Shown here: piece after piece, positions 1 through 64,000 of the stretch
Layout: each line of letters opens with the position of its first letter
Position numbering within the stretch: the first letter of the stretch is position 1
Position numbers and translations under genes: made by a program
The notes under the pieces: model-generated
Seen by the model: only the letters and a program-made list of their open reading frames with translations
Database searches by the model: none
Told to the model about the DNA's origin: nothing
NCBI RefSeq assembly: GCF_030490285.1
Contig: NZ_CP129884.1
Location: 806,001 to 870,000, forward strand
Reading direction: 5' to 3'
From: Methylomonas montana
Lineage (GTDB): Bacteria > Pseudomonadota > Gammaproteobacteria > Methylococcales > Methylomonadaceae
Length of the DNA: 64,000 nucleotides

Positions 1-827
1 ACTTTCTTGTCTTTCAAGGTTTTGACGCTGTAAGTATGGGTGATATACGCGTCGCTAGTCGGATCCCACACAGATGTGTCTATGCCGTTGATGATGCCTC
101 GCAGATGTTCTTGCTTATGCGCCAACAGCCCTTCCAAACCATAACCGAATTCCGGTGTCTGGATTTCCTGGGCATAGGTGGGGCTCACGGTGGTGATCCG
201 GTCGGCGTAACTCAGGCCGCCTTTGATGAAAGACAGCATGCCGTGGAATTCCAGACCGTCCGGATGCAGCAATTGTCCGGGCAAGTTCAGTTGTGAATAG
301 GTATTGCCGGGGAATAGGCCTTGATAGGCCATGTTATGAATCGTAAAAATGGTTGCCGGCGGATGTGATTCCAGGGACAGCAAGGCCGGTACCAAGCCGG
401 TTTGCCAGTCGTTGCAGTGCACGATGTCGGCATGCCAATCCAGATAGGCGCGATTCATCGCCACTTCCACGATGATCCGGCAGAACAGCGCGAAGCGTTC
501 GCCGATATTCGCCCAGGGCCGGCCGGCTTCATCGAGATAGGGGTTGCCGGGAAAATTGAAGAATGGCGGATAATCGACCAGCCAGACAATGACATTGTTG
601 CCGGGCAAGCGGGTTTCCAGCAGGTTGACATCGCAATTGTTGACCCGAACCGTACAGAGGTAGCGGCCGGGCTCGCAATTTTTGATGGCCTGGTAATTGG
701 GCATGATGATGCGCACGTCCTGGCCTAGTTCAGCAAGGGCTGGTGGCAGGCTGCCGGCGACATCGGCTAAACCGCCGGTCTTGATTAAAGGGTGGGTTTC
801 GCTGCTCGCGAACAGAATTTTTTTCAT
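1..827 (-). CDS. glgA: Glycogen synthase GlgA, C-terminal part outside the window
   Basis: Transfers glucose from ADP-glucose to the growing alpha-1,4-glucan chain in the cytoplasm. The frame reads from an ATG at 827 leftwards to base 1 without a stop, giving about 275 residues, so the rest of this roughly 480-residue enzyme lies beyond the left edge. The N-terminus MKKILFASSETHPLIKTGGL has the KTGGL ADP-glucose-binding motif, and DWQTGLVP and TIHNMAYQG are typical of GT5 glycogen synthases. It lies 11 bp downstream of glgB on the same strand, so the two are likely co-transcribed. Family assignment is firm. Confidence 0.93.
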   Translation of the reverse strand, partial: MKKILFASSETHPLIKTGGLADVAGSLPPALAELGQDVRIIMPNYQAIKNCEPGRYLCTVRVNNCDVNLLETRLPGNNVIVWLVDYPPFFNFPGNPYLDEAGRPWANIGERFALFCRIIVEVAMNRAYLDWHADIVHCNDWQTGLVPALLSLESHPPATIFTIHNMAYQGLFPGNTYSQLNLPGQLLHPDGLEFHGMLSFIKGGLSYADRITTVSPTYAQEIQTPEFGYGLEGLLAHKQEHLRGIINGIDTSVWDPTSDAYITHTYSVKTLKDKK

Positions 828-838
828 AACGGTTAAAA

Positions 839-3016
839 CTACATTCTCAGAATAATGCCGGCCAAGGGCGGCAAGGTAACGGAAATGGAGTGGTCCTGAT
901 TCATCCACGGTTGCGGTTCGGAATGCACGGCGCCGTTGCCGGCATTGCTGCCGTCGTAATATTGGGAATCGGAGTTGAAGATTTCGTGGTAGATGCCCGG
1001 ATTGGGCACGCCAATTCGGTATTGCTCGCGCGGTACCGGCGTGAAGTTCAGAATGACGATCAAGTCTTCATGCGCGGATTTGCGTCGATAGCTAATGATG
1101 GATTGCTGATAATCGTGGCAATCGATCCATTCAAAGCCCTGGTGCTCGAAATCGTAGCGGTGTAATGCCGGATGGTCGGCGTAGAGTTTGTTCAGGTCCT
1201 TGACCAGGGTTTGTAGGCCTTTGTGATGCGCATAGTCCAATACATACCAATCCAGCGTGCGGTTACAACTCCACTCGGTGCCTTGTCCGAATTCGCAGCC
1301 CATGAACAATAGCTTTTTACCGGGGTAGGTAAACATCATGGTGTACAGCAAACGCAAATTGGCGAAACGCTGCCATTCGTCACCGGGCATTTTATTCAGC
1401 ATGGAGCCTTTGCCGTGCACAACCTCGTCGTGCGAAAACGGCAGCACAAAGTTTTCGGTAAAGGCGTACAGCAAACCAAAGGTCAGTTCATCATGATGAT
1501 AGGAGCGATGGATCGGCTGTTCCTGCATATAGTGCAGAATGTCGTGCATCCAACCCATGTTCCATTTCATCGAGAAGCCCAAGCCGCCGGTCCAGGTGGG
1601 GCGGGTGACTTGCGGCCAGGAAGTCGATTCCTCGGCCATGATGACCGTGCCGGGATGCTGTTCATGGGTGACGGTATTCATGTGGCGCAGGAAGTCTATC
1701 GCTTCCAGATTTTCGTTGCCGCCATACATATTAGGAATCCAGTCGTTGGCATCGCGCGAGTAATCCAAATACAGCATCGACGCCACCGCATCGACGCGCA
1801 GGCCGTCCAGGTGAAATTCCTCCAGCCAGAAGAAGGCGCTGGATAGCAGGAAGTTTTTGACTTCGTTGCGGCTGTAGTTGTAAATCAATGTACCCCAGTC
1901 GCGGTGTTCGCCCTTGCGCGGATCTTCGTGCTCGTACAGCGGTGTGCCATCGAAGCGGCCCAGCGCGAAGCTATCCTTGGGAAAGTGGGCGGGCACCCAG
2001 TCCAGAATCACGCCGATGCCGTTCTGGTGACAATGATCGATGAAATAACGGAAATCGTCTGGCGTACCGTGGCGGCTGGTGGGGGCAAAATAACCGGTGG
2101 TTTGGTAACCCCAAGAGATGTCCAGAGGATGTTCGGTTACCGGTAGCAATTCGATATGGGTAAAGCCCATGCTTTTGACATAATCGACCAGTTGCTCTGC
2201 TAACTCCCGGTAATTTAAAAAGTTGCCGCGCTGATCGCGCCGCCAGGAACCCAGGTGCACCTCGTAAATCGACATCGGTTCATGTAGCCAGTCGTGTTGC
2301 GGGCGTTGCTCCATCCAGTTGGCGTCTTGCCAGGTGTAGTTGTCTTCGTCGATGACAATGGCGGCGGTTTGCGGGCGGAATTCGAATTGTTGGCCATAAG
2401 GATCGGTTTTTACCAGTAACTGACCTGTGTGGCGATTCAAAATTTCGAACTTGTACAGACAGCCGACGTCCACGCCAGGGATGAAAATTTCCCAGATGCC
2501 GCTGCTGCCCAGGCTGCGCATCGGGTGACAACGACCATCCCAACGATTGAAGTCGCCGATGACGCTGACTCGTTGGGCATTGGGCGCCCACACGGCAAAA
2601 TGCACGCCCGGAATGTCGGCAATGCTGTGTAGATGCGAGCCGAGCTTTTGATAAATGTGCCAATGCCGGCCTTCCGCGAACAGGTGCTGGTCGAACTCGG
2701 GCAATACCGGGCCGAAGCTGTAAGGATCGTAGTGCTGATGGTCGTGGCCGTCCTTGTCGGTCCAAAATAGCTGGTAATGCCCGGAAACCAGTTCTTTATC
2801 GGGATGGTATTCAAAAAAATCGGTGCCGGTAATGCGCTGGAACTCGGCGCCCTTTGGGGTCAGCCCGACAGTTTCGGCGTATGGCAAATATACTCTGATG
2901 ACTGCTTTGCTCCCCTGGCCATGGCGGCCCAGAATGGCAAATGGATCATGATGCTTCGCTTCAATGAGTTTGATAAGTTCTGAATCAAGCGGGTTGGTTT
3001 TGCTTGGCTTGTTCAT
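839..3016 (-). CDS. glgB: 1,4-alpha-glucan branching enzyme GlgB (GH13)
   Basis: Cuts alpha-1,4-glucan and re-attaches the piece by an alpha-1,6 bond. At 725 residues it has the usual full length of bacterial GlgB, with two N-terminal carbohydrate-binding beta-sandwich regions (about 1-230) before the catalytic barrel. The GH13 catalytic sites are visible: the nucleophile in [11 protein letters not shown], the acid/base Glu in MAEESTSWP and the transition-state Asp in [12 protein letters not shown]. It is divergent from glgC across a 217-bp gap and followed closely by glgA. A second, unrelated GH57 branching enzyme is encoded at 20,558. Confidence 0.96.
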
Positions 3017-3233
3017 TTTGCAATGCCTCAGTTATAGTTAGGTTATTGGATGGCAGGAACAGCAATTTTGGTAATGACCGACTTTTCAGCATCAAATCGC
3101 TTGGCTTTTTACTTTTGCGTGAAGAGTAACGATAATGGCCCGACGCGGCAAGTGGCAGGTCAACAAATCTACTAATTGCCGGTTCATTCGGATTTTGGCG
3201 GTACAGCTTATTTATTTGAAATAGAGGATACAC
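3017..3233. promoter_or_regulatory. Divergent promoter region between glgB and glgC
   Basis: This 217-bp non-coding gap separates the divergent glgBA and glgC operons and must hold both promoters. An AGAGGA ribosome-binding site lies just before the glgC ATG. I could not pick -35/-10 boxes with confidence. Short open frames here are not convincing as genes. Confidence 0.5.
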
Positions 3234-4514
3234 ATGTCAGTCGTCGATACACAACATAAGCAAAGATGGGTTAATGACTTAACCCGCAATACCATCGCCT
3301 TGATCCTGGCTGGCGGACGCGGATCGAGACTCAAGAATATGACTGACTGGCGCGCCAAGCCGGCGGTGCCTTTCGGCGGCAAGTTCCGTATTATCGATTT
3401 CCCGTTATCGAATTGCATTAATTCCGACATCCGCAAGATCGGCGTACTGACTCAATACAAGGCGGATTCGCTGATTCGACATATCCAGCAAGGCTGGGGT
3501 TTTTTGCGCGGCGAATTTGGCGAGTATGTCGATTTGATGCCGGCCCAACAGCGGCATGACGAAGATTCCTGGTACCAAGGCACGGCTGACGCCATCTACC
3601 AGAACATCGACATTCTCCGTGCCCGCAATCCCGAGTTCGTACTGGTATTAGCCGGCGATCATATCTACAAAATGGACTATTCGGTGATGTTGGCCGATCA
3701 CGTGGCCAATAACGCCGACTTGACGATAGGCTGCATCGAGGTGTCGCTGGAAGATGCCAAGGCCTTCGGCGTGATGCACGTCGACGATAACCGCAGAGTC
3801 AAGGCGTTTGTGGAAAAGCCCGAGAATCCGCCGGTGATGCCGGGCAGGGAGAATACCGCGTTGGCCTCGATGGGGATTTATATTTTCAATGCCCGCTTTT
3901 TATTCGAGCAATTGATCAAGGATGCGGACACTAAAGGCTCCAGCCGAGATTTCGGTAAGGACATCATTCCTTCGGTGATCGAAAAGTACCGGGTTAACGC
4001 CTATCCGTTTCTGGACTTACAAAGTGGTCAACAAAGCTATTGGCGCGATGTGGGGACGATAGACGCTTATTGGACGGCCAACATGGAGCTGGTCGGCGTC
4101 AAACCTGACCTGAATTTGTACGACAATACCTGGCCGATCTGGACCTACCAGGCGCAGACGCCGCCGGCTAAGTTCGTGTTCGACGACGACGACCGCCGCG
4201 GTATGGCTATCGATTCGATGGTATCGGGCGGCTGCGTGATTTCGGGTGCGGTAGTGCGGCATTCGCTGCTGTTTTCGCAGGTGCGGGTCAACTCCTATAG
4301 CACGGTGGAAGATTCGGTGGTCTTGCCCGAAGTCAATATCGGCCGGCATTGCCGGATTACCAAAGCAATCATCGAAAAAGGCTGTCAGATTCCGGAAGGC
4401 ACTGTGATCGGCGAAGATCGCGCGGACGATGAAAAACGCTTTCATGTCAGCGAAGGCGGGGTGGTGTTAGTCACGTCCGATATGCTGGGACAACGCCGGA
4501 ATTATGTCAGATAA
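3234..4514 (+). CDS. glgC: Glucose-1-phosphate adenylyltransferase GlgC
   Basis: Makes ADP-glucose from glucose-1-phosphate and ATP, the regulated first step of bacterial glycogen synthesis. The 426-residue length is normal. The N-terminal nucleotide-binding motif [20 protein letters not shown], the [20 protein letters not shown] region, the active-site region [12 protein letters not shown] and the sugar-phosphate-binding region around FVEKPENPP are all present. A C-terminal left-handed beta-helix region with hexapeptide-like repeats follows. The start is supported by AGAGGA six bases upstream. Its last 11 bases overlap the next gene, suggesting translational coupling. Confidence 0.96.
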
Positions 4515-6195
4515 AAAACTGAAGCTGGTGCTGTGTTGGCACATGCACCAGCCTGAGTATCGCGACATGCACAGCGGCGAATTCAAATTGCCGTGGACCT
4601 ATCTACATGTCATCAAGGATTACGTGGATATGGTGGCGCATTTGGAGGCGGTGCCCGCCGCCAAGGCCGTCGTCAATTTTGCACCGATTTTGCTGGAACA
4701 GATCGAGGATTATTCCAATCAAGTCAGTGCGTATTTACACGATAGGATTACGATCAAGGATCCCTTATTGGCGGCGCTGGTCGAGCCTTCTTTGTCCGCC
4801 GACCCGGAAAGACGCTTGAAACTGTTACGCGATTGCAAAAAAGCCAATCGCGAACGGCAAATCGAGCGTTATCCGGCCTTTCGCAAACTGATAGACATGG
4901 CCGATTGGCTCCAAGGCCATCAAGATGGGATTAATTACGTCAATGCCCAGTTTGTCACCGATATTTTGGTTTGGTATCACTTGGCCTGGATGGGCGAGAC
5001 CGTCAAGCTCAGCGATAACAGGGTCATACGTTTAATCGAAAAAGGCAGTGGTTTCAGTTTGCACGACAGGATAGAGATCGTCGAAATCATTGGCGATTTA
5101 CTGTCTAAAGTCATATACCGGTACAAGGCCTTGGCGCGCAAGGGTCGTATCGAACTGTCCGTTACGCCGTATGCGCACCCGATCATGCCGCTGATGCTCG
5201 ATATCGACAGCGCTCTGGAAGCAATGCCGGGAGCGGCTTTGCCGGCTCTCGACCAGTACCCCGGCGGCGAAGAGCGGGTGTACTGGCATTTGCGGAAAGG
5301 TGTCGCCACGTTTAGGCATTTTTTCGGCTTCGAGCCGCAAGGTTGTTGGCCGTCGGAAGGCAGTGTCAGCACTCGGACCTTAGAAATTTTGTCGGATTTT
5401 GGCTTTCGCTGGGCGGCGAGCGGCGGTAATGTATTGCATAACAGCATGCATGCCTCCGGGATAGGCGAGATGGCCAGCGTACATCGGCCGTTTAAGATGG
5501 AGGCCACCGATATTGCCTGTTTCTTTCGTGACGATGGCTTATCGGATTTGATTGGTTTTGAGTATTCGAAATGGCATGCCGACGATGCGGTCGCCGATCT
5601 GATTCAGCATCTGGAGAATATCGCCCATTACGACTCACAAACGCCGTTGGTTTCCATCATTATGGATGGCGAAAATGCCTGGGAATATTTTCCGGATAAC
5701 GGGTATCATTTTCTTAGCGCCTTGTATAAGCGGCTTAGTGAGCATCCGCATATCGAATTGACGACTTTTTCAGAATATCTGGACAGTGCCGCCGCGCAAG
5801 TGATGTTGCTGCCCAAATTAGTGGCGGGCAGTTGGGTTTACGGGACTTTCTCGACTTGGATTGGCGATGCCGACAAAAATTGCGGTTGGGATATGCTGGG
5901 CGATGTCAAAACCGCATTTGACCGGGCGTTGATTAACGGTAGACTAACCGAACAACAATTGGCGGCCGCCCAGACACAGTTGGGTGTTTGTGAAGGTTCG
6001 GATTGGTTTTGGTGGTTTGGCGATTACAATCCCGGCGAAGCGGTCAGTGATTTTGAAAAGCAGTACCGGCTCAATTTAAGCAATCTCTATCGATTGTTGG
6101 GCGAAGAGCCTCCGCCGTATTTGGCGCTCTCCTTCACGCAAGGTAGCGGAAGTCCGGCGATGGGTGGTGCAATGCGGCGCGGTAATCAAATTTAA
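4504..6195 (+). CDS. GH57 family alpha-glucan hydrolase/transferase
   Basis: A 563-residue glycoside hydrolase family 57 protein, probably an amylase- or amylopullulanase-type enzyme acting on glycogen or maltodextrins. The family's first conserved region is [12 protein letters not shown] near the N-terminus. The nucleophile region is [10 protein letters not shown], and the likely acid/base Asp is in [13 protein letters not shown]. There is no signal peptide, so it should be cytoplasmic. It overlaps glgC by 11 bp and is followed 15 bp later by malQ, pointing to a glgC-GH57-malQ operon. Exact specificity cannot be read from sequence. Confidence 0.88.
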
Positions 6196-6210
6196 TTTAT
6201 TGGAACAAAC

Positions 6211-7683
6211 ATGGGTGCTCTCTTGGATAAACGCCGCGCAGGTGTTTTGCTGCATATAACATCGTTGCCCGGCCGCGGAGAGTGCGGCGATTTAGGCAGA
6301 GAGGCATTTAATTTTGTAAATTTTCTCCACGATGTCGGCGCCACGGTTTGGCAAACCTTACCGCTGGGTATGCCGCATGGCGATGGCTCGCCTTACCAAT
6401 GTTTATCGGCCCACGCCGGTAATTCGTCTTTGATCAATATCGAATGGCTGGCCGAGAAGAACTGGCTGCAAGCGGCCGATCGCTGTGACGATTGCCGCAG
6501 GAACGCCGAATACAGTAAAAGCTGCATGATCACCAAGGCTTTTTATGGTTTTCAGACCTTGGCCGACGCCGATCAGAAGCAGGATTTTCAACAGTTTTGT
6601 ATCGATAAGGCCGATTGGCTGGAAGATTTTGCATTGTTTATTGCCTTGCGCAATGTGTTCGGACAAAAAAGCTGGAATCAATGGCCGGAAGCCTTAAGGC
6701 AGCGAGAGCCAAAGGCATTGAACGAATCCAGGCAGTTGCTTAAGGCGGTGATCGATACCATCAAATTCGAGCAGTATGTATTCTTCCGGCAATGGCATGA
6801 ATTAAAAGATTATGCCGCCCAGAAGGGCGTGCTGGTGTTCGGCGATATTCCGATTTTCGTGTCTTACGATAGCGCCGACGTTTGGGCTAATCGGGATGTG
6901 TTCAAACTCAATAAGTTGGGCGAAATGGATACGGTGGCCGGTGTGCCGCCCGATTATTTCTCCGAGAACGGTCAGCGCTGGGGCAATCCGCATTACGATT
7001 GGGATTATTTGCAGAAAACCGGCTTTAAATGGTGGTTGGATCGAATCAAATCACAGTACGAAATGTTCGACATCCTCAGAATCGATCATTTTCGCGGGCT
7101 GGAGGCGGCGTGGGAAATTCCGGCCGACGAGGATACCGCGATCAACGGCCAATGGGTTAAAGCACCTGGCGCAGAGTTATTGGCCGCTATTCAGCGGCAA
7201 TTTGCTTCCTTATCCTTGGTGGCGGAAGACTTGGGTATCATCACCCATGAAGTCGAAGCGCTGCGGGACGATTTCAATTTGCCGGGCATGAAGATTTTGC
7301 AGTTTGCTTTCGGCGACGATAGCCGCAATCCTTATCTACCGTGTAACTATCAGAAAAACAGTGTGGTTTATACCGGTACACACGATAACGATACCACGCT
7401 GGGTTGGTTCGAGGGATTGAACGACGGCGAAAAGCAACGCATTTACGATTATCTGGGCTGGTCCAGTTTGCCCATGCCCAGTGCGTTGATCCATGCGGCA
7501 TTGGGATCGGTCGCCAATTTGGCGGTGATCCCGATGCAGGATATTCTCAAGCTGGGTTCGCCGGACCGAATGAACACGCCAGGCACTACCGTGGGTAACT
7601 GGCGCTGGCGGTTCGATTGGTCGCAGCTAAGCGGGGATAAAGTCGGGCATTTTGCCCATCTGGTTAGGTTGTTCGGCCGCTAG
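6211..7683 (+). CDS. malQ: 4-alpha-glucanotransferase (amylomaltase) MalQ
   Basis: Transfers maltodextrin segments between alpha-1,4-glucans, releasing glucose (GH77). The 490-residue length fits the compact amylomaltase type. It opens with RRAGVLLHITSLPG, a hallmark of the family. The catalytic nucleophile Asp is in ILRIDHFRGLEAAWEIP, the acid/base Glu in VAEDLGIITHEVEALR, and the third carboxylate in GTHDNDTTLGWF. The NTPGTTVGNWRWRF C-terminal motif is also conserved. It lies 15 bp after the GH57 gene and converges on xoxJ. Confidence 0.95.
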   Translation: MGALLDKRRAGVLLHITSLPGRGECGDLGREAFNFVNFLHDVGATVWQTLPLGMPHGDGSPYQCLSAHAGNSSLINIEWLAEKNWLQAADRCDDCRRNAEYSKSCMITKAFYGFQTLADADQKQDFQQFCIDKADWLEDFALFIALRNVFGQKSWNQWPEALRQREPKALNESRQLLKAVIDTIKFEQYVFFRQWHELKDYAAQKGVLVFGDIPIFVSYDSADVWANRDVFKLNKLGEMDTVAGVPPDYFSENGQRWGNPHYDWDYLQKTGFKWWLDRIKSQYEMFDILRIDHFRGLEAAWEIPADEDTAINGQWVKAPGAELLAAIQRQFASLSLVAEDLGIITHEVEALRDDFNLPGMKILQFAFGDDSRNPYLPCNYQKNSVVYTGTHDNDTTLGWFEGLNDGEKQRIYDYLGWSSLPMPSALIHAALGSVANLAVIPMQDILKLGSPDRMNTPGTTVGNWRWRFDWSQLSGDKVGHFAHLVRLFGR

Positions 7684-7692
7684 ACTTAACAC

Positions 7693-8553
7693 TCAATCGT
7701 CGTCATCCTTTTTGCCGGTTTCCGCTGGGATCGGCAGCAGTGGGATGTGATAACTAGCGATAATGGCGTGGATCTTGTCCAGGTTTTTATCGATCAATTC
7801 ATTCAATTGTTGTTTGCGTTTGTTGTCGCCTTGGCGAATGCCCATTGCAATCGAGAAGTCGAATTGCATGCCCGGCGAGGATTGCATGGGGATCGCGATA
7901 TAGCTGTTTGCCGGGCTTTTTGACTGAACGTAACCCGCCATCGGCCCCCATAAGATCACCATATCGATCTTGCCGGCTCGTAGGTCTTGCTCGATTTGCA
8001 TGGCGATATTGTGTTCGTTATCGCCGGTCATGCTTTGATACGGTACGCCGTATTCCAGTAAGCCGTTTTTCTGTAGCCAGGTAGTACCTGGGCCGCGATC
8101 GAACATCGCGATTTTCAGTTTTTCCTGTTTATCCAAGGGTAGATTGATCAATTGGCCGGTGTCTTTGATGTCATCCCAGCCTCGGCCCTTGGCAATCAAC
8201 ATTACGTAGGTCGAATGAAAATAAGGTTTGCTAGTATCGGTCAGATCGTAACCGGCCGGCACGCCCATCACCACGTCGCATTTAAAACCTTCGCCATTGT
8301 CATTTTCGGCTTTCAGGGTATTGCGGATAAAACCGATGCGCTCGGGAAGCCAGGTGTATTCCAGTTCCTGTCCTAATTGCCCGGCAAACAGCGCGGCGAT
8401 TTTGTTTTCGTAGCCGGTTTGTTCCTTGGTCGAATAGGGGGGATGGAGCGGATCGGCGCACACCCTGAATTTTTCTTGGGCGTTGGCGGAAAGGCTTGGT
8501 GCAGTCAGTGTCACCATAATCAATAGTTTCGAGGCGGTCGAGATCGATTTCAT
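7693..8553 (-). CDS. xoxJ: XoxJ/MxaJ-like periplasmic protein of the methanol oxidation system
   Basis: A periplasmic solute-binding-fold protein of the quinoprotein-dehydrogenase-associated family. In methanotrophs it partners XoxF and is thought to help activate or mature the enzyme. I chose the start at MKSISTASKLLIMVTLTAPS because an AAAGGAAA ribosome-binding site precedes it and a signal peptide follows, ending about SANA/QEK. The 10-residue upstream extension has neither. The mature part opens with FRVCADPLHPPYS, typical of the family. It lies 92 bp downstream of xoxF with a terminator-like hairpin between them. No cytochrome gene (xoxG) is adjacent. Confidence 0.87.
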   Translation of the reverse strand: MKSISTASKLLIMVTLTAPSLSANAQEKFRVCADPLHPPYSTKEQTGYENKIAALFAGQLGQELEYTWLPERIGFIRNTLKAENDNGEGFKCDVVMGVPAGYDLTDTSKPYFHSTYVMLIAKGRGWDDIKDTGQLINLPLDKQEKLKIAMFDRGPGTTWLQKNGLLEYGVPYQSMTGDNEHNIAMQIEQDLRAGKIDMVILWGPMAGYVQSKSPANSYIAIPMQSSPGMQFDFSIAMGIRQGDNKRKQQLNELIDKNLDKIHAIIASYHIPLLPIPAETGKKDDDD

Positions 8554-8583
8554 CGCAGTTTCCTTTAGCTTTGGTCTATACAT

Positions 8584-8617
8584 AAAAAAGCCTTGGCCGA
8601 TTGCTCGGCCAAGGCTT
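8584..8617 (-). terminator. Strong hairpin terminator between xoxF and xoxJ
   Basis: Read on the minus strand, a perfect 13-bp stem (8,588-8,600 with 8,605-8,617) closes a GCAA loop and runs into a U-tract at 8,589-8,584. This is a textbook Rho-independent terminator placed after xoxF and before xoxJ. It would let xoxF be made in large excess, with only read-through reaching xoxJ. Confidence 0.88.
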
Positions 8618-8645
8618 GCGCTAGCGTGATCTAAGGGTTTAGATC

Positions 8646-10505
8646 TTAGTTGCTGCTAGGCAGAGCGAACACGGTCAGTGTACCACCCAATTTGGTGTAA
8701 GAGCTCAGGCTTCTGTATGCACCAACCGCACCCAGACCTTCCGAGTTGGTTGATGAAGAGCCGTCGTCCAGACCGGCCGCGATGCCGATACCTGCCCAGC
8801 CACCGATACCTGACAGAACGCCAACGTATTGTTTGCCTTCGAATTCCCAGGTATTGACGTTACCGATGATGCCTGATGGGGTTTTGAATTTGTACAATTC
8901 TTTACCGGTTTTAGCATCGACTGCTTTCAGGTAGCCTTCCAGAGTGCCGTAGAATACGACGCCGCCAGCGGTAGCAACCGAACCTGACCAAACAGAGAAT
9001 TGTTCTTTGTTGGACCAAGCGATTTTGCCGGTTTTAGCGTCATAAGCAGTGAACTGACCCAGGTTGGTGGTGCCGTCTTTTTTACCGGTCAGCACGTCAG
9101 CGCCAGCTGGCATCATAGACAGCGTAGCACCTACATAAGGTTGGCCGGCTGTGTAAGATACTTCAAATGGTTCGTACTCCATGCACAAGTGGTTGCCTGA
9201 GATGTAGAACAGGCCGGTTTGTGGAGAGTAAGAAACTGGTTGTTGGTTTTTTGAACCCAACGCCGCAGGGCAAGTACCGACAGTGTTGACGTCTTCGCCG
9301 TGGTGTTCGGTAGAGAACTCAGGTACCACTTCCGGACGGCCTGATTTCAGGTCGACATGGGTAGCCCAGTTAACTGATTTGTCGAATTTCTCGGCAACCA
9401 ACAGTTCGCCGGTTTCACGGTCCAGGGTGTAACCAAAGCCGTTACGGTCGAAATGTACGATGGTTTTGTGCATTTTGCCTTTGACTTCTTGGTCAACCAG
9501 AACGGTTTCGTTGATACCGTCATAGTCCCATTCGTCATGTGGAGTCATTTGGTAAACCCATTTAACTTCACCGGTGTCGGCGTCACGAGCCCACAAAGAC
9601 ATGGACCATTTGTTGTCGCCTGGACGTTGTACTGGGTTCCAAGTAGAAGGGTTGCCTGAACCGTAGTAAACCAGATTCAGTTTAGGATCGTAAGAATACC
9701 AGCCCCAGGTGGTGCCGCCGCCGATTTTCCATTGGTCACCTTTCCAGGTGCTGGTGCCTGAGTCGGCGCCAACAGGAGTGACTTTGCCGTCTTGCCATGT
9801 AGTGGATTTACCTGGTTTCAACAGAGTGTCTTTATCAGGACCCATGCTGTAGCCTTTCCAATCCAGTTGGCCGGTGCGGATGTTGTAAGCAGCCAAGAAG
9901 CCGCGAACACCGAATTCGCCGCCGGAAATACCGGTGATGACTTTGTCTTTAACAACGATAGGGGCGTTGGTGTTGGTCATACCCAATTTCGGGTCGCCGT
10001 TTTGCACGCTCCATACGCGTTTACCGGTTTTGGCATCCAAAGCGGTCAGAACGGTATCGGATTGTTGCAGGAAGATTTTACCGTCGCCATAAGCCAAACC
10101 GCGGTTAACGGTATCGCAGCACATCACAGGGATGGTTACGTCAGCGTCCATGGTTGGGGTGAATTCCCAGATGACCGCTTTGGTTTTTTGGTCGATCGCG
10201 TAAACAGTGTTAGGGAACGGAGTGTGGATGTACAGAACGCCGTTAACAACTAAAGGACCACCCTCGTGACCACGCAGAACGCCGGTAGAGAAAGACCAGG
10301 CAGGTTGCAGGTTTTTAACGTTTTGAGCGTTGATTTGCGACAGTTTGCTATAACGAGTGCCGGCGTAGTCGCCGCCCCAAGATGCCCAGTTAGCAGGGTT
10401 TTGGGTTAATTTTTCTAAGTCGTCGTTAGCGGTAGAGACAGTTGGTGCAGCAAGTAAAGTCGCTACAGTCGAAGCAAGCAGCCAGTTTTTTACAGGCTTC
10501 TTCAT
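8646..10505 (-). CDS. xoxF: Lanthanide-dependent methanol dehydrogenase XoxF
   Basis: Periplasmic PQQ enzyme oxidising methanol in methanotrophs. The ATG at 10,505 has a perfect AGGAGG seven bases upstream and gives 619 residues with a signal peptide ending near VSTA/ND; the open frame extends 57 codons further without support. The eight-bladed propeller shows repeated DAKTGK/W motifs, the adjacent cysteines Cys129-Cys130 ([11 protein letters not shown]) that form the disulfide ring over PQQ, and catalytic Asp327. Asp329, two residues later (DEWDYDG), is the lanthanide-binding residue that separates XoxF from calcium-type MxaF, which has Ala there. xoxJ follows. Confidence 0.96.
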
Positions 10506-10560
10506 ATGTTTCCTCCTGGTAATCTGTTGATGAGACAGAGTACGATTTTGTGTTGTTAAG

Positions 10561-10572
10561 ACTAATATTAGT
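10561..10572. promoter_or_regulatory. 12-bp palindrome upstream of xoxF
   Basis: ACTAATATTAGT is a perfect palindrome 56 bp upstream of the xoxF start, in an AT-rich part of an otherwise GC-rich intergenic region. It could be a regulator site or hold the -10 element. I see no known consensus for it. Confidence 0.3.
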
Positions 10573-10761
10573 TTTAAAGCTCTGTTTGGATGACTGACCT
10601 GTTGGGGCTGCTCGGCAACGACCAAGCACGGATGGAAAGCCACACCAGACGCGTAAATTGAAGGATTTTTTCCCAAAAGTCAACCGGAAAAACTCTGGCC
10701 GAATGGCTGCGGAGCAATAATCTCAAGTCTTATAATGCCTTAGCATTCCCGACCGGTTTGC

Positions 10762-11397
10762 TTACTTGGAAAAACAAATCCCCAAGCCGCCCAAGCCGCA
10801 ATAACCCGATGGGTTTTTCGCCAGATATTGTTGATGATCTTCCTCGGCATAGTAAAAAATCGGCGCGAGGTTGATTTGGGTGGTGATCTCGGCCAAGCCG
10901 GCGGCGCTAAGTTGGGATTGATAGTGTTGCCGGCTGTTGACGGCGGCGCGGAATTGGTCGTCGTCGTAGCAGTAGAGCACCGAGCGGTATTGAGTGCCGA
11001 TGTCGTTGCCTTGGCGCATGCCTTGGGTGGGATTGTGCGATTCCCAAAATACCGCCAACAAGTCCTGATAGGAAACGATGGCAGGATCGAACACCACCAG
11101 CACCACCTCCGCATGACCAGTCAGCCCCGTGCAGATTTCCTGATAAGTGGGGTTGGGCGTATAGCCGCCGGCATAACCGACGGCCGTGCTGAATACACCG
11201 TTTAGCTGCCAGAATTTGCGCTCGGCGCCCCAAAAGCAACCCATGCCGAACACCGCTTGCTGCAGATGTGCGGGAAATGGCGGATGAATAGGGTGGCCGT
11301 TGACCGCATGGATGCGGCCGCTGTCTATCGCCTGTTGGCGGCCGGGCAGGGCCTGTTCGGCGCTGGGCATTGCGGTTTTTTTGGATAGAAAAGACAT
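10762..11397 (-). CDS. msrA: Peptide methionine (S)-S-oxide reductase MsrA
   Basis: Repairs oxidised methionine in proteins using thioredoxin as reductant. The catalytic motif GCFWG is present with the nucleophilic Cys at residue 54, and [18 protein letters not shown] is strongly conserved. The start at [10 protein letters not shown] aligns with the E. coli enzyme, which also has an N-terminal extension before the core; a start five codons earlier is possible. The 211-residue length is normal. It is transcribed away from hslO, another oxidative-stress gene, across a short gap. Confidence 0.95.
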
Positions 11398-11468
11398 AAG
11401 CAAACATCCCATTGATTAGTTAGTGCGGATTATAATCGCCGCTCTGTTTAGAGGAACCAACAAAAATC

Positions 11469-12350
11469 ATGAAACAACAAGATTGTTTACGCCGCTTTAT
11501 TTTCGAAGAGCACGGAGTGCGCGGCGAATGGGTACGATTGCAAGATAGCTGGCAACAAGCCAAGCAGCATCAGCATTTGGTCAACGATGCCGTCGATGCA
11601 CAATTGGGGCAGGCTTTGGCTGCCGTGGTGCTGTTATCCGCCACTATCAAATTCAAGGGGGCGATGATCATGCAGATTCAAGGCGGCGGCGATTTGAAAG
11701 CATTGGTGGCGCAAGCCAGCAACGAACGTAAGATCAGAGGCTTGGTGCGTAGCGAAGCCAGTGTTGCCGGCAGCAATTTGCAAGAAATGATAGGCGAGGG
11801 CGGCCGATTGGTTTTGACGGTGGAGTCCGATAATGCCGACCCTTATCAAGGCATCGTCGGCGTAGAGGCCGAGACACTAGCCGATGTGCTAAAAACCTAT
11901 TTCAGTCAATCCGAACAACTCGACACCCGCTTGTGGTTGTTTGCCAATAAGACCCATGCGGCCGGATTGTTCATCCAGGAATTGCCTAGCGGTAACAAAG
12001 ATAAAGCCGACTGGGAGCGTCTGGAAATACTGGCGAATACCGTGACTCGCGAAGAGCTGCTGAGTCTGGATTGCGAAGACTTGCTGCATCGCTTGTTCCA
12101 TCAAGAGAAGGTCAGGATTTACGAACCGGAAGCGGTGGAATTTAAATGCAATTGCTCGCGGCAAAAAATCGGCGGCACTTTAGTGGCTTTAGGACGGTCG
12201 GAATTAGAGGCCGTTTTGCGGGAGCGCGACGATATCGAGGTTGATTGCCAATTTTGCGGCGCCCAATACCATTTCGACAAGATCGACGTGGAGAACCTGC
12301 TGACCAATCCGGCCGCCGAAAACAACAACGGCTCGCCAACCCGACATTGA
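11469..12350 (+). CDS. hslO: Redox-regulated chaperonin Hsp33
   Basis: Cytoplasmic holdase chaperone switched on by oxidation. The 293-residue length is normal. The C-terminal zinc-binding redox switch is intact: CNC in FKCNCSRQK and, about 30 residues later, CQFC in DCQFCGAQY. It is divergent from msrA and followed after 8 bp by a small exported-protein gene, so these two may be co-transcribed. Confidence 0.95.
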   Translation: MKQQDCLRRFIFEEHGVRGEWVRLQDSWQQAKQHQHLVNDAVDAQLGQALAAVVLLSATIKFKGAMIMQIQGGGDLKALVAQASNERKIRGLVRSEASVAGSNLQEMIGEGGRLVLTVESDNADPYQGIVGVEAETLADVLKTYFSQSEQLDTRLWLFANKTHAAGLFIQELPSGNKDKADWERLEILANTVTREELLSLDCEDLLHRLFHQEKVRIYEPEAVEFKCNCSRQKIGGTLVALGRSELEAVLRERDDIEVDCQFCGAQYHFDKIDVENLLTNPAAENNNGSPTRH

Positions 12351-12358
12351 GGAGTGCC

Positions 12359-13132
12359 ATGAATAATCTGAACCGCTTTTTTCGCCTGTTTTTGGCGTTT
12401 GCTTTACTCCTTAGTCAAACCGGCTGTTTGCATTGGTTGCATGCCTACCAGACCTATTTGCAGATGGACGAATTCGACCACTATTTTGCAGTCACTTCCA
12501 AGGACGATTTCACCGTGCATTTCAAGCAGCCCAAGCTGTTCAGCGAAGATTTTGTCGCCTTGGCCAAGCTGCATGCCAGCAGCGAGGAAAACACCGGCGA
12601 CGGCAAAAAATGGCGTTATTGGTTTCGCAAGATCGATAAGGACAGCAAGCGAGTCGAGCCGGAAATCAGTTTTTATCTGCAGTTGGCGTTTAATAAGGAA
12701 GACAAAATCACCGACTGGACTTTTTCCAATCTGTTTTTGCAAATCGCGCCGCCGGAGTTTTTGGAAGCCTCATTCCGTTCCTTGGGTGGTGCGGAAATCA
12801 ACGAAGAAAAGAAACAGCTGAGAGCCAAGGCCGACCAATTGGAAAAGATCGCCGCGATATTGCCGAAAAAAGCCACGGTGATTAAACAGCTGGGCGAGCC
12901 TTTGGAAATCACGCAAGAAGAGAAACAGGAAGTTTATCTGTACCATTTCCGACTCGATGCCAAGGAGATCGAGGAAGGTTACGAAGACAGAGCCTTGAGT
13001 GAAGTCAGGCTGATGTTCGACAAAGAAACCACGGAAATGGTGAAAATGTCCGGACGCTTCGCCGGCCTGAAAATCTCGATCAATTACCGCGATTATCAGG
13101 ACGAAGAACAAAAAAAAGTAGCGGGCTTGTAA
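12359..13132 (+). CDS. Exported hypothetical protein, possible lipoprotein
   Basis: A 257-residue protein of unknown function. The start at MNNLNRFFRLF has GAGGAG just upstream and gives a hydrophobic signal sequence; the longer open frame overlaps hslO out of frame. The signal ends in LLSQTGC, which resembles a lipobox but has Gln at -3, so lipidation is uncertain. The rest is charged, with a Lys/Glu-rich helical stretch near 140-200, and has no motif I recognise. It ends opposite pgk with a shared hairpin between them. Confidence 0.75.
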   Translation: MNNLNRFFRLFLAFALLLSQTGCLHWLHAYQTYLQMDEFDHYFAVTSKDDFTVHFKQPKLFSEDFVALAKLHASSEENTGDGKKWRYWFRKIDKDSKRVEPEISFYLQLAFNKEDKITDWTFSNLFLQIAPPEFLEASFRSLGGAEINEEKKQLRAKADQLEKIAAILPKKATVIKQLGEPLEITQEEKQEVYLYHFRLDAKEIEEGYEDRALSEVRLMFDKETTEMVKMSGRFAGLKISINYRDYQDEEQKKVAGL

Positions 13133-13144
13133 GCCAGACGGAGT

Positions 13145-13166
13145 AGGCGGCTCGAACGAGCCGCCT
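13145..13166. terminator. Hairpin between convergent genes
   Basis: A perfect inverted repeat, AGGCGGCTCG/CGAGCCGCCT around AA, lies between the convergent ends of the exported-protein gene and pgk. It could terminate both, though neither side has a strong T-run. Confidence 0.55.
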
Positions 13167-13176
13167 TGGCATGGGC

Positions 13177-14349
13177 TTAAGCCCGTGTTTGCAGAATCGC
13201 TACTGCCGGCAATTCCTTACCTTCCAGGAATTCCAGGAAAGCGCCGCCGCCGGTTGAGGTGTAAGAGACTTTATCGGCGATGCCGTATTTGTCGATCGCC
13301 GCCAATGTGTCGCCGCCGCCCGCGATCGAGAAGGCCGGGCTTTCGGCAATCGCCATCGACATGGCTTTGGTGCCTTCGCCGAATTGGTCGATTTCAAATA
13401 CGCCGACCGGACCGTTCCAGACGATGGTGCCGGCGGTTTTCAGGATCTCCGCGTATTGCTTGGCGGTTTCAGGTCCAATGTCCAGGATCAGATCGTCCGC
13501 TTCCACATCGGCGACGTTTTTCACGGTGGCCGCGGCGGTTTCGGAGAATTCTTTCGCGCAAACTACATCGACTGGCACCGGAATGTCCGCGCCGCGTTCC
13601 TTGGCGGAGGCCATCAGCCGTTTGGCTTCGTCGAGCAGATCGGCTTCGTACAAGGATTTGCCGACCGGGTAACCCGCTGCGGCGATGAACGTGTTGGCAA
13701 TCCCGCCGCCGACGATCAATTGATCCACTTTAGTGGACAAGGATTCCAGCACAGTCAATTTGGTAGACACTTTGGAGCCACCGACAATCGCGACCAAGGG
13801 GCGGGCAGGGGTTTCCAGCGCTTTGCCCAGCGCATCCAGTTCGGCTGCCAGCAGTGGGCCGGCGCAAGCCACCTCGGCGTGCTCGGCAACCGCATGCGTC
13901 GAAGCTTCGGCGCGGTGCGCGGTACCGAACGCGTCCATGACGAAAATGTCGCACAGCGCGGCCATTTTTTGGCCCAGCTCTGCGCTGTTTTTCTTCTCGC
14001 CTTTATTGAAACGGACGTTTTCGCACAACACGACTTCGCCGCGTTTCACTTCCACGCCGTCCAGCCAGTCTTTAACCAAACGTACAGGTTGACCCAGCAG
14101 TTGCGAGAAGCGCTCGGCGACTGGTTTCAGGCTGGAGGCTTCGTCGTATTCGCCTTCGGTGGGGCGGCCCAAATGGGACATCAGAATCACCGCTGCGCCG
14201 CCGGCCAGAGCCGCTTCCACGGTCGGGACGCTGGCTTGGATGCGTAAATCGCTGGTGACTTTACCGTCCTTGACCGGCACGTTCAAATCCTGGCGAATCA
14301 GCACGCGCTTGCCGGCTAAATCCAGATCGACCATTCGTTTGATAGACAT
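13177..14349 (-). CDS. pgk: Phosphoglycerate kinase Pgk
   Basis: Interconverts 1,3-bisphosphoglycerate and 3-phosphoglycerate with ADP/ATP in glycolysis and gluconeogenesis. The 390-residue length is normal. The substrate-binding start [13 protein letters not shown], the basic patch [13 protein letters not shown], the hinge VGGGIANTF and the nucleotide-binding [13 protein letters not shown] near the C-terminus are all present. An AAAGGAGAA ribosome-binding site precedes the ATG. It stands alone here, without the gap, fba or pyk neighbours seen in many relatives. Confidence 0.97.
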
Positions 14350-14485
14350 AAGTTCTCCTTTGGTTGAAATAGTGAAAATATTATAAAGTGTAACCGCTGC
14401 CGCAACCCGAATTAAAAAATAGTAAATTAGTCAGGCGCTTGGGCTATATTTGCTATCCATTGCTTAAACTCTCGCCGGCGGACTT

Positions 14486-16255
14486 ATGTTCAAGTCGTTT
14501 ATTTTTACGGTTTTCTGCGCGCTGACGCTGTTCGCCGACATGGCGTGGTGTCAGTCCGCGCCGCCCGCTGCCGCAAATGCCGACGAGATCCAGGTGTTGA
14601 TCGATGTCTCTGGCAGCATGAAACAGAACGATCCGGATAATCTGCGTATCGAGGCCAGCCGTTTGCTGATCGATTTGTTGCCGGACCATGCCAGGGCGGC
14701 GATTTGGCTGTTTGCCGAAAAAACCGCCGTATTGACCGCCAGCGACGCTGTCGATCAGGCCTGGAAGCAGCGGGCCGTCAAAGCCACCGCCAATATTCAC
14801 TCCCGCGGATTGTATACCCATATCGAAGATGCGCTACAGACCGTGTTGAGCCAGGGTTTTACCGGCAACGGCAATAAGCATCTGATTTTATTGACCGACG
14901 GCTTTGTGGATATTTCCAAGGACATCATGGAAAGCGCCGATTCCAGGGAACGCATTCTCAGCGAACTGATTTCGAAGCTTCGCCAACAAAATATCCAGGT
15001 GCAAACCGTGGCCTTATCCGATCAGGCCGATAAGGAATTGTTGGAAAAATTGGCGTTCGAGACCGGCGGTTGGGCGGAAACCGCACGGTCCGCCGAGCAG
15101 TTGCAACGGCTGTTTTTGAAGATGGCCCAAAAAGCCGCGCCGAAAGACACGCTGCCGTTAACCGACAATCAATTCAGCGTCGACAGCGGAATTCATGAGT
15201 TTTCGGTATTGGTGTTCAAAAAACCGCACGCCGCGCCGACGCAATTGTTGGCGCCGGACGGTAAAAAGCTCAGTAAACAAAGCCTGGGTGCCAATGTCTC
15301 CTGGCTGGAAAGCCAGGCTTACGATCTGATTACCGTCAAACAGCCCTTGATCGGCGAATGGCGTTTGATCGCGGAAGCCGATCCCGACAATCAGGTGATG
15401 ATCGTCACCGATCTGAAGCTGCAACTCAGTGAAATTCCCAATTTTGTCGGCGAGGGCGAGTCTGTCGAGATCAAGGCGCATTTTACCGATCAGGATAAAC
15501 TGATCAGCCGCGCCGATTTTCTAAGTATGTTGGACTTGCAGCTCAGCCAAGATCAGCTAGCGCCGGTCAAAATGCCGGGCTTGTCCGCGGAGCCGGGTTT
15601 TTACGGGCTTAGCGTCGGCCATTTGAGTTTGGGTAAACACCTGCTCAGAATCGTCGCCGACGGCAAGACTTTCAAGCGGGAAATCGTCGCTGAAATCCAA
15701 GTGGTCGCCACGCCTATCGTGGTCGAAAAACAGGTCGATACGGCGCAGCGGCAAGTGAGTTTCAAGTTGATACCGGATTTAGCGCTGCTCGACCCGGCCG
15801 GTATGGTGGTGAACGCGGTGATCAATCAGGCCGGGCAGGAGCCTAGGATGCTGGCCGCAACCGAAAAAGACGGCGTCTGGACTTTGGATTTGGCGGGCTT
15901 GCCGCCAGCGGCCACCACTCAGGTCAATTTTAACGTGATGGCCAAAGACCGTAATGGCAAGCCGCTGGAGCCGGCCATTCAGCCCTTGACGATCGATGAC
16001 AGTTGGTTCCAGACCCATGCTGCTGAACCAGAGCATACGCCAAAATCCGAAACCGATTCGCCGGCTGAGTCAACCGGAGCTGCCGGACCGGGACACGAGC
16101 AGTCGCCGGCCGTGCATGAAATTAATTGGCTATTGGTCGGCGCTATTTTGTTGGCGATTAACTTGGTGTTAGCCGTCGGCGGATTTTTTATCCATCGTTT
16201 AGTCAAGCAAAACCAAAACCAACAACATCAGCAATTACTGGAGAGATTGTCATGA
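14486..16255 (+). CDS. Membrane-anchored von Willebrand factor A domain protein
   Basis: A 589-residue exported protein. An N-terminal signal peptide (about 1-23) is followed by a vWA domain with the metal-ion-dependent adhesion motif DVSGSMK, and LLTDGFVD supplies the later metal-ligand region. The middle (about 220-500) looks like beta-sandwich repeats. A Pro/Ser/Glu-rich linker leads to one transmembrane helix (about 550-573, LLVGAILLAINLVLAVGG) and a short Gln-rich cytoplasmic tail. The layout matches the TIGR03503-type vWA family, whose role is unknown. It overlaps the next gene by 4 bp (ATGA) and heads a three-gene membrane operon. Confidence 0.85.
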   Translation: MFKSFIFTVFCALTLFADMAWCQSAPPAAANADEIQVLIDVSGSMKQNDPDNLRIEASRLLIDLLPDHARAAIWLFAEKTAVLTASDAVDQAWKQRAVKATANIHSRGLYTHIEDALQTVLSQGFTGNGNKHLILLTDGFVDISKDIMESADSRERILSELISKLRQQNIQVQTVALSDQADKELLEKLAFETGGWAETARSAEQLQRLFLKMAQKAAPKDTLPLTDNQFSVDSGIHEFSVLVFKKPHAAPTQLLAPDGKKLSKQSLGANVSWLESQAYDLITVKQPLIGEWRLIAEADPDNQVMIVTDLKLQLSEIPNFVGEGESVEIKAHFTDQDKLISRADFLSMLDLQLSQDQLAPVKMPGLSAEPGFYGLSVGHLSLGKHLLRIVADGKTFKREIVAEIQVVATPIVVEKQVDTAQRQVSFKLIPDLALLDPAGMVVNAVINQAGQEPRMLAATEKDGVWTLDLAGLPPAATTQVNFNVMAKDRNGKPLEPAIQPLTIDDSWFQTHAAEPEHTPKSETDSPAESTGAAGPGHEQSPAVHEINWLLVGAILLAINLVLAVGGFFIHRLVKQNQNQQHQQLLERLS

Positions 16256-16887
16256 CACCGTTTGATCCCGTGGTGGTGATATTGGCGATGGAGGCCCTGG
16301 CGGTTTTCACGTTGCTCGGCGTTGTGTTGTTTTTCATCGCCAGAAACAGGCGCGGTAGGGAAATAGCCGAAATCGATCGTTTCATCAGCGAGCTGGAGGA
16401 GCAAACGTTCGTCAAAAATCGCTGGCTGGAACAATTCCTGGGCGAGAATTGCAGCATGTCGCCCGCCGATATTGAGTCCTTGTTGCAGGACGTCAACGCC
16501 TCGGAGCGGGCTTTGTTTCAAGACGTGATTCGGTTGTTTTTAAAGCGGGAATTGGCCTTGTTGAATGAGATCGGGCAGCGTATCGGCGAGCTGACCGAGC
16601 CTTATCAGAATTTGTTGGCCAATCATGGCGGCGGTTCTCCCGCCGCTACGGCCGACGGTGCGCAGCCGCCTAATAAACAGGCCGGATTGGAGCGGATCAA
16701 CCAGCAATTGGTGCGACAACTGGATACGGCCATGAAAACCATCGATGAAATGTCGGCGGAATACACGCGGGTGTTCAGCGGCAATCAAACGGCGTTGGAG
16801 CTGGAAAATAGCAGTAAAAAAATGTTGCAGATTTTCCACGACGCGGAGCGTGGTGTTCGCGAGAGTGTTTCGCAAGCCGAGCAATAA
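16252..16887 (+). CDS. Single-pass membrane protein with coiled coil, unknown function
   Basis: A 211-residue protein with one N-terminal transmembrane helix (about 7-29) and a long, charged, mostly helical cytoplasmic part with coiled-coil character, ending in an alanine/glutamate-rich tail. Its start overlaps the vWA gene stop (ATGA), and the next gene begins 2 bp after its own stop. I do not recognise the family. Tight coupling suggests that it works with the vWA protein at the inner membrane. Confidence 0.75.
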   Translation: MTPFDPVVVILAMEALAVFTLLGVVLFFIARNRRGREIAEIDRFISELEEQTFVKNRWLEQFLGENCSMSPADIESLLQDVNASERALFQDVIRLFLKRELALLNEIGQRIGELTEPYQNLLANHGGGSPAATADGAQPPNKQAGLERINQQLVRQLDTAMKTIDEMSAEYTRVFSGNQTALELENSSKKMLQIFHDAERGVRESVSQAEQ

Positions 16888-16889
16888 CC

Positions 16890-17360
16890 ATGAGTCAGCC
16901 GTTGTTAATCCTGATCCTGAGCGAAGCGCTGGCAGCCTTGTTGATAATATTGCTGGTGTTGCTGGGTTTCCGCTGGCGTGATAAACGCCGCCGGCAAGCC
17001 GAGCTGGAGCAATTGCTCGACGACATCATCGGCAGGCAAGCGCTGCGTAGCGACCGCTTGGCCTTGTTGCTGGGCGATAAATACCGGCTTGACGGCCCGG
17101 CGGCGCAGGCGTTGGCGGAAAGCCTGATTCTTGCCGAAAAGCAGTTTTTATATTCGTTCGTCCAACAGCAAATGCGGCAGGCGGTCAGTGGTTTATACGA
17201 AAATCTGTGCGGCTTGTTGGATAGTTATCTCGATAGCATGCCGCGTTTCGAGGCCAAAGCCGTCGAAACGTGGGCGCTTGAAGCGGATGCAGACACGTCG
17301 CCACCCGCCGGAAAGGACGCTGAGAATGTGCCGCCGGATTGGGGCGATGTATTTGACTAA
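16890..17360 (+). CDS. Small single-pass membrane protein, unknown function
   Basis: A 156-residue protein with an N-terminal transmembrane helix (about 5-25, LILSEALAALLIILLVLLGF), then a basic RDKRRR stop-transfer stretch and a helical cytoplasmic domain. Its shape mirrors the preceding 211-residue protein: short periplasmic start, one helix, charged helical body. It is the last gene of the vWA operon and converges with glgX, leaving 19 bp between stops. No family assigned. Confidence 0.72.
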   Translation: MSQPLLILILSEALAALLIILLVLLGFRWRDKRRRQAELEQLLDDIIGRQALRSDRLALLLGDKYRLDGPAAQALAESLILAEKQFLYSFVQQQMRQAVSGLYENLCGLLDSYLDSMPRFEAKAVETWALEADADTSPPAGKDAENVPPDWGDVFD

Positions 17361-17379
17361 TCCTGCTACGGTAGCCGAA

Positions 17380-19593
17380 CTAGGGGTGTTGCGAAATCCC
17401 CTGGTTGTCTAAAGCCGGCTGATCGAGCAACTTGATGCCGGTCAACTTGCTGAAAAAGTGCGCCGATCTTTTGGATACGCTGTCGCCGCTATCGATTTTA
17501 TCTTGGCTGATGTTCTCGAAAACCACCACCGAGTGCGATTCCACCAGATAACGGTATTTACCCAGCGGTTTTTGTTCGGCCGGATCCACAATGTCGTGCG
17601 GCGATTCCTGCGCAGTATCCACCGCCAGACACCAGATTTTGCCGTCGATGTACGGCAAATGCATGTTGTGCCGGGTATCGGACATGTTCAGTATGACATG
17701 CAGGTCCGCTTCGTCTTTTGCCAGGGCCGCCAAGGTGAAGGCCAAGACGCGGTTAGTCGAGTCGTCCCAGTGCGGCGGTTGATCGACCTCCAGACCATGC
17801 CAGGTAATATCCGCCATGTCCTTGCCTTCCATTTGCCGGCCGGTCAAAAAGTTGCGGCGCATCAAGGCCGGATGGCGTTTGCGCAAGCGGATCATATGCT
17901 GCACAAAATGCAGCATGTCGGCATTTTCCTTGGCTTTATCCCAATTTAACCAGCTTAATTCGTTGTCTTGGCAGTAACAGTTGTTATTGCCTTGCTGCGT
18001 GTGCAGAAATTCGTCGCCGGCCAGCAGCATCGGTACGCCGTGACTGAGCAACAGGATGGCGAAGGCGTTTTTGACCTGTTTGTGGCGCAAGGCCTGGATG
18101 GCCGGGTTACGGCTTGGGCCCTCCACGCCACAATTGCTGCTGAGATTGTTGCTACAGCCGTCGCGATTGCTTTCGCCATTGGCGGCGTTGTGTTTTTCGC
18201 TGTAGCTGAATAAATCGTTCAGGGTGAAACCGTCGTGGCAGGTGACGAAATTAATGCCGCTGATCGGCAGCCGATGCTGGTGTTGGTATAAATCGCTGCT
18301 GCCGCAGATGCGGGTGGCCACTTCGCTGATAATACCGGTGTCGCCACGCACGAAACGGCGAATCACGTCACGGTAGCGGCCGTTCCATTCGCCCCAGCGG
18401 TAGCCCGGAAAGTTACCGACCTGATATAAGCCGGAGGCGTCCCAGGCTTCGGCGATTAGCTTGGTTCTGGCCAACTGCTCGGACAATTCTATGCCCCATA
18501 CCAGAGGCGGGTCCTGCAACACGCTGCCATCTTCGCCACGCGCCAGCGCGCTGGCCAGGTCGAAGCGGAAACCGTCGACGTGCATTTCCCGTACCCAGTA
18601 TTCCAGGCAACTGATGATGAAATTGGTCACCAGCGGGTGGTTGGCGTTGACGGTATTGCCGCAACCGGTATAGTCGTGAAATATCCGTTTGTCCTGTTTG
18701 TCGGTCAAATAAAAACTATTGCCGGTAATGCCCTTGAAGTTAATCACCGGGCCGTCGGAGCCGGCTTCCGAGGTGTGATTGAACACGACATCCATGATCA
18801 CGCCGATACCTGCCTTGTGCATGGCTTTGACCAAGTCGCGGAATTCGCGGATATGGGTGCCTTGCTCGGGTGTCACGCAATAGCCGGGATGCGGGCTGAA
18901 GAAGCTGTGGGTGCTGTAGCCCCAATAGTTGCTCAAGCCCAAGTCGGCAGTATGTGGCGGCACATCTTGCGCGTCGAAGGCCATCACCGGCAATAGCTCC
19001 ACGTGCGTGATACCGAGTTTTTTTAGGTAAGGTATTTTTTCGATCAGACCGATAAACGTGCCGGGGTGTTTGACCTTAGCCGAAGGATGGCGGGTAAAAC
19101 CACCGACGTGCAATTCGTAAATGATGGCTTTTTCGCTTCTGATGGCCAGCGGCGTGTCGCTTTCCCAGTCGTAACGGTCATCGACCACCACCGCGCGCAT
19201 GGCATGCTGGCTGTTGTCGCCGGGTTTGCAGGCGGCGACGCGATCCCAGAGGGCATCGCTGACGGCGCGTGCCCAAGGATCTAACAGCAGCTTTTCGCTG
19301 TCGAAACGCAGGCCGGACTCCTTGGTTTGTCCGGAGGGGCCGTCTATGCGCCAAGCATACCAAGTGCCGGCCGGCAGTTCCTCAACGAACACATGCCAAG
19401 AGAAAAACGTGTGATTTTTATCTTTTTTTAACGGGATGACTTGTAGCGGTTTTTCGCTATCGGCGCTGGAGAATAAGAGTAGTTCTACATGAGTGGCATG
19501 CCGGCTGGAAATGGAAAAATTGACGCCGCCCTCGCTGACCTTAGCCCCGTGCGGATAGGGACTCCCTGACTTTAAACCGAATTGTTTGTGCAT
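17380..19593 (-). CDS. glgX: Glycogen debranching enzyme GlgX
   Basis: Isoamylase-type GH13 enzyme that cuts alpha-1,6 branches of glycogen, mostly after phosphorylase trimming. I use the start MHKQFGLKSGSPYPHGAKV at 19,593 (737 residues), because homology to GlgX/TreX begins here; the open frame runs 64 codons further but that part is low-complexity and arginine-rich. An N-terminal CBM48 domain (about 15-110) precedes the barrel. Catalytic residues are in DGFRFDLASALARG (nucleophile), IAEAWDASGLY (acid/base) and FVTCHDGFTLND. It is divergent from the DUF4912-GH57 operon. Confidence 0.93.
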   Translation of the reverse strand: MHKQFGLKSGSPYPHGAKVSEGGVNFSISSRHATHVELLLFSSADSEKPLQVIPLKKDKNHTFFSWHVFVEELPAGTWYAWRIDGPSGQTKESGLRFDSEKLLLDPWARAVSDALWDRVAACKPGDNSQHAMRAVVVDDRYDWESDTPLAIRSEKAIIYELHVGGFTRHPSAKVKHPGTFIGLIEKIPYLKKLGITHVELLPVMAFDAQDVPPHTADLGLSNYWGYSTHSFFSPHPGYCVTPEQGTHIREFRDLVKAMHKAGIGVIMDVVFNHTSEAGSDGPVINFKGITGNSFYLTDKQDKRIFHDYTGCGNTVNANHPLVTNFIISCLEYWVREMHVDGFRFDLASALARGEDGSVLQDPPLVWGIELSEQLARTKLIAEAWDASGLYQVGNFPGYRWGEWNGRYRDVIRRFVRGDTGIISEVATRICGSSDLYQHQHRLPISGINFVTCHDGFTLNDLFSYSEKHNAANGESNRDGCSNNLSSNCGVEGPSRNPAIQALRHKQVKNAFAILLLSHGVPMLLAGDEFLHTQQGNNNCYCQDNELSWLNWDKAKENADMLHFVQHMIRLRKRHPALMRRNFLTGRQMEGKDMADITWHGLEVDQPPHWDDSTNRVLAFTLAALAKDEADLHVILNMSDTRHNMHLPYIDGKIWCLAVDTAQESPHDIVDPAEQKPLGKYRYLVESHSVVVFENISQDKIDSGDSVSKRSAHFFSKLTGIKLLDQPALDNQGISQHP

Positions 19594-19766
19594 GCCCGTG
19601 ACCGGAAAACTCTGAATGGCCCTGATTTTACTGCAAACAAGGGCCACAGGCCTATGTCTTGCGTAAATAATCGACAACGGGTAGAGTCTACGAAGCCTGA
19701 CCGCCGAGACGGCGCGCCCCGTTGGCGCCAGGATAAAACTCAGACCCCGACTCTTTAACATAGCTA

Positions 19767-20558
19767 ATGGCCCCTTCGCAGTCACAGTCTCAAGCCCGTA
19801 TGCAGCTCTCGGCAGACGAAATGCGGGATATTAGCCTGGAGATTAGCCGCGATTTCGCGCCGCGCAGGTTTAGAGCAGGCGTTGGCCGAATCGCCACGCC
19901 GGTATTTTCCCCGCAAGAACTGCTTGGCATCAGTCAACAAATCAGCCGGGAATTTGCGCCGCGCGCCGATGCCGTTCGGCCGGGCAGTCTATTAGCCAAG
20001 CCTTTAAATACTGTTCGCCCAGAGTCTGTCGAGGGGCTTGCATTGTCGGGCGCCGATAAACTCAGCCCGAACGCTGAGCCCGTGAGGCTTGGGACCGGTT
20101 TGATAGTGGCTTTGCCGGTCGATCCGCTGCATTTACATGTATATTGGCAACTTGATGAGCAAGCATCCACGCCCTCCATACCGGCGGATTCTGTCGATTA
20201 TGCCTCGCCGTTAACCTTGAGAGTTTTTTGTCAAGCGGAGCCGGTGGCGGCGGATACCCGAAACTTCGCTCCAACTTGGTTCGATGTGCCGGTCGACGGC
20301 GAGAGCAGTCAACAGCAAATAGTGTTGCCGGCTAGTCATGAGGGCACCGCCGGCGGTTATCAGGTAGCAATTGGTCGGCTGGATGAGCGGCAGCAATTCA
20401 CCGCGCTCGCTTATTCGAATACGGCTGTCACCGCGCCGCAGCCCATTGCCGTCAGCGAAAGGCTGTCGCCGGCCATGGCGCAGTTTATAATATTGCCATC
20501 CCAAGCGTCTTCCACGCTTGCCGCCAACGCTTGCCGCCAACAAAACCATTCGACCTGA
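19767..20558 (+). CDS. DUF4912-like protein with an in-frame repeat insertion
   Basis: A 263-residue protein. The N-terminus carries two copies of a short unit (LSADEMRDISLEISRDFAPR and FSPQELLGISQQISREFAPR), about 40 residues apart. Residues about 110-235 resemble DUF4912, with the characteristic LIVALPVDPLHLHVYWQLDE, a domain often found beside GH57 enzymes. Residues about 82-104 come from a dispersed palindromic DNA repeat that has entered the gene in frame. Its TGA overlaps the ATG of the GH57 branching enzyme, so the two are translationally coupled and likely act together. The function is unknown. Confidence 0.75.
   Translation: MAPSQSQSQARMQLSADEMRDISLEISRDFAPRRFRAGVGRIATPVFSPQELLGISQQISREFAPRADAVRPGSLLAKPLNTVRPESVEGLALSGADKLSPNAEPVRLGTGLIVALPVDPLHLHVYWQLDEQASTPSIPADSVDYASPLTLRVFCQAEPVAADTRNFAPTWFDVPVDGESSQQQIVLPASHEGTAGGYQVAIGRLDERQQFTALAYSNTAVTAPQPIAVSERLSPAMAQFIILPSQASSTLAANACRQQNHST
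20011..20074. repeat. Dispersed palindromic repeat inside a coding sequence
   Basis: Two imperfect inverted arms, GTTCGCCCAGAGTCTGTCGA and GATAAACTCAGCCCGAACGC, match the style of the TTCGACAGGCTCAGGGCGAACG-type repeats scattered through many proteobacterial genomes. Those normally lie between genes. Here the unit keeps the reading frame and is translated as VRPESVEGLALSG and DKLSPNAEP. Confidence 0.65.
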
Positions 20559-22147
20559 TGAACAAAGGCTACCTCAGCATCGTCCTGCATGCCCATCTGC
20601 CCTATGTGCATCATCCCGAACACGACAGTTTTTTCGAGGAAAACTGGTTGTTCGAAGCCATTACCGAGTGTTATCTGCCGTTGTTGGCGATGCTGGAGCG
20701 TCTGCATTACGATCAAGTGGCTTACCGGCTAACGCTGTCCTTGTCGCCGACCTTGATGACGATGTTGCGCGACCCCTTGTTGCAGAACCGCTATTTGCAC
20801 TATCTGCAGAATCGCCTGGAGTTGGCAGAGCGCGAAGTGGAGCGCACCCGCCGCCTGCCGCAGTTTGCGCCCTTGGCTCAGATGTACCAGCAGTTGTTTC
20901 AGGATGCCTTGTATCGTTACCTGCAGCGCTATCAATGCGATTTGCTGGCGGCGTTTCAACGCCATCAAAGCGCCGGTTGCCTGGAATTGATCACCACGGC
21001 CGCCACGCACGGTTTTTTACCACTGTTGAATGTCAGCCCGGTCTCGGTGCGGAATCAAATTGGTATCGGTGTCGATAGTTTCAAAGCGCAATTCGGCTTT
21101 GCGCCGAGCGGGTTTTGGTTGCCGGAGTGCGGTTATTATCCGGGGGTGGAGCAAATACTGAAGGCTGAAGGCATCCATTATTTCTTTGTGGACAGCCACG
21201 CCATACTGGACGCCAGCCAAGCGCCGCGTCACGGCGTGTATGCGCCGTTGGATTGCGGCAACGCTGTGGCGGCGTTTGGCCGCGACCCTGCGTCATCGCG
21301 GCAGGTGTGGAGCGCTGAGGAAGGATATCCGGGCGACGGTGATTATCGCGAGTATTACCGTGACATCGGCTTCGATCTGCCCTTGGATTACATCGCGCCT
21401 TATATCCTGGACCGGGAAACTCGCATCAATACCGGCATCAAATATTATCGGATTACCGGCGACAAGCAGCCCAAACAGCTATACCAGCCGGAACTGGCCA
21501 AGCTCAAGGTGCGCCAACACGCTGAGGATTTTATCCGCTGCCGCCAACAGCAGATCGCCCGCTTGGCCGAGGAGATGCAACAAGCGCCGATGATAGTCGC
21601 GCCCTACGATGCCGAACTGTTCGGCCACTGGTGGTTCGAGGGGCCGTTGTGGCTGGAGCAGGTGCTGAGATTGGCGGCTCGAAACGATAGCGGTATCCAG
21701 ACCGTTAGTTGCGGCGATTATTTGCAACTGCCCCTGACGCATGTCAAGGCCCAGCCGGCGGCGTCCAGCTGGGGGGAGCACGGCTATTCCAGTTACTGGC
21801 TGAACGACAGCAACGACTGGATCTATCCCCTGCTGCACAAGGCTGCGGCCGAAATGGAAAAACTGGCCGGCGATGTACGCGGCTTCAGCGTCAACGCTTT
21901 GCAACAGCGGGCCCTGAATCAGGCCGCCAGATCATTGTTGTTGGCGCAGGCCTCGGATTGGCCGTTTATCATGAAGGCCGGCACCACCATCGATTATGCC
22001 CGCAAGCGCATCACCGATCATCTGGCCCGCTTCAATTATCTGCACGACGCGATACGCAAGAACCGGATCGATGAACGCTATTTGACGGCGCTGGAGATCA
22101 TGGACGATATTTTTCCAGACATCGACTTTCGCGACTACGCCGCCTAG
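20558..22147 (+). CDS. GH57 1,4-alpha-glucan branching enzyme
   Basis: A 529-residue GH57 enzyme with the C-terminal DUF1957-type region found in GH57 branching enzymes. Conserved region 1 is SIVLHAHLPYVHHPE. The nucleophile Glu is in GFWLPECGYYPG and the acid/base Asp in APYDAELFGHWWFEGP. The active-site loop SWGEHGYSSYWLN and the C-terminal helical domain (KRITDHLARFNYLHD) are also present. The start MNKGYLSIVLHAH overlaps the stop of the DUF4912 gene (ATGA). It duplicates the activity expected of GlgB and may set a different branch length. Confidence 0.9.
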   Translation: MNKGYLSIVLHAHLPYVHHPEHDSFFEENWLFEAITECYLPLLAMLERLHYDQVAYRLTLSLSPTLMTMLRDPLLQNRYLHYLQNRLELAEREVERTRRLPQFAPLAQMYQQLFQDALYRYLQRYQCDLLAAFQRHQSAGCLELITTAATHGFLPLLNVSPVSVRNQIGIGVDSFKAQFGFAPSGFWLPECGYYPGVEQILKAEGIHYFFVDSHAILDASQAPRHGVYAPLDCGNAVAAFGRDPASSRQVWSAEEGYPGDGDYREYYRDIGFDLPLDYIAPYILDRETRINTGIKYYRITGDKQPKQLYQPELAKLKVRQHAEDFIRCRQQQIARLAEEMQQAPMIVAPYDAELFGHWWFEGPLWLEQVLRLAARNDSGIQTVSCGDYLQLPLTHVKAQPAASSWGEHGYSSYWLNDSNDWIYPLLHKAAAEMEKLAGDVRGFSVNALQQRALNQAARSLLLAQASDWPFIMKAGTTIDYARKRITDHLARFNYLHDAIRKNRIDERYLTALEIMDDIFPDIDFRDYAA

Positions 22148-22206
22148 ACTACCGCCGCTTGTGGTGGTGGACGGGATGACGCTTAAACAACTCTTCGGAG
22201 GGAGCT

Positions 22207-23700
22207 ATGGATAACATTCAGCTGTTGTATGTAGCCAATAACATCACCGGCAAAGCTGCTGCTAGACAGCAATCCTTGCTGTTTCTGATGCGGGTGGCGA
22301 ATCTGGGTTATCACAAACAGGTCGAGGTGGTTTGGTCCGGCGAGGATGGGGCATGGCAACATCTGCCGGCGGTCTATTGCTGCACGGCGGATGGCTGGGA
22401 ATATTGGTTGGCGGAGATTTCTTTTCCGCCGCAGGCACATGCCACATTACCGGGCGATATCCGTTTCTCATTGCATGCGCAAGGCGAGGGCGGCGAGTTC
22501 TGGGACAACAATGAGGGCGGCGACTATTTCATCGGTGCCGGCAGCGGCAGTCGCTTGGCCGTCGGCATACCTTTATTGCAATTATATCCGGGCGAGCGTC
22601 TCAACGACCGCCAGCAGTCGTTGCCGATTAAATTGGCGGTGGATGCGGCGCTGGCCGTCGAAAAGGTCATCATCCATTGGACCACCGACGATTGGCGACA
22701 TACTCATAAAACAGTCTGCCGGCGTCAGGCTCTGAAAAAATCGGCCAGCAAAGCTGGCTATGCCGGTCTGCATGCCGCTCAGCTTTGGACGGGTCGAATC
22801 CGGGTGGGCGAGGCGTTTCGCGTGCAATACAGCATTTGCTGCGAAAGCAAGGACCGCACGCTGTGGGACAACAACGCCGGTCAAAATTATGTTCTGAGCC
22901 GGGCGCCATTAAAACTGTTGATCCTGAATCTGCATTGTTACCAGGAAGACGAACAGGATAGGAAATTCTGGCAAATCGCCAGAGCCATCAATGAATTGGA
23001 TGTCGATGTGGTGTGCTTGCAGGAAGTGGCCGAATATTGGAATAACGGTCACGGCGACTGGTCGTCGAATTCCGCGAATATCATCAACAAGCGCTTGCCT
23101 AAACCGTTTCATCTTTACAGCGATTGGTCGCATCTGGGCTTTGACAAGTACCGTGAAGGGGTGGCCATTCTTAGCCGTTATCCCTTGGCCGAGCAAGAGG
23201 CTCGGTATGTCTCCGAAAGCTGGGACGCATATAGCATCCATTCCCGAAAAGTGGTGTCGGCGCGAATTACGGTGCCGTATATCGGCAGCATCAATGTGTT
23301 CTCCGCGCATTTGAGCTGGTGGGAAGATGGTTTTGAGCAGCAATTTCAACAGCTGGCGACTTGGGCCGACAGCAAGCGCGGTCCGGATAGCGATGCCACC
23401 TTGCTGTGCGGCGACTTTAATATCGCCGCCGGTTCGACCGGTTATCAACTGGTGGTGAAAGGTCTGCAGTACGAAGACCAATATCTGGCCGCCAATGCGC
23501 CGGCCTTGTTCCAGCAAATTTTTCGGGTCAATGACCCGCATTGGCGGGATTATCTGGCGGACGATTACCGAATCGATTACATTTTTATGAACAAAGGCAG
23601 CGCCTTGCGGGTTTGCTCGGCCCGAACCGTATTTACCGAGCAGGATTACGGGCAAGTATCCGATCATTGCGGTTATTTGATGACATTTGAGCCGCAATAG
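22207..23700 (+). CDS. Two CBM21-like glycogen-binding domains fused to an endonuclease/exonuclease/phosphatase domain
   Basis: A 497-residue cytoplasmic protein. Residues 1-115 and 130-232 each look like a carbohydrate-binding module 21: both end in the family motif, FWDNNEGGDYFIG (98-110) and LWDNNAGQNYVL (219-230). Residues 235-497 are an EEP fold with the metal Glu in CLQEV (about 273), GDFNIAAG and a final VSDHCGY. A strong GGAGGGAG site precedes the start. It lies 59 bp after the GH57 branching enzyme and 61 bp before a PLD-like gene. The glucan-binding half suggests the phosphoesterase half acts on, or is tethered to, glycogen; its substrate is unknown. Confidence 0.85.
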   Translation: MDNIQLLYVANNITGKAAARQQSLLFLMRVANLGYHKQVEVVWSGEDGAWQHLPAVYCCTADGWEYWLAEISFPPQAHATLPGDIRFSLHAQGEGGEFWDNNEGGDYFIGAGSGSRLAVGIPLLQLYPGERLNDRQQSLPIKLAVDAALAVEKVIIHWTTDDWRHTHKTVCRRQALKKSASKAGYAGLHAAQLWTGRIRVGEAFRVQYSICCESKDRTLWDNNAGQNYVLSRAPLKLLILNLHCYQEDEQDRKFWQIARAINELDVDVVCLQEVAEYWNNGHGDWSSNSANIINKRLPKPFHLYSDWSHLGFDKYREGVAILSRYPLAEQEARYVSESWDAYSIHSRKVVSARITVPYIGSINVFSAHLSWWEDGFEQQFQQLATWADSKRGPDSDATLLCGDFNIAAGSTGYQLVVKGLQYEDQYLAANAPALFQQIFRVNDPHWRDYLADDYRIDYIFMNKGSALRVCSARTVFTEQDYGQVSDHCGYLMTFEPQ

Positions 23701-23761
23701 AGCGAATCGTTTCGGCGATTTTTACGATTGATTTTAAGCTGGTTAGACTAGGCAACACGAT

Positions 23762-25357
23762 ATGCAAGTAGCAGAACACTACGCCAAACCGGTATTTGGC
23801 AAATTGGGCGGATATTTCCAGCGCGGTAACGACTTTAGAGAAAGCTTCGATATCCGCTGGGGCAAGATCGACTTCGACATGTGGCACGGCATCAACGCTA
23901 ATTTGAAAGTGGTGCTGAAAGTGTACCGGGAGTCGATTTGCGAGACCTATATCGTCGATACCGATGCTTACGACGTGGAATGGGACAGGCACAAACGCTC
24001 GACCCGCGATTTTTATGTGCTGCCGTATTCCGGACAATTCGGCAGGATCAATTGCATCAAATTTTCCTTTATCGTCCATCTCGGCGAACATTCGATCGCC
24101 TCGCGCCACGATTATATTTTCATGGATGGCGATCAGTTGCAGGATAACCATCCACAGCAGCAGCGCCGGATTACTGAGCACTGGGCCACGCCCAATCACT
24201 TCCGCGCTTACGAGTTGGATGCAGGTCAACTGCAAGGCGATGTCGATTGGTACAACCAGCATTTCGAGTCTTTGCAACTGACGCCCAAGTTCACCAAGGG
24301 CCAGCAACATCATCCTTATCATCCCAAACGCTTTATCCACGATCATATCGACAAGGTGATCGCCAGCAAGCGCGACCATCCCGAGCGCTTGTCCACCATC
24401 AAGGTCAGCGTCGATTGCATCGACGACGGCGATTTCATCAATCATCTGATCCACGCCAGTCAGCAAGGCGTTTGGGTGCAATGCGTCGTCGACTGGCGGA
24501 AGATGACGCTGACCAACAGCCAACATTATGCTCGGCTGAAACGGTCCGGCATCGAGTTGATCGGGGTATTCTGCACGCCAAAACACCACTTGATCGAAGT
24601 GGAACCGGACATGCACACCAAATTCGTGATATTCAATGATGATGATTGCATCATCGGCTCGTTCAACATCACCTTCGACCGTTGGTGGGCGAATTGGGAA
24701 TCGGGGATGAGTTTCCATTCCAAAGGGGTTTGCCGCTTACTGGATAATATTTTCCAGAGCCAGCGCGGCGGGGTGATCCAAAAATACGGCGTCGATCCGC
24801 TCAGCCCGTTCAATCTGCTGTATACCTTCGGCAGGCAGACCATGGCCAACGGCAAGGTCTACCGGCCGCATCATGCGATACTGGCCGAAATCCACCGCGC
24901 CCGCCGTTCGTTGAAGCTTTGTCTGTTTTTGATCGGCGATTTGCTGGGCGACTATCACGACAGCGTGGTCAATGCCTTGATTCAGGCCCGCGACCGCGGC
25001 GTGGACGTGCAGTTGCTGTTCAACGGCCATCTGGCCCGGCAAGGCAAGATCGGCGTCGAACGCAGCATGGCAGACGAACTGGCCCGGCCATTGCTGCCGG
25101 CCGTTCAGCGCTTGCGCGACGCCGGTATTCGCGTCGGCTTGGTTTACGGCCAGGACGATTTGCCGGTGCCCTATTCGCCGATACACAGCAAATATTGCAT
25201 CATCGACGACTACATCGTCATCGACGGCAGTTTCAACTGGTACAACACCTCGGTGTTTTCCCACGACTTGATCGTCGTCGCCGCCAACCGCGACGTGGCC
25301 CAGCCCTATCTATACGAGTTTGGGCAGATTCAAAGGTTGTTCAGGGTGTTTTACTGA
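23762..25357 (+). CDS. Phospholipase D-like protein with two HKD regions
   Basis: A 531-residue protein of the PLD superfamily, which includes phosphodiesterases, nucleases and phospholipid synthases. The second HKD motif is canonical (HSKYCIIDD, near residue 477). The first (HTKFVIFNDDD, near 284) has Asn where the Asp is expected, with Asp one residue later, and is followed by the usual GSFN. Residues 1-130 form an extra domain rich in beta strands that I do not recognise. No signal peptide. It follows the CBM21-EEP gene closely, so two phosphodiesterase-type proteins sit together in a glycogen cluster. Confidence 0.82.
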   Translation: MQVAEHYAKPVFGKLGGYFQRGNDFRESFDIRWGKIDFDMWHGINANLKVVLKVYRESICETYIVDTDAYDVEWDRHKRSTRDFYVLPYSGQFGRINCIKFSFIVHLGEHSIASRHDYIFMDGDQLQDNHPQQQRRITEHWATPNHFRAYELDAGQLQGDVDWYNQHFESLQLTPKFTKGQQHHPYHPKRFIHDHIDKVIASKRDHPERLSTIKVSVDCIDDGDFINHLIHASQQGVWVQCVVDWRKMTLTNSQHYARLKRSGIELIGVFCTPKHHLIEVEPDMHTKFVIFNDDDCIIGSFNITFDRWWANWESGMSFHSKGVCRLLDNIFQSQRGGVIQKYGVDPLSPFNLLYTFGRQTMANGKVYRPHHAILAEIHRARRSLKLCLFLIGDLLGDYHDSVVNALIQARDRGVDVQLLFNGHLARQGKIGVERSMADELARPLLPAVQRLRDAGIRVGLVYGQDDLPVPYSPIHSKYCIIDDYIVIDGSFNWYNTSVFSHDLIVVAANRDVAQPYLYEFGQIQRLFRVFY

Positions 25358-25544
25358 TCGGAGTACGCGAAGCTAAATTGCACGCTGGACGACGCTTTAC
25401 GAAGACACCGGACCGGGAACGCGCCAGAAGCGATTTTCGGGCAGGTTGGATGATATGCAGAAGCGAAAAATTCTTGTAATTCGCAAGTTTATTGTTGGTA
25501 CCCAAATTTCGTGGTAGTTATATGGTTAACGGCTTAATAACTTG

Positions 25545-26343
25545 TTATGCCTCAGAGGCTGCCAATGGATGAACCGTTCGAGATAGAAGCACGCGGCGCT
25601 GCGGAGGGAATCAATCCGATGTTCGGTGAGTGGAGCCAAAAGTTCGATCTGGAGCCGGTTTCATATTCGAATCCAGGCCCGGCTCGTGCCGAGTTCAGGC
25701 AAGCAATTCGTGATCAACTGAAAAACAAGTTTGTGTTCGTTGGCGAGGTAAGGCTGACGGTTACGCTCTACCTCGACGAACAGAAGATGCTCGAAACGCC
25801 GGCTTATGGAGACCTCGATAACTACGCGAAACAACTCCTTGACTCGATAAAGGGGCATGGCGGCTTGTTCATTGATGACTGCCAAGTGCAACGCCTCGAC
25901 ATTTCGTGGGTGGATGTTCCGTATGGTGCTCACTTCGAGATTGAGATCAGATCTGGTCCCGATGATTTTCTGCCCGAGCCGCTAAAGCTCTATGAAATGC
26001 CAGATGGGCTCTACTACCCAATTTCGGCACAGGTTTGGACGCAAAGCGGTTTGATTGAGGTCCAAGATGATTCAGTCCACGTCATGGCAGAAGCCTTGGC
26101 TGCGATGACGAAGGCAAAGAAGGCTTTGCGTCATAAGCTCCGTCAAGATGGAGCGCCGCAATTTCGTGCCTTCCAGTTTGGGAAATACGTCTCGCCGGTT
26201 CTTATGGGTTTCCATCGGAGCCGTGTCGTTGGTTCAGGCTACGAACTTGTAAGTCGTGCCACATGGGAAAACTCTCTGGGGCATAACCCTGCGGTCCAGG
26301 GGACGCTGCGCGATAAAGCCGCGCAGCGTCCCTGACCTCCACG
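25545..26343 (+). mobile_element. Integron-type gene cassette carrying a RusA-like gene
   Basis: The segment starts within GTTATGC (25,544-25,550) and ends at the G of GTTAGGC (26,343-26,349). The attC site at its end opens with GCATAAC, the exact complement of GTTATGC, as expected for a circular cassette carrying its own attC. It holds one gene in the orientation of the attC. No integron integrase is visible in the window. Confidence 0.7.
25547..26335 (+). CDS. RusA-like Holliday junction resolvase family protein
   Basis: A 262-residue cassette gene. Residues about 40-130 resemble the RusA fold: the acidic motif YGDLDNYAKQLLDS and, about 15 residues later, LFIDDCQVQRLDISW match the DLDN and DD residues that bind metal in RusA. 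The C-terminal half (about 145-262) is not part of RusA and is unfamiliar. The first ATG lies two bases inside the cassette boundary; MDEPFEIEA six codons later is an alternative start. The 3' end runs into the attC stem, so the last residues are encoded by the recombination site. Confidence 0.65.
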   Translation: MPQRLPMDEPFEIEARGAAEGINPMFGEWSQKFDLEPVSYSNPGPARAEFRQAIRDQLKNKFVFVGEVRLTVTLYLDEQKMLETPAYGDLDNYAKQLLDSIKGHGGLFIDDCQVQRLDISWVDVPYGAHFEIEIRSGPDDFLPEPLKLYEMPDGLYYPISAQVWTQSGLIEVQDDSVHVMAEALAAMTKAKKALRHKLRQDGAPQFRAFQFGKYVSPVLMGFHRSRVVGSGYELVSRATWENSLGHNPAVQGTLRDKAAQRP

Positions 26344-26349
26344 TTAGGC
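26281..26349 (+). other. attC recombination site
   Basis: The 69-bp site opens with GCATAAC and ends with GTTAGGC. Its two halves pair through GGTC-AGGG-ACGCTGCGCG, with unpaired bulges and a short ATAAAGC loop. Bulged pairing and the terminal GTT are the defining features of attC sites used by integron integrases. Confidence 0.75.
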
Positions 26350-26352
26350 GGA

Positions 26353-26439
26353 ATGGCATACCAATTTGCAATTGAATCAGAAGCGTTGAAGCGCTTTTAT
26401 GGTGCGTATTCGTCATTACTGGAGGAAATGATGGTATAA
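26353..26439 (+). CDS. Short open frame at the head of the second cassette
   Basis: A 28-codon frame (MAYQFAIESEALKRFYGAYS and eight more residues) starts four bases after the cassette boundary. It may be the start of a gene truncated by deletion, or a leader ORF of the kind found at cassette starts. I see no clear ribosome-binding site and no family. Confidence 0.25.
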   Translation: MAYQFAIESEALKRFYGAYSSLLEEMMV

Positions 26440-26517
26440 ATCTCTATGCAGGAAAAACCGGAGATAATCGTGAAGGCTGCAATCCGATCAGCGCGCATCA
26501 AGGATATTATTTAGAAA

Positions 26518-26757
26518 ATGAGTCCAACTGTTTTTCGCGAAAGTGGCTTCCGGTTTTATTTCTTCTCGCGTGAGGAATCCAGAATGCATGTCCATGTTCA
26601 AAGCCAAAATGGAGAAGCAAAATTTTGGCTTGAACCCAAAATCGAACTTGCACAACACATTGGGCTTTCCCAGCACGAAATCAACCAAGCAATTCGCTTA
26701 GTTCAGGAGCACGAAAATGAAATCCGCAACGCGTGGCTTAAACACTTCCCTAGTTGA
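26518..26757 (+). CDS. DUF4160 family protein
   Basis: A 79-residue protein matching DUF4160: it opens with SPTVFRESGFRFYFFSREE, has the HVHVQSQNGEAKFWLEP core, and ends in a helix with EIRNAWLKHF. DUF4160 proteins are usually encoded just before a DUF2442 protein, as here, often in cassettes and islands. The pair has been suggested to behave like a toxin-antitoxin module, which is unproven. It overlaps the next gene by 41 bp. The region is more AT-rich than the flanking chromosome. Confidence 0.82.
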   Translation: MSPTVFRESGFRFYFFSREESRMHVHVQSQNGEAKFWLEPKIELAQHIGLSQHEINQAIRLVQEHENEIRNAWLKHFPS

Positions 26758-26986
26758 AGTAACCAATATCTCTAAACATGGTTTCTGGCTTTTGCTAGAG
26801 GACGAAGAGCTGTTTCTTCCGTTCTCCGACTTTCCTTGGTTTCAAAATGCCGCAGTCGGGAGGATTCTTAATGTCGAGCTTCCTTCATCAAACCATTTAT
26901 ATTGGCCCGAGTTAGATGTGGACTTGGCTGTTGAATCTATACGTCATCCTGAGAAATTTCCGCTGGTGAGCAAAGCCAATGCCTAA
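26717..26986 (+). CDS. DUF2442 family protein
   Basis: An 89-residue protein of DUF2442, with LVEVTNISKHGFWLLLEDEE, FLPFSDFPWFQ and the C-terminal LYWPELDVDLAVESIRHPEK all typical. It overlaps the DUF4160 gene by 41 bp in another frame, so translation is probably coupled. Its 3' end abuts the next attC-like sequence (GCCTAAC at 26,981), which identifies the pair as the content of a second cassette. Confidence 0.85.
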   Translation: MKSATRGLNTSLVEVTNISKHGFWLLLEDEELFLPFSDFPWFQNAAVGRILNVELPSSNHLYWPELDVDLAVESIRHPEKFPLVSKANA

Positions 26987-27150
26987 CCCAACGCTCCAGA
27001 GCACTGTAATGGTTTGATCCTGCCAACCTCGGCAGACGGCGCGATCACATTGACTGCGCGGGCGTGGGCGGTTCGGGGCAAGGTCTCGGTTTAGCAGATG
27101 CCCAACCAGCGCTCCTGCGTTCGCCCCGCAAGCAGCGCGCTGCATAACTA
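26981..27150. other. Degenerate attC-like sequence at the end of the cassette array
   Basis: GCCTAAC at 26,981-26,987 is the expected 5' end of the attC belonging to the second cassette, whose own start is TTAGGC. No matching 3' half follows. GCCCAAC near 27,098 and GCATAAC near 27,143 look like further 5' attC ends. The stretch seems to be the eroded tail of a cassette array. Confidence 0.45.
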
Positions 27151-27268
27151 TCCCGAAAGTCGGCTTGACTCTATATCCTCCGGCAGATGCGGTGTTTTGG
27201 CTTTCGATCAAGTATCATCGAGCAATTACCTCAATTTGATGCGTTTAGACGTAGGGATAAAAATTTAG

Positions 27269-28636
27269 ATGGCTAAAAAACCTAAATCCGCCTACGTCTG
27301 CACCGAGTGCGGCGCGGACTATCCAGGTTGGTCCGGGCAATGTAATCAATGCGGTGCCTGGAATACTATCAAGGAAGTCAAACTAGGCAGCGGCAAGGCG
27401 GCGCGCGACAACTCCGGTTATGCCGGCAGCCGCAGCGAAGTGCATTTGTTGTCGGAAGTGAATCTGGCCCAAGCCGAGCGGATTTCCACCGGCCTGGCCG
27501 AATTCGACCGGGTGTTGGGCGGCGGCATCGTTACCGGCAGCGTGGTGTTGATCGGCGGCGCGCCGGGAGCCGGCAAGAGCACCATTCTGCTACAAGCCAT
27601 CGCCCACATTGCTCAGCAGCTGCCGGTGTTGTATGTGTCCGGCGAGGAATCGCTACAACAAATCGCCGAACGCGCTCATCGGCTGGGGCTGAAAACCGCC
27701 GGCATCAAGATGTTGGCCGAGACCTCGGTGCAACAAATTTGTCAGGTACTGGACGAAGAACAGCCCAAGGTGGTGATCATCGATTCGATCCAGGTGATGT
27801 ATACCGCCGATTCCGACTCGGCGCCGGGCTCGGTGTCGCAGGTGCGGGAAACCGCCAGTTATTTGACCCAATACGCCAAGCGTAGCGGTGTGTCGATTTT
27901 CATGGTCGGCCATGTCACCAAAGACCAATCGCTGGCCGGGCCGATGACCTTAAGTCATATCGTCGATGCCCAGGTAGTGTTGTCATCGACCGACGATTCG
28001 CGTTTCAGAGTGCTGCGCGCCGACAAAAACCGCTTCGGCAGCGTCGGCGAACTGGGTTTTTTTGCGATGGAAAGTAGCGGTTTGAAGGAAGTGAAAAATC
28101 CCTCGGCAATGTTTTTATCACGCGCCGAAAAGCCGTCGCCGGGCAGCGTGGTGACGGTGTTGTGGGAAGGCACCCGGCCTTTGCTGGTGGAGATTCAAGC
28201 CTTGGTGACCGAAAGCCAGTACGGCAATCCACGCAGGCTGGCGGTGGGTCTGGATCAAAATCGGCTGGCGATGCTGTTGGCGGTGTTGTCGCGCCACGGC
28301 GGCATTTTTACCGGTAACGACGAAATCTACGCCAACGTGGTCGGTGGCATCAAGGTCAGCGAAACCAGCAGCGACCTGGCGATCATGATCGGCGTGGTGT
28401 CCAGCTTGCGCGACCGCATCATTCCTTACGACACGGTGTTTTTTGGCGAAGTAGGCTTGAACGGCGAGATTCGCCCGGTCGCCAACGGCCATGCCCGCCT
28501 TAACGAAGCGGCCAAGCACGGTTTCAAGCGCGCGGTCATCCCGAAAAGCAACAAGCCCAAGGACGCTGTAAAGAATTTACAGATCCACGCGGTCAGCAAT
28601 ATTCAAGAAGCGCTGGCGGTGCTGGCGGATTTATAA
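27269..28636 (+). CDS. radA: DNA repair protein RadA
   Basis: RecA-family branch-migration helicase in recombinational repair. The 455-residue length is normal. The N-terminal zinc finger CTECGADYPGWSGQCNQCG, the Walker A GGAPGAGKST, the RadA-specific DKNRFGSVGE motif and the C-terminal Lon-protease-like domain (GEVGLNGEIRPVANG) are all intact. It stands next to the cassette array and marks the return to chromosomal sequence. Confidence 0.97.
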   Translation: MAKKPKSAYVCTECGADYPGWSGQCNQCGAWNTIKEVKLGSGKAARDNSGYAGSRSEVHLLSEVNLAQAERISTGLAEFDRVLGGGIVTGSVVLIGGAPGAGKSTILLQAIAHIAQQLPVLYVSGEESLQQIAERAHRLGLKTAGIKMLAETSVQQICQVLDEEQPKVVIIDSIQVMYTADSDSAPGSVSQVRETASYLTQYAKRSGVSIFMVGHVTKDQSLAGPMTLSHIVDAQVVLSSTDDSRFRVLRADKNRFGSVGELGFFAMESSGLKEVKNPSAMFLSRAEKPSPGSVVTVLWEGTRPLLVEIQALVTESQYGNPRRLAVGLDQNRLAMLLAVLSRHGGIFTGNDEIYANVVGGIKVSETSSDLAIMIGVVSSLRDRIIPYDTVFFGEVGLNGEIRPVANGHARLNEAAKHGFKRAVIPKSNKPKDAVKNLQIHAVSNIQEALAVLADL

Positions 28637-28679
28637 CTGTCGCTAACCATTTAGGCGATAAACTTCGTCAGGGAACGAT

Positions 28680-30332
28680 ATGAAAAATGCAGTCGCCGCC
28701 AACAGCAAGCCTGGCCGAAACGATCCGTGTCCATGCGGCAGCGGCAAAAAGTATAAAGCTTGTTGCCTTAAACAAGCCGAAGCGACCACCAGACCGGGTC
28801 AACCAAGCGTGGACGATGCGTTAAAACAAGCCTGGCAGGCGGTGACGCGGCGCGATATGGCCGGCACGCTGCACGGGTTTCGGCAGGTCTTGGCTATCCA
28901 GCCAAACCACGCGGAAGCGCTGGCCGGTTTGGGGCAAGCGCTGTGCTGGCATCAACAGCGCCGCGAAGGGCTGGCTTATCTGCAACAGGCCGCGCGCCAA
29001 CTGGAAATCGACGCCCAGCAAAGCCGCAATATTCGTTTTATTTTGGAGCTAGCCGAGCAGTTGCATTATTGGGGCGATTTGGATACCGCGCTGAAACTGA
29101 CCGAGCTGGCGGTCACATTGGAACCCAGTGATCCTGCGGCGTTGAATAACCGGGCGCTTTATCTGACGCGAGTCAATCGATTCGAAGACGCCTTGCCTTT
29201 TGCCAGCAAGGTCTGCGAACTACGTCCCGACGATCCGGCTTGCAATAACATGCTGGCGGTGCTGGAAGCACAATTAAATCGCTTGCCGGAAGCCGAGCAG
29301 CGCTTTCGTAAAGTGATAGCCGCCAATCGGAATAATCAGCAGACCGCTCGCGCCTGGCAGGAGCTGGTCGGAGTGCTGGATAAGCTGGAAGAATACCAGG
29401 CATCGTTCGATGCTTGCCAACAAGCAAAGGCCTTATATCGGCAATTGCCGGAATTGCGCGCGCTCGATGCCGACCATATTTTTCGCACGATCAAGCGTAA
29501 TAAGCAGGGTTTTGACCCGGCTTTGCTGCAGCGCTGGACGGCGAGTGACTTCGCCGACAGCTTGCCGGCGCCTACTTTTTTGTTGGGGTTTCTGCGTTCC
29601 GGCACCACGCTGACCGAGCAAGTGCTGGCGGCGCATCCGGCGGTGTTCACCTCCGATGAAAACGATCTGATTCACGGTTTGATTCAAGAGCTGCAACGGC
29701 TTAGCGGTTGTGTAGACGATATTCCCGCCGCATTGCGTGGGCTTGGTTTGGATGATGTCCGGAAGTTGCGCGCTTACTATTGGCGGCGGGTTGGCGAAGA
29801 ATACGGCGAGGCAGCGTTGAAAAAACGCTTCATCGACAAAGTGGCGCTTAACAGCATCGATATAGGCCTGATCAGCTGCGTATTTCCCGAGGCCAGGATT
29901 ATCTTCGCGTTGCGCGACCCGCGCGACGTTTGTTTGAGTTGTTTCCAGCAGGCATTCAAACCGTCGAATGTGACGATCAATTTAATCAGTTGGGAAGGCG
30001 TGGCTAAGCAATACGCGGCGGTGATGGATTGGTGGTTGCATATCAAGCCATCGATACAACCGCGCTATTTGGAATTGCGCTACGAGGATACTGTCAACGA
30101 TTTCGAAAACAGTTTGCGCCGGGTTTTTGCTCTGCTGGATTTGGAGTGGGTGGCCGAAGTGAGTGCTTTTCACGAGAAAGCCAAGGGCCGTTACATCGCC
30201 ACGCCGAGCTTTGCCGCAGTTGCGCAGCCGCTTTATTCGCGGTCGGTGGCGCGTTGGCGACATTATGAAAAGTTTTACGAGCCTATTTTGCCGATGTTGG
30301 CACCGTATATCGAGGCGTTTGGCTACCGCTAA
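28680..30332 (+). CDS. SEC-C, TPR and sulfotransferase domain protein
   Basis: A 550-residue protein of three parts. Residues about 12-33 form a SEC-C zinc motif (RNDPCPCGSGKKYKACC). Residues about 45-260 are tetratricopeptide repeats. Residues about 295-545 form a sulfotransferase domain with the PAPS 5'-phosphosulfate loop TFLLGFLRSGTTLTEQVL and the 3'-phosphate motif FALRDPRDVCLSC. It probably sulfates a protein or glycan using PAPS, but the acceptor is unknown. The gene starts 43 bp after radA. No signal peptide is visible. Confidence 0.85.
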   Translation: MKNAVAANSKPGRNDPCPCGSGKKYKACCLKQAEATTRPGQPSVDDALKQAWQAVTRRDMAGTLHGFRQVLAIQPNHAEALAGLGQALCWHQQRREGLAYLQQAARQLEIDAQQSRNIRFILELAEQLHYWGDLDTALKLTELAVTLEPSDPAALNNRALYLTRVNRFEDALPFASKVCELRPDDPACNNMLAVLEAQLNRLPEAEQRFRKVIAANRNNQQTARAWQELVGVLDKLEEYQASFDACQQAKALYRQLPELRALDADHIFRTIKRNKQGFDPALLQRWTASDFADSLPAPTFLLGFLRSGTTLTEQVLAAHPAVFTSDENDLIHGLIQELQRLSGCVDDIPAALRGLGLDDVRKLRAYYWRRVGEEYGEAALKKRFIDKVALNSIDIGLISCVFPEARIIFALRDPRDVCLSCFQQAFKPSNVTINLISWEGVAKQYAAVMDWWLHIKPSIQPRYLELRYEDTVNDFENSLRRVFALLDLEWVAEVSAFHEKAKGRYIATPSFAAVAQPLYSRSVARWRHYEKFYEPILPMLAPYIEAFGYR

Positions 30333-30500
30333 ATAAAGGCTGCGCCAAAGGCTGGGAGAGGACTGCTGTTGGTCAAATCGACTCGAAGCCCGCCGATCGG
30401 TGATCAATTAGAATGGAGCTTCCATGCTCCCGGCCATCCTTGACCGAAAACCGACCTGACTTTACGAATGAAAGCGGCTGTCGGTTGAATCAAATTGGCT

Positions 30501-31271
30501 TTAAGTGCCAACAGCCGGCTTTCGTCGTCCGAAACCGATCAAGCCCGCCATTGCGCTGCCGAATAGCCAAACTGCGCCGGGCACCGGTACCGGCGACGCG
30601 GCGGCCGAGATCGTGGCGGTGTAAGCCAGATTGGCGCCGCCTACCGTGCCGTCGTAACCGCCCAGGATTAGCGTGTAATTGCCGGCGGTCAGGAAACGGG
30701 TCAGCGTCGCGGTGGCAGTGGTGCCTTGAACGGCGGCGACGGCCCAAGCAGTCGGATCATGCGGTATCAACGACGAACCCAGCACCGAGCCCATCGGATT
30801 GAGCGCACCATTATTTAAATATGAATCGTGGCGGCTACTGCCGTCGTTGGTATCCCAGCCATCCCATAAACCGAAGGCAGGGCGCAAATTGGAGTTGTCC
30901 GAGGATACAGTGATGGTGACAGTAGCGTCATGGTGCAGCTCGAATAAACCATAATCGGCGGTATGGCCCCAGTTGGTCGCGCCGTCTTTGTAAGCTTTGG
31001 CGCCCATGCCTATCGTAAAGCCGGCGCCTTCACTGTTGGCGGTTTGCGAGTTGGCCACTCCGCCGTCGTTATGGATCATCGCTACCCAGGTCGCAGGCAG
31101 GTTGCCGGTGTAGCCTGGATCGTCAACTGACCATGGGCCGGTTTGCGAGCCATCCGCAGGTGCGCCAGAGGTGTTATAGGTAACGTGCGCATTTGCTACA
31201 TCAGTGACTAGCAGCATTGCGGCGACGGCGCCAGCCAGCGCCAATTTTTTATACGGTGCGGGTTCAATCAT
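30501..31271 (-). CDS. Exported protein with PEP-CTERM-like sorting signal
   Basis: A 256-residue secreted protein with a signal peptide ending near DVANA/HVT. Its C-terminus has the tripartite VPxP-type CTERM signal: PVPVPGAVWLFG, a hydrophobic helix (AMAGLIGFG) and RRK. Such proteins are cut by an exosortase and released to the surface or matrix; no exosortase gene is in this window. The mature start HVTYNTSGAP matches HQTYNLTGAG in the next gene, so the two are paralogues. A GAGAGG site precedes the ATG. Confidence 0.82.
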   Translation of the reverse strand: MIEPAPYKKLALAGAVAAMLLVTDVANAHVTYNTSGAPADGSQTGPWSVDDPGYTGNLPATWVAMIHNDGGVANSQTANSEGAGFTIGMGAKAYKDGATNWGHTADYGLFELHHDATVTITVSSDNSNLRPAFGLWDGWDTNDGSSRHDSYLNNGALNPMGSVLGSSLIPHDPTAWAVAAVQGTTATATLTRFLTAGNYTLILGGYDGTVGGANLAYTATISAAASPVPVPGAVWLFGSAMAGLIGFGRRKPAVGT

Positions 31272-31332
31272 TTTGGCCTCTCGATCGAATAAATAAATTC
31301 AAACGTAAGTTTGCGGCTGAGCCGCGAGTTGT

Positions 31333-31368
31333 AACGGGATTACCGGCAAAACTGGCGGTAATCCCGTT
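31333..31368 (-). terminator. Hairpin between the two PEP-CTERM-like genes
   Basis: A perfect 13-bp inverted repeat, AACGGGATTACCG (31,333) with CGGTAATCCCGTT (31,356), lies just after the 31,376-32,449 gene. It has no strong T-run, so it may work as a terminator, an mRNA-stabilising hairpin or both. Confidence 0.6.
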
Positions 31369-31375
31369 TCGTCGA

Positions 31376-32449
31376 TTAAGCGGCTAGTTGCGGTTTGCGA
31401 CGACCGAAACCGATCAAACCGGCAATCGCACTGCCAAACAACCAGACTGCACCTGGAACAGGGACAGGGGCGGCTGTTATGGTGCTGTAAGAATGAGTAT
31501 CTACCGTATATGCCAGAGCCGAATTGCTTGCTCCGCCGTGCGCGCCGACGACTAGGGTGTAGAAACCTGCGTCACCATCGTTTAGGCTGCCAGCAACTGC
31601 GTCGGTTTTTTGCCACTCGGCAAAGTCCATTGAAAGTGTGTAGGTCAGAATATCGCCAACTGAAACTTGCGAAGCGCTCCATAACAAAGCAGAGCCGTCA
31701 ACGCCGCCTGTTCCTAAACTGGAACCTTGTACGCCCGCCGCGTTCGGATCGAAAGCCGCTGTGCGGTTAGAAAAGATGGACGTATCCGATCCGCGGTATA
31801 GCGCGACATCCAATAATGCATTGGCATCGTTCAAAGAATCGTAGTTAGCGTCTCTTTTGACCGTGATGTCTATGTTGTACGTGCCGCCCCACACGCCTGT
31901 CGCGGTAGTTACATTTTGCGCATTGTCGTTGGAGCCGGCACTAGCGTGAATCAGTGCGTAATCGAGACCGCCTGTGGTGCTGCCTGTCTGCCATGAATCA
32001 CCGCCCACAGCGACGTAGGGATGGTCATTTGCGCCGCCGTCGGGGAGGAGGGGGCCCCAAGTGGTTGAAGCGTTTTGAACGGCATAAGCTCTCCATAAGC
32101 TGTTAGTTTCGGTAGCAGAGGTTCCGGTTTTATAGTTGCGATTGGTTTGGCCTGTTGCAGTTGAGTCGTGATGGCCGAAATAAAAATTGTAAGGGAGGGT
32201 TCCTGTGTAGTCGGTTGGCAAGCCGCCGGTGCCTGGAATGTTAGCATTGGCGTCGCCAGCGACCCGTCCGCCAATACCGACAGGCCCGTAGCCGCCAGTA
32301 TTGGAGACGCCATCGGTGTTATTGACGCTATCGCCGATAGTGATACCAGCACCGGTCAGGTTATAGGTTTGATGAGCGAATGCTTGGCCGGAGATGCCAG
32401 CTAGTCCAGTTGTCAAGAGAGCTGCTATAGCCGTTTTACGAAAGATCAT
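31376..32449 (-). CDS. Exported protein with PEP-CTERM-like sorting signal
   Basis: A 357-residue secreted protein. The start MIFRKTAIAALL is favoured because AGAGG lies six bases upstream; the longer frame lacks support. The signal peptide ends near GQAFA/HQT. The C-terminus repeats its neighbour almost exactly: PVPVPGAVWLFG, a hydrophobic helix (AIAGLIGFG) and RRKP. The body is Gly/Asn/Thr-rich, as in secreted beta-structured matrix proteins. The gene is preceded by a long non-coding leader with several hairpins. Confidence 0.83.
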   Translation of the reverse strand: MIFRKTAIAALLTTGLAGISGQAFAHQTYNLTGAGITIGDSVNNTDGVSNTGGYGPVGIGGRVAGDANANIPGTGGLPTDYTGTLPYNFYFGHHDSTATGQTNRNYKTGTSATETNSLWRAYAVQNASTTWGPLLPDGGANDHPYVAVGGDSWQTGSTTGGLDYALIHASAGSNDNAQNVTTATGVWGGTYNIDITVKRDANYDSLNDANALLDVALYRGSDTSIFSNRTAAFDPNAAGVQGSSLGTGGVDGSALLWSASQVSVGDILTYTLSMDFAEWQKTDAVAGSLNDGDAGFYTLVVGAHGGASNSALAYTVDTHSYSTITAAPVPVPGAVWLFGSAIAGLIGFGRRKPQLAA

Positions 32450-33006
32450 GATCATCCTCTTTTTATTAGAATTAAAGGTAACAGCGAAACTGACAAAACT
32501 TGACCAACAGCATTGAGCCAAACTTTGCCCTTACCCACGAGCTACCGTGGGGCAATCCGGCCTTCTTTAAATCGTTTTTAAGAACCGTGATTTTCCGGCC
32601 CCGCCTCACGACGGGTGTGGCCACTCGTGCTTCGCGCGATGGACTGATTAGCGGACGTTAGACATGCCAGGAAAAATGGTCAATTAACTGTTGCCGATAA
32701 GCAACGCGCGAAGTAAGTTCCAAGTCTTAAGCCAGTAATGAGCCAATTCGGAAAAGTTTTAATGATTTCAAATTAATGTGGTGGATTTTCAGTGAAATGC
32801 CTGATGTGGGCAAATGCCTGAATTGAGGGAAATAACCTTGCGAGCTTTTTTATATAACATAGATTAATTACTGCCGGATTGGTTCGGTCCGGCCTAGCAT
32901 TTAGTGCTTGCTGATTCGATGAAGAATTGCTTTCTTTTATCGCAATTTATTGTTAGTTTGTTGCGCCGCAAGGCTTGGCTGACTTTAAATTTTAACGGAG
33001 TGATTT
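32450..33006. promoter_or_regulatory. Intergenic region with a structured leader for the minus-strand gene
   Basis: No gene is evident in these 557 bp. On the minus strand, 32,690-32,525 has several possible stems: GCACGA/TCGTG, GGGGC/GCCCC, and the nested hairpin TGCCC-CACG-GTAGCT-CGTG-GGTAA-GGGCA. The pattern resembles a structured 5' leader, but I could not match it to a known riboswitch. The right part is AT-rich and ends with AACGGAG before the gene at 33,007. Confidence 0.4.
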
Positions 33007-33282
33007 ATGCAGAGAACCGATAAAACCCCGCTGTGGGTATTCCTGGCGCTGTCCAGTATCGAAACCCGTAAGGGGGCGTTGCTGTTGATCTGGAGTAGCC
33101 TCGTCTTTACCTTTTATTGCGTGCCTTGGGGGCTTTATTTTGACGGTAATGGCTGGATCGCCAGATTATTCTTGATCGATGACTGGGAGTGGTTTGCGAT
33201 GATGGTGCCGATGACTCTTTGGTATTGGCTCAGCATGAGATGGGTGGATAAAAACGGCAGCTGGCGCTTAGCGAATGCGTGA
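33007..33282 (+). CDS. Small membrane protein, unknown
   Basis: A 91-residue protein with one clear transmembrane helix (about 25-44, LLLIWSSLVFTFYCVPWGLY) and a second, tryptophan-rich one (about 62-79, FAMMVPMTLWYWLSM). The start has AACGGAG seven bases upstream. It stands alone between the PEP-CTERM pair and regB, and I do not recognise the family. Confidence 0.72.
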   Translation: MQRTDKTPLWVFLALSSIETRKGALLLIWSSLVFTFYCVPWGLYFDGNGWIARLFLIDDWEWFAMMVPMTLWYWLSMRWVDKNGSWRLANA

Positions 33283-33503
33283 TACGCCGCATAGTCTGGA
33301 GGCGCCAGACATCATTCGAGCCGGATGTTATTTTGGTTAACTAGCCAATTAATTATGGGGCTCTGGTTTTTAGCCTGAATAACCGTGCTTGTTTACCGAC
33401 ATAAAAATAGCGGAAGGGAGTCTAACTATTTTGGTAAATGCCGGCAGCTTTCGGGAAGGGCGATAACATAGTCGCTACTTTCTATTCTTTAAACATTACT
33501 GCC

Positions 33504-34883
33504 ATGTCCATGCTTTCACATATACTCCCCAAAGCCGAAATCTCGATTAGGGAAAATCTGAGATGGCTTTATATCCTTAGAAATCTAATGCTGTTCGCCG
33601 TGACGGTGGCAGTGTTTATTGCCGTCAATGGTTTGGGCATCAATTTACCGCAAAACCAGTTGTGGCTGGCGATTTTTGCGATTTCGATACTCAATCTTTA
33701 CACCTGGTTGCGCCTGGGAACCCCGGAAGAAGTCACCGAGCACGAGATTTTTTCGCAAATCTGCATGGACGTGCTGGCGTTGGCGTATTTGCTATATCTG
33801 ACCGGCGGGGCGTCAAATCCCATCATTTGGGTGTTTCTGTTACCCTTGATCGTTACCGCGATCATGCTGCCGCAAGCTTATGCTTGGAATATGGTGATCA
33901 TCACCTCATGCGTGTATACCGTGTTGATTGCTTATAACGTGCCGTTGCCGGCCGTCGAACCGCATTTGGCGCACCCGGCGATGACCGAGATGACGCCGGA
34001 AATGAGGTTGCAAATGCATTTGATGAACGACAGGCGTTATTTCAATCTGCATGTATTTGGCATGTGGTTTGGCTTTGTGTTCAGTGCTGGCTTGGTGGCG
34101 TTTTTCGTGGTTGAGTTGTCCAAAACCTTGAAAGAGCGGGAGCGCAATCTTGCCGACGCGCGGGAAAGCGCTTTGCGCGACGAGCGGGTGGTTTCCTTGG
34201 GGACTTTGGCGGCCAGTGCCGCGCACGATATGGGTACGCCGCTAGGTACTATCGCGATCTTGATTCATGAGATGGTCGAGGATTTACCAGAACACCGTTA
34301 TCCCGAATTGCATCAAAAATTGGGGATCGTTCAGCAGCAAATCGACCGTTGCAAGCAAGCTTTATCGGTAATGTCTGCCTCCGCAGGCGAAATGAGAGCC
34401 GAGTCCGGCAAAGTGATGCTGGTTGGGGAATATATCGACGAAATGCTCGGTCAATGGCGCACTCATAAAGCCGCCACCCGGATAAAGCTGTTTATTTCGC
34501 CGCATGTAGACATGAGCGCGCGCATCATTGCCGAACGCACGGTCACGCATTCGATCATCAATATTCTGAATAACGCCGCTGAAGCATCGCCTGTCGACAA
34601 AGGGATCGAGTTTCATGCCGCGTGGGATGAAGAGACCTTGCTGTTGAAAATTAGGGATTTTGGGCCAGGTTTGCCTGCGGAATTTATCGAGTTTGCAGGT
34701 CATCAGCCCGTCAAAAGCAATAAGCAGGGCATGGGGGTGGGTTTGTTTTTGACCTATACCACCATCAAACGCTTGGGCGGTACAATATTATTCGACAATC
34801 TCGAGTCTGGCGGAGCTTGCGTTGAGATCAGTTTGCCATTATTAGCTAAGGAGAGTACGAATGACGGAATTACCTATGGATAA
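33504..34883 (+). CDS. regB: Redox sensor histidine kinase RegB/PrrB
   Basis: Membrane histidine kinase that senses redox state through the quinone pool. Six transmembrane helices fill the first 190 residues. The RegB quinone-site region LTGGASNPIIWVFLLPL is present. The phosphorylated His lies in AASAAHDMGTPLGTIAI, and the ATP-binding domain has ILNNAAEA, DFGPGLP and GMGVGLFL. I prefer MSMLSHILPK at 33,504; a start 22 codons earlier is possible. The gene overlaps regA by 23 bp, so they form a coupled operon. Confidence 0.9.
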   Translation: MSMLSHILPKAEISIRENLRWLYILRNLMLFAVTVAVFIAVNGLGINLPQNQLWLAIFAISILNLYTWLRLGTPEEVTEHEIFSQICMDVLALAYLLYLTGGASNPIIWVFLLPLIVTAIMLPQAYAWNMVIITSCVYTVLIAYNVPLPAVEPHLAHPAMTEMTPEMRLQMHLMNDRRYFNLHVFGMWFGFVFSAGLVAFFVVELSKTLKERERNLADARESALRDERVVSLGTLAASAAHDMGTPLGTIAILIHEMVEDLPEHRYPELHQKLGIVQQQIDRCKQALSVMSASAGEMRAESGKVMLVGEYIDEMLGQWRTHKAATRIKLFISPHVDMSARIIAERTVTHSIINILNNAAEASPVDKGIEFHAAWDEETLLLKIRDFGPGLPAEFIEFAGHQPVKSNKQGMGVGLFLTYTTIKRLGGTILFDNLESGGACVEISLPLLAKESTNDGITYG

Positions 34884-35409
34884 ACCCAATTTACTGCTAG
34901 TCGACGACGATGTGACTTTTTGTTCGGTGTTGAAGCCTGCGCTGGAGAAGCGTAATTTCCAAGTAACGGTGGCTAACGATGTCAACACCGCGATGCAGTT
35001 GGCGGAACAGACCGAACCCGAATATGCCGTGATCGATCTGCGGATTGGATTCGATTCCGGCCTCGAAATGGTCAAGAAATTGATTTCGTTGGATGATAAT
35101 ACCCAAATCGTCATGCTCACCGGTTTTGCCAGTATCGCAACGGCGGTGGAAGCCATTAAACTGGGGGCGATTCATTATCTGACCAAGCCGGCTAACGCCG
35201 ATGAAATCGTCAGCGCGCTGTACAAAAACGAAGGTGATGCCTCGGTAGCCATCAGCGATAGCCCGCTATCGGTCAAGCGCCTGGAATGGGAGCATTTGCA
35301 AAAAGTATTGATGCAGCACGACGGTAATATCTCCGCCGCTGCCAGGGCGCTGAATATGCATAGAAGGACTCTACAAAGAAAGCTAGAAAAGCGGCCGGTT
35401 AAGGAATGA
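34861..35409 (+). CDS. regA: Response regulator RegA/PrrA/ActR
   Basis: A 182-residue two-component regulator. The receiver domain has LLVDDDVTF, the phospho-acceptor Asp in YAVIDLRIGFDSG and the Lys of YLTKPANAD. The Fis-type helix-turn-helix at the end (NISAAARALNMHRRTLQRKL) is nearly invariant in RegA/PrrA. Its partner RegB lies just upstream and overlaps it. RegBA orthologues control respiration and carbon or nitrogen genes by oxygen and redox state. A start at MDKPNLLLVDD five codons later is equally possible. Confidence 0.94.
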   Translation: MTELPMDKPNLLLVDDDVTFCSVLKPALEKRNFQVTVANDVNTAMQLAEQTEPEYAVIDLRIGFDSGLEMVKKLISLDDNTQIVMLTGFASIATAVEAIKLGAIHYLTKPANADEIVSALYKNEGDASVAISDSPLSVKRLEWEHLQKVLMQHDGNISAAARALNMHRRTLQRKLEKRPVKE

Positions 35410-35456
35410 CATGCCAGACTTATATGACATTTTTATTTAATCCCCTTATTTAGAGT

Positions 35457-35464
35457 TAATTTTT
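35457..35464 (+). repeat. Left target site duplication of the IS1595 element
   Basis: TAATTTTT directly precedes the left inverted repeat and is repeated exactly at 36,498-36,505. Confidence 0.85.
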
Positions 35465-36497
35465 CCTGATTACCCACGACCCTCAGCAACTTACGAGCAT
35501 CCTGCTAGTCCAATGAAAGCTATGAACTGACAGGAGATCGTGGCATGAAAAAGAATCCGATCCAATTTCAAAAAGGCTTTAGCCTGACGGATTTCATGAA
35601 TCGCTACGGTACTGAAAGCCAGTGTGCCGCAGGGCTATTTCAGGCGCGATGGCCATCCGGGTTTCAATGCCCAGGCTGCGGTCGCCGCCGCTATAGCGTG
35701 ATCAAGACTCGCAATTTGTATCAGTGCACGACGTGCCATCACCAAACCTCGTTGATCAGCGGTACGCTGTTCGAACAAACCAAGTTGCCGCTCACCGTGT
35801 GGTTTCTGGCGATTCATCTGCTGACTCAAGCCAAAACCAGTTTGTCGGCTTTAGCCTTGAAGCGGCAAATCGGCGTTTCCTACAACACCGCCTGGAGCCT
35901 CAAGCACAAGATCATGCAGGCAATGAAAGAGCGCGATGATCGCAAACCGCTGACCGGCATTATTCAACTCGATGACGTTTACTGGGGCGGCGAGCATCGG
36001 GGTGGCAAACGCGGGCGAGGTTCGGAAAACAAGACGCCTTTTGTCGCGGCGGTGGCGCTGAACAAGGAACACCATCCTATCGCGATGAACTTGAATGTCG
36101 TCAAAGGCTTCCGCAACAGCGAAATCAAGCGCTGGGCCGGCCATCATCTTCAGCCGGGTAGTCTGGTGTACTCGGACGGCTTAGCTTGCTTTTCCGCCGT
36201 GCTCGATCACGGTTGTCACCATTACTCCATTGTCACCGGCGGTGGTCCTGACAGCGTGACGAAAGAAGAATTCGCCTGGGTCAATACCATGATCGGTAAC
36301 GTGAAGCGCGCCATCAATGGCACTTACCATGCCATTCAGTCCAAACATTTACCCCGCTATCTGGCCGAGTTTTGTTATCGTTTTAATCGCAGATTCGATC
36401 TGCAAACCATAATGCCGCGGTTTCTCATCGCTGCGGCTAATTCTCCACCCATGCCGGGCCGTTTGCTCAAATTAGCTGAGGCTTATGGGTAATCAGG
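35465..36497 (+). mobile_element. Complete IS1595-family insertion sequence
   Basis: The 1,033-bp element is bounded by terminal inverted repeats that share CCTGATTACCCA and then CCTCAGC with a few mismatches between. Perfect 8-bp target duplications (TAATTTTT) flank it. One transposase gene fills it. Intact ends, target duplications and an intact frame suggest recent insertion. Confidence 0.92.
35545..36492 (+). CDS. IS1595 family transposase
   Basis: A 315-residue transposase. The N-terminal zinc ribbon has the pairs CPGC and CTTC (about residues 39-62). The DDE-type catalytic domain follows, with IIQLDDVYWGGEHRGGKRGRG, VYSDGLACF and a terminal acidic region (EFAWVNTMIGNVKRAI). The tail RYLAEFCYRFNRRFD is characteristic of the family. 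It occupies nearly the whole IS and is uninterrupted, so the element should be active or recently so. Confidence 0.93.
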   Translation: MKKNPIQFQKGFSLTDFMNRYGTESQCAAGLFQARWPSGFQCPGCGRRRYSVIKTRNLYQCTTCHHQTSLISGTLFEQTKLPLTVWFLAIHLLTQAKTSLSALALKRQIGVSYNTAWSLKHKIMQAMKERDDRKPLTGIIQLDDVYWGGEHRGGKRGRGSENKTPFVAAVALNKEHHPIAMNLNVVKGFRNSEIKRWAGHHLQPGSLVYSDGLACFSAVLDHGCHHYSIVTGGGPDSVTKEEFAWVNTMIGNVKRAINGTYHAIQSKHLPRYLAEFCYRFNRRFDLQTIMPRFLIAAANSPPMPGRLLKLAEAYG

Positions 36498-36505
36498 TAA
36501 TTTTT
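36498..36505 (+). repeat. Right target site duplication of the IS1595 element
   Basis: TAATTTTT directly follows the right inverted repeat and matches the copy at 35,457-35,464. Confidence 0.85.
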
Positions 36506-36516
36506 TACAAGGGCTC

Positions 36517-36544
36517 TTGCAAAAGAAAAAAATCTGAGTATAAT
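36517..36544 (+). promoter_or_regulatory. Sigma-70 promoter of the tRNA-Lys gene
   Basis: TTGCAA (36,517) and a perfect TATAAT (36,539) are spaced 16 bp apart, with the tRNA starting 17 bp after the -10 box. The IS target duplication ends 11 bp upstream of the -35 box, so the promoter core survived the insertion but any upstream activating sequence was displaced. Confidence 0.85.
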
Positions 36545-36560
36545 GGGCAATTCATTCAGG

Positions 36561-36636
36561 GGGTCGTTAGCTCAGCCGGTAGAGCACCGCACTTTTAATG
36601 CGATGGTCGTGCGTTCGAATCGCACACGACCCACCA
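36561..36636 (+). tRNA. tRNA-Lys (anticodon TTT)
   Basis: A 76-nt cloverleaf with acceptor GGGTCGT/ACGACCC, anticodon stem CCGCA/TGCG(A) around CTTTTAA, T-arm GTGCG-TTCGAAT-CGCAC and an encoded CCA end. The anticodon TTT reads lysine codons. Its 3' half from 36,589 is the attachment site of the island that follows. Confidence 0.97.
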
Positions 36637-36637
36637 T
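36589..36637 (+). repeat. Left attachment site, inside tRNA-Lys
   Basis: The 49-bp core runs from the anticodon stem of tRNA-Lys through CCA and one extra T. It is identical to 50,862-50,910. Confidence 0.9.
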
Positions 36638-36654
36638 CAATCGATAATAAAAAC

Positions 36655-36690
36655 AACCACTTGACTCTAGCTGGGTAAGTGGTTTTTTTA
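36655..36690 (+). terminator. Terminator after tRNA-Lys
   Basis: AACCACTT (36,655) pairs with AAGTGGTT (36,677), followed by a T-run. It lies inside the island, just past the attachment core, so the island supplies the terminator for the tRNA it occupies. Confidence 0.75.
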
Positions 36691-36715
36691 TGCCCGAAGG
36701 TTTCTGGGTAAATTT

Positions 36716-36782
36716 TGTGGTAACTTTTTTCAGCGCCACGTCTGCCCGTTAAAGCCAGTGTGGTAACTTTTTCAAGCGCCAC
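36716..36782. repeat. Tandem 24-bp direct repeats next to the attachment site
   Basis: Two near-identical units start at 36,716 and 36,759 (43-bp spacing). Each opens with TGTGGTAACTTTTT and ends with AGCGCCAC. They lie between the attachment core and the integrase gene, where arm-type recombinase-binding sites are expected. The TGTGGTAACTTTT part recurs at 46,808 and 50,749. Confidence 0.7.
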
Positions 36783-36783
36783 T

Positions 36784-37716
36784 TTAAATCACCCTTCTCA
36801 AGATCGACACCGGCTTAAGGTTGACGATCTTTTCAACCGCTTCCAACAACTCTGCCACTCCCGCAGGCGAATAATGTGTCGTTATGTCGCCATTGCTGTG
36901 ATGCAGCAACTTTTTTCGCGTTTCCAAAGGAACTCCTGCAACTCTCAATCGGTGGCCAAACGTATGCTTCAAGTTATGCGGCCCGCGAGTGTACTCGTCA
37001 CAAACCGGCAGCCCTGCTTTTCGCCAAGCTTTCTTCCATGCTGAGTTATGCAGGCGGGTAATGCGTTTACCACGGTATGGGAAAACATAGGGGTTATTCG
37101 CCTGACGGTTTTGCCGTTGTGCTTCGATAATGGCTTTCGCCGTCGAGTTTAAAACTACCAGTTGGTCTTCTTTGTTTTTTTCCCCTGGCCACTCGCCGTC
37201 CCCATATACCTTTTTTCGCCACGGAGTGATAAAGATACTCGTACCGAGTTCCGGCACAACCACTTCCCAGTCCCACCGTAGCCAACACACACCTTGCTCA
37301 CGCAGGCCAGTGTTAGCCGCAAATATGGACATGGTACGCAAATGCCCCGGCAATGCCTTCAGCAAACGCTCCAATTCCTCAAAGTCAAGAGGATAGGGAT
37401 TTGCAGCATCTTCCCAATCGGGCATCTCGAATAACGGCGGACAACTTAAATACGGTTGGCCGTTTTCGTTTCGCCAAGAGCGAGCTGCCAACGTCAACAC
37501 TCGCCGAATGATGGATAAATCACGCTTGACAGTGCTGCTGGATATCCCCGCTTTCCGTCGTTCATTGATGAACCCTTGCAGGGTGCCCATGTGGACATTG
37601 GCTAAGGGTAAATCGCCGATATACGGGGCGACAAATCGCAACGAATCACGGTCACGATCCAGGCTACGCTTCTGCGTTTCCTCGAGGTACCGATCAGTAG
37701 CCTCTCGGAATGTCAT
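36784..37716 (-). CDS. Tyrosine recombinase (integrase), second of an overlapping pair
   Basis: A 310-residue site-specific recombinase lacking the N-terminal arm-binding part. A core-binding domain (about 1-100) leads into the catalytic domain, with the first Arg in NTGLREQGVCWLRWDWE, the HxxK variant GPHNLKHTFGHRLR, and the terminal KKLLHHSNGDITTHYS with the nucleophilic Tyr. Lys replaces the usual second Arg, as in its partner, so this is probably normal for the subfamily. Its ATG overlaps the stop of the upstream paralogue (ATGA). It is adjacent to the tRNA attachment site and is a candidate island integrase. Confidence 0.9.
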   Translation of the reverse strand: MTFREATDRYLEETQKRSLDRDRDSLRFVAPYIGDLPLANVHMGTLQGFINERRKAGISSSTVKRDLSIIRRVLTLAARSWRNENGQPYLSCPPLFEMPDWEDAANPYPLDFEELERLLKALPGHLRTMSIFAANTGLREQGVCWLRWDWEVVVPELGTSIFITPWRKKVYGDGEWPGEKNKEDQLVVLNSTAKAIIEAQRQNRQANNPYVFPYRGKRITRLHNSAWKKAWRKAGLPVCDEYTRGPHNLKHTFGHRLRVAGVPLETRKKLLHHSNGDITTHYSPAGVAELLEAVEKIVNLKPVSILRRVI

Positions 37717-38831
37717 AATGCCTTCGTCTCGGCGATTATGGCTGCCTCGGAATAGACATCGGTCACATCTTCAGATTTATGGTGCAAAAGTTCACGGCGA
37801 AACTCTTTTGGCACATCTTCTGAGATTAACCGCCTACCCAAAGTATGCTTCAAGTTATGCGGTCCACGTGATAGACCATTTTTAACAGGCAACCCTGCAT
37901 TTTTCCAGGCTTTTTGCCAGTCGTACCCCCCCATTTTAGATATCGGCTTACCATCCACTGGAAAAACCCAAGGACACCCCGGTTTACGACGGGCTCGCTG
38001 AATTTCAATGACCTTTTGGGCTACACGATTTAATACCACCAATTGATCCAGATCATTTTTCTCACTAGTTTGAATTCCGCGCTCTTCATCTACAGACTCA
38101 ACGGGAATTTGGAATACGCTGGTTTTTAGGTTTTGGACTTTCCTTTCCCATTCCCAACGTAGTTTACAAACGCTTTGATCTCGCAGCCCTGTATTAACCG
38201 CAAAAAGTGTCATTAACCTAAGATGCCAGGGTAATTGAAGCAATAATTTTCGCTGATCATCCCATTCTAGGGGGTATGGCTTGCTCTTATCCTTCCAATT
38301 TGGCACGCTCAGTAATGGTGGTGCTAAAAGATAAGGTTGCCCAGCTTCATTTCTCCAAGATTGACACGCCAAATTTAAAATGCGTCTTACTACAGCTAGA
38401 TCGCGCTTTACAGTGCCACTTTTGATTCCTCTGGCTTGCTCGTGATCAATAAATGGCTTTAATGTAAGATCATGGACATGGTTCAACGTCAGATTGCCAA
38501 TAAAAGGATCAAGCTTCTCCAAAGTTGTGATATCACGCTCAATGCTATCTTTCTCATCTTGAAAATTCTTAACATAGCGAATACCTGCTTCTTTGAAGGT
38601 AAGCGTAGTGGCCTGACTTTCTTTAATCGTATTCATATGTTGTTCAATAACCTGCGTGAACATCATTTCCGCTTCTTCTTGAGTGCTTGCCTGAAGACGC
38701 TCACGGACCCTTCCGTAACCTTTGATGCGTTTGTCGATGGCCCATTGACCTGTTTTTTTATTGTACTGGAGACCGGCTGGCTTGGTTGGCATGGTGTTGT
38801 TTCCCTTATTTGATGATGATTCGATTGACAT
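37713..38831 (-). CDS. Tyrosine recombinase (integrase), first of an overlapping pair
   Basis: A 372-residue recombinase with an extra N-terminal region (about 1-80, GLQYNKKTGQWAIDKRIKGY) resembling an arm-binding domain. The rest is a paralogue of the following gene: SGTVKRDLAVVRRILNLA against SSTVKRDLSIIRRVLTLA, and GPHNLKHTLGRRL against GPHNLKHTFGHRL. Catalytic Arg is in NTGLRDQSVCKLRWEWE and the Tyr in DVTDVYSEA. The two genes overlap by 4 bp and are probably co-translated. This suggests either a tandem duplication or a two-recombinase integration module. Confidence 0.9.
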   Translation of the reverse strand: MSIESSSNKGNNTMPTKPAGLQYNKKTGQWAIDKRIKGYGRVRERLQASTQEEAEMMFTQVIEQHMNTIKESQATTLTFKEAGIRYVKNFQDEKDSIERDITTLEKLDPFIGNLTLNHVHDLTLKPFIDHEQARGIKSGTVKRDLAVVRRILNLACQSWRNEAGQPYLLAPPLLSVPNWKDKSKPYPLEWDDQRKLLLQLPWHLRLMTLFAVNTGLRDQSVCKLRWEWERKVQNLKTSVFQIPVESVDEERGIQTSEKNDLDQLVVLNRVAQKVIEIQRARRKPGCPWVFPVDGKPISKMGGYDWQKAWKNAGLPVKNGLSRGPHNLKHTLGRRLISEDVPKEFRRELLHHKSEDVTDVYSEAAIIAETKAL

Positions 38832-39007
38832 AGTGTTTTTTCCTTGGAATGATTTAAATTTTCAACTCTAGATTTTCCATATAGGCTCTTGAACTTATCG
38901 AGAGCATCATCCAGATCAGGCTTGTCATACGCGACAAATTTTTGGCCATATTGGATTTCAGTCTCGATGAGCGGCCTGACGCAGCTGTCAAATAGCGACT
39001 TGTCCAT
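38663..39007 (-). CDS. Possible small gene upstream of the integrases
   Basis: A 114-codon frame whose last half lies inside the integrase gene in another frame and looks like a shadow. Only the first part (about 55 codons, MDKSLFDSCVRPLIETEIQY onward, 39,007 to about 38,840) could be a real coding piece, perhaps a small regulator or excisionase-like gene. No family recognised. Confidence 0.25.
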   Translation of the reverse strand: MDKSLFDSCVRPLIETEIQYGQKFVAYDKPDLDDALDKFKSLYGKSRVENLNHSKEKTLCQSNHHQIRETTPCQPSQPVSSTIKKQVNGPSTNASKVTEGSVSVFRQALKKKRK

Positions 39008-39076
39008 CGCACAGTAAGCAGGCGCGTCTCGATAACGAATAAATCTAGGCTGTATGCAAAAACCTATTGCCGTGCG

Positions 39077-39718
39077 TTGTACAACTCTACTAATGATCTC
39101 AAGGGGAGAAAGAGTGTCTCGCGCTTGTTAGCTGCTAAGCCAGAACAACCATATAGGACAATTCTTGAATCACTGCTGAATGCGCCCTGGTCTGACCGAA
39201 CATTGATGCAAGCCTTGTTAAGATTCTTGATCCCCATGACGAGGGGATATAGAAAATACTGGGTTATTAAGACCGTACAGATTCCAAGATATAGAAATAA
39301 TTCACTAGGTGTCGTGCACTGCTACAGCAATGATTTATCGAAGTACATCGATTGCCAATTGGCAATTACCCTATCAATGAGCACAACGAAAATCACAGTT
39401 CCTGTTGCATATCAATTGTATGTGCCTTCTCCTTCAAATAATCCAGCAGATACGATAGAAAAGTTATCCTATGATGGAAACCCTTTTATTAATGAGATCG
39501 AAAATGTATTCAATCAAATTGAATGGTTAAAAGGAATAGAAGATACCGACTATATTATCTGCAATGAACCGCGCTTGTGTAGTAATATAGAATTTATAAA
39601 TAAAGCCAGTGAAAGTCAGCTTCTATATTTTCTTGCTATAAAGGAAAATACTTTAGTAACTGAGAAAAATAAAGTTAGTACCAGGCTTAAGATTACTAAT
39701 CAGATAATGTCGGGGTAA
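39077..39718 (+). CDS. Degenerate IS701-like transposase remnant
   Basis: A 213-residue frame whose middle matches the DDE domain of IS701-type transposases: NNSLGVVHCYSNDLSKYIDC and QLAITLSMSTTKITVPVAYQ, then LYVPSP, parallel the family's GVARQYCGALGKVDNCQ and PVAYRLYLP. The catalytic Asp motif expected just before (DDTGFPKKG) is replaced by KTVQIPRYR, and the later acidic sites are not clear. It is either a decayed transposase that has kept its frame or a divergent protein derived from one. Its 3' end overlaps the end of the umuD-like gene. Confidence 0.55.
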   Translation: MYNSTNDLKGRKSVSRLLAAKPEQPYRTILESLLNAPWSDRTLMQALLRFLIPMTRGYRKYWVIKTVQIPRYRNNSLGVVHCYSNDLSKYIDCQLAITLSMSTTKITVPVAYQLYVPSPSNNPADTIEKLSYDGNPFINEIENVFNQIEWLKGIEDTDYIICNEPRLCSNIEFINKASESQLLYFLAIKENTLVTEKNKVSTRLKITNQIMSG

Positions 39719-40128
39719 TCGGTATTTTCTGCATGCAAAACCCAGCTTTTCTGATCTTTAACTAACCGCTTAACGGTGAGTTCTCCATTTATCGCACAAA
39801 TCACCACTTTGCCATGAATAGGTTCTATTGATCGGTCAACAACTAAGATATCGTTTGGATGGATACCGGCCCCCAACATAGAATCCCCCTTTGCTCGCAC
39901 AAAAAAAGTCGCTGCTGGTTTTGGGACTAAAAGGTCATTCAGGTCTAAGGATTTTTCAACATAATCATCAGCTGGCGATGGGAAACCTGCTGCAACTTTG
40001 CTGGCAAACAAGGGCAGTGATAGTGCGTGGCCGTGATCTTTAGGCTGCCAAACGCGTGAGCAGTTGGTTAATGTTGTTATCGGTACTTTAACCGAGCGAA
40101 ATGAATTGAATGTATAAATAAAGGCCAT
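39700..40128 (-). CDS. umuD: UmuD-like S24 peptidase, shortened at the C-terminus
   Basis: A self-cleaving SOS protein of the LexA/UmuD family. The body matches UmuD: LPLFASKVAAGFPSPADDYV with the Ala-Gly cleavage site, the catalytic Ser in KGDSM and the Lys in GELTVKRL. It ends at ENTDYPDII, about 24 residues short of E. coli UmuD, losing the last beta strands. It also carries about 30 extra N-terminal residues. The end coincides with the 3' end of the IS701-like frame, suggesting a rearrangement there. No umuC follows. An SOS-type site lies 51 bp upstream. Confidence 0.75.
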   Translation of the reverse strand: MAFIYTFNSFRSVKVPITTLTNCSRVWQPKDHGHALSLPLFASKVAAGFPSPADDYVEKSLDLNDLLVPKPAATFFVRAKGDSMLGAGIHPNDILVVDRSIEPIHGKVVICAINGELTVKRLVKDQKSWVLHAENTDYPDII

Positions 40129-40178
40129 AATCGACTCCTGTTTGAGCGGGGCGATAGGCTACCATCAATAATTCATTT

Positions 40179-40193
40179 GTTCTATATTTGTTC
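40179..40193 (-). promoter_or_regulatory. LexA-like box GTTC-N7-GTTC upstream of umuD
   Basis: GTTCTATATTTGTTC has the spacing of the alphaproteobacterial LexA site (GTTC-N7-GTTC), not the CTGT-N8-ACAG site of enterics. It lies 51-65 bp before the start of an SOS-type gene, a sensible operator position. Confidence 0.45.
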
Positions 40194-40213
40194 TTTCTGT
40201 TGGCGATCCTGAT

Positions 40214-41053
40214 CTACTCGTTTTGATCCAGCATTGATCTTTGACAGTCAATTTTGGCTTGAAGCCCAGCTATGTCACGTAAAACATGCAAAGTCGAAAA
40301 GCAATCACCTAGTGCTGTATGGGCGTGCATCATATTGGTGTTTCCACCTGCACTTAAAAAAGCATTGTAAAGCGATATCGTACCGTATTGATTGGTTGCG
40401 CCGTATGCTTTCGCTGCCGTTAGCATGGCACAATAAGTAGCAACATGATTCAAAAATGAGGTATCAAGATTAAAGGCAGTAAGGGTGTTAGCGAGTAATT
40501 TAATATCAAAGCCAGCATTGAAAATGGCCACAGTTTTGCTGAGCAGAATATCTCTGATTTTTTCAGCGTCTCGATCAAATGTGGGCGCGTTCTGTAAATC
40601 GTGGTTACTGATTCCATGGACTTGATAGGCACCATTTGAAACTGTAACGCTTGGTCTATAACGTGCGTTATGGAGTATTTCTCCTTGGTCAGTAATAATG
40701 GCACATTCAATTATCTGATCATGATGGCCAAGCCCTGTTGTTTCTGTATCTAAGATAATGAATTTTTGGCTAAACAAATCTTGGATTGATTTAGATGCCT
40801 CAAGTGCTTTTCGATGTTCATTTTCAAAGCGTTTTAACAGATTAGTTTTATGTAATTTTTTGAGTGCTTTTATTTGATTATCAGTGAGAGATTTTTTTAT
40901 GATGGGTTCGCAATCGCTAAGTCGATATACTGGATATTCAACACGGCTTTGACTGTTACGCCACCACTCCACCGGTTTAGCATCAGGACGAGGCTGCATC
41001 CCTAGTTCAATTTTTAGCCTATTAACACTTAGTAATGGGTTATCTTGATTCAT
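40214..41053 (-). CDS. DnaQ-like 3'-5' exonuclease (DEDDh)
   Basis: A 279-residue protein. Residues about 95-265 form a DEDDh exonuclease domain with exo I in FIILDTETTGLGHHDQIIE, exo II in AIFNAGFDIKLL and exo III in HAHTALGDCFSTLHVL. The region around YQVHGISNHDLQNAP is typical of DnaQ/epsilon-type enzymes. The first 90 residues are an extra helical domain. It is encoded 85 bp upstream of the umuD-like gene on the same strand, with the SOS-like box between them. It could edit DNA ends during repair or integration. Confidence 0.85.
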   Translation of the reverse strand: MNQDNPLLSVNRLKIELGMQPRPDAKPVEWWRNSQSRVEYPVYRLSDCEPIIKKSLTDNQIKALKKLHKTNLLKRFENEHRKALEASKSIQDLFSQKFIILDTETTGLGHHDQIIECAIITDQGEILHNARYRPSVTVSNGAYQVHGISNHDLQNAPTFDRDAEKIRDILLSKTVAIFNAGFDIKLLANTLTAFNLDTSFLNHVATYCAMLTAAKAYGATNQYGTISLYNAFLSAGGNTNMMHAHTALGDCFSTLHVLRDIAGLQAKIDCQRSMLDQNE

Positions 41054-41278
41054 TATATGTTCTAAAAATAGAAAGCATTAAAGTTTTTATGTGTATAATT
41101 AAATTATAGCCAATCAACCTGTTAATGTTAATAATAAGTATTTATTTAATACCGAAATACTAGGCTGTCTTAAACTAAAAAATGCTTTCCACTTACCACC
41201 ACTAGCTGATCATAAAGCTGATAAACAAGAATAAACTTTATTATCCAGTTTATCTGTCTTCGAATGGGAGTATTTTTA

Positions 41279-42376
41279 TTAAAACTTTAATGGGGGTTCA
41301 TAAGTAGATTTTTTTGATAAAGACCGAATTGAGTTTTTCATTTTAACCGGACTTGCCGAAAGAATGTTACTAATGAAAAAGCCACTTGAACTCGATCTGT
41401 AAGACGACGAATAGTGCTGTTTAGACTGATCACTGGAATGTCCAAGGGCCTTAGAAATTGACTCTGAATCAAGATTGGCTTTATGTAAAGAACCTGAGAA
41501 GCGATGCCGATAGCAATAAGCTGTTGCCGCCTCTTTAAGTTGTGGCATCGCTTTGCGACTTAAGTACGATATTTTGTCACAGACAGCGCCTGCTTCAGCA
41601 TGAACATATAATTCACCTTTATTGTCTTCTAAACGGTGAACAAGATGTTCAAACTCAGCCGAATCGTTCTTGATAGAAAAGCTACGCCATTTTTGGCCGT
41701 ACTGTCGCCCTTGATGAGTTTTTGCCCCCTTTATCAATATGTTGATAGAGCCATCATGGTTCAATCCTAAAAGAACCCCGAACGACAGTTCTTGGGGCCT
41801 GCATCCAGAAATTGAAAGAACAGATATCGCATCCAAGTGGATTGTCTTGCTTTTAATAGCGACTTCGAAAATTTTGGATGTCCAATTTTTCGGCAATGAT
41901 TTCAGACGCTTAGATTTTGATTTTTTAACTCTTTTCGGGGTTTTCTTTGCTTTTGAATTCCATGCCGATTGATACGTGCCATTGATTGCATCAGCTAATT
42001 TTGATTTTTTTTGATCAACACCTACCACTTCTAAAAAGTCTAGATATTGTTTTAACTTGTCAACTTCCATTTTCCAATCTGTGATGGATTCCTTTTTTAA
42101 AGCATCCATCCCAAATAGTGCATCACTAATTTTGTCCAAGACATATGAAGATACAGCTGCTTTATAGACGTAATAACTGCTTTTTGATTTTGCGCAATCA
42201 ATTGGCAAACATTTATCTTTAAATATTAGGCGTTCAGCAGTTTTATTATATGTTTGTCGTGTTTTGTCAATGATATCCCTTTGTTGGTTATAAATATGAT
42301 AATCACGCGCTTTTGCAATGATGGCATAGCATGTGTTTAGATCGATCATTTGATTTTCTTTGCAATCCATTTGCAT
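41279..42376 (-). CDS. Divergent tyrosine recombinase
   Basis: A 365-residue protein with a lysine-rich N-terminal half (about 1-170) and a C-terminal catalytic domain of the phage-integrase fold: first Arg in SISGCRPQELSFG, box II in AYCYRHRFSGSLH, then KALGHSSDQSKQHYSSS with the nucleophilic Tyr. It is unrelated in detail to the pair at 36,784-38,831. The Ser/Lys-rich tail after the Tyr is unusual. It sits mid-island, away from either attachment site, so it may be a remnant of a nested element. AGGAAA lies upstream of the ATG. Confidence 0.78.
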   Translation of the reverse strand: MQMDCKENQMIDLNTCYAIIAKARDYHIYNQQRDIIDKTRQTYNKTAERLIFKDKCLPIDCAKSKSSYYVYKAAVSSYVLDKISDALFGMDALKKESITDWKMEVDKLKQYLDFLEVVGVDQKKSKLADAINGTYQSAWNSKAKKTPKRVKKSKSKRLKSLPKNWTSKIFEVAIKSKTIHLDAISVLSISGCRPQELSFGVLLGLNHDGSINILIKGAKTHQGRQYGQKWRSFSIKNDSAEFEHLVHRLEDNKGELYVHAEAGAVCDKISYLSRKAMPQLKEAATAYCYRHRFSGSLHKANLDSESISKALGHSSDQSKQHYSSSYRSSSSGFFISNILSASPVKMKNSIRSLSKKSTYEPPLKF

Positions 42377-42727
42377 AAATAATTTCCTATAAATATAAAA
42401 TTCCTATATTTATTTTATATGTATCTCATTAATTTATCAATCACTCTGCTACGCATTCGTTTTGCGCTCATTTTATTCGCAAATTTATGGGTTCATTTCA
42501 TTCACCATCAAACTGGAATGGGACGCTAACGCTTAACCACCCATTCCGCATATTATTCCGCTCTGTAAAGCAGCAGAATAATATAAAACAACATCAAGCA
42601 AATGCTTAATATCTGCCTGATATTAATTTGTTAATTTTAGTGCGAAACTGTTTATCAAGCATCTTGTTTTACAAATTTAATGCTATGCTTTTATATAGGT
42701 TTTGTGATTATCAACAAGGAAGTGTTT
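42377..42727. promoter_or_regulatory. AT-rich divergent intergenic region with a hairpin
   Basis: About 350 bp separate the divergent recombinase and hypothetical genes. ATATTATTC (42,550) and GAATAATAT (42,576) form a 9-bp inverted repeat with an inner GCT/AGC stem. It could be an operator or a transcript hairpin. I see nothing else in this stretch. Confidence 0.45.
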
Positions 42728-43444
42728 ATGGGAATCTGCATAAGGAAAATTGTTATTAAAAGAAGCAACAAAGAAGATGATTATTTTATGCCTTTGGCAG
42801 AAATTTCATTTTGCGCAAATACCATTTCTTTTACATATATTGATTATATAAATCCTTTTACAAATAGGATTTCGGATGTTTTTGTGAGAAAAACGCATAC
42901 TAGGCAAGGCGATCAAAAAAAGCAACTTTTCAATGAAATCCAGAAAGCATTTTATGTCGATATATCGACAGCAATACAAATTTATTTTTCAATTATACCG
43001 GAATTAAATAATCATATTACTACACCGCAAGTTCAAGCCCAATTTCCAAACTACAATGAACTTATGGGATTGGCGTACAAAAATGGTTTTGTAGATGAAA
43101 ATAAAATCGGATTTAATTTCCGAGGCTTTCGCAATGGTGTAGAGAGGCACATACGAGCTAACACCGTTGAATTTGCAAAGCAGCAGTTCCTAGAATACGA
43201 GTCAGATGCCTCTGTATTGGAAGTATATTCTATGGCGTCGGTCCAGAAAATTTGTGATGAATACACCGGGTTAAGAGTTTCGCCGAATTTAACGGGAATT
43301 AAGTTTGAAAAATCGTGGGTTCTTCTTGAGGAAACTGAGCACGGTAACGAGAAAATATACTACTTTGAAACTTTGCGAGATGTTGTATCTGCATTACCAC
43401 TTGAACATCAATATCGATATCATGAAGAGCCATCGAATTACTGA
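42728..43444 (+). CDS. Hypothetical protein, unknown
   Basis: A 238-residue AT-rich protein. I chose MGICIRKIVIKRS because AAGGAAG lies seven bases upstream; the ORF could start 16 codons earlier. No signal peptide or membrane helix is seen. The composition is mixed alpha/beta with many aromatic residues, and no motif is recognisable. It precedes the AAA+ ATPase gene by 115 bp on the same strand, so the two may work together. Confidence 0.6.
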   Translation: MGICIRKIVIKRSNKEDDYFMPLAEISFCANTISFTYIDYINPFTNRISDVFVRKTHTRQGDQKKQLFNEIQKAFYVDISTAIQIYFSIIPELNNHITTPQVQAQFPNYNELMGLAYKNGFVDENKIGFNFRGFRNGVERHIRANTVEFAKQQFLEYESDASVLEVYSMASVQKICDEYTGLRVSPNLTGIKFEKSWVLLEETEHGNEKIYYFETLRDVVSALPLEHQYRYHEEPSNY

Positions 43445-43559
43445 TCTCATTGTGCCAATTGTGAGTATCATAAACTCCAGACATGTAGAAGGTGTCTGAA
43501 GTGATTGACAAAAATGTTAGTTTGACTTAACGTCTAGGTTCCATCAACAACCGGAACCT

Positions 43560-44780
43560 ATGACTTTAAAAAAAATCAGCAATGATCCAAATAAACATAC
43601 GACCACAAAGTCTACTAGCCGCATTCTTAGTGATACTAGCCAAACTGATTCTAATCAATCAAAACTCATTAAAGCCGAAGTTGATCCTTCATCGGCTGAT
43701 TATCGCGAAATTTACACCAAACTTTTCGGCCCAACACCTGCCGAGTCAATGGCAACGGATAGCCACGCCTACCTCGACACTGAAGATTCGCCAGAACCCA
43801 CAGTTAAAACCATTACTCTTTTCGATCACGATCTAGCCAAAGAGCTATCTGAGCGGATTTCAATTGGGCGGGAAGAAAAAAAGTTTTACAGCTCTCTTCG
43901 ACCTGAACATTCGCAAAAACCCATTATTGAGCCGAGCGACGCGGTATTTGAACGCATTCAGCAACTCTTTTTTGATTACCCTAATGCGATTGATTTATTG
44001 AAATACGTTCACGATTTTTTATGCTTACGTAACATTTCAAGAAATAAAGCGATCTACATGAGTCCGATCCTGATTGCTGGCGATCCGGGTATCGGTAAAA
44101 CAGCAGTGATCAGAGCTATCTGTAAAGCGCTTGGCGTAGACTATGGCTTTTATGATTTTAGTTCCGCTAGCAGCAGCTGGGGTCTATGCGGTCAGGACAG
44201 CGGCTGGAATGGCAGCCATATTGGGATTGTGCTAAAGAAGTTACTTTATGGGGCTTGTGCAAATCCGATTGTGCACTTAGACGAGCTGGATAAAGGCATG
44301 GTAAACCATAATTTGGACCCTTACTTAGCGCTACATACCCTGCTTGAGCGACCGCAGATGATTGGGTACCAAGATGCCTACGCACAAAATTTGCCAGTTA
44401 ATGCGTCACATGTCATGTTTTTGGCCACAGCAAATGATATATCAGCCATTCCAAGGCCGATTCAGTCTCGCTTCCGTATTCTGGAAATTTCAACGCCATC
44501 ACCCTCGCAAATGCGGCGAATCGTGGCAAATATGTATTCGAGCAAGTTACATGAAGAAGGGGTCGAAGGCGTATTCGCAATTCAGTTAGCTGAAAGAGTG
44601 ATTGATTTTTTAGTACACAAAACTCCGCGTGAAGTCGGACTGATATTGTCGCGAGCCATTGCAGCAGCCTCTGGTCGAAAGCCCGTCCCTGGCGGCCAAT
44701 ACGAAATTCAATTACAAGACTTATCTGATTGTCTGCCGCAAGAAATATCGCAGCAGCGTAAGGTGGGATTTGTATGGTGA
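43560..44780 (+). CDS. AAA+ ATPase
   Basis: A 406-residue AAA+ protein. The first 120 residues are low-complexity and charged. The ATPase domain (about 150-330) has Walker A in LIAGDPGIGKTAVIRAI, Walker B in VHLDELDKG, sensor 1 in FLATANDISAI and the arginine finger in QSRFRILEI. A helical lid follows with TPREVGLILSRAIAAA (sensor 2). The pattern is closest to Lon/ClpX-like ATPases, but there is no protease domain. Its stop is followed directly by broken defence genes, so it may be the surviving part of a larger defence or processing system. Confidence 0.82.
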   Translation: MTLKKISNDPNKHTTTKSTSRILSDTSQTDSNQSKLIKAEVDPSSADYREIYTKLFGPTPAESMATDSHAYLDTEDSPEPTVKTITLFDHDLAKELSERISIGREEKKFYSSLRPEHSQKPIIEPSDAVFERIQQLFFDYPNAIDLLKYVHDFLCLRNISRNKAIYMSPILIAGDPGIGKTAVIRAICKALGVDYGFYDFSSASSSWGLCGQDSGWNGSHIGIVLKKLLYGACANPIVHLDELDKGMVNHNLDPYLALHTLLERPQMIGYQDAYAQNLPVNASHVMFLATANDISAIPRPIQSRFRILEISTPSPSQMRRIVANMYSSKLHEEGVEGVFAIQLAERVIDFLVHKTPREVGLILSRAIAAASGRKPVPGGQYEIQLQDLSDCLPQEISQQRKVGFVW

Positions 44781-44844
44781 ATGCGGACAAAAATCGACAT
44801 GATTCTATCAATACACATGTCGAGGCAAGTTCATCGGACTGTGC

Positions 44845-45170
44845 CGGTGCAAAAATGATAATAGGTTTACGGCGGCGCTTTTCTTTTTCTATCAATAAAC
44901 ACAACGCCAAGGCTGCAGTTGCCATGGACAAGGTTTTCCCTAAACCCACTTCATCCGCTAATAACAAGCGCACATAACCATAATCGCGATAATGCTTTAA
45001 GCATTCCGTGACAAAGCCCTGCTGCCAGGGTTGTAACGACAAACCTTCACGATAGAGCGGTGATTCGATTAATGCAGCCGGGGTAATGTTTTCATCATCC
45101 GAAACATCATCCAGCAAAATCTCATGACGGCGGCTACGACGACGGACTTCCTTACAAACGGCTTCGGGTA
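44845..45170 (-). pseudogene. Fragment of a superfamily 2 helicase
   Basis: The minus-strand frame reads LSLQPWQQGFVTECLKHYR, then LLLADEVGLGKTLSMATAAL and KPIIIFAPA. This is the Q-motif, Walker A and Ia region of a SNF2/DrmD-like helicase. Homology stops after motif Ia near 44,845, where the AAA+ gene begins, so about 800 residues or more are missing. At its other end the frame stays open into the CD-NTase remnant, with a junction near 45,165-45,175. Two truncated genes have been joined tail to tail by deletion. Confidence 0.6.
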
Positions 45171-45620
45171 GGAACCGAAATTCGCCCGTACAAAGACTGT
45201 AAAGATGCCGACTATGACATTGATATCGTCTGCCGCCTTGAACACAAAAAGGACAACATTGCGGCCCAGATTGTGAAGCATCAGGTGGGGGGGCATCTGA
45301 TGGCTCATGGCACTTACAAAAAAATGCTAGATGTTGAAGGTAGGCGATGTTGGACTCTGAATTACGCCGAAGAGGATGGCGTTGGCTTTCACATGGATAT
45401 TCTTCCCTCGGTTCAGGAGAGCTGGAAAACTTTCAAAGAGTATTACAACTTTTCTAATGCAATTGCTGTGACAAACAAATGTTGCCACACCGGAATCTAC
45501 GATTGGTTGCCAAGCAATCCCAAAGACTTCGCAAAATGGTTTTACAGCAAAAACAAAACTGTCTTTGATCGTGTAAAACCGACTCAAAAGCAGGCTCTTT
45601 TCGAGAATTATTCTTTATAA
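45123..45620 (+). pseudogene. Truncated CBASS CD-NTase (cyclic oligonucleotide synthase)
   Basis: The frame reads VGTEIRPYKDCKDADYDIDI followed by VCRLE, with the two catalytic Asp of the nucleotidyltransferase fold. RRCWTLNYAEEDGVGFHMDI follows, with the third Asp and LPSVQE. This matches bacterial CD-NTases of anti-phage CBASS systems. The N-terminal helix and the GS motif before VGT are lost, replaced by sequence shared with the helicase fragment. The frame stops at 45,620, well before the helical C-terminal domain would end. It is therefore a dead gene. Confidence 0.72.
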
Positions 45621-46662
45621 GTCTCCGGTAACTCAAGAGCGGGTTAATATTTCGGAGAAAGCGCATATATATTCGTTTTCTGAAAATGGACCGCGTGGTT
45701 GGGGGCCATTCAAAAAGAATACGCAAGACCTCAATAATGTCGAAAATCTGACGTTGATGTGCCACGACTGCCATAAAACAATCGATCAGGATCAAGAAGG
45801 ACTTAAGTATTCCGCTTCGTTGCTTCAGAAATGGAAAAAGGAACATGAGCATCGTATTGTTACAGTAACTGGTATTGCTGCCAACATGAAGTCTCATGTG
45901 GTCTTTTATGGAAGTAACATTGGAGAACAACGATCACCCTTACAGCAGGAAGATGCCATGGCGGCCATGTTTCCAGAACGATACCCTGTATCTGAAAATC
46001 CCGTATGCCTTTCCATGTCATGTTCTCATGAAGATAAGAGTGCGGCTTTCTGGGGAACAGAATCAGCGCATTTGAAACGGGTATTTGAACAAAAAGTAAT
46101 GCCCTTAATAGAAAGTGATGCTACAAAGCATTTCTCCCTGTTTTGTTTGGCACCCATTCCACTTCTTATTCAAATGGGCTCGCTATTTACGGACAAAATA
46201 GCCGTTGATACGTACCAACCAATCAGAGAGCCAAAAGGATGGCACTGGCAAGAGTTTCCAGAAGGTTTTGAATTTTTAATTAATAAGCCGAAAGAAATAA
46301 ACGGTACTCCTGCTCTTGTTATTTCGCTAAGCGACTTTATCAGTCATGAACGAATTAAAAGTGTTGTAGGTGACAATGTTTCGATATGGGAGCTGACTGT
46401 TCCAAGAGAACACATTGGCAATGACAACATACGTTCAAAAGCTCAACTTTCGATGATGCGAGCAATTGTGCGAAAGTTAATGATTCAAATTAAAGAAGCA
46501 CATGGAGAAACAACCCCACTTTCTATTTTTCCCGCAATATCAGTGTCTTACTCAATTGAAATGGGGCGAGCACGAATGCCAAAAGCAGATATGCCGTGGA
46601 TAATTTACGATCAGAACAATAAATCAAAAAAATTTATCCCGGCGATAATTGTAGGGGAATAA
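45577..46662 (+). pseudogene. N-terminally truncated HNH-SAVED effector (Cap5-like)
   Basis: The open frame carries KSPVTQERVNISEKAHIYSF then SENGPRG and LMCHDCHKTID, the central and last parts of an HNH nuclease. A SAVED domain follows (about 45,900-46,660), with SVVGDNVSIWELTVPREH and a C-terminal ISVSYSIEMGRARMPKADMP. Cap5 effectors cut DNA when SAVED binds the cyclic nucleotide made by the CD-NTase. The first zinc-binding cysteines of the HNH are missing and no start codon precedes the domain; the first ATG (45,754) lies inside it. It follows the broken CD-NTase directly, as in intact CBASS operons. Confidence 0.72.
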
Positions 46663-46807
46663 TTTTGCTCGGATCAGATAAATGATGTCGAAGCAATCAT
46701 CATTTAATTCAAGGGCTCATGTACAGAATTTCTTAGTGATGTTGCGACAATTGAAAACCAGCTTGTCGGTAAGCCCTATTTAACATTTGGATTTTGATGG
46801 AATATTC

Positions 46808-46824
46808 TGTGGTAACTTTTGGGT
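46808..46824 (+). repeat. 17-bp direct repeat, left copy
   Basis: TGTGGTAACTTTTGGGT occurs here and at 50,749-50,765, flanking the lanthipeptide segment. Its first 13 bases also occur twice near the tRNA attachment site (36,716 and 36,759). Confidence 0.8.
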
Positions 46825-47007
46825 ATCTGCCGAAAAATCGGCTATCGAAGCTGCGATTTAGGAAAGTCGTCAATCAGAACAAAGCTGGCCATTGGTGCAT
46901 TATCTCTGGGCACAACATCCCGTTTACCGTTCATTGATGTCAGGTGCTATCATTTTTTTGTGGCGTCACTTGCATTTTTCATCTCTTATCGGTCTTATAG
47001 ATGGCAG

Positions 47008-47433
47008 ATGAATAAATATGATCTTGATAAGGCAGATAAAGAGTCTGAATATTTGACATCAATTAGCGACAAATATTGGCATCAGTCTGTGATACTTCCT
47101 CTATTTATTGATAAATTCGTTTCTAGCATTACAAGCTGGATTGATGATATTAACACTCTTGAAAAATGTGATCACAATACTGGCAAGCTATCAACTAAGA
47201 TTGATGAAATTAGAGATGGCTTCAAAAAGGATATAACGCAATTAATATATCGCACACAGCTTTTATGTGCTGTAGAAGAACAAGTTAGAGTAAATGTCCG
47301 AGAAAAATTGGATGAAATAGAAGACTGTATTACTCGCTATCTGAGCGACAAAAAAGAGAAAACTTATAATGTAATGTCACGCCAATTTCAAAAATATTCG
47401 AAAAATCAAAATAATTTTTTATGCATAAACTAG
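47008..47433 (+). CDS. Hypothetical helical protein, probably 5'-truncated
   Basis: The open frame runs from a TTG at 46,819, inside the 17-bp repeat, to 47,433. Residues just before the first ATG at 47,008 (FFVASLAFFISYRSYRW) look like a transmembrane helix, so the intact ancestor was probably a membrane protein whose 5' end was lost at the repeat. The rest is charged and helical, with coiled-coil character near the end (REKLDEIEDCITRYLSDKKE). No family recognised. Confidence 0.45.
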   Translation: MNKYDLDKADKESEYLTSISDKYWHQSVILPLFIDKFVSSITSWIDDINTLEKCDHNTGKLSTKIDEIRDGFKKDITQLIYRTQLLCAVEEQVRVNVREKLDEIEDCITRYLSDKKEKTYNVMSRQFQKYSKNQNNFLCIN

Positions 47434-47674
47434 CCAAACAGCCAAATAAGTTCGGCTAGTTTACTAATTTTTCAAGGGGTATTTGTTCGACATTCGCAAA
47501 CACTTAGTTAAGATAGTATAGATTAGTGGACAAGCAGAATGAAAATCTATTCAATAGAACTTGTCTTCGACTATAAAAATTGAAAATGTCTTCATCGCAA
47601 ATTAGGTCGTCATATAACCTCTAAGGCTTTTAAACTCAGAAAAATATCCGAAAGTGGAAGCAAGTTCAATTTTA

Positions 47675-47974
47675 TTAACAGATTTTGTCTGACAGTGGTC
47701 CTGTGCAGACTTGGTTAGGAGTAATTTTCATGATTTCTGGGTTGCCATTTATAATGGCCCGAATATCATCATCTGAAATATCGATGGGTCTGCGAGGAAT
47801 AACTAAGTGAACTATTGATTCGGTATCTTCGACTACCTTTACAATCACCCCCTCACCCAAAGATATGCCAAGTTGTTTTAGTGTAGTTTGTCCATCTCGA
47901 ATCAAACTCTCACGAAAGTTCGGGTCGCTCCACGCTCTTGCGACTATTGCAGAATAGTTCATTTCTTGCGACAT
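47675..47974 (-). CDS. Lanthipeptide precursor with NHLP-type leader
   Basis: A 99-residue precursor. Residues about 5-65 resemble the nitrile-hydratase-alpha-like leader (NHLP): IVARAWSDPNFRESLIRDGQ, LGISLGEGVIVKVVEDTES and VHLVIPRRP. DISDDDIRAIING then resembles the end of such leaders, suggesting cleavage after Gly77. The remaining 22 residues would be the core, with Thr85, Thr91 and Ser95 for dehydration and Cys90 and Cys99 for up to two thioether rings. AGGAG lies seven bases before the ATG. The gene is head-to-head with lanM, its presumed modifying enzyme. Confidence 0.82.
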   Translation of the reverse strand: MSQEMNYSAIVARAWSDPNFRESLIRDGQTTLKQLGISLGEGVIVKVVEDTESIVHLVIPRRPIDISDDDIRAIINGNPEIMKITPNQVCTGPLSDKIC

Positions 47975-48000
47975 TTTGTCTCCTAATCAACTCAGTTAAA

Positions 48001-50565
48001 ATGTTATTTATGATCTGCTACGATTTACTACTTGTCAAGGCTCAACTTTGGCTTGACAGAGTTGGGGGAGATACCTTGACTACACAGGCGAAAACCAGCG
48101 CCTTGCAACAACTCGACGAAATGCTTACTGATCTAAAACGTATAGCCCATGAGGAAATAAGGGAGTTGCGTTGGCGTGGGTTTGGATTTGATGCCGCCCT
48201 AGTGCAAGGAGCGCAACGATCCGTCCATCCGTCCAACATGGCGGACGCAGCGATAAACCATCGAATGATCAATATTTTTCGAAAATGGAAGCACCGCTAT
48301 AAACTTATGTTGGAAGACTGGTGTCAGGCACATGATTCTAAAATTCTACAGTATAAATTTGGTCGTATCACAGAAATATTTACTCATTCCGAGGAAACAC
48401 ACGATGGTGGTGCCGCAGTGATAATTTTTGCTGTAGAAAATGGAATGAAGTTAATTTATAAACCAAAGTCAGCCGATACAGATGAGTTTATTGAATGGTT
48501 TTGTTCTGAACTTAGAAAACATCAGATTCATACTCCATTATATATTCCATTAACTATTCGCCTTAATCACGGTTGTCTGCAACAATTCATCACCCAAGAC
48601 CCCTTGAATACTAGTGCGGTTGATGCGAAAAGCATTGGCGCTGCAGTCGCCATTTTATATGTACTTCGAGCAACCGATATTCACTCTAAAAATATAATAA
48701 TTTCACAAGGAAAAACATATATTTTAGATACTGAAACAATTTTTTCACAAAAAGGAAATTACCTTGATTATTATTCTCCATTTGATGTTGGTATTTTTCC
48801 TTCACCAACAGCAGTAAAAGAAGGTGAAGTTTTCGATTTTTCCATAATAGAAATAATTACTGCCGGACTACGAAGCCAGCCAACTGAATTATTTTTATCG
48901 ACAGCGATAAAGTTTTTCAGCAAAACTTTGCATGAAATATCTAGTGTAAAACACCATATTATAGACGCTGTCAAGTTCAGGATAAATTGTAATGATATCT
49001 TAATTAGAACGATATTACGTCCGTCTTTTGGATATTTTTATATCATAAAAAAACTCCCTCTGCTATTAAAAATATCAAAAAAATATAGATGCAATATCGC
49101 TAGTCAGATGCTAGTTAATAAGAGCTCAATATTGCCTGAAGTTTTTAAAGAAGAATGCAAATCTCTTGCTGATTACGAAATTCCTGCTTTTCGAGTAAGC
49201 GTAAAATATGGTGCAGTTTATTACCGTGGAATACTAGTGTCTAACAGCCCGTCCCCAATAGATGATTGGATAGATCATATCAAAGAATTAAGCCCAGGAC
49301 GCTGTACATATATTTCGAATTTAATTTTGAAATCTGTTAAATCAATCCCGCTGGATAAGCAATGCTCAGGCAATTTATCACGGAAGCCCGCTCGTTCATA
49401 TTTACAAGCAAAAAACTTAGTTCACTCCATTTATAAAACAATAGAAAAATTTGCATACTTGTCAATTGAATCTGATGAGTTATATGCAGATTTTCCCATT
49501 GAAAAATCAAGATTCCGTTTACTACGGCATAATATTGGTCTGTATAATGGATGGAGTGGATTTGCATTATTTTCAAGACTATATGGCCATGTATTCGACA
49601 AACCTCACTCTATTGACTTGGCCGACAAAATAGTATCGATGTGCGCGAAAACCGCTGTTCAAACTAACTTTATAGACCTCGCTATGGGAATTAGTGGAAT
49701 AGTAATTGCTCAAGAATACCCAAATACATACCATCTTAAGAAAGATATATGCAACCCATTATGGCGGCACATTGATTATCAGGCACTAAGTGATTTGCAA
49801 ATGAATTGTGGACACGACTTCATCAATGGTACTAGTGGAGCTTATTTCGCGGCATACCAGAGCATGGATAATAATTTTGATCATGCGAAAGGTGTTCTCG
49901 ACTTTCAACAGTTTTTTATAGATTCAACGCTAGAAAAACTCGCCTCTTCTCCTCATATGCCCATCGGCGTTGCACATGGCTCTTCGGGATTACTAGTGGG
50001 ACTTGCTGCAGTTTATCGGTTGACACAAAGTTCTGCCCAGAAAACAGCTATTGTAAATGCGATTAATATGACATTAAAACGACAAGATGAATTCTTTGAC
50101 CCCTCTCGTGGATGGCCTGATCTTCGGCATGGTACCAGTCTCGGTTGTAGTGATTATTTAACAAACTGGTGTAGTGGGGTTACCGGGATCGCATGGGCAA
50201 GAGTTTTACTTTTGCGGTATATGGGAGCTGCATTGCTTAATGAGTCGAATGAGTTAATCGAGCGAACAGTGCATTTAGCTGTAAAACTGGTAATGAATTC
50301 GGCTGTTGCTGCGCCATTTGATCTTTGTTGTGGCGAAGCAGGAAAAATTGATTTCCTAATAAATATCGCCCCATATCATACGGGCACAGTAGTTAAGAAA
50401 ACCGCCGCTCTCCGAGCAATTGCTATGGCCGATCAGCTTTTATCAATGGGTAATACATTCAGGGGGGGGGCAAGTAATAACGTTGGCCTATTTAAGGGCC
50501 CATCTGGTATTGGTTACGTTCTTTGTCGTGTTCTATCGTCAGATACCTATCGGGGGTTTATGTAG
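48001..50565 (+). CDS. lanM: Class II lanthipeptide synthetase LanM with CCG cyclase motif
   Basis: Bifunctional enzyme that dehydrates Ser/Thr and closes thioether rings. The DUF4135 dehydratase half has the kinase-like residues: Lys in LIYKPKSADT, Asp/His/Asn in ATDIHSKNII and Asp/Glu in ILDTETIFSQKG. The LanC-like half has HNIGLYNGWSGFALF, GHDFINGTSGAYF and IGVAHGSSGLL, with zinc ligands in NWCSGVTGIAWAR and LCCGEAGK. The usual Cys-His-Gly is Cys-Cys-Gly, as in substrate-tolerant ProcM-type enzymes. At about 854 residues it is short at the N-terminus (typical LanM is near 1,000). I took the ATG at 48,001, outside the precursor gene; the frame is open from 47,938. No transporter gene follows. 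Confidence 0.87.
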   Translation: MLFMICYDLLLVKAQLWLDRVGGDTLTTQAKTSALQQLDEMLTDLKRIAHEEIRELRWRGFGFDAALVQGAQRSVHPSNMADAAINHRMINIFRKWKHRYKLMLEDWCQAHDSKILQYKFGRITEIFTHSEETHDGGAAVIIFAVENGMKLIYKPKSADTDEFIEWFCSELRKHQIHTPLYIPLTIRLNHGCLQQFITQDPLNTSAVDAKSIGAAVAILYVLRATDIHSKNIIISQGKTYILDTETIFSQKGNYLDYYSPFDVGIFPSPTAVKEGEVFDFSIIEIITAGLRSQPTELFLSTAIKFFSKTLHEISSVKHHIIDAVKFRINCNDILIRTILRPSFGYFYIIKKLPLLLKISKKYRCNIASQMLVNKSSILPEVFKEECKSLADYEIPAFRVSVKYGAVYYRGILVSNSPSPIDDWIDHIKELSPGRCTYISNLILKSVKSIPLDKQCSGNLSRKPARSYLQAKNLVHSIYKTIEKFAYLSIESDELYADFPIEKSRFRLLRHNIGLYNGWSGFALFSRLYGHVFDKPHSIDLADKIVSMCAKTAVQTNFIDLAMGISGIVIAQEYPNTYHLKKDICNPLWRHIDYQALSDLQMNCGHDFINGTSGAYFAAYQSMDNNFDHAKGVLDFQQFFIDSTLEKLASSPHMPIGVAHGSSGLLVGLAAVYRLTQSSAQKTAIVNAINMTLKRQDEFFDPSRGWPDLRHGTSLGCSDYLTNWCSGVTGIAWARVLLLRYMGAALLNESNELIERTVHLAVKLVMNSAVAAPFDLCCGEAGKIDFLINIAPYHTGTVVKKTAALRAIAMADQLLSMGNTFRGGASNNVGLFKGPSGIGYVLCRVLSSDTYRGFM

Positions 50566-50748
50566 ATGGAAGGCAAATTCCTGAATAACTCAACTACCGT
50601 GACCATTCCAATATCGGCAAGGATCAACCTGCTTTTGATTTGTTCAAATAAAGCCCTTCGCAACCCTTGTTCTAAATATCCAATAATCGCATATCAGACA
50701 ATTATTGTCAGACATGCTTTCCTATGTTTTTATTACGATGAAGACTCT

Positions 50749-50765
50749 TGTGGTAACTTTTGGGT
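50749..50765 (+). repeat. 17-bp direct repeat, right copy
   Basis: TGTGGTAACTTTTGGGT, identical to 46,808-46,824, lies 97 bp before the right attachment core. Confidence 0.8.
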
Positions 50766-50861
50766 GACTCCATACGGAACAATGCGGATCAATACGGGTA
50801 GCAACAGCAAGATCACGAATAAATTAGTTAAATAAAAACAATAGGTTAAGCTTTTCTTCTA

Positions 50862-50910
50862 GCACTTTTAATGCGATGGTCGTGCGTTCGAATCGCACAC
50901 GACCCACCAT
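50862..50910 (+). repeat. Right attachment site, partial tRNA-Lys copy
   Basis: A 49-bp exact copy of the tRNA-Lys 3' half (anticodon stem to CCA plus T). The 5' part of the tRNA is absent, so this is the right junction of the island and not a second tRNA gene. Confidence 0.9.
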
Positions 50911-50947
50911 AGAATGTTTTAAGCTAATCAATAGCTTATCAACTGGA

Positions 50948-50964
50948 TTGCCGTCGAGTTGAAG
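50948..50964 (+). repeat. 17-bp inverted repeat, left copy
   Basis: TTGCCGTCGAGTTGAAG occurs here and, inverted, at 54,851-54,867. Both copies lie about 20-35 bp from short GGCGCA repeats. Confidence 0.7.
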
Positions 50965-51031
50965 CAACATAACCGCAGTAAGGCGCAAATTTAGGCGCAC
51001 TCTGCATTATTTGCTCCAATGAGGTGGCGTA

Positions 51032-51424
51032 ATGAACCAGCAAAATCTATCCCTTCAAAGCTCACAAAACGATGTTTTGTCCGAGCAACCTTTTCAAGAA
51101 TCTCAAAACTCGCAAGAAACGCTCACAAATTATCACGTCGAATATTTTTGCGTGTTCGATACCGAGAGTACGTATCACAGCCCGTTATTTGCCACCAAGG
51201 TGCAAAACGATGCTGTCTTACTGCATATCCTCCAAGCCTTCCCTAAAGCCCACGGCGAGTGCCGAAAATCCTATTTCCGATCTGAACAAGATGCTGGCCG
51301 ACAAGAACTATTGTCTGAAATCATGGGTGCCGGCCCGGAATATGACCAGCTGCTTGAACTGCTAAGGCAACGGTTTGCGCCTGATGTCCCCATCCAACTC
51401 AATCAAATCGGCGAGGGCGTGTAA
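51032..51424 (+). CDS. Hypothetical protein preceding the integrase
   Basis: A 130-residue protein, Gln/Ser-rich at the start and acidic and helical at the end (YDQLLELLRQRFAPDVP). No family recognised. Its TAA overlaps the ATG of the integrase gene (TAATG), so the two are translationally coupled, as with small regulators found before some phage integrases. Confidence 0.55.
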   Translation: MNQQNLSLQSSQNDVLSEQPFQESQNSQETLTNYHVEYFCVFDTESTYHSPLFATKVQNDAVLLHILQAFPKAHGECRKSYFRSEQDAGRQELLSEIMGAGPEYDQLLELLRQRFAPDVPIQLNQIGEGV

Positions 51425-52209
51425 TGGCCTACATCCGACCTTTAGCCAACGGCAATTTTCGCGCCGATGTCCGCCTGAAAGGCATAGTCAAAAACAAAAC
51501 CTTCCCAACGGAAAGCCTCGCACAAGCCTGGGCCGATAACATCGAGAACGGCATCAAGACTATTTTGAACCTGGATCAGGCGCAATTAATGGCCCTTTCA
51601 GAGGATGAAATTTGCGCCTTGGGCGGCGATGATCTTTTCAAGCAGTTGGGTATCGATCTGTTTGCAATCCGGCATCAGGCTAAGCTGGAAGCTATCAACG
51701 CGCTTTCCAAAAAGGAGTTGTTACAGCTTTCCGTGCAAGAAATCGAGCGCATGGGCGGCGCTGAGCTATTCATCAAGGCCGGCAAACGCAGCAGCGCCTA
51801 TCTGGGCGACACCAAAAACGGCACCAGTCGGGATCTGTATTTAGCGCCTGTCGTCATGACCGAGCTGAAACGCCATCAGGAAGTCGGCACCGGTTTGATC
51901 TTCCCATCGGTTGAACTTCCCGAGCAACCGATGGATTTTCGCAAGGCGTGGCGAAACGTATTGAAAGCCGCCAATATCGCTGACCGGGACATTCTGAACC
52001 CGGACGGCAGTATCAAACTGGAGAAATTTACCTTCCATTGCCTACGGCATGGCTTCTGCTCGGCGTTGTCCGACTCCGGCAAGGAGATCAATCAAATCGC
52101 CAAACTGGCCGGCCACAAGAGTATTCAAACCACCATGCGCTATATCCATCAGGGACGCGACCAAAAGCGGCAGATCGTCAACGAACTGGCTCAGGCCTTT
52201 AAGCTGTAG
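51424..52209 (+). CDS. Shortened tyrosine recombinase (integrase)
   Basis: A 261-residue protein. The N-terminus resembles phage integrases (MAYIRPLANGNFRADVRLKG). The C-terminal half has TKNGTSRDLYLAPVV, box II in FHCLRHGFCSAL, then KLAGHKSIQTTMRYIHQ with the nucleophilic Tyr. The segment that should hold the core-binding domain and first catalytic Arg is missing: residues 60-120 are alpha-helical with ALSKKELLQLSVQEIERMGG, and the usual TGLRxxE motif is absent. It is probably an internally deleted, inactive integrase that has kept its frame. A terminator follows. Confidence 0.75.
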   Translation: MAYIRPLANGNFRADVRLKGIVKNKTFPTESLAQAWADNIENGIKTILNLDQAQLMALSEDEICALGGDDLFKQLGIDLFAIRHQAKLEAINALSKKELLQLSVQEIERMGGAELFIKAGKRSSAYLGDTKNGTSRDLYLAPVVMTELKRHQEVGTGLIFPSVELPEQPMDFRKAWRNVLKAANIADRDILNPDGSIKLEKFTFHCLRHGFCSALSDSGKEINQIAKLAGHKSIQTTMRYIHQGRDQKRQIVNELAQAFKL

Positions 52210-52218
52210 CAGCTATTC

Positions 52219-52252
52219 GCCGGCCAATCCTTGGTTGGGTTGGCTGGCTTTT
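52219..52252 (+). terminator. Terminator after the integrase gene
   Basis: GCCGGCCAATCC pairs with GGGTTGGCTGGC across a TTGGTT loop and is followed by TTTT. It lies 10 bp after the integrase stop. Confidence 0.75.
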
Positions 52253-52285
52253 CTGTTCATGAATCGAATAGCCGAGTAAATAGGT

Positions 52286-52341
52286 ACTTTACGTTTAGCA
52301 TATTTTGACTTTACAATTATTTTAAAATCACTTTACGTTTA
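52286..52341 (+). promoter_or_regulatory. Operator-like array of ACTTTAC repeats
   Basis: ACTTTACGTTTA occurs exactly at 52,286 and 52,330, with a shorter ACTTTACA at 52,309 between them. The spacing of 21-23 bp is about two helical turns, so all copies face the same side. The array ends six bases before the ATG of an HTH-containing protein, pointing to autoregulation. Confidence 0.6.
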
Positions 52342-52347
52342 TTCACT

Positions 52348-53355
52348 ATGAGTATCGATCTACGTCATTCCATCCTAGTCGCCATCGCCGAAGACGGCAG
52401 CAATGTAGCCGCCCGCCTAGCGAATCAACATGGCGTTTCCCGACAGGCCACCAGCGCTTGGTTGACCAAACTGAAAAAAGAAGGTGCCATTACATCATCC
52501 GGTATAGGCCGGGGTGTGCGTTATCAATTGGCAACAATGGCACAGGTACAACGGGTTTATCCCCGAGCGGGATTGCGTGAGGATCTCGTCTGGTCCGAAT
52601 CCATATCACCATTGCTTAGCGACTTGCCTGGCAATGTCCGTGACATATGGCATTACGCCGTCACCGAGATGATAAACAATGCCATCGACCATTCCGGTTC
52701 CGAAAATGTTGTCGTGGAGTTGGTGCGCGATGCACTCAATACCACCGTTTACATCGCCGACGAAGGTGAAGGTATTTTTCTGAAAATTCAGCGAGCGATG
52801 AATTTGTATGATCCCCGCGAAGCGATCCTGGAATTGGCCAAGGGCAAGCTGACCACCGATCCCGCCAACCATACCGGCGAAGGCATTTTCTTTTCGTCCA
52901 AGGTGATGGACGCCTTCGACATCCGATCCGGTCTATTGCACTTCATGCACGACGAATGGGGCGCGGACATTCTGCTTGAGCGTCCCGCCAATGCGCCGGG
53001 CACCCTGGTTTTGATGCGCCTGGCCAACGATAGTCCACGCATTTTGCAAGACGTGTTCGATCAGTTTGCCGCGCCGGAGGAATATACCTTTGCCAAGACC
53101 ATTGTCCCGGTGCGACTGGCACAGCATGAAGGCGAAAAACTGGTTTCCCGTTCGCAAGCCAAGCGCTTGACCATGCGCTTTGAGCGATTCCAGGTCGTAG
53201 TATTGGATTTTGCCGGCGTCGAGGAAATCGGCCAGGCGTTTGCCGACGAGGTGTTTCGCGTGTTTAGCAACGCCCACCCCAATACCCAGTTACTGCCGAT
53301 CAACTTAACCCCTGCCGTCGAAAACATGGTCAAGCGGGCATTGTCGGCCAAATGA
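52348..53355 (+). CDS. HTH - GHKL ATPase - DUF4325 protein
   Basis: A 335-residue protein of three parts. Residues about 5-65 are a winged helix-turn-helix (QHGVSRQATSAWLTKLKKEG). Residues about 90-225 are a GHKL/HATPase domain with EMINNAIDHSGSENV (N box), YIADEGEGIF (G1) and THTGEGIF-like NHTGEGIFFSSKVMDAF (G2). Residues about 265-335 match DUF4325, a STAS-like domain (VVLDFAGVEEIGQAFADEVFRVF). There is no phospho-acceptor His domain, so it is not an ordinary sensor kinase. It may be an anti-sigma-like or ATP-dependent transcription switch. It overlaps the HigA-like gene by 4 bp. Confidence 0.82.
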   Translation: MSIDLRHSILVAIAEDGSNVAARLANQHGVSRQATSAWLTKLKKEGAITSSGIGRGVRYQLATMAQVQRVYPRAGLREDLVWSESISPLLSDLPGNVRDIWHYAVTEMINNAIDHSGSENVVVELVRDALNTTVYIADEGEGIFLKIQRAMNLYDPREAILELAKGKLTTDPANHTGEGIFFSSKVMDAFDIRSGLLHFMHDEWGADILLERPANAPGTLVLMRLANDSPRILQDVFDQFAAPEEYTFAKTIVPVRLAQHEGEKLVSRSQAKRLTMRFERFQVVVLDFAGVEEIGQAFADEVFRVFSNAHPNTQLLPINLTPAVENMVKRALSAK

Positions 53356-53672
53356 GCATTTCACAGAACACGAATATGACAACGTTCAATCCCCTACACC
53401 CCGGCAGCATTTTGAAAGAGGACGTGTTACCCGATCTGGGTATCGGCGTCACTGAAGCCGCCGCACAGCTTGGCGTTTCCCGCGTCGCATTATCGCGCGT
53501 CGTCAACGGTCGAGCGGCGGTCAGCGCCGATATGGCAATTCGCCTCGAAGCCTGGCTGAACGGCCCGACCGCCGAAACCTGGGGGCGTATGCAAGCCGAA
53601 TACGATTTATGGCAGGCGAGACAAAAGCCCAAGCCCAACGTCTCGCCGATTGAACGGCCGCACGCGGCATAA
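53352..53672 (+). CDS. HigA-like XRE antitoxin/regulator
   Basis: A 106-residue protein with the HigA signature: FNPLHPGSILKEDVLPDLGI, then an HTH in AAAQLGVSRVALSRVVNGRA and EAWLNGPTAETWGRMQAEYD. HigA normally follows the toxin HigB, but here it overlaps the HTH-GHKL-DUF4325 gene (ATGA), and no HigB is present. It may regulate or neutralise that protein instead of a HigB toxin. Confidence 0.85.
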   Translation: MSISQNTNMTTFNPLHPGSILKEDVLPDLGIGVTEAAAQLGVSRVALSRVVNGRAAVSADMAIRLEAWLNGPTAETWGRMQAEYDLWQARQKPKPNVSPIERPHAA

Positions 53673-53781
53673 CGAATATCCGAATTAGCCAGCCTTACCC
53701 GACGGGGGACAGGCGGAGTCATTAACCGCCTGGCTGGTTATCCAATTTTAATGATTTGCACTTGAATGGAGTGGAATAGTT

Positions 53782-54390
53782 ATGAGTATACGAATACCCA
53801 AAGGCGAAGATATTGCAGAATTGCTACTATTGTGTGCTCCACAAAGTATTTTAAATGATCTGGAGTTAACAGCGGAAACTAGAAGTGATTTTGTTGACAG
53901 ATTCGATATGAGCTTTGAGCCAAATTGCATTGTAAATAGATACAAAACCGATTTAATAGCGTTAGCATTATATTACAGTAATATAAATATAACCAATCAC
54001 AAAAAATATTCAGATTATGTGATGATTGAGGTATTGGATACTTTTTACATAGCTCCGGAAGTTATTTATAGTTTAATTCAACTAACAAAAAGTGAAGAGT
54101 TTTATGAGGTTAATAAATTAAAGGACGAAATTGATGCTGGTGGTCTACGCAAAAGGGATGAAATAATTAAACTAGCACAAGAAAAACTTAAACCTTACAA
54201 AAAAGGACCAGAAGTAAAGTCCTTAAACACCAAACAAAAATACGTCGCCGTCAAAGAAGAATTGCAAAATTATCTGCAAGAAAATCCAGGAGCGCCTATT
54301 GAAGAGGCGCGCCGTATAGCTGCAAAAAGAGCCGGATTTAAAAAGATTCCAACAGACAAAACTCTACGAGATAATCTTAAAGATAAATAA
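53782..54390 (+). CDS. Hypothetical AT-rich protein
   Basis: A 202-residue protein, much more AT-rich than its neighbours, so probably a separate acquisition. The first 120 residues are helical and acidic. Residues about 135-202 are basic (KEELQNYLQENPGAPIEEAR, KRAGFKKIPTDKTLRDNL) and resemble a DNA-binding or HTH tail. No family recognised. Repeats that look like an operator lie just after it. Confidence 0.6.
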   Translation: MSIRIPKGEDIAELLLLCAPQSILNDLELTAETRSDFVDRFDMSFEPNCIVNRYKTDLIALALYYSNINITNHKKYSDYVMIEVLDTFYIAPEVIYSLIQLTKSEEFYEVNKLKDEIDAGGLRKRDEIIKLAQEKLKPYKKGPEVKSLNTKQKYVAVKEELQNYLQENPGAPIEEARRIAAKRAGFKKIPTDKTLRDNLKDK

Positions 54391-54396
54391 TCAATA

Positions 54397-54429
54397 CGGT
54401 AAAATTGCATTTTTACCGGTAAAATTGCA
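54397..54429 (+). promoter_or_regulatory. Paired repeats with dyad symmetry
   Basis: CGGTAAAATTGCA occurs at 54,397 and 54,417, exactly 20 bp apart, with an inverted TTTTACC between them (GGTAAAA/TTTTACC). This looks like a repressor operator for the gene at 54,508 or a small iteron-type site. Confidence 0.5.
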
Positions 54430-54507
54430 ATTTGTTAGATGAATTAATCCATTTCAATCAATACCATAGCTTCACACATCCAAACCAGCTCAACGGAGAA
54501 TGAAGAA

Positions 54508-54759
54508 ATGGCAATCGCAGCAAATAAAACGTCAGACCATATATCGGCGGCGCAAATCACTATAACGCTCGACGATATTATCCCCTCGGGCGATGTCCCC
54601 AAAAAATACCCGCACCTTTATAGCGAAAAATCCTGGAAGTGGGCCGTTGTTCAGCGCAAGCATAATGGATTAGCCAAAGCATTTCGCAAGATCGGAAAAC
54701 AGCTTTTTGTAAATACCAAAGTGCTGGCCGAATGCATCGATTCTCAATCTGATACCTGA
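54508..54759 (+). CDS. Small hypothetical protein, possible DNA-binding
   Basis: An 83-residue protein with a region (HLYSEKSWKWAVVQRKHNGL then AKAFRKIGKQLFVN) that looks like the basic helix-wing part of small phage or excisionase-type DNA-binding proteins. It follows the paired repeats at 54,397 and comes just before the right copy of the 17-bp inverted repeat. The assignment is tentative. Confidence 0.5.
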   Translation: MAIAANKTSDHISAAQITITLDDIIPSGDVPKKYPHLYSEKSWKWAVVQRKHNGLAKAFRKIGKQLFVNTKVLAECIDSQSDT

Positions 54760-54850
54760 ACCGCATATTAAATGCGTTGCAATGCCTTGTGTTTTAAGGC
54801 TTGCAAATAAATAGGCGCACAACTAGGCGCAATTTCCAGGTATTTAAAGA

Positions 54851-54867
54851 CTTCAACTCGACGGCAA
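54851..54867 (-). repeat. 17-bp inverted repeat, right copy
   Basis: CTTCAACTCGACGGCAA is the reverse complement of 50,948-50,964. GGCGCAC/GGCGCAA repeats lie nearby on the left, as they do on the right of the other copy. Confidence 0.7.
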
Positions 54868-54948
54868 ATCGGAAGACATACCCGGAACTGCACCCAACAT
54901 GCGATAAATATTTATCCACCTTTATGGTGGAAAGATTGGGGATATATT

Positions 54949-55131
54949 GTGACAGACATGAAAAACATTAGATCATTTTTACGCAAGAACGGTCTGTTAG
55001 AAATGCGTGATGGTCAGTTTATCTCGGTGTCAATTATAGGCCGAATAATTCCAGATGAAGAGAAACGGATTGCGGTGGTTAAGGACAAACACGGTAACCG
55101 GGTAGGAATATTGGACTGGAATAAGGAATAA
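54949..55131 (+). CDS. Small hypothetical protein
   Basis: A 60-residue protein (MTDMKNIRSFLRKNGLLEMR onward) with mixed charge and a C-terminal KHGNRVGILDWNKE. It comes directly before the broken phage replication genes on the same strand, so it may be a phage early gene. No family recognised. Confidence 0.45.
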   Translation: MTDMKNIRSFLRKNGLLEMRDGQFISVSIIGRIIPDEEKRIAVVKDKHGNRVGILDWNKE

Positions 55132-55136
55132 GTAAG

Positions 55137-55253
55137 GTGAGTAACAAGCACATTAATATGGCTTATCACATGCCACTCGATGCAATGGAGAAACTCGTTC
55201 TTATCGTGCTTTGCGATCATGCGAACGATAGTGGGTTTTGCTTTGTGGGTTAA
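55137..55253 (+). pseudogene. N-terminal stub of a phage replication protein
   Basis: A GTG-started frame of 38 codons (KHINMAYHMPLDAMEKLVLI, VLCDHANDSGFCFVG) matches the first helices of phage replication initiators with an N-terminal winged helix, in which this start is followed by a recognition helix. It stops at 55,251 after losing the rest of the gene. The junction runs straight into the DnaB-like fragment. Confidence 0.55.
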
Positions 55254-55254
55254 C

Positions 55255-55764
55255 CGAGTAGCGCACCTCAATTTCCGCATATTCGACAAGCCCGCCGTCA
55301 CGATAGCCGACGTGGCGTTACAGGCCAAGGCGTGGGCCATTGATGGCGGCTTGGATTTTATCGTCGTGGACTATTTGACCCGCGTAAAGCCGGTCAAAAG
55401 CAGCGGCAACCAAACGCTCGACGTTGGCGAGGTTGCCACTGGCCTGAAAAACATCGCCCGTCAAATCAACATACCCGTCATGGCCCTGGCTCAGCTCAAT
55501 CGGGCAAGCACCAAGCGCACCGACAAGCGGCCTAACATGGCCGATTTGCGGGATTCAGGCGTTATTGAGCAAGAGGCCGATCAAATCCTGCTCTTACACC
55601 GTGACGACGAAGACGACAACGCACCGGCGGAAGTGATCGTCGACAAGAACCGCCATGGGGAGGTGGCAATCCGGATTCGGAAAGTTCGCCGCTCCGCCTG
55701 TCTGGGCGGCGTTACTCTTATTACACCAAATCGCCATTGCATCAAAACAGGAAAAATTTCATGA
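55255..55764 (+). pseudogene. C-terminal fragment of a DnaB-like replicative helicase
   Basis: The frame encodes the last third of a DnaB-type helicase: GGLDFIVVDYLTRVKPV (Walker B), LKNIARQINIPVMALAQLNR, NMADLRDSGVIEQEADQILL and a final AEVIVDKNRHGEVAIRI. The N-terminal domain and Walker A are absent. A deletion near 55,250 seems to have joined the replication-protein stub to this fragment, removing both gene bodies. The prophage therefore lacks its own replication module. Confidence 0.7.
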
Positions 55765-56309
55765 AAACCAAAACCATCACGAAAACTGATTTCTTGGAGG
55801 CGGCTCACGCCAAGCAAACCATTCTGCCGGCCATACGCGAGCTAAAGAGAATAGGAAACCGTGAGATCTCCAACAACAGCTACACCGCCAAGGTAATTGG
55901 TAGAGCCGTTAGTTGTTTAGAGGCCCACATCAAAGATGCTGACCGAGTTTTTAAAAAAGCTGCTGATGATTTTGAGGCGGCCGGGGGAAATGAACTGCTT
56001 AAACGAGTGGCCGGTCGCACGTTGGCAATTCCGGGGGAAATCACCCTGCACGAGCGCACCGCTGAGCTTTTGCGCCAAGCACATGATTACCGCCTTAAGG
56101 AGTTGAAAAATTCCGGCTTTAGCGAGAAACAGATAGCAACTATCGAGCCCTTTCCAGCAGAAGAATTGGCCGGCCATGCAGAAGCCATCGAAGCACTGGA
56201 AATCGAGCAGAGCAAACTAAATCAATTCCTTGAAAGCGCACCGGCCCACGAGCTGACCTACCTTTCAGGTACCTCTTTTGAGGCCTGCTTGCAAATGGAG
56301 GCTGCGTAA
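55761..56309 (+). CDS. Hypothetical phage protein
   Basis: A 182-residue protein starting at MKTKTITKTDFLEAAHAKQT; the open frame extends 8 codons upstream into the helicase fragment. It is helical and charged, with no known motif. Its stop overlaps the next start, and the following genes are packed the same way, as in a phage transcription unit. Confidence 0.6.
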   Translation: MKTKTITKTDFLEAAHAKQTILPAIRELKRIGNREISNNSYTAKVIGRAVSCLEAHIKDADRVFKKAADDFEAAGGNELLKRVAGRTLAIPGEITLHERTAELLRQAHDYRLKELKNSGFSEKQIATIEPFPAEELAGHAEAIEALEIEQSKLNQFLESAPAHELTYLSGTSFEACLQMEAA

Positions 56310-56821
56310 TGAAAGAAACCTCAGAACAACTAGTGTCGCGGCTTGATGATGCGATTTCTGGCCTTAAGCGGCTTAGCCCCGCGTCTTTGCAGTTCGATTC
56401 CGAGATGTATGAGCACTTTTTTAAGGGAATGCTCCTGCTGCAAGCCTTCAAGGCTGAGTTTGAAGGGACCTCCACCGAGCCGAACAGCCCGCTGATTGAT
56501 ACGGATTTGCGGATACAAGTCGCCGCAGCAATCGCTCGCCTTGAGAGCGAAATCGATGGAACTTTTTCCCAAGCTGACGAAGCCACCGCCGAACACGCTC
56601 GCCAAGTCAAAGAATGTATAGAGCTTGGGATGACCGAAGATCAAGCGTTAGAACATTGCTCAGTTGAAATCTTAGATTCCGTGGTTGATGAACTTTACAC
56701 ACGGGCTGAGTCGATGATGACCGAGCGAAACAGCTTAATCGCTTTCATCCAAGATCAATCGGGCGATGTTCGGCTTTTGGCTGGCACTCGGTGCCATCAA
56801 CCAGAGCCAGTTTCCCACTAA
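56309..56821 (+). CDS. Hypothetical phage protein
   Basis: A 170-residue acidic, helical protein (KETSEQLVSRLDDAISGLKR onward) coupled to the preceding gene through a TAATG overlap. No recognised family, signal peptide or membrane helix. Confidence 0.58.
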   Translation: MKETSEQLVSRLDDAISGLKRLSPASLQFDSEMYEHFFKGMLLLQAFKAEFEGTSTEPNSPLIDTDLRIQVAAAIARLESEIDGTFSQADEATAEHARQVKECIELGMTEDQALEHCSVEILDSVVDELYTRAESMMTERNSLIAFIQDQSGDVRLLAGTRCHQPEPVSH

Positions 56822-56846
56822 CCAAATTTTACAGGAACACGCACCA

Positions 56847-57368
56847 ATGAACATAAAAACGGTCGATGGAAACAAGCTGATTGAGGTAAAAAATCGCTTG
56901 AAAGCTCTACAGGTAATTGTCAGAGATACCCAGCACAAAATAAGCTGCGAACAGGCTGCACACGCTGATAGGCTTAATTCGGCAATGAAAAACCGAATGT
57001 CGCCGGCTGAGTTTTTGGCATTATTTCCCAATCCGCCCGTGAGCGGGGCTAATCTGACAGCCTACACCGCCGTCAAAAATGGTACTGACACGCTTTCACC
57101 GGCTATTGACGATCCTTTGGTTGCCGAAGATTTCCTAAAACTCGACCAACACTACGCCGAGCGGGCAAAACCGAGCCGGTCGCTGACCGAGTCGGAGTTC
57201 TTGCAGTTGTATCCGGCGCCTACTTTCACCGCCGAAAATGCTGCCATTGCTGCGGCGCAGGTTGAGTGTGACAAACTCGCCGCCTTCCTTAGGTCCGGAC
57301 CAGCAAATCAATACCCCGCTCCTTTCGATGTCGATTTTCTGTCGACAACCGCTGTAAGTTACCCGTAG
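56847..57368 (+). CDS. Hypothetical phage protein
   Basis: A 173-residue protein starting at MNIKTVDGNKLIEVKNRLKA, preceded by an ACAGGAA ribosome-binding site. The longer open frame starts inside the previous gene. It contains two related segments, MSPAEFLALFPNPPVSGANL and LTESEFLQLYPAPTFTAENA, about 60 residues apart, each followed by a helical part. It has an internal duplication of unknown role and comes directly before the virion protein gene. Confidence 0.62.
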   Translation: MNIKTVDGNKLIEVKNRLKALQVIVRDTQHKISCEQAAHADRLNSAMKNRMSPAEFLALFPNPPVSGANLTAYTAVKNGTDTLSPAIDDPLVAEDFLKLDQHYAERAKPSRSLTESEFLQLYPAPTFTAENAAIAAAQVECDKLAAFLRSGPANQYPAPFDVDFLSTTAVSYP

Positions 57369-57377
57369 ACGGCAATC

Positions 57378-59543
57378 ATGGCACTACAATCAGACTCGCA
57401 AGGTTTCCTCGTTGGCGACCCCATTGACCTTGGCCGCATGCCGGGATATTTGCGCGACATCAAAAGCGATGTGGCCGCGATCAGAAAGGCAACTATCGGC
57501 GGAGGTCCAAACAGCACCCGGCAGCGGGCCGCGTCATCTGCCCCAGCCAATCTACCTAGCCGCGACAGTCGCGGGAAATTTGTACCGAAAGCTAACGTAG
57601 CTACGCCAACAGGTGCAAGAAAAGGCGAGGTAGCTATACAGGCGTTGGCCGAATCACTCGGGGCAAGCCAGGGCGCTCAGAAACGCATAGCCGATACCAT
57701 GCGCTCGGCGGCGAAGAAAGCATCAACAACCACAGGTCGGGATAGCTCAGGCCGGTTTACCAGTAATGGCGAAGGCGGTGGAAGTGATGGTCGCGGCAAA
57801 TCATCCAACGGCGCGATAGCTGCTCTAGCCAACAGGTTGTCGGCTTTATCTGGCGTGGGTACCGGGATTGAGGATGTAGACCCAACGGTCAAGGCGTTTC
57901 AGGAAGTGGCTGAGCCCATGCGGCTGGGGCTAAGCCTGTTCAATCGCGCTGACAGCAAGCAGGAAGGGTTGCTTCGCAAGATTTTCAGGAAACTTGATGT
58001 TTTCCACCGCGAAGAAAGCGTCTACAACAAGGCCGCAAAGAAAAGTCTCAAGGCTATTGAGGAAAAGCCAAACGGCACGAATGGCGGTAGCAATACCACG
58101 ATCAACGCCGGTGGCGGTGGTATTGGTGGTTTATTGCGAGGGATGTTGGGCGGCGGAATGCTCGGCGGACTGCTTTCTAAGGCTGGCAGAGGTGCTAAAG
58201 GTCTCCTAAGGCGCATCCCTATTCTGGGGACATTGTTTGCCGCAGGTGGCGCTGCTGTTGATGTGTTTGGCAGTGAGTCAGATCCGAATTTGTCCAGAGC
58301 GCAGAAAGACGCGGCGGCGGGGAAGTCTATCGGTGGTTGGACTGGCAGTTTGGCAGGTATCGGTGCTGGCGCGCTAGCTGGTTCGGCGTTTGGTCCGGTC
58401 GGCACAATCGTAGGCGGGGTAGTCGGTGGATTCCTTGGTGATCAGGCTGGGCAAATAATTGGTGAAAAATTCGGAACCTGGGTAACCGAACTCAGACAAG
58501 CCGATGTACCGGGCAAACTCGTAAGCGCGTTTGAAAGTTGGACCGGCGGCTTCGACTTCCAAAAAGGCTTCGAGCTGTGGCTTGAGCGTACTAAAGGCAA
58601 CTTCGCCCAAGCCGGCAATGTTGTTGGTGAGCAATTAAACGACCTGAACACCTACGTTGACAAGAACACCGGCATTAACCTGAAAGAAATGGGCGGTCTG
58701 TGGCTTGATCGTACCAAAGACAATCTATCAGGCGCTTGGGACACCATTAAGGGCACACCGTCTTGGCTTCTCAATAACACAACGTTTGGCAAAGCAGGCC
58801 AAAAAGCTTTCGGCGCATTCGGTGGCAGCATTCCCGGCATGACAGATGCTCAAGCTGCTGCCTACGCCGCCGAGGTCATGCGCACAGAATCCGCCGGCGG
58901 AGATCCGCGCGCCGAAAATCCGAAAGGGTTCATTGGCAAATACCAGATGGGCGCGGAAACGCTTGCCGATACTGGTTTGGTCAATCTCGGCAAACTTAAA
59001 GCCGCCCAGAAATCCGGTCGATACGATCAAAAAGCATTCCTTGCCGATACCGCGAACTGGAATATCCCCGGCGGCAAAGAGGCCTATCTCAGTGATTCGG
59101 CGTTGCAGGACAAAGCTTTCACCGACATGCAAGCCCGTAATTTTACTCAGGGCGTGAAATCTGGCGCAATCAGTATGGCCGCAAGCCCCGATCAAGTCGC
59201 AGCCTACTTGAAAGCCGCCCACCTCGGCGGAGCCAGCGGTGCCAGCGATTACTTTCTCAGGGGCGTAGACAAATCGGACGGCAATACCTTGATGTCCACT
59301 TACGCCAAACAGGGTGCGGCGGCTGTCCGGGCAGCTTCGGTAAACGCGCCGTCGTTCAAAATACCGGCTATGCCAACCACGCCGAAAATATCAGAGTCTC
59401 CAACGGTGTTAGAGCCGCTAAATTCGCGGGATGACAAGGTGCAAGTCGTTCGCATTGAAGATGGCGGCGACGTTGGACGGGACCTCTCAGACCGAGGGAT
59501 TGCCCACATAACGACTGGCGGTTACTTCCCGTTCATTCGCTAA
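57378..59543 (+). CDS. Phage virion protein with lytic transglycosylase-like domain
   Basis: A 721-residue phage structural protein. Residues about 60-150 are Ser/Thr/Gly/Arg-rich and probably disordered. Residues about 240-380 have glycine-zipper and hydrophobic segments (GIGGLLRGMLGGGMLGGLLS, GALAGSAFGPVGTIVGGVVG) able to enter membranes. Residues about 505-640 resemble a lysozyme/transglycosylase domain, with the likely catalytic Glu in AEVMRTESAGGDPRAENPKG and FIGKYQMG. This fits an ejected or tail-tip protein that opens the cell wall during DNA entry. Confidence 0.68.
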   Translation: MALQSDSQGFLVGDPIDLGRMPGYLRDIKSDVAAIRKATIGGGPNSTRQRAASSAPANLPSRDSRGKFVPKANVATPTGARKGEVAIQALAESLGASQGAQKRIADTMRSAAKKASTTTGRDSSGRFTSNGEGGGSDGRGKSSNGAIAALANRLSALSGVGTGIEDVDPTVKAFQEVAEPMRLGLSLFNRADSKQEGLLRKIFRKLDVFHREESVYNKAAKKSLKAIEEKPNGTNGGSNTTINAGGGGIGGLLRGMLGGGMLGGLLSKAGRGAKGLLRRIPILGTLFAAGGAAVDVFGSESDPNLSRAQKDAAAGKSIGGWTGSLAGIGAGALAGSAFGPVGTIVGGVVGGFLGDQAGQIIGEKFGTWVTELRQADVPGKLVSAFESWTGGFDFQKGFELWLERTKGNFAQAGNVVGEQLNDLNTYVDKNTGINLKEMGGLWLDRTKDNLSGAWDTIKGTPSWLLNNTTFGKAGQKAFGAFGGSIPGMTDAQAAAYAAEVMRTESAGGDPRAENPKGFIGKYQMGAETLADTGLVNLGKLKAAQKSGRYDQKAFLADTANWNIPGGKEAYLSDSALQDKAFTDMQARNFTQGVKSGAISMAASPDQVAAYLKAAHLGGASGASDYFLRGVDKSDGNTLMSTYAKQGAAAVRAASVNAPSFKIPAMPTTPKISESPTVLEPLNSRDDKVQVVRIEDGGDVGRDLSDRGIAHITTGGYFPFIR

Positions 59544-59550
59544 AGCGGGC

Positions 59551-59565
59551 TCACCCTCAGGGTGA
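59551..59565. promoter_or_regulatory. Perfect 7-bp inverted repeat before an XRE gene
   Basis: TCACCCTCAGGGTGA has two 7-bp arms around one base, 35 bp before the start of the XRE regulator gene. It could be its operator or a small hairpin ending the previous transcript. Confidence 0.4.
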
Positions 59566-59599
59566 ACGGTAAAAATTCTCAACCACCTAAAGGCCAAAA

Positions 59600-60331
59600 A
59601 TGATTAACACACCGGAAACCGATAAGGATGAAATTGCTCTTGCCGCAGCAATCGGCGCCAAGCTATGTGAGGCCCGTAAGTTATGCAATCTCAGTCAGAC
59701 CAAAGCGGCTGAGTTGTTGGGAATTATACCGGAAAACTTGAAGTTGATTGAGGATGCCCGGTTTGGAGTGGTACCGCCAATCTTAATCAAGCGAGCCTCT
59801 GAAGCTCTCGATGTGTCTGCAGACTGGATTTTGGGTTTGGTTAAGGACGATTGGGAACAAGCTGTCGAAACCAGGCGAGAGCGGGACTTCCTGGTTGGCT
59901 TGGAACGGCTGCACCTAGAGAATCATGCCAAGGTGATCGTAAAACAGTTGGAGCAGGACAATAAGCTCAATGCCCTATCGGATGCCGTCGCCTTGCTTTC
60001 GCAGACTCTCCAGGGCATTGATGACGCTGTCATGCAGTATTGGCGGCTTAATCAATCGTTCGAAAATATGGCCGGTGGCGCACAGATATTAAACCGTATC
60101 GACCAAGCTATTGCCGCATCGCGATGTGCAACTTTGAGTCTTGTTCGCGCCAAAGCCCTGCCGATTGACGCCTTAGCCGCGTTGCCACAGCCAAAGCCAG
60201 TGATCAGGGTTTGGACAAATCCGGCAACCGCGCAATTGCCGCAACCAGTCGTACCAATAGCCGAAAGTAATCCGCGCGCCGCCCGCCAACGCAAACACAC
60301 CACATTAACCCCGGCTGCACTCGCATCATAG
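59600..60331 (+). CDS. XRE-family regulator within the phage late region
   Basis: A 243-residue protein. Residues about 15-75 form an XRE helix-turn-helix (ARKLCNLSQTKAAELLGIIP) with the following DVSADWILGLV typical of phage repressors. Residues about 90-190 are helical and may dimerise. The tail is Pro/Arg-rich. It sits between structural genes, whereas phage repressors are normally near the integrase. The gene at 61,775 has the same layout. Confidence 0.72.
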   Translation: MINTPETDKDEIALAAAIGAKLCEARKLCNLSQTKAAELLGIIPENLKLIEDARFGVVPPILIKRASEALDVSADWILGLVKDDWEQAVETRRERDFLVGLERLHLENHAKVIVKQLEQDNKLNALSDAVALLSQTLQGIDDAVMQYWRLNQSFENMAGGAQILNRIDQAIAASRCATLSLVRAKALPIDALAALPQPKPVIRVWTNPATAQLPQPVVPIAESNPRAARQRKHTTLTPAALAS

Positions 60332-60351
60332 CCCCAAAAACAGGAATACAA

Positions 60352-61116
60352 ATGGCAACAGCACCAGATAAACCCGTTGTTTTAACTTCCGACTGGGGCG
60401 GGCTATCACCGCACCTTATCGCAGAATTTTATGCCATCGACCGCAAAGGAAAGCGGATTGACGATATTACCGTCAAGGCGGCGTTAACCGAATCCAACTT
60501 GGAAATGTCATTAACCTGGTCAAGCCCATTCGAGAATCAGAGTTCTTCAAATTTCATGCCCACGCTGCAAATGATGGTGCAATCCGGCGCTATCGAGGGT
60601 GTATCAAGTAAAGCCGGTAGTATCTTCGGAAGTGATTTGCAGCGATTGGCGCATGGTCTTGAAGGTAGAACCGGAATAACCAAATTGAATTCCACTCAAG
60701 TTTATGTCGGTGGACAAGCGGCCAAGTTCAACATTACTGCGCTTTTCAGGGCGTGGCGCGATCCCGTTAAAGAGGTTCACGAGCCGTTCAATCAGCTGAT
60801 GAAATGGGCGCTTCCCGTCGAACTATCCGAAGAAGGATCATTGGCCGTGCGACTACTTGAGGATGGATTTGCCTATAAAACGGCATTTCCTTCGCAAGCG
60901 CCGGTTCTGTTGGCTATCAAATACAAAGACGCAACATATTGGCCGCTGGTCATTGAAGCCATCAGCAAAGACACCAACGCTCCGGTTGATAAAAACGGTA
61001 AATTCGTGGAGTTATCGGTACCCGTGCAGCTATCAACCCTGACCGCGATTGATCGATCCGACTGGAGTCGGTACCTATCCAACGATGTCGGGGTAAATTC
61101 AAACCGCAGGCGATAA
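60352..61116 (+). CDS. Hypothetical phage structural protein
   Basis: A 254-residue protein rich in beta structure, with no signal peptide. Phrases such as SLTWSSPFENQSSSNFMPTL and FNQLMKWALPVELSEEGSLA suggest a virion or baseplate/tail component, but I cannot name a family. It starts 20 bp after the XRE gene with ACAGGAA upstream. Confidence 0.58.
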   Translation: MATAPDKPVVLTSDWGGLSPHLIAEFYAIDRKGKRIDDITVKAALTESNLEMSLTWSSPFENQSSSNFMPTLQMMVQSGAIEGVSSKAGSIFGSDLQRLAHGLEGRTGITKLNSTQVYVGGQAAKFNITALFRAWRDPVKEVHEPFNQLMKWALPVELSEEGSLAVRLLEDGFAYKTAFPSQAPVLLAIKYKDATYWPLVIEAISKDTNAPVDKNGKFVELSVPVQLSTLTAIDRSDWSRYLSNDVGVNSNRRR

Positions 61117-61188
61117 ATCACGGTTTGAAGGTTGAAGCGACAATCGGCGTATGTTACAAATCAGCCAGGTCATTTGGAGGCTGAAAAC

Positions 61189-61632
61189 ATGACGGACAAC
61201 GAGTTGAAAAACCAATACGACTGTTTAGCGCATCAAATTGAAAGGGAGGACGGGCTTATAAATACCAGAATTACTTGGCTGCTTACCTTCCAAGGGTTTT
61301 TATTTGCTGCCTTGGCTATTGTTGCAAATAACGCCGGGTCTAAAGACGTCGCAATATATTGGGCCTTAAAATACACACTTCCAGTTATAGGCATTTCAAT
61401 TGGTGTATTAGGTATCCTCGGGGTAAGGGCTGCCCTGATCGCCTTATCCGAACTCAAGGATATATGGGACCAGGCAAAATTTCCTAACTATCCTCCACCT
61501 TATGGTAAGCCGCGTTTACACGCATTCGGTTCCTTTTACAGTCAAGGCATACCCATAATATTGAGCATTGCATGGACAGTTATTCTGTTGGCTTTCGCCA
61601 TCAATGACTTGGGAAAACTGGCCTGTGGCTAG
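61189..61632 (+). CDS. Small membrane protein with three transmembrane helices
   Basis: A 147-residue protein starting at MTDNELKNQYDCLAHQIERE, with GGAGG eight bases upstream; the ORF extends 19 codons earlier without support. Helices lie at about 30-48, 58-90 and 122-142. It could be a holin-like or superinfection-exclusion protein, but its length and composition are not diagnostic. A terminator follows. Confidence 0.62.
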   Translation: MTDNELKNQYDCLAHQIEREDGLINTRITWLLTFQGFLFAALAIVANNAGSKDVAIYWALKYTLPVIGISIGVLGILGVRAALIALSELKDIWDQAKFPNYPPPYGKPRLHAFGSFYSQGIPIILSIAWTVILLAFAINDLGKLACG

Positions 61633-61673
61633 AGTTTAGTTTTACCCACCGGCAAATTAACTAATCAAAATTC

Positions 61674-61696
61674 AGCCGGGCAATTCCCGGCTTTTT
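61674..61696 (+). terminator. Rho-independent terminator
   Basis: AGCCGGG and CCCGGCT pair across CAATT and are followed by TTTTT. It ends the unit that includes the membrane protein. Confidence 0.85.
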
Positions 61697-61774
61697 CATA
61701 CCCGGAAACCTCCATCAAAATCGATTTTCACGCGTGTTTCAATTTCCCATCATCCTAAAAAATGTGGGGAAACC

Positions 61775-62350
61775 ATGCAGCCGGCGAACGACCGATTCCA
61801 ATTCCAAGAAAAAGCAGACATCGTTAAAACCTTTGGTCAGCGCATGACCATGGCCCGCGAAATGTGCGGGTTGTCCGGATTACAGGCGGCCGAGCTACTC
61901 GGTTACATGAACTCATCCAAGCTAAGTAAGATCGAGCATGCCAGCGATGGCGAGACTATCCCGCCGTTCCTGCCGTACAAAGCGTCGATCGTGTATCAGG
62001 TCTCGATGGATTACCTTTTCGGTCTGTCGGACTTTTGGGACCGAAATCCGGTCACCGCCCAAGAGCAGCAGATTAAACGGGCGCTTGAAGAGGTCACTGC
62101 CGAAGAGAACAACGCTATTCGGAATCTGTTTGATCAACTGTCGGTGGTCGAACAGGCGGCAGAGGTCGCCTTCAACCGATTCGGGGAAATCAAGAAGATC
62201 GTCAACCGGTTCAGAGAGCTAAATCCGGAATTCGATGAGCTGAAACTGGGTGCCAAATTGCTCAGAGTGGTCGATGAAGCGAGTTCGGAAGTCGCGGCAA
62301 TTGGGCGAAAATTGGCGGGGTATCATTCATCAACCCAATACAAAACGTAG
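61775..62350 (+). CDS. XRE-family regulator upstream of the terminase genes
   Basis: A 191-residue protein. Residues about 18-85 form an XRE helix-turn-helix (MAREMCGLSGLQAAELLGYM) followed by VSMDYLFGLSDFWDRNP, the usual repressor linker. The rest is helical (NRFGEIKKIVNRFRELNPEF). It resembles the regulator at 59,600 in layout and may have arisen with it. It comes directly before the terminase small subunit gene after a terminator, so it may control the packaging genes. Confidence 0.75.
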   Translation: MQPANDRFQFQEKADIVKTFGQRMTMAREMCGLSGLQAAELLGYMNSSKLSKIEHASDGETIPPFLPYKASIVYQVSMDYLFGLSDFWDRNPVTAQEQQIKRALEEVTAEENNAIRNLFDQLSVVEQAAEVAFNRFGEIKKIVNRFRELNPEFDELKLGAKLLRVVDEASSEVAAIGRKLAGYHSSTQYKT

Positions 62351-62378
62351 TTTCTTCAGTCCCTAAAGGGTAACCCCC

Positions 62379-62903
62379 ATGCCAAATACCAAAAAACACG
62401 CCGGTGGTCGGCCCACCGCGTTAAAACCGGAGTTCATTGACCAGGCTTACAACTATTGCCTGCTTGGCGCCACCGATGCGCAGCTGGCCGGATTTTTCGG
62501 TGTGAGCGAGAAGACGATCAACACATGGAAAAAGCAGGCCCCGGAGTTTGCCGATTCCCTCAAGCGCGGCAAAATGCTTGCCGACGCTCAGGTTGCCAAT
62601 TCATTGTTCCAGCGCGCGACCGGTTACAGCTGCCCTGAAACCAAAGTAAACATTGCAGATGGTCAGGTCATTTTGACCGATATAACGAAGCATCACCCGC
62701 CAGATACAACAGCGGCGATATTCTGGCTGAAAAACCGTCAGCCCGATAAATGGCGCGATAAAGTCGAGGTCAATGGATCGTTGAAACTGGACAAAGAAAC
62801 ACTGGATATGATCGAAACCCAGTTCGTCACCAAAATGGCAGCCGCACATGAACGCCAAAAAGCGGTGTTGGCTGAACGTGAGGCAAGGCCCGAAGCAGAG
62901 TAA
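62379..62903 (+). CDS. Phage terminase small subunit
   Basis: A 174-residue DNA-recognition subunit of the packaging motor. The N-terminal HTH reads LLGATDAQLAGFFGVSEKTI and then NTWKKQAPEFADSLKRGK. The middle NSLFQRATGYSCPETKV and AAIFWLKNRQPDKWRDKVE are typical of small terminase proteins. The large subunit gene begins 8 bp later. Confidence 0.85.
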   Translation: MPNTKKHAGGRPTALKPEFIDQAYNYCLLGATDAQLAGFFGVSEKTINTWKKQAPEFADSLKRGKMLADAQVANSLFQRATGYSCPETKVNIADGQVILTDITKHHPPDTTAAIFWLKNRQPDKWRDKVEVNGSLKLDKETLDMIETQFVTKMAAAHERQKAVLAEREARPEAE

Positions 62904-62911
62904 TCAGGCTT

Positions 62912-64000
62912 ATGGCGAAGGCTTCCATCTTCCAAGATCCCAGGTACCTCGAATTCGTTGAACGCTTCCACGCCGACCCGCTACGTTTTGCGGTCAGCGT
63001 CTGCGGGATGTCGCCATCCTTCGACCAGGAAGATCTGCTTTACGCTATTTCGCCGCCCAACGCCAAGGTGTCGGTGGTGTCCGGCACGTCAACCGGCAAG
63101 ACGGCGGCATTTGGACGGATAGCCTTATGGCATCTACTGTGCCACCCGGTCGCGGTGTATGAGGGAAAGGTCGAAATCGGCTCGAACACCTATATCGGTG
63201 CGCCAAGAATCAATCAGGTTGCCGACGGTGTTTGGAAAGAGATGAACGACGTTTATCTCGCCATCGCCAACGGGCCGTATGGCTGGATAAACGACTACTA
63301 CGAGATTACCAAAACCAGAGTTGCGGTCAAGGGCTTTGAAGACCAGTGGTTTATCACCCAAGTCGCCATGCAGCAAGGTCAAGCCATTGGCGTGGCCGGC
63401 AAGCACCGGTACTGGCAGCTGATCATCATCGACGAGGCGGCTGGCGTATCGGATGACCACTTCGACGTTATCGAGGGGACCCAAACCCAGGGCGGCAACC
63501 GTACCTTGATGGCATCCCAAGGGGTGCGCAACGCCGGCAGGTTTTACGAGTCTCACCACAACCTATCCCGCGTCAATGGCGGATCGTGGACATCGTTACG
63601 CTTCAGCTCCGAGCGATCCCCGTTTGTCACCATGCAGTGGCTCAAGGATCGTGACGACGAAACGGGCGGGCGCGAATCGATTGAGTACCGAATCAGGGTT
63701 CTCGGTCTGTTCGCCGAGGATTCCGGCAGCAACCTGCTTACCCGGGTCGAACTGGAAAGAGCGTTCGAGCGTGGGCAGATTATCCGCGACGATGAGCCTT
63801 ACGGCTTGCTGGTGCTGTCCGACGTTGGCTTAGGCGAGTACCGCGACGAATCGGTCGCCATTATTGCCAAGGTGATTGGCTACGGCGACTTCGGGCCGGA
63901 TGCCCGCCGCGTCGAATACATTGAAATCCCGTATTGCACCAACAGCAAAAACGAAATCATTTTCGCCGGGGATCTGGCTAATCTGGTCGGCAAGCTGTCA
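62912..64000 (+). CDS. Phage terminase large subunit, 3' end outside the window
   Basis: ATP-driven DNA packaging motor, visible for 363 residues from MAKASIFQDPRYLEFVERFH to the right edge with no stop. The Walker A is VVSGTSTGKTAAFGR, the Walker B is LIIIDEAAG, and motif III lies in RTLMASQGVRNAGRFY. The start of the nuclease domain, with its first Asp in LLVLSDVGLGEYRD, is also present. It follows the small subunit by 8 bp. The family is clear even though the gene is cut. Confidence 0.88.
   Translation, partial: MAKASIFQDPRYLEFVERFHADPLRFAVSVCGMSPSFDQEDLLYAISPPNAKVSVVSGTSTGKTAAFGRIALWHLLCHPVAVYEGKVEIGSNTYIGAPRINQVADGVWKEMNDVYLAIANGPYGWINDYYEITKTRVAVKGFEDQWFITQVAMQQGQAIGVAGKHRYWQLIIIDEAAGVSDDHFDVIEGTQTQGGNRTLMASQGVRNAGRFYESHHNLSRVNGGSWTSLRFSSERSPFVTMQWLKDRDDETGGRESIEYRIRVLGLFAEDSGSNLLTRVELERAFERGQIIRDDEPYGLLVLSDVGLGEYRDESVAIIAKVIGYGDFGPDARRVEYIEIPYCTNSKNEIIFAGDLANLVGKLS

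Follow-up and report, generated by a model that had tools for sequence, protein, structure and literature searches.

Precursors with a nitrile hydratase-like (NHLP) leader paired with LanM synthetases have been on record since 2010 (Haft 2010, PMC2887384), and the lanthipeptide families II 2, 13, 17, 25, and 29 are of this kind (PMC7268733). As at the locus described here, such pairs place a long NHase-like leader and a core with Ser/Thr and Cys beside a synthetase with DUF4135 and LanC domains (PMC2887384, PMC7268733). The known NHLP leaders end in Gly-Gly and their cores are short and highly variable (PMC2887384); likewise, families II 2, 13, and 17 have conserved leaders and nonconserved cores (PMC7268733). 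The phaeornamide cluster (phaA/phaM, PMC9505594) also consists of an NHLP-family precursor and a class II synthetase in a proteobacterium; its peptide has a MeLan ring, and the cluster adds an arginase, a hydroxylase, an acyltransferase, and transporters. A Cys-Cys-Gly zinc motif has been described for ProcM-like synthetases (PMC10783134), and class II lanthipeptide genes have been linked to defence genes on mobile DNA (PMC12715929).

The window, that is, the whole stretch of 64,000 nucleotides that was analysed, contains a locus that is probably the known NHLP and LanM pairing of class II lanthipeptide biosynthesis in minimal form, carried by a tRNA-Lys integrative island and yielding a two-ring peptide (Table 1). 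Two genes are recognised in it, in contrast to the larger phaeornamide cluster, and the pair differs from the known NHLP and LanM pairs in having no linked transporter. New with respect to those pairs are the setting as island cargo, an apparently conserved core with a GN leader end, and a compact, altered LanM for which no close relative was found. The host is a methanotroph, as had been proposed (PF02461, E 3.6e-127).

Table 1. Features of the lanthipeptide locus and its island (positions in the window).
Feature	Position	Strand	Evidence or remark
tRNA-Lys (TTT), integration target	36561..36636	+	ARAGORN; Rfam RF00005 70.4 bits
Left att copy, 49-nt direct repeat (3' part of tRNA-Lys)	36589..36637	+	Repeat search, pair 100% identical
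Tyrosine integrase, first of pair	36784..37716	-	PF00589 52 bits
Tyrosine integrase, second of pair	37713..38831	-	PF00589 42.7 bits
NHLP (proteusin-type) RiPP precursor, 99 aa	47675..47974	-	TIGR03793 56.5 bits (cut-off 50.9); PF02979 44.2 bits (cut-off 27.2)
Conserved C-terminal block, residues 77-99 (GNPEIMKITPNQVCTGPLSDKIC)	47678..47746	-	Common to P0006 and P0007
Candidate sigma-70-like promoter of precursor (TTGACA-17-GATCAT)	48010..48038	-	Motif scan
Compact LanM-like class II lanthipeptide synthetase, 829 aa, TTG start	48076..50565	+	Open frame extends back to 47938
DUF4135 (PF13575) dehydratase match: EETH P-loop, YKPK, DxHxxN, DTET	48337..48750	+	99.8 bits (cut-off 29) and aligned residues
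LANC_like (PF05147) cyclase domain	49534..50547	+	121.9 bits (cut-off 23.2)
First zinc ligand Cys699 (WCSG)	50170..50172	+	Alignment
Second and third zinc ligands Cys751-Cys752 (CCG)	50326..50331	+	Alignment
Right att copy, 49-nt repeat, island end	50862..50910	+	Repeat search

The lanthipeptide pair is cargo of a 14.3-kb tRNA-Lys integrative island. The perfect flanking repeats and the paired integrases bear out the island setting assumed in the original prediction, and 44 nt of the repeat recur a third time outside the window, at genome position 882976. The second integrase has a 77% identical relative in a genome of the same genus (G027), in which the same integrase pair stands beside an identical 44-nt att copy. 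The restriction-modification genes of that genome lie across the att copy, on its other side, and their reading as cargo of the same element was therefore dropped. The defence-type genes of the island are incomplete: a CD-NTase-like frame covers model positions 94-199 of 388, an HNH-SAVED-like frame 78-375 of 378, and a PLD-helicase-like frame 201-283 of 905.

The precursor exceeds the cut-offs of both TIGR03793 and PF02979 (NHase-alpha-like leader), in agreement with the leader type originally proposed. Two related precursors, P0006 and P0007, which are metagenomic, score 76.0 and 52.3 bits with TIGR03793. In the structure model, the 10-residue blocks of residues 11-60 have pLDDT values of 86-95, predicting a folded leader, and residues 81-99 are of low confidence. 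The top Foldseek match in the PDB is 8tb1, a solved proteusin (probability 0.99, TMq 0.46, E 0.059), followed by nitrile hydratase alpha chains; none of the 47 matches reaches E 0.001. The same entry was recovered by a profile search (E 2.1e-18), and its chain carries, by its molecule name, a tumour-homing test core rather than a lanthipeptide core. As modelled, the precursor has a predicted NHase-like leader fold. A GGAG lies 5 nt before its ATG, and the promoter candidate is weak alone because the scan gave 12 sigma-70-like sites against 12.5 expected by chance.

No Gly-Gly cleavage motif was found at the leader end, where all three family members (the window precursor, P0006, and P0007) have GN at positions 77-78, unlike the known NHLP leaders. 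A Gly-Gly ending is typical of NHLP precursors but not strictly defining. Thr85, Cys90, Thr91, Ser95, and Cys99 stand where the original prediction had placed them; the 22-residue core in which it set them is putative, because the leader has no double-Gly motif and no cleavage motif backs the boundary.

The pattern M(K/R)(I/V)TPxxVCTGPx(S/T)xxIC ends all three precursors. Given that the two metagenomic sequences carry it, the core appears conserved and not hypervariable, in contrast to the variable cores of the known NHLP precursors and of families II 2, 13, and 17. Between the window precursor and P0007 the core is 71% identical and the leader 40%, and this core identity is reached by none of 802 control NHLP pairs. 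For the other two of the three family pairs, core identities were also reached by 19 of the 802 control pairs, and in just one of the three does conservation of the core significantly exceed that of the leader. Both core Cys are kept in all three precursors, which fits the suggested one- or two-ring product; the candidate rings are Thr85-Cys90 and Ser95-Cys99, and Thr91 may become dehydrobutyrine. The occurrence of the core in two further precursors argues for one dedicated product. By eye, the core has no CTxTxEC-type motif, which is lipid II-binding.

It is conceivable, if unlikely, that the three VCTGP precursors form a fixed-core proteusin-lanthipeptide family, opposite in this respect to NHLP precursors with their usual hypervariable cores. 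Its peptides would be the work of a compact LanM lineage whose chemistry is distinct at the dehydratase P-loop (EETH) and in the cyclase (WCSG), and mobile islands of the defence type would have spread it. In that case the peptide would serve the lifestyle of the island (competition or phage defence) and would not belong to a secreted-peptide library.

The synthetase combines DUF4135 and LANC_like, both over cut-off, in one protein, as expected for class II. The original prediction had been staked on a DUF4135 match; such a match was found, covering model positions 30-176 of 378 only. With TIGR03897, the NCBIfam LanM model, the protein scores 223.3 bits, below a cut-off of 304 that is a naming threshold outside the Pfam-based class II definition of PMC7268733. 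Its start is most likely the TTG at 48076, with GGAG 5 nt upstream, and the database protein P0001 begins at the same TTG. With this start, 109 residues precede the P-loop His, compared with 147-296 in 14 comparators, and the LPS(V/I)L-type ending of several comparators is absent. Residue roles were taken from PMC4550811 for CylM and from PMC9934072 for LanC. In CylM numbering, the kinase residues K274, D347, H349, N352, and D364 are all kept in the alignment columns, with K129 of the window protein, an invariant residue, taken as K274. Among the elimination residues, H254 and R506 are kept, D252 is replaced by Glu (1 of 15 LanMs), and T512 by Ser (3 of 15). In the cyclase, the active-site acid His is kept as His634, and the enolate-stabilising residue is Ser (1 of 15) instead of His, Tyr, Lys, or Asn. 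By its sequence, the LanM is unusually short and altered at these three putative active-site residues.

Such changes are also accommodated by the main rival explanation, namely that the island is eroding and the pair on it is in decay, so that the LanM has lost N- and C-terminal parts, its active site has drifted, and nothing is made. The missing ending, the three substitutions, the incomplete defence-type cargo, the lack of a linked exporter or protease, and the LanM branch, the longest (3.83) in a poorly resolved tree of the compared LanMs, all suit decay. However, the LanM frame is open over 829 codons, with a chance of about 5e-25 at local composition, and has a codon-position GC gradient of 47, 38, and 31%; every zinc ligand and every kinase residue tested is kept; and the precursor frame is open, with a core matching two other precursors. 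Moreover, G459 and G343, genomes from the class to which the host belongs, encode compact LanMs (895-896 aa) in which the D364-R506 spacing is about as short (87 residues versus 93 in the window LanM). Decay is considered unlikely. The two compact LanMs differ from the window enzyme by a CHG zinc motif and are 18% identical to it; the gene next downstream of the LanM in G459 encodes a major-facilitator transporter (PF07690), and the precursor profile had no match in either genome. Structure prediction of the window LanM from a 4-row alignment gave a mean pLDDT of 33.

The predicted Cys-Cys-Gly zinc site is present, Cys751-Cys752 being joined by Cys699, and the motif is the one described for ProcM-like synthetases (PMC10783134). 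The substrate tolerance of ProcM type that had been derived from it is unsupported, because CCG occurs in 9 of the 15 LanMs compared, window enzyme included, and the genome has one precursor. The suggested search of the genome for further NHLP precursors found none; in place of many Nif11 precursors, as in ProcM-like systems, it has one NHLP leader and a lone Nif11 protein without a core. The comparison was made through stand-ins for ProcM, namely P0002 and P0003 (CCG, 1108-1110 aa), which we take to be ProcM-like, and a Nif11-linked Nostoc enzyme. The window LanM is 18% identical to the former and 19.5% to the latter, and it does not group with them in the poorly resolved tree, where its own branch is long.

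The LanM might dehydrate, or only phosphorylate, the core and cyclise it poorly, leaving a dehydroamino-acid or phosphorylated peptide. The Ser in place of the usual enolate-stabilising residues and the position of D252E and T512S in the elimination set would be consistent with this, and precedents are given by PoyF and EmbM, two LanM relatives reported to have dehydrating or phosphorylating activity but no cyclase domain (PMC9505594), and by an Azospirillum LanM near NHLP precursors that has no zinc ligands. We regard this outcome as very unlikely, since the cyclase keeps its active-site acid His and all three of its zinc ligands, the two Cys found in all three precursor cores suit ring formation, and T512S also occurs in 2 of the 14 other LanMs.

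The genome yielded a single LanC domain and a single NHLP leader, 101 bp apart. The pairing originally drawn from adjacency is thereby made firmer, and we infer that the two genes are partners. In view of this proximity, it appears most improbable that another system acts on the precursor and that the LanM travels with it as cargo of no related function, even though the genes are divergent and share no operon, several modification systems make use of NHLP leaders (PMC2887384), and another locus (L008) has 14 NHLP precursors with a YcaO enzyme and no LanM match. Near the pair, no gene for a transporter, a protease, or immunity could be recognised; the sole C39 transporter found in the genome lies about 1.86 Mb away and scores below the NHLP-exporter cut-off.

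Relatives of the pair were sought in several collections. Against 5.8 billion proteins, the LanM retrieved itself and three weak matches (25-27% over 13% of the query) among the best 7994 candidates by common words, which were the ones scored, so that distant relatives may be missed. Against genome contigs, the LanM gave 7 stretches with no relative, and A1 gave 7 loci with leader matches only, the core motif occurring in none. In plasmids, tblastn with the LanM returned 56 records, of which a single one spanned 80% or more of the query, with an identity of 20.7%; the window precursor matched 2 records and P0007 matched 62, two covering at least 80%. The listed P0007 plasmid matches are mostly nitrile hydratase genes, and the Tistrella precursors examined have no such core. 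Searches of viral contigs with the precursor, A1, A2, and the LanM alignment gave no relative; a DNA scan for the core motif gave 31 stretches there, none with the final IC at family spacing in the 25 residues past the motif. Phage records gave one weak local match. NHLP-like precursors beside CCG LanMs also occur in G452 and G604, genomes from the class of the host.

Under the preferred reading of a two-gene lanthipeptide pair, the folded NHase-like leader would dock on the LanM, whose DUF4135 domain would phosphorylate and then eliminate at Thr85, Thr91, and Ser95. The zinc cyclase would then link Cys90 and Cys99 to dehydrated residues; Thr85-Cys90 and Ser95-Cys99 are the likeliest rings, and the peptide would have lost as many as three waters. 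The leader would be cut off by an unlinked protease, and the peptide presumably exported. Its role is most likely in competition or signalling as island cargo.

If active, the locus would be a two-gene lanthipeptide maker whose LanM is shorter than the 14 compared and carries three active-site changes, and it would show which residues LanM chemistry requires and how far the KA and capping regions can be reduced. The island setting is one more instance of the reported association of class II lanthipeptide genes with defence genes on mobile DNA (PMC12715929). An NHLP core that is fixed would also make the function of such a peptide easier to address.

The gene pair lies where the original prediction had placed it, with a precursor of 99 aa on the minus strand (47675-47974) and a synthetase in an open frame on the plus strand (47938-50565). 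The nitrile-hydratase-like (NHLP) leader also claimed for the precursor is borne out by scores above the cut-offs of TIGR03793 and PF02979. The synthetase passes those of LANC_like and DUF4135, the latter match being the check that the prediction had proposed for a LanM; the DUF4135 match spans only model positions 30-176 of 378, and TIGR03897 gives 223.3 bits, under its cut-off of 304. The likely synthetase start is a TTG at 48076, which yields 829 aa and is preceded at 5 nt by GGAG; the alternative ATG at 48001 has no GGAG-type site upstream. The chance of 829 open codons is about 5e-25 at 38.6% GC, and GC at codon positions 1, 2 and 3 is 47, 38 and 31%. The precursor ATG also has GGAG 5 nt upstream. 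A promoter candidate (TTGACA-17-GATCAT, 48038-48010, minus strand) is positioned for the precursor, but its service to that gene is only suggestive, because the scan yielded 12 sites versus 12.5 expected by chance.

The precursor belongs to a small family with a shared core. A first protein search returned one metagenomic relative, P0006, and a search with the alignment of this pair returned 56 proteins, including a second, P0007. Both are known as precursor proteins alone and align full-length with the window precursor, at 54% and 46% identity, respectively. Common to the three are GN at 77-78, M82, T85, P86, V89-C90-T91-G92-P93, Ser/Thr at 95, and I98-C99. As a control for the core, all 56 proteins were aligned; 11 with a core below 12 residues or too small a leader overlap were left out, and the 45 usable ones gave 990 pairs. 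The control set comprises 802 nonfamily pairs with leader identity of 30-56%, which are not mutually independent; their core identity has a mean of 20%, a 95th percentile of 48%, and a maximum of 68%. The window precursor and P0007 share 71% of the core and 40% of the leader, a core identity equalled by none of these 802 nonindependent pairs. The remaining two family pairs share 52% of the core, which is reached by 19 of the 802, again nonindependent; the ten listed of these 19 have Cys/Gly-rich cores. Within the family, conservation of the core (residues 77-99) significantly exceeds that of the leader in only one of three pairs (Fisher 0.003; others 0.44 and 0.11), and pooling all three rows gives 0.057. 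Searches with two precursor alignments matched 26 of 369 class genomes (A1) and 59 of 398 phylum genomes (A2); no further member with the core motif occurs among the loci fetched, a subset of these matches. A contrast to the core common to these three precursors is locus L008:5526-13692, whose fourteen NHLP precursors have GG-type leaders and differing cores, with a YcaO enzyme alongside.

The structural model of the precursor (41 sequences) has 10-residue blocks at pLDDT 86-95 across residues 11-60 and low values at 81-99. Among PDB structures it best matches the solved proteusin precursor 8tb1 (prob 0.99, E 0.059, TMq 0.46), with nitrile hydratase alpha chains next in rank; all structural matches have E values weaker than 0.001. 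In a sequence-profile search, 8tb1 is matched at E 2.1e-18. An L(X)4L-type motif is among the features described for proteusin leaders (PMC11791876, PMC10858898), and by eye its hydrophobic counterpart in the alignment is I66-x4-I71.

The LanM class search matched 21 of 369 genomes, eight above cut-off. Fifteen LanMs were aligned: the window enzyme, two CCG enzymes from the protein database (P0002, P0003), six near full-length class-search enzymes (partial and weak rows excluded), and six from named plasmids (Halocatena, Halobiforma, Nostoc, Trichormus, Priestia, and Azospirillum). This set is chosen rather than sampled, and some starts are merely the first Met. In CylM numbering, for which catalytic roles of dehydratase residues are described (PMC4550811), the window LanM keeps K274, D347, H349, N352, D364, H254, and R506, and in the cyclase it retains the acid His and three Cys as zinc ligands. 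D252 is replaced by Glu (1/15) and T512 by Ser (3/15). The enolate-stabilising residue is also Ser (1/15; others His 9, Tyr 2, Asn 2, Arg 1); this position corresponds to His277 of LanCL1, and known LanMs are reported to have His, Lys, or Asn there and NisC to have Tyr (PMC9934072). The zinc motif is CCG in nine of the fifteen and CHG in five. The window enzyme is compact: 109 residues precede the P-loop His from start 48076 (155 from the farthest start, 47938) versus 147-296 in the others, and D364 and R506 are 93 residues apart versus 118-150 in 12 others and 87 in the compact enzymes of two class genomes, G459 and G343. Its identity to every comparator is at most 22%, and its branch (3.83) is the longest in a tree that does not place it.

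Other LanM loci deserve mention. The compact enzymes of G459 (L092:7763-10453) and G343 (L056) are of the CHG type, with 895-896 aa, and in G459 the next frame downstream is a major-facilitator transporter. In Azospirillum sp. B510, a plasmid LanM near eight NHLP precursors (L133) has lost the zinc site, with WDRG and VLHG replacing WCxG and C(C/H)G; since the ligands are missing, its sequence suggests dehydration without ring closure. By its predicted domains, L094:6289-11513 of a further class genome (G452) is another NHLP + LanM locus within the class, with an NHLP-like precursor (PF02979) bearing GG and a P450-type frame (PF00067); its LanM is of the CCG type and lies within open frame 7284-11513.

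On established class II chemistry, the leader would dock on the LanM, and Thr85, Thr91, and Ser95 would be phosphorylated and then eliminated. Rings would then join Cys90 to residue 85 and Cys99 to residue 95, residue 91 staying as dehydrobutyrine. The GG cleavage motif is replaced by GN; C39 proteases are described as using GG, GA, or GS (PMC10885120). A shared Lys/Arg at 83 is a possible alternative site of leader removal. The only C39 peptidase-transporter found in the genome lies about 1.86 Mb from the pair and scores 492 bits versus the NHLP exporter cut-off of 853.

The genome is a single contig of 4.63 Mb with one LanC-like match, one NHLP leader match, and a single Nif11 protein, short and without a core. 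A methanotrophic host is very likely, because the AMO/pMMO subunit family PF02461 has a match, its only one, at E 3.6e-127. TIGR03793 matched three of 61 genomes (own plus 60 relatives), above cut-off in the own genome only, and PF05147 two of 201 genomes of the host's family, the own one and a weak one (18.7 bits; 28.9 with its neighbours). Elsewhere in the window, a c-di-GMP-I riboswitch (32548-32631, minus strand, 53.4 bits) sits just upstream of a secreted-looking protein (31376-32521, minus strand), whose neighbour (30501-31271) by eye resembles it at the C-terminus.

The pair is carried by a tRNA-Lys island, where GC is 31-45% at 38-51 kb versus 48-58% across the preceding 38 kb. A 44-nt part of the repeat has three copies in the genome, and because the third lies outside the window (genome position 882976), there seem to be two elements in tandem. 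The first, of 14.3 kb, has the lanthipeptide pair as its last recognised cargo. The apparent second would extend over 50911-64000 and beyond, with an integrase (51424-52209) and an int-alpA RNA (53687-53753). An IS1595-type transposase (35545-36492, plus strand) directly precedes the tRNA-Lys. The defence-type frames are incomplete: the CD-NTase-like frame covers 94-199 of 388 model positions and the HNH-SAVED-like one 78-375 of 378, which together resemble a CBASS-like remnant, and a PLD-helicase-like fragment accompanies them. Co-location of class II lanthipeptide and defence genes is already on record (PMC12715929).

Features of the tRNA-Lys island, in window positions
Feature	Position	Strand	Remark
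49-nt perfect repeat of tRNA-Lys 3' part	36589-36637 and 50862-50910		
Paired integrases			on island
PLD-helicase-type antiphage protein fragment	44413-45117	-	model positions 201-283 of 905
CD-NTase-like frame, then HNH-SAVED effector-like frame	45273-46662		

In a genome of the same genus (G027, L150:14267-17095), the integrase pair of the island is present at 81% and 72% nucleotide identity and adjoins a 44-nt att copy identical to that of the window. The approximately 54 kb around it (L150-L152) hold this one att copy, no tRNA, and, by tblastn, no LanM or precursor. In this G027 stretch, which covers an element without defined ends, the integration module thus stands apart from the lanthipeptide pair, as would suit exchangeable cargo. 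On the opposite side of the att copy are restriction-modification-type genes (PF01555, PF04851).

A methanotroph is, according to a reference title, the source of a published proteusin cyclodehydratase cluster. NHLP precursors adjoining LanM are on record since 2010 (PMC2887384), NHLP-leader lanthipeptide families were described in 2020 (PMC7268733), and phaeornamide is presented as a characterised NHLP-leader case (PMC9505594). A literature search, with most subscription journals outside its reach, found no publication joining Methylomonas and lanthipeptide and none on the window precursor family. Relative to known NHLP + LanM pairs, the core-sharing NHLP family appears to be new, together with its compact deviant LanM and its island setting.
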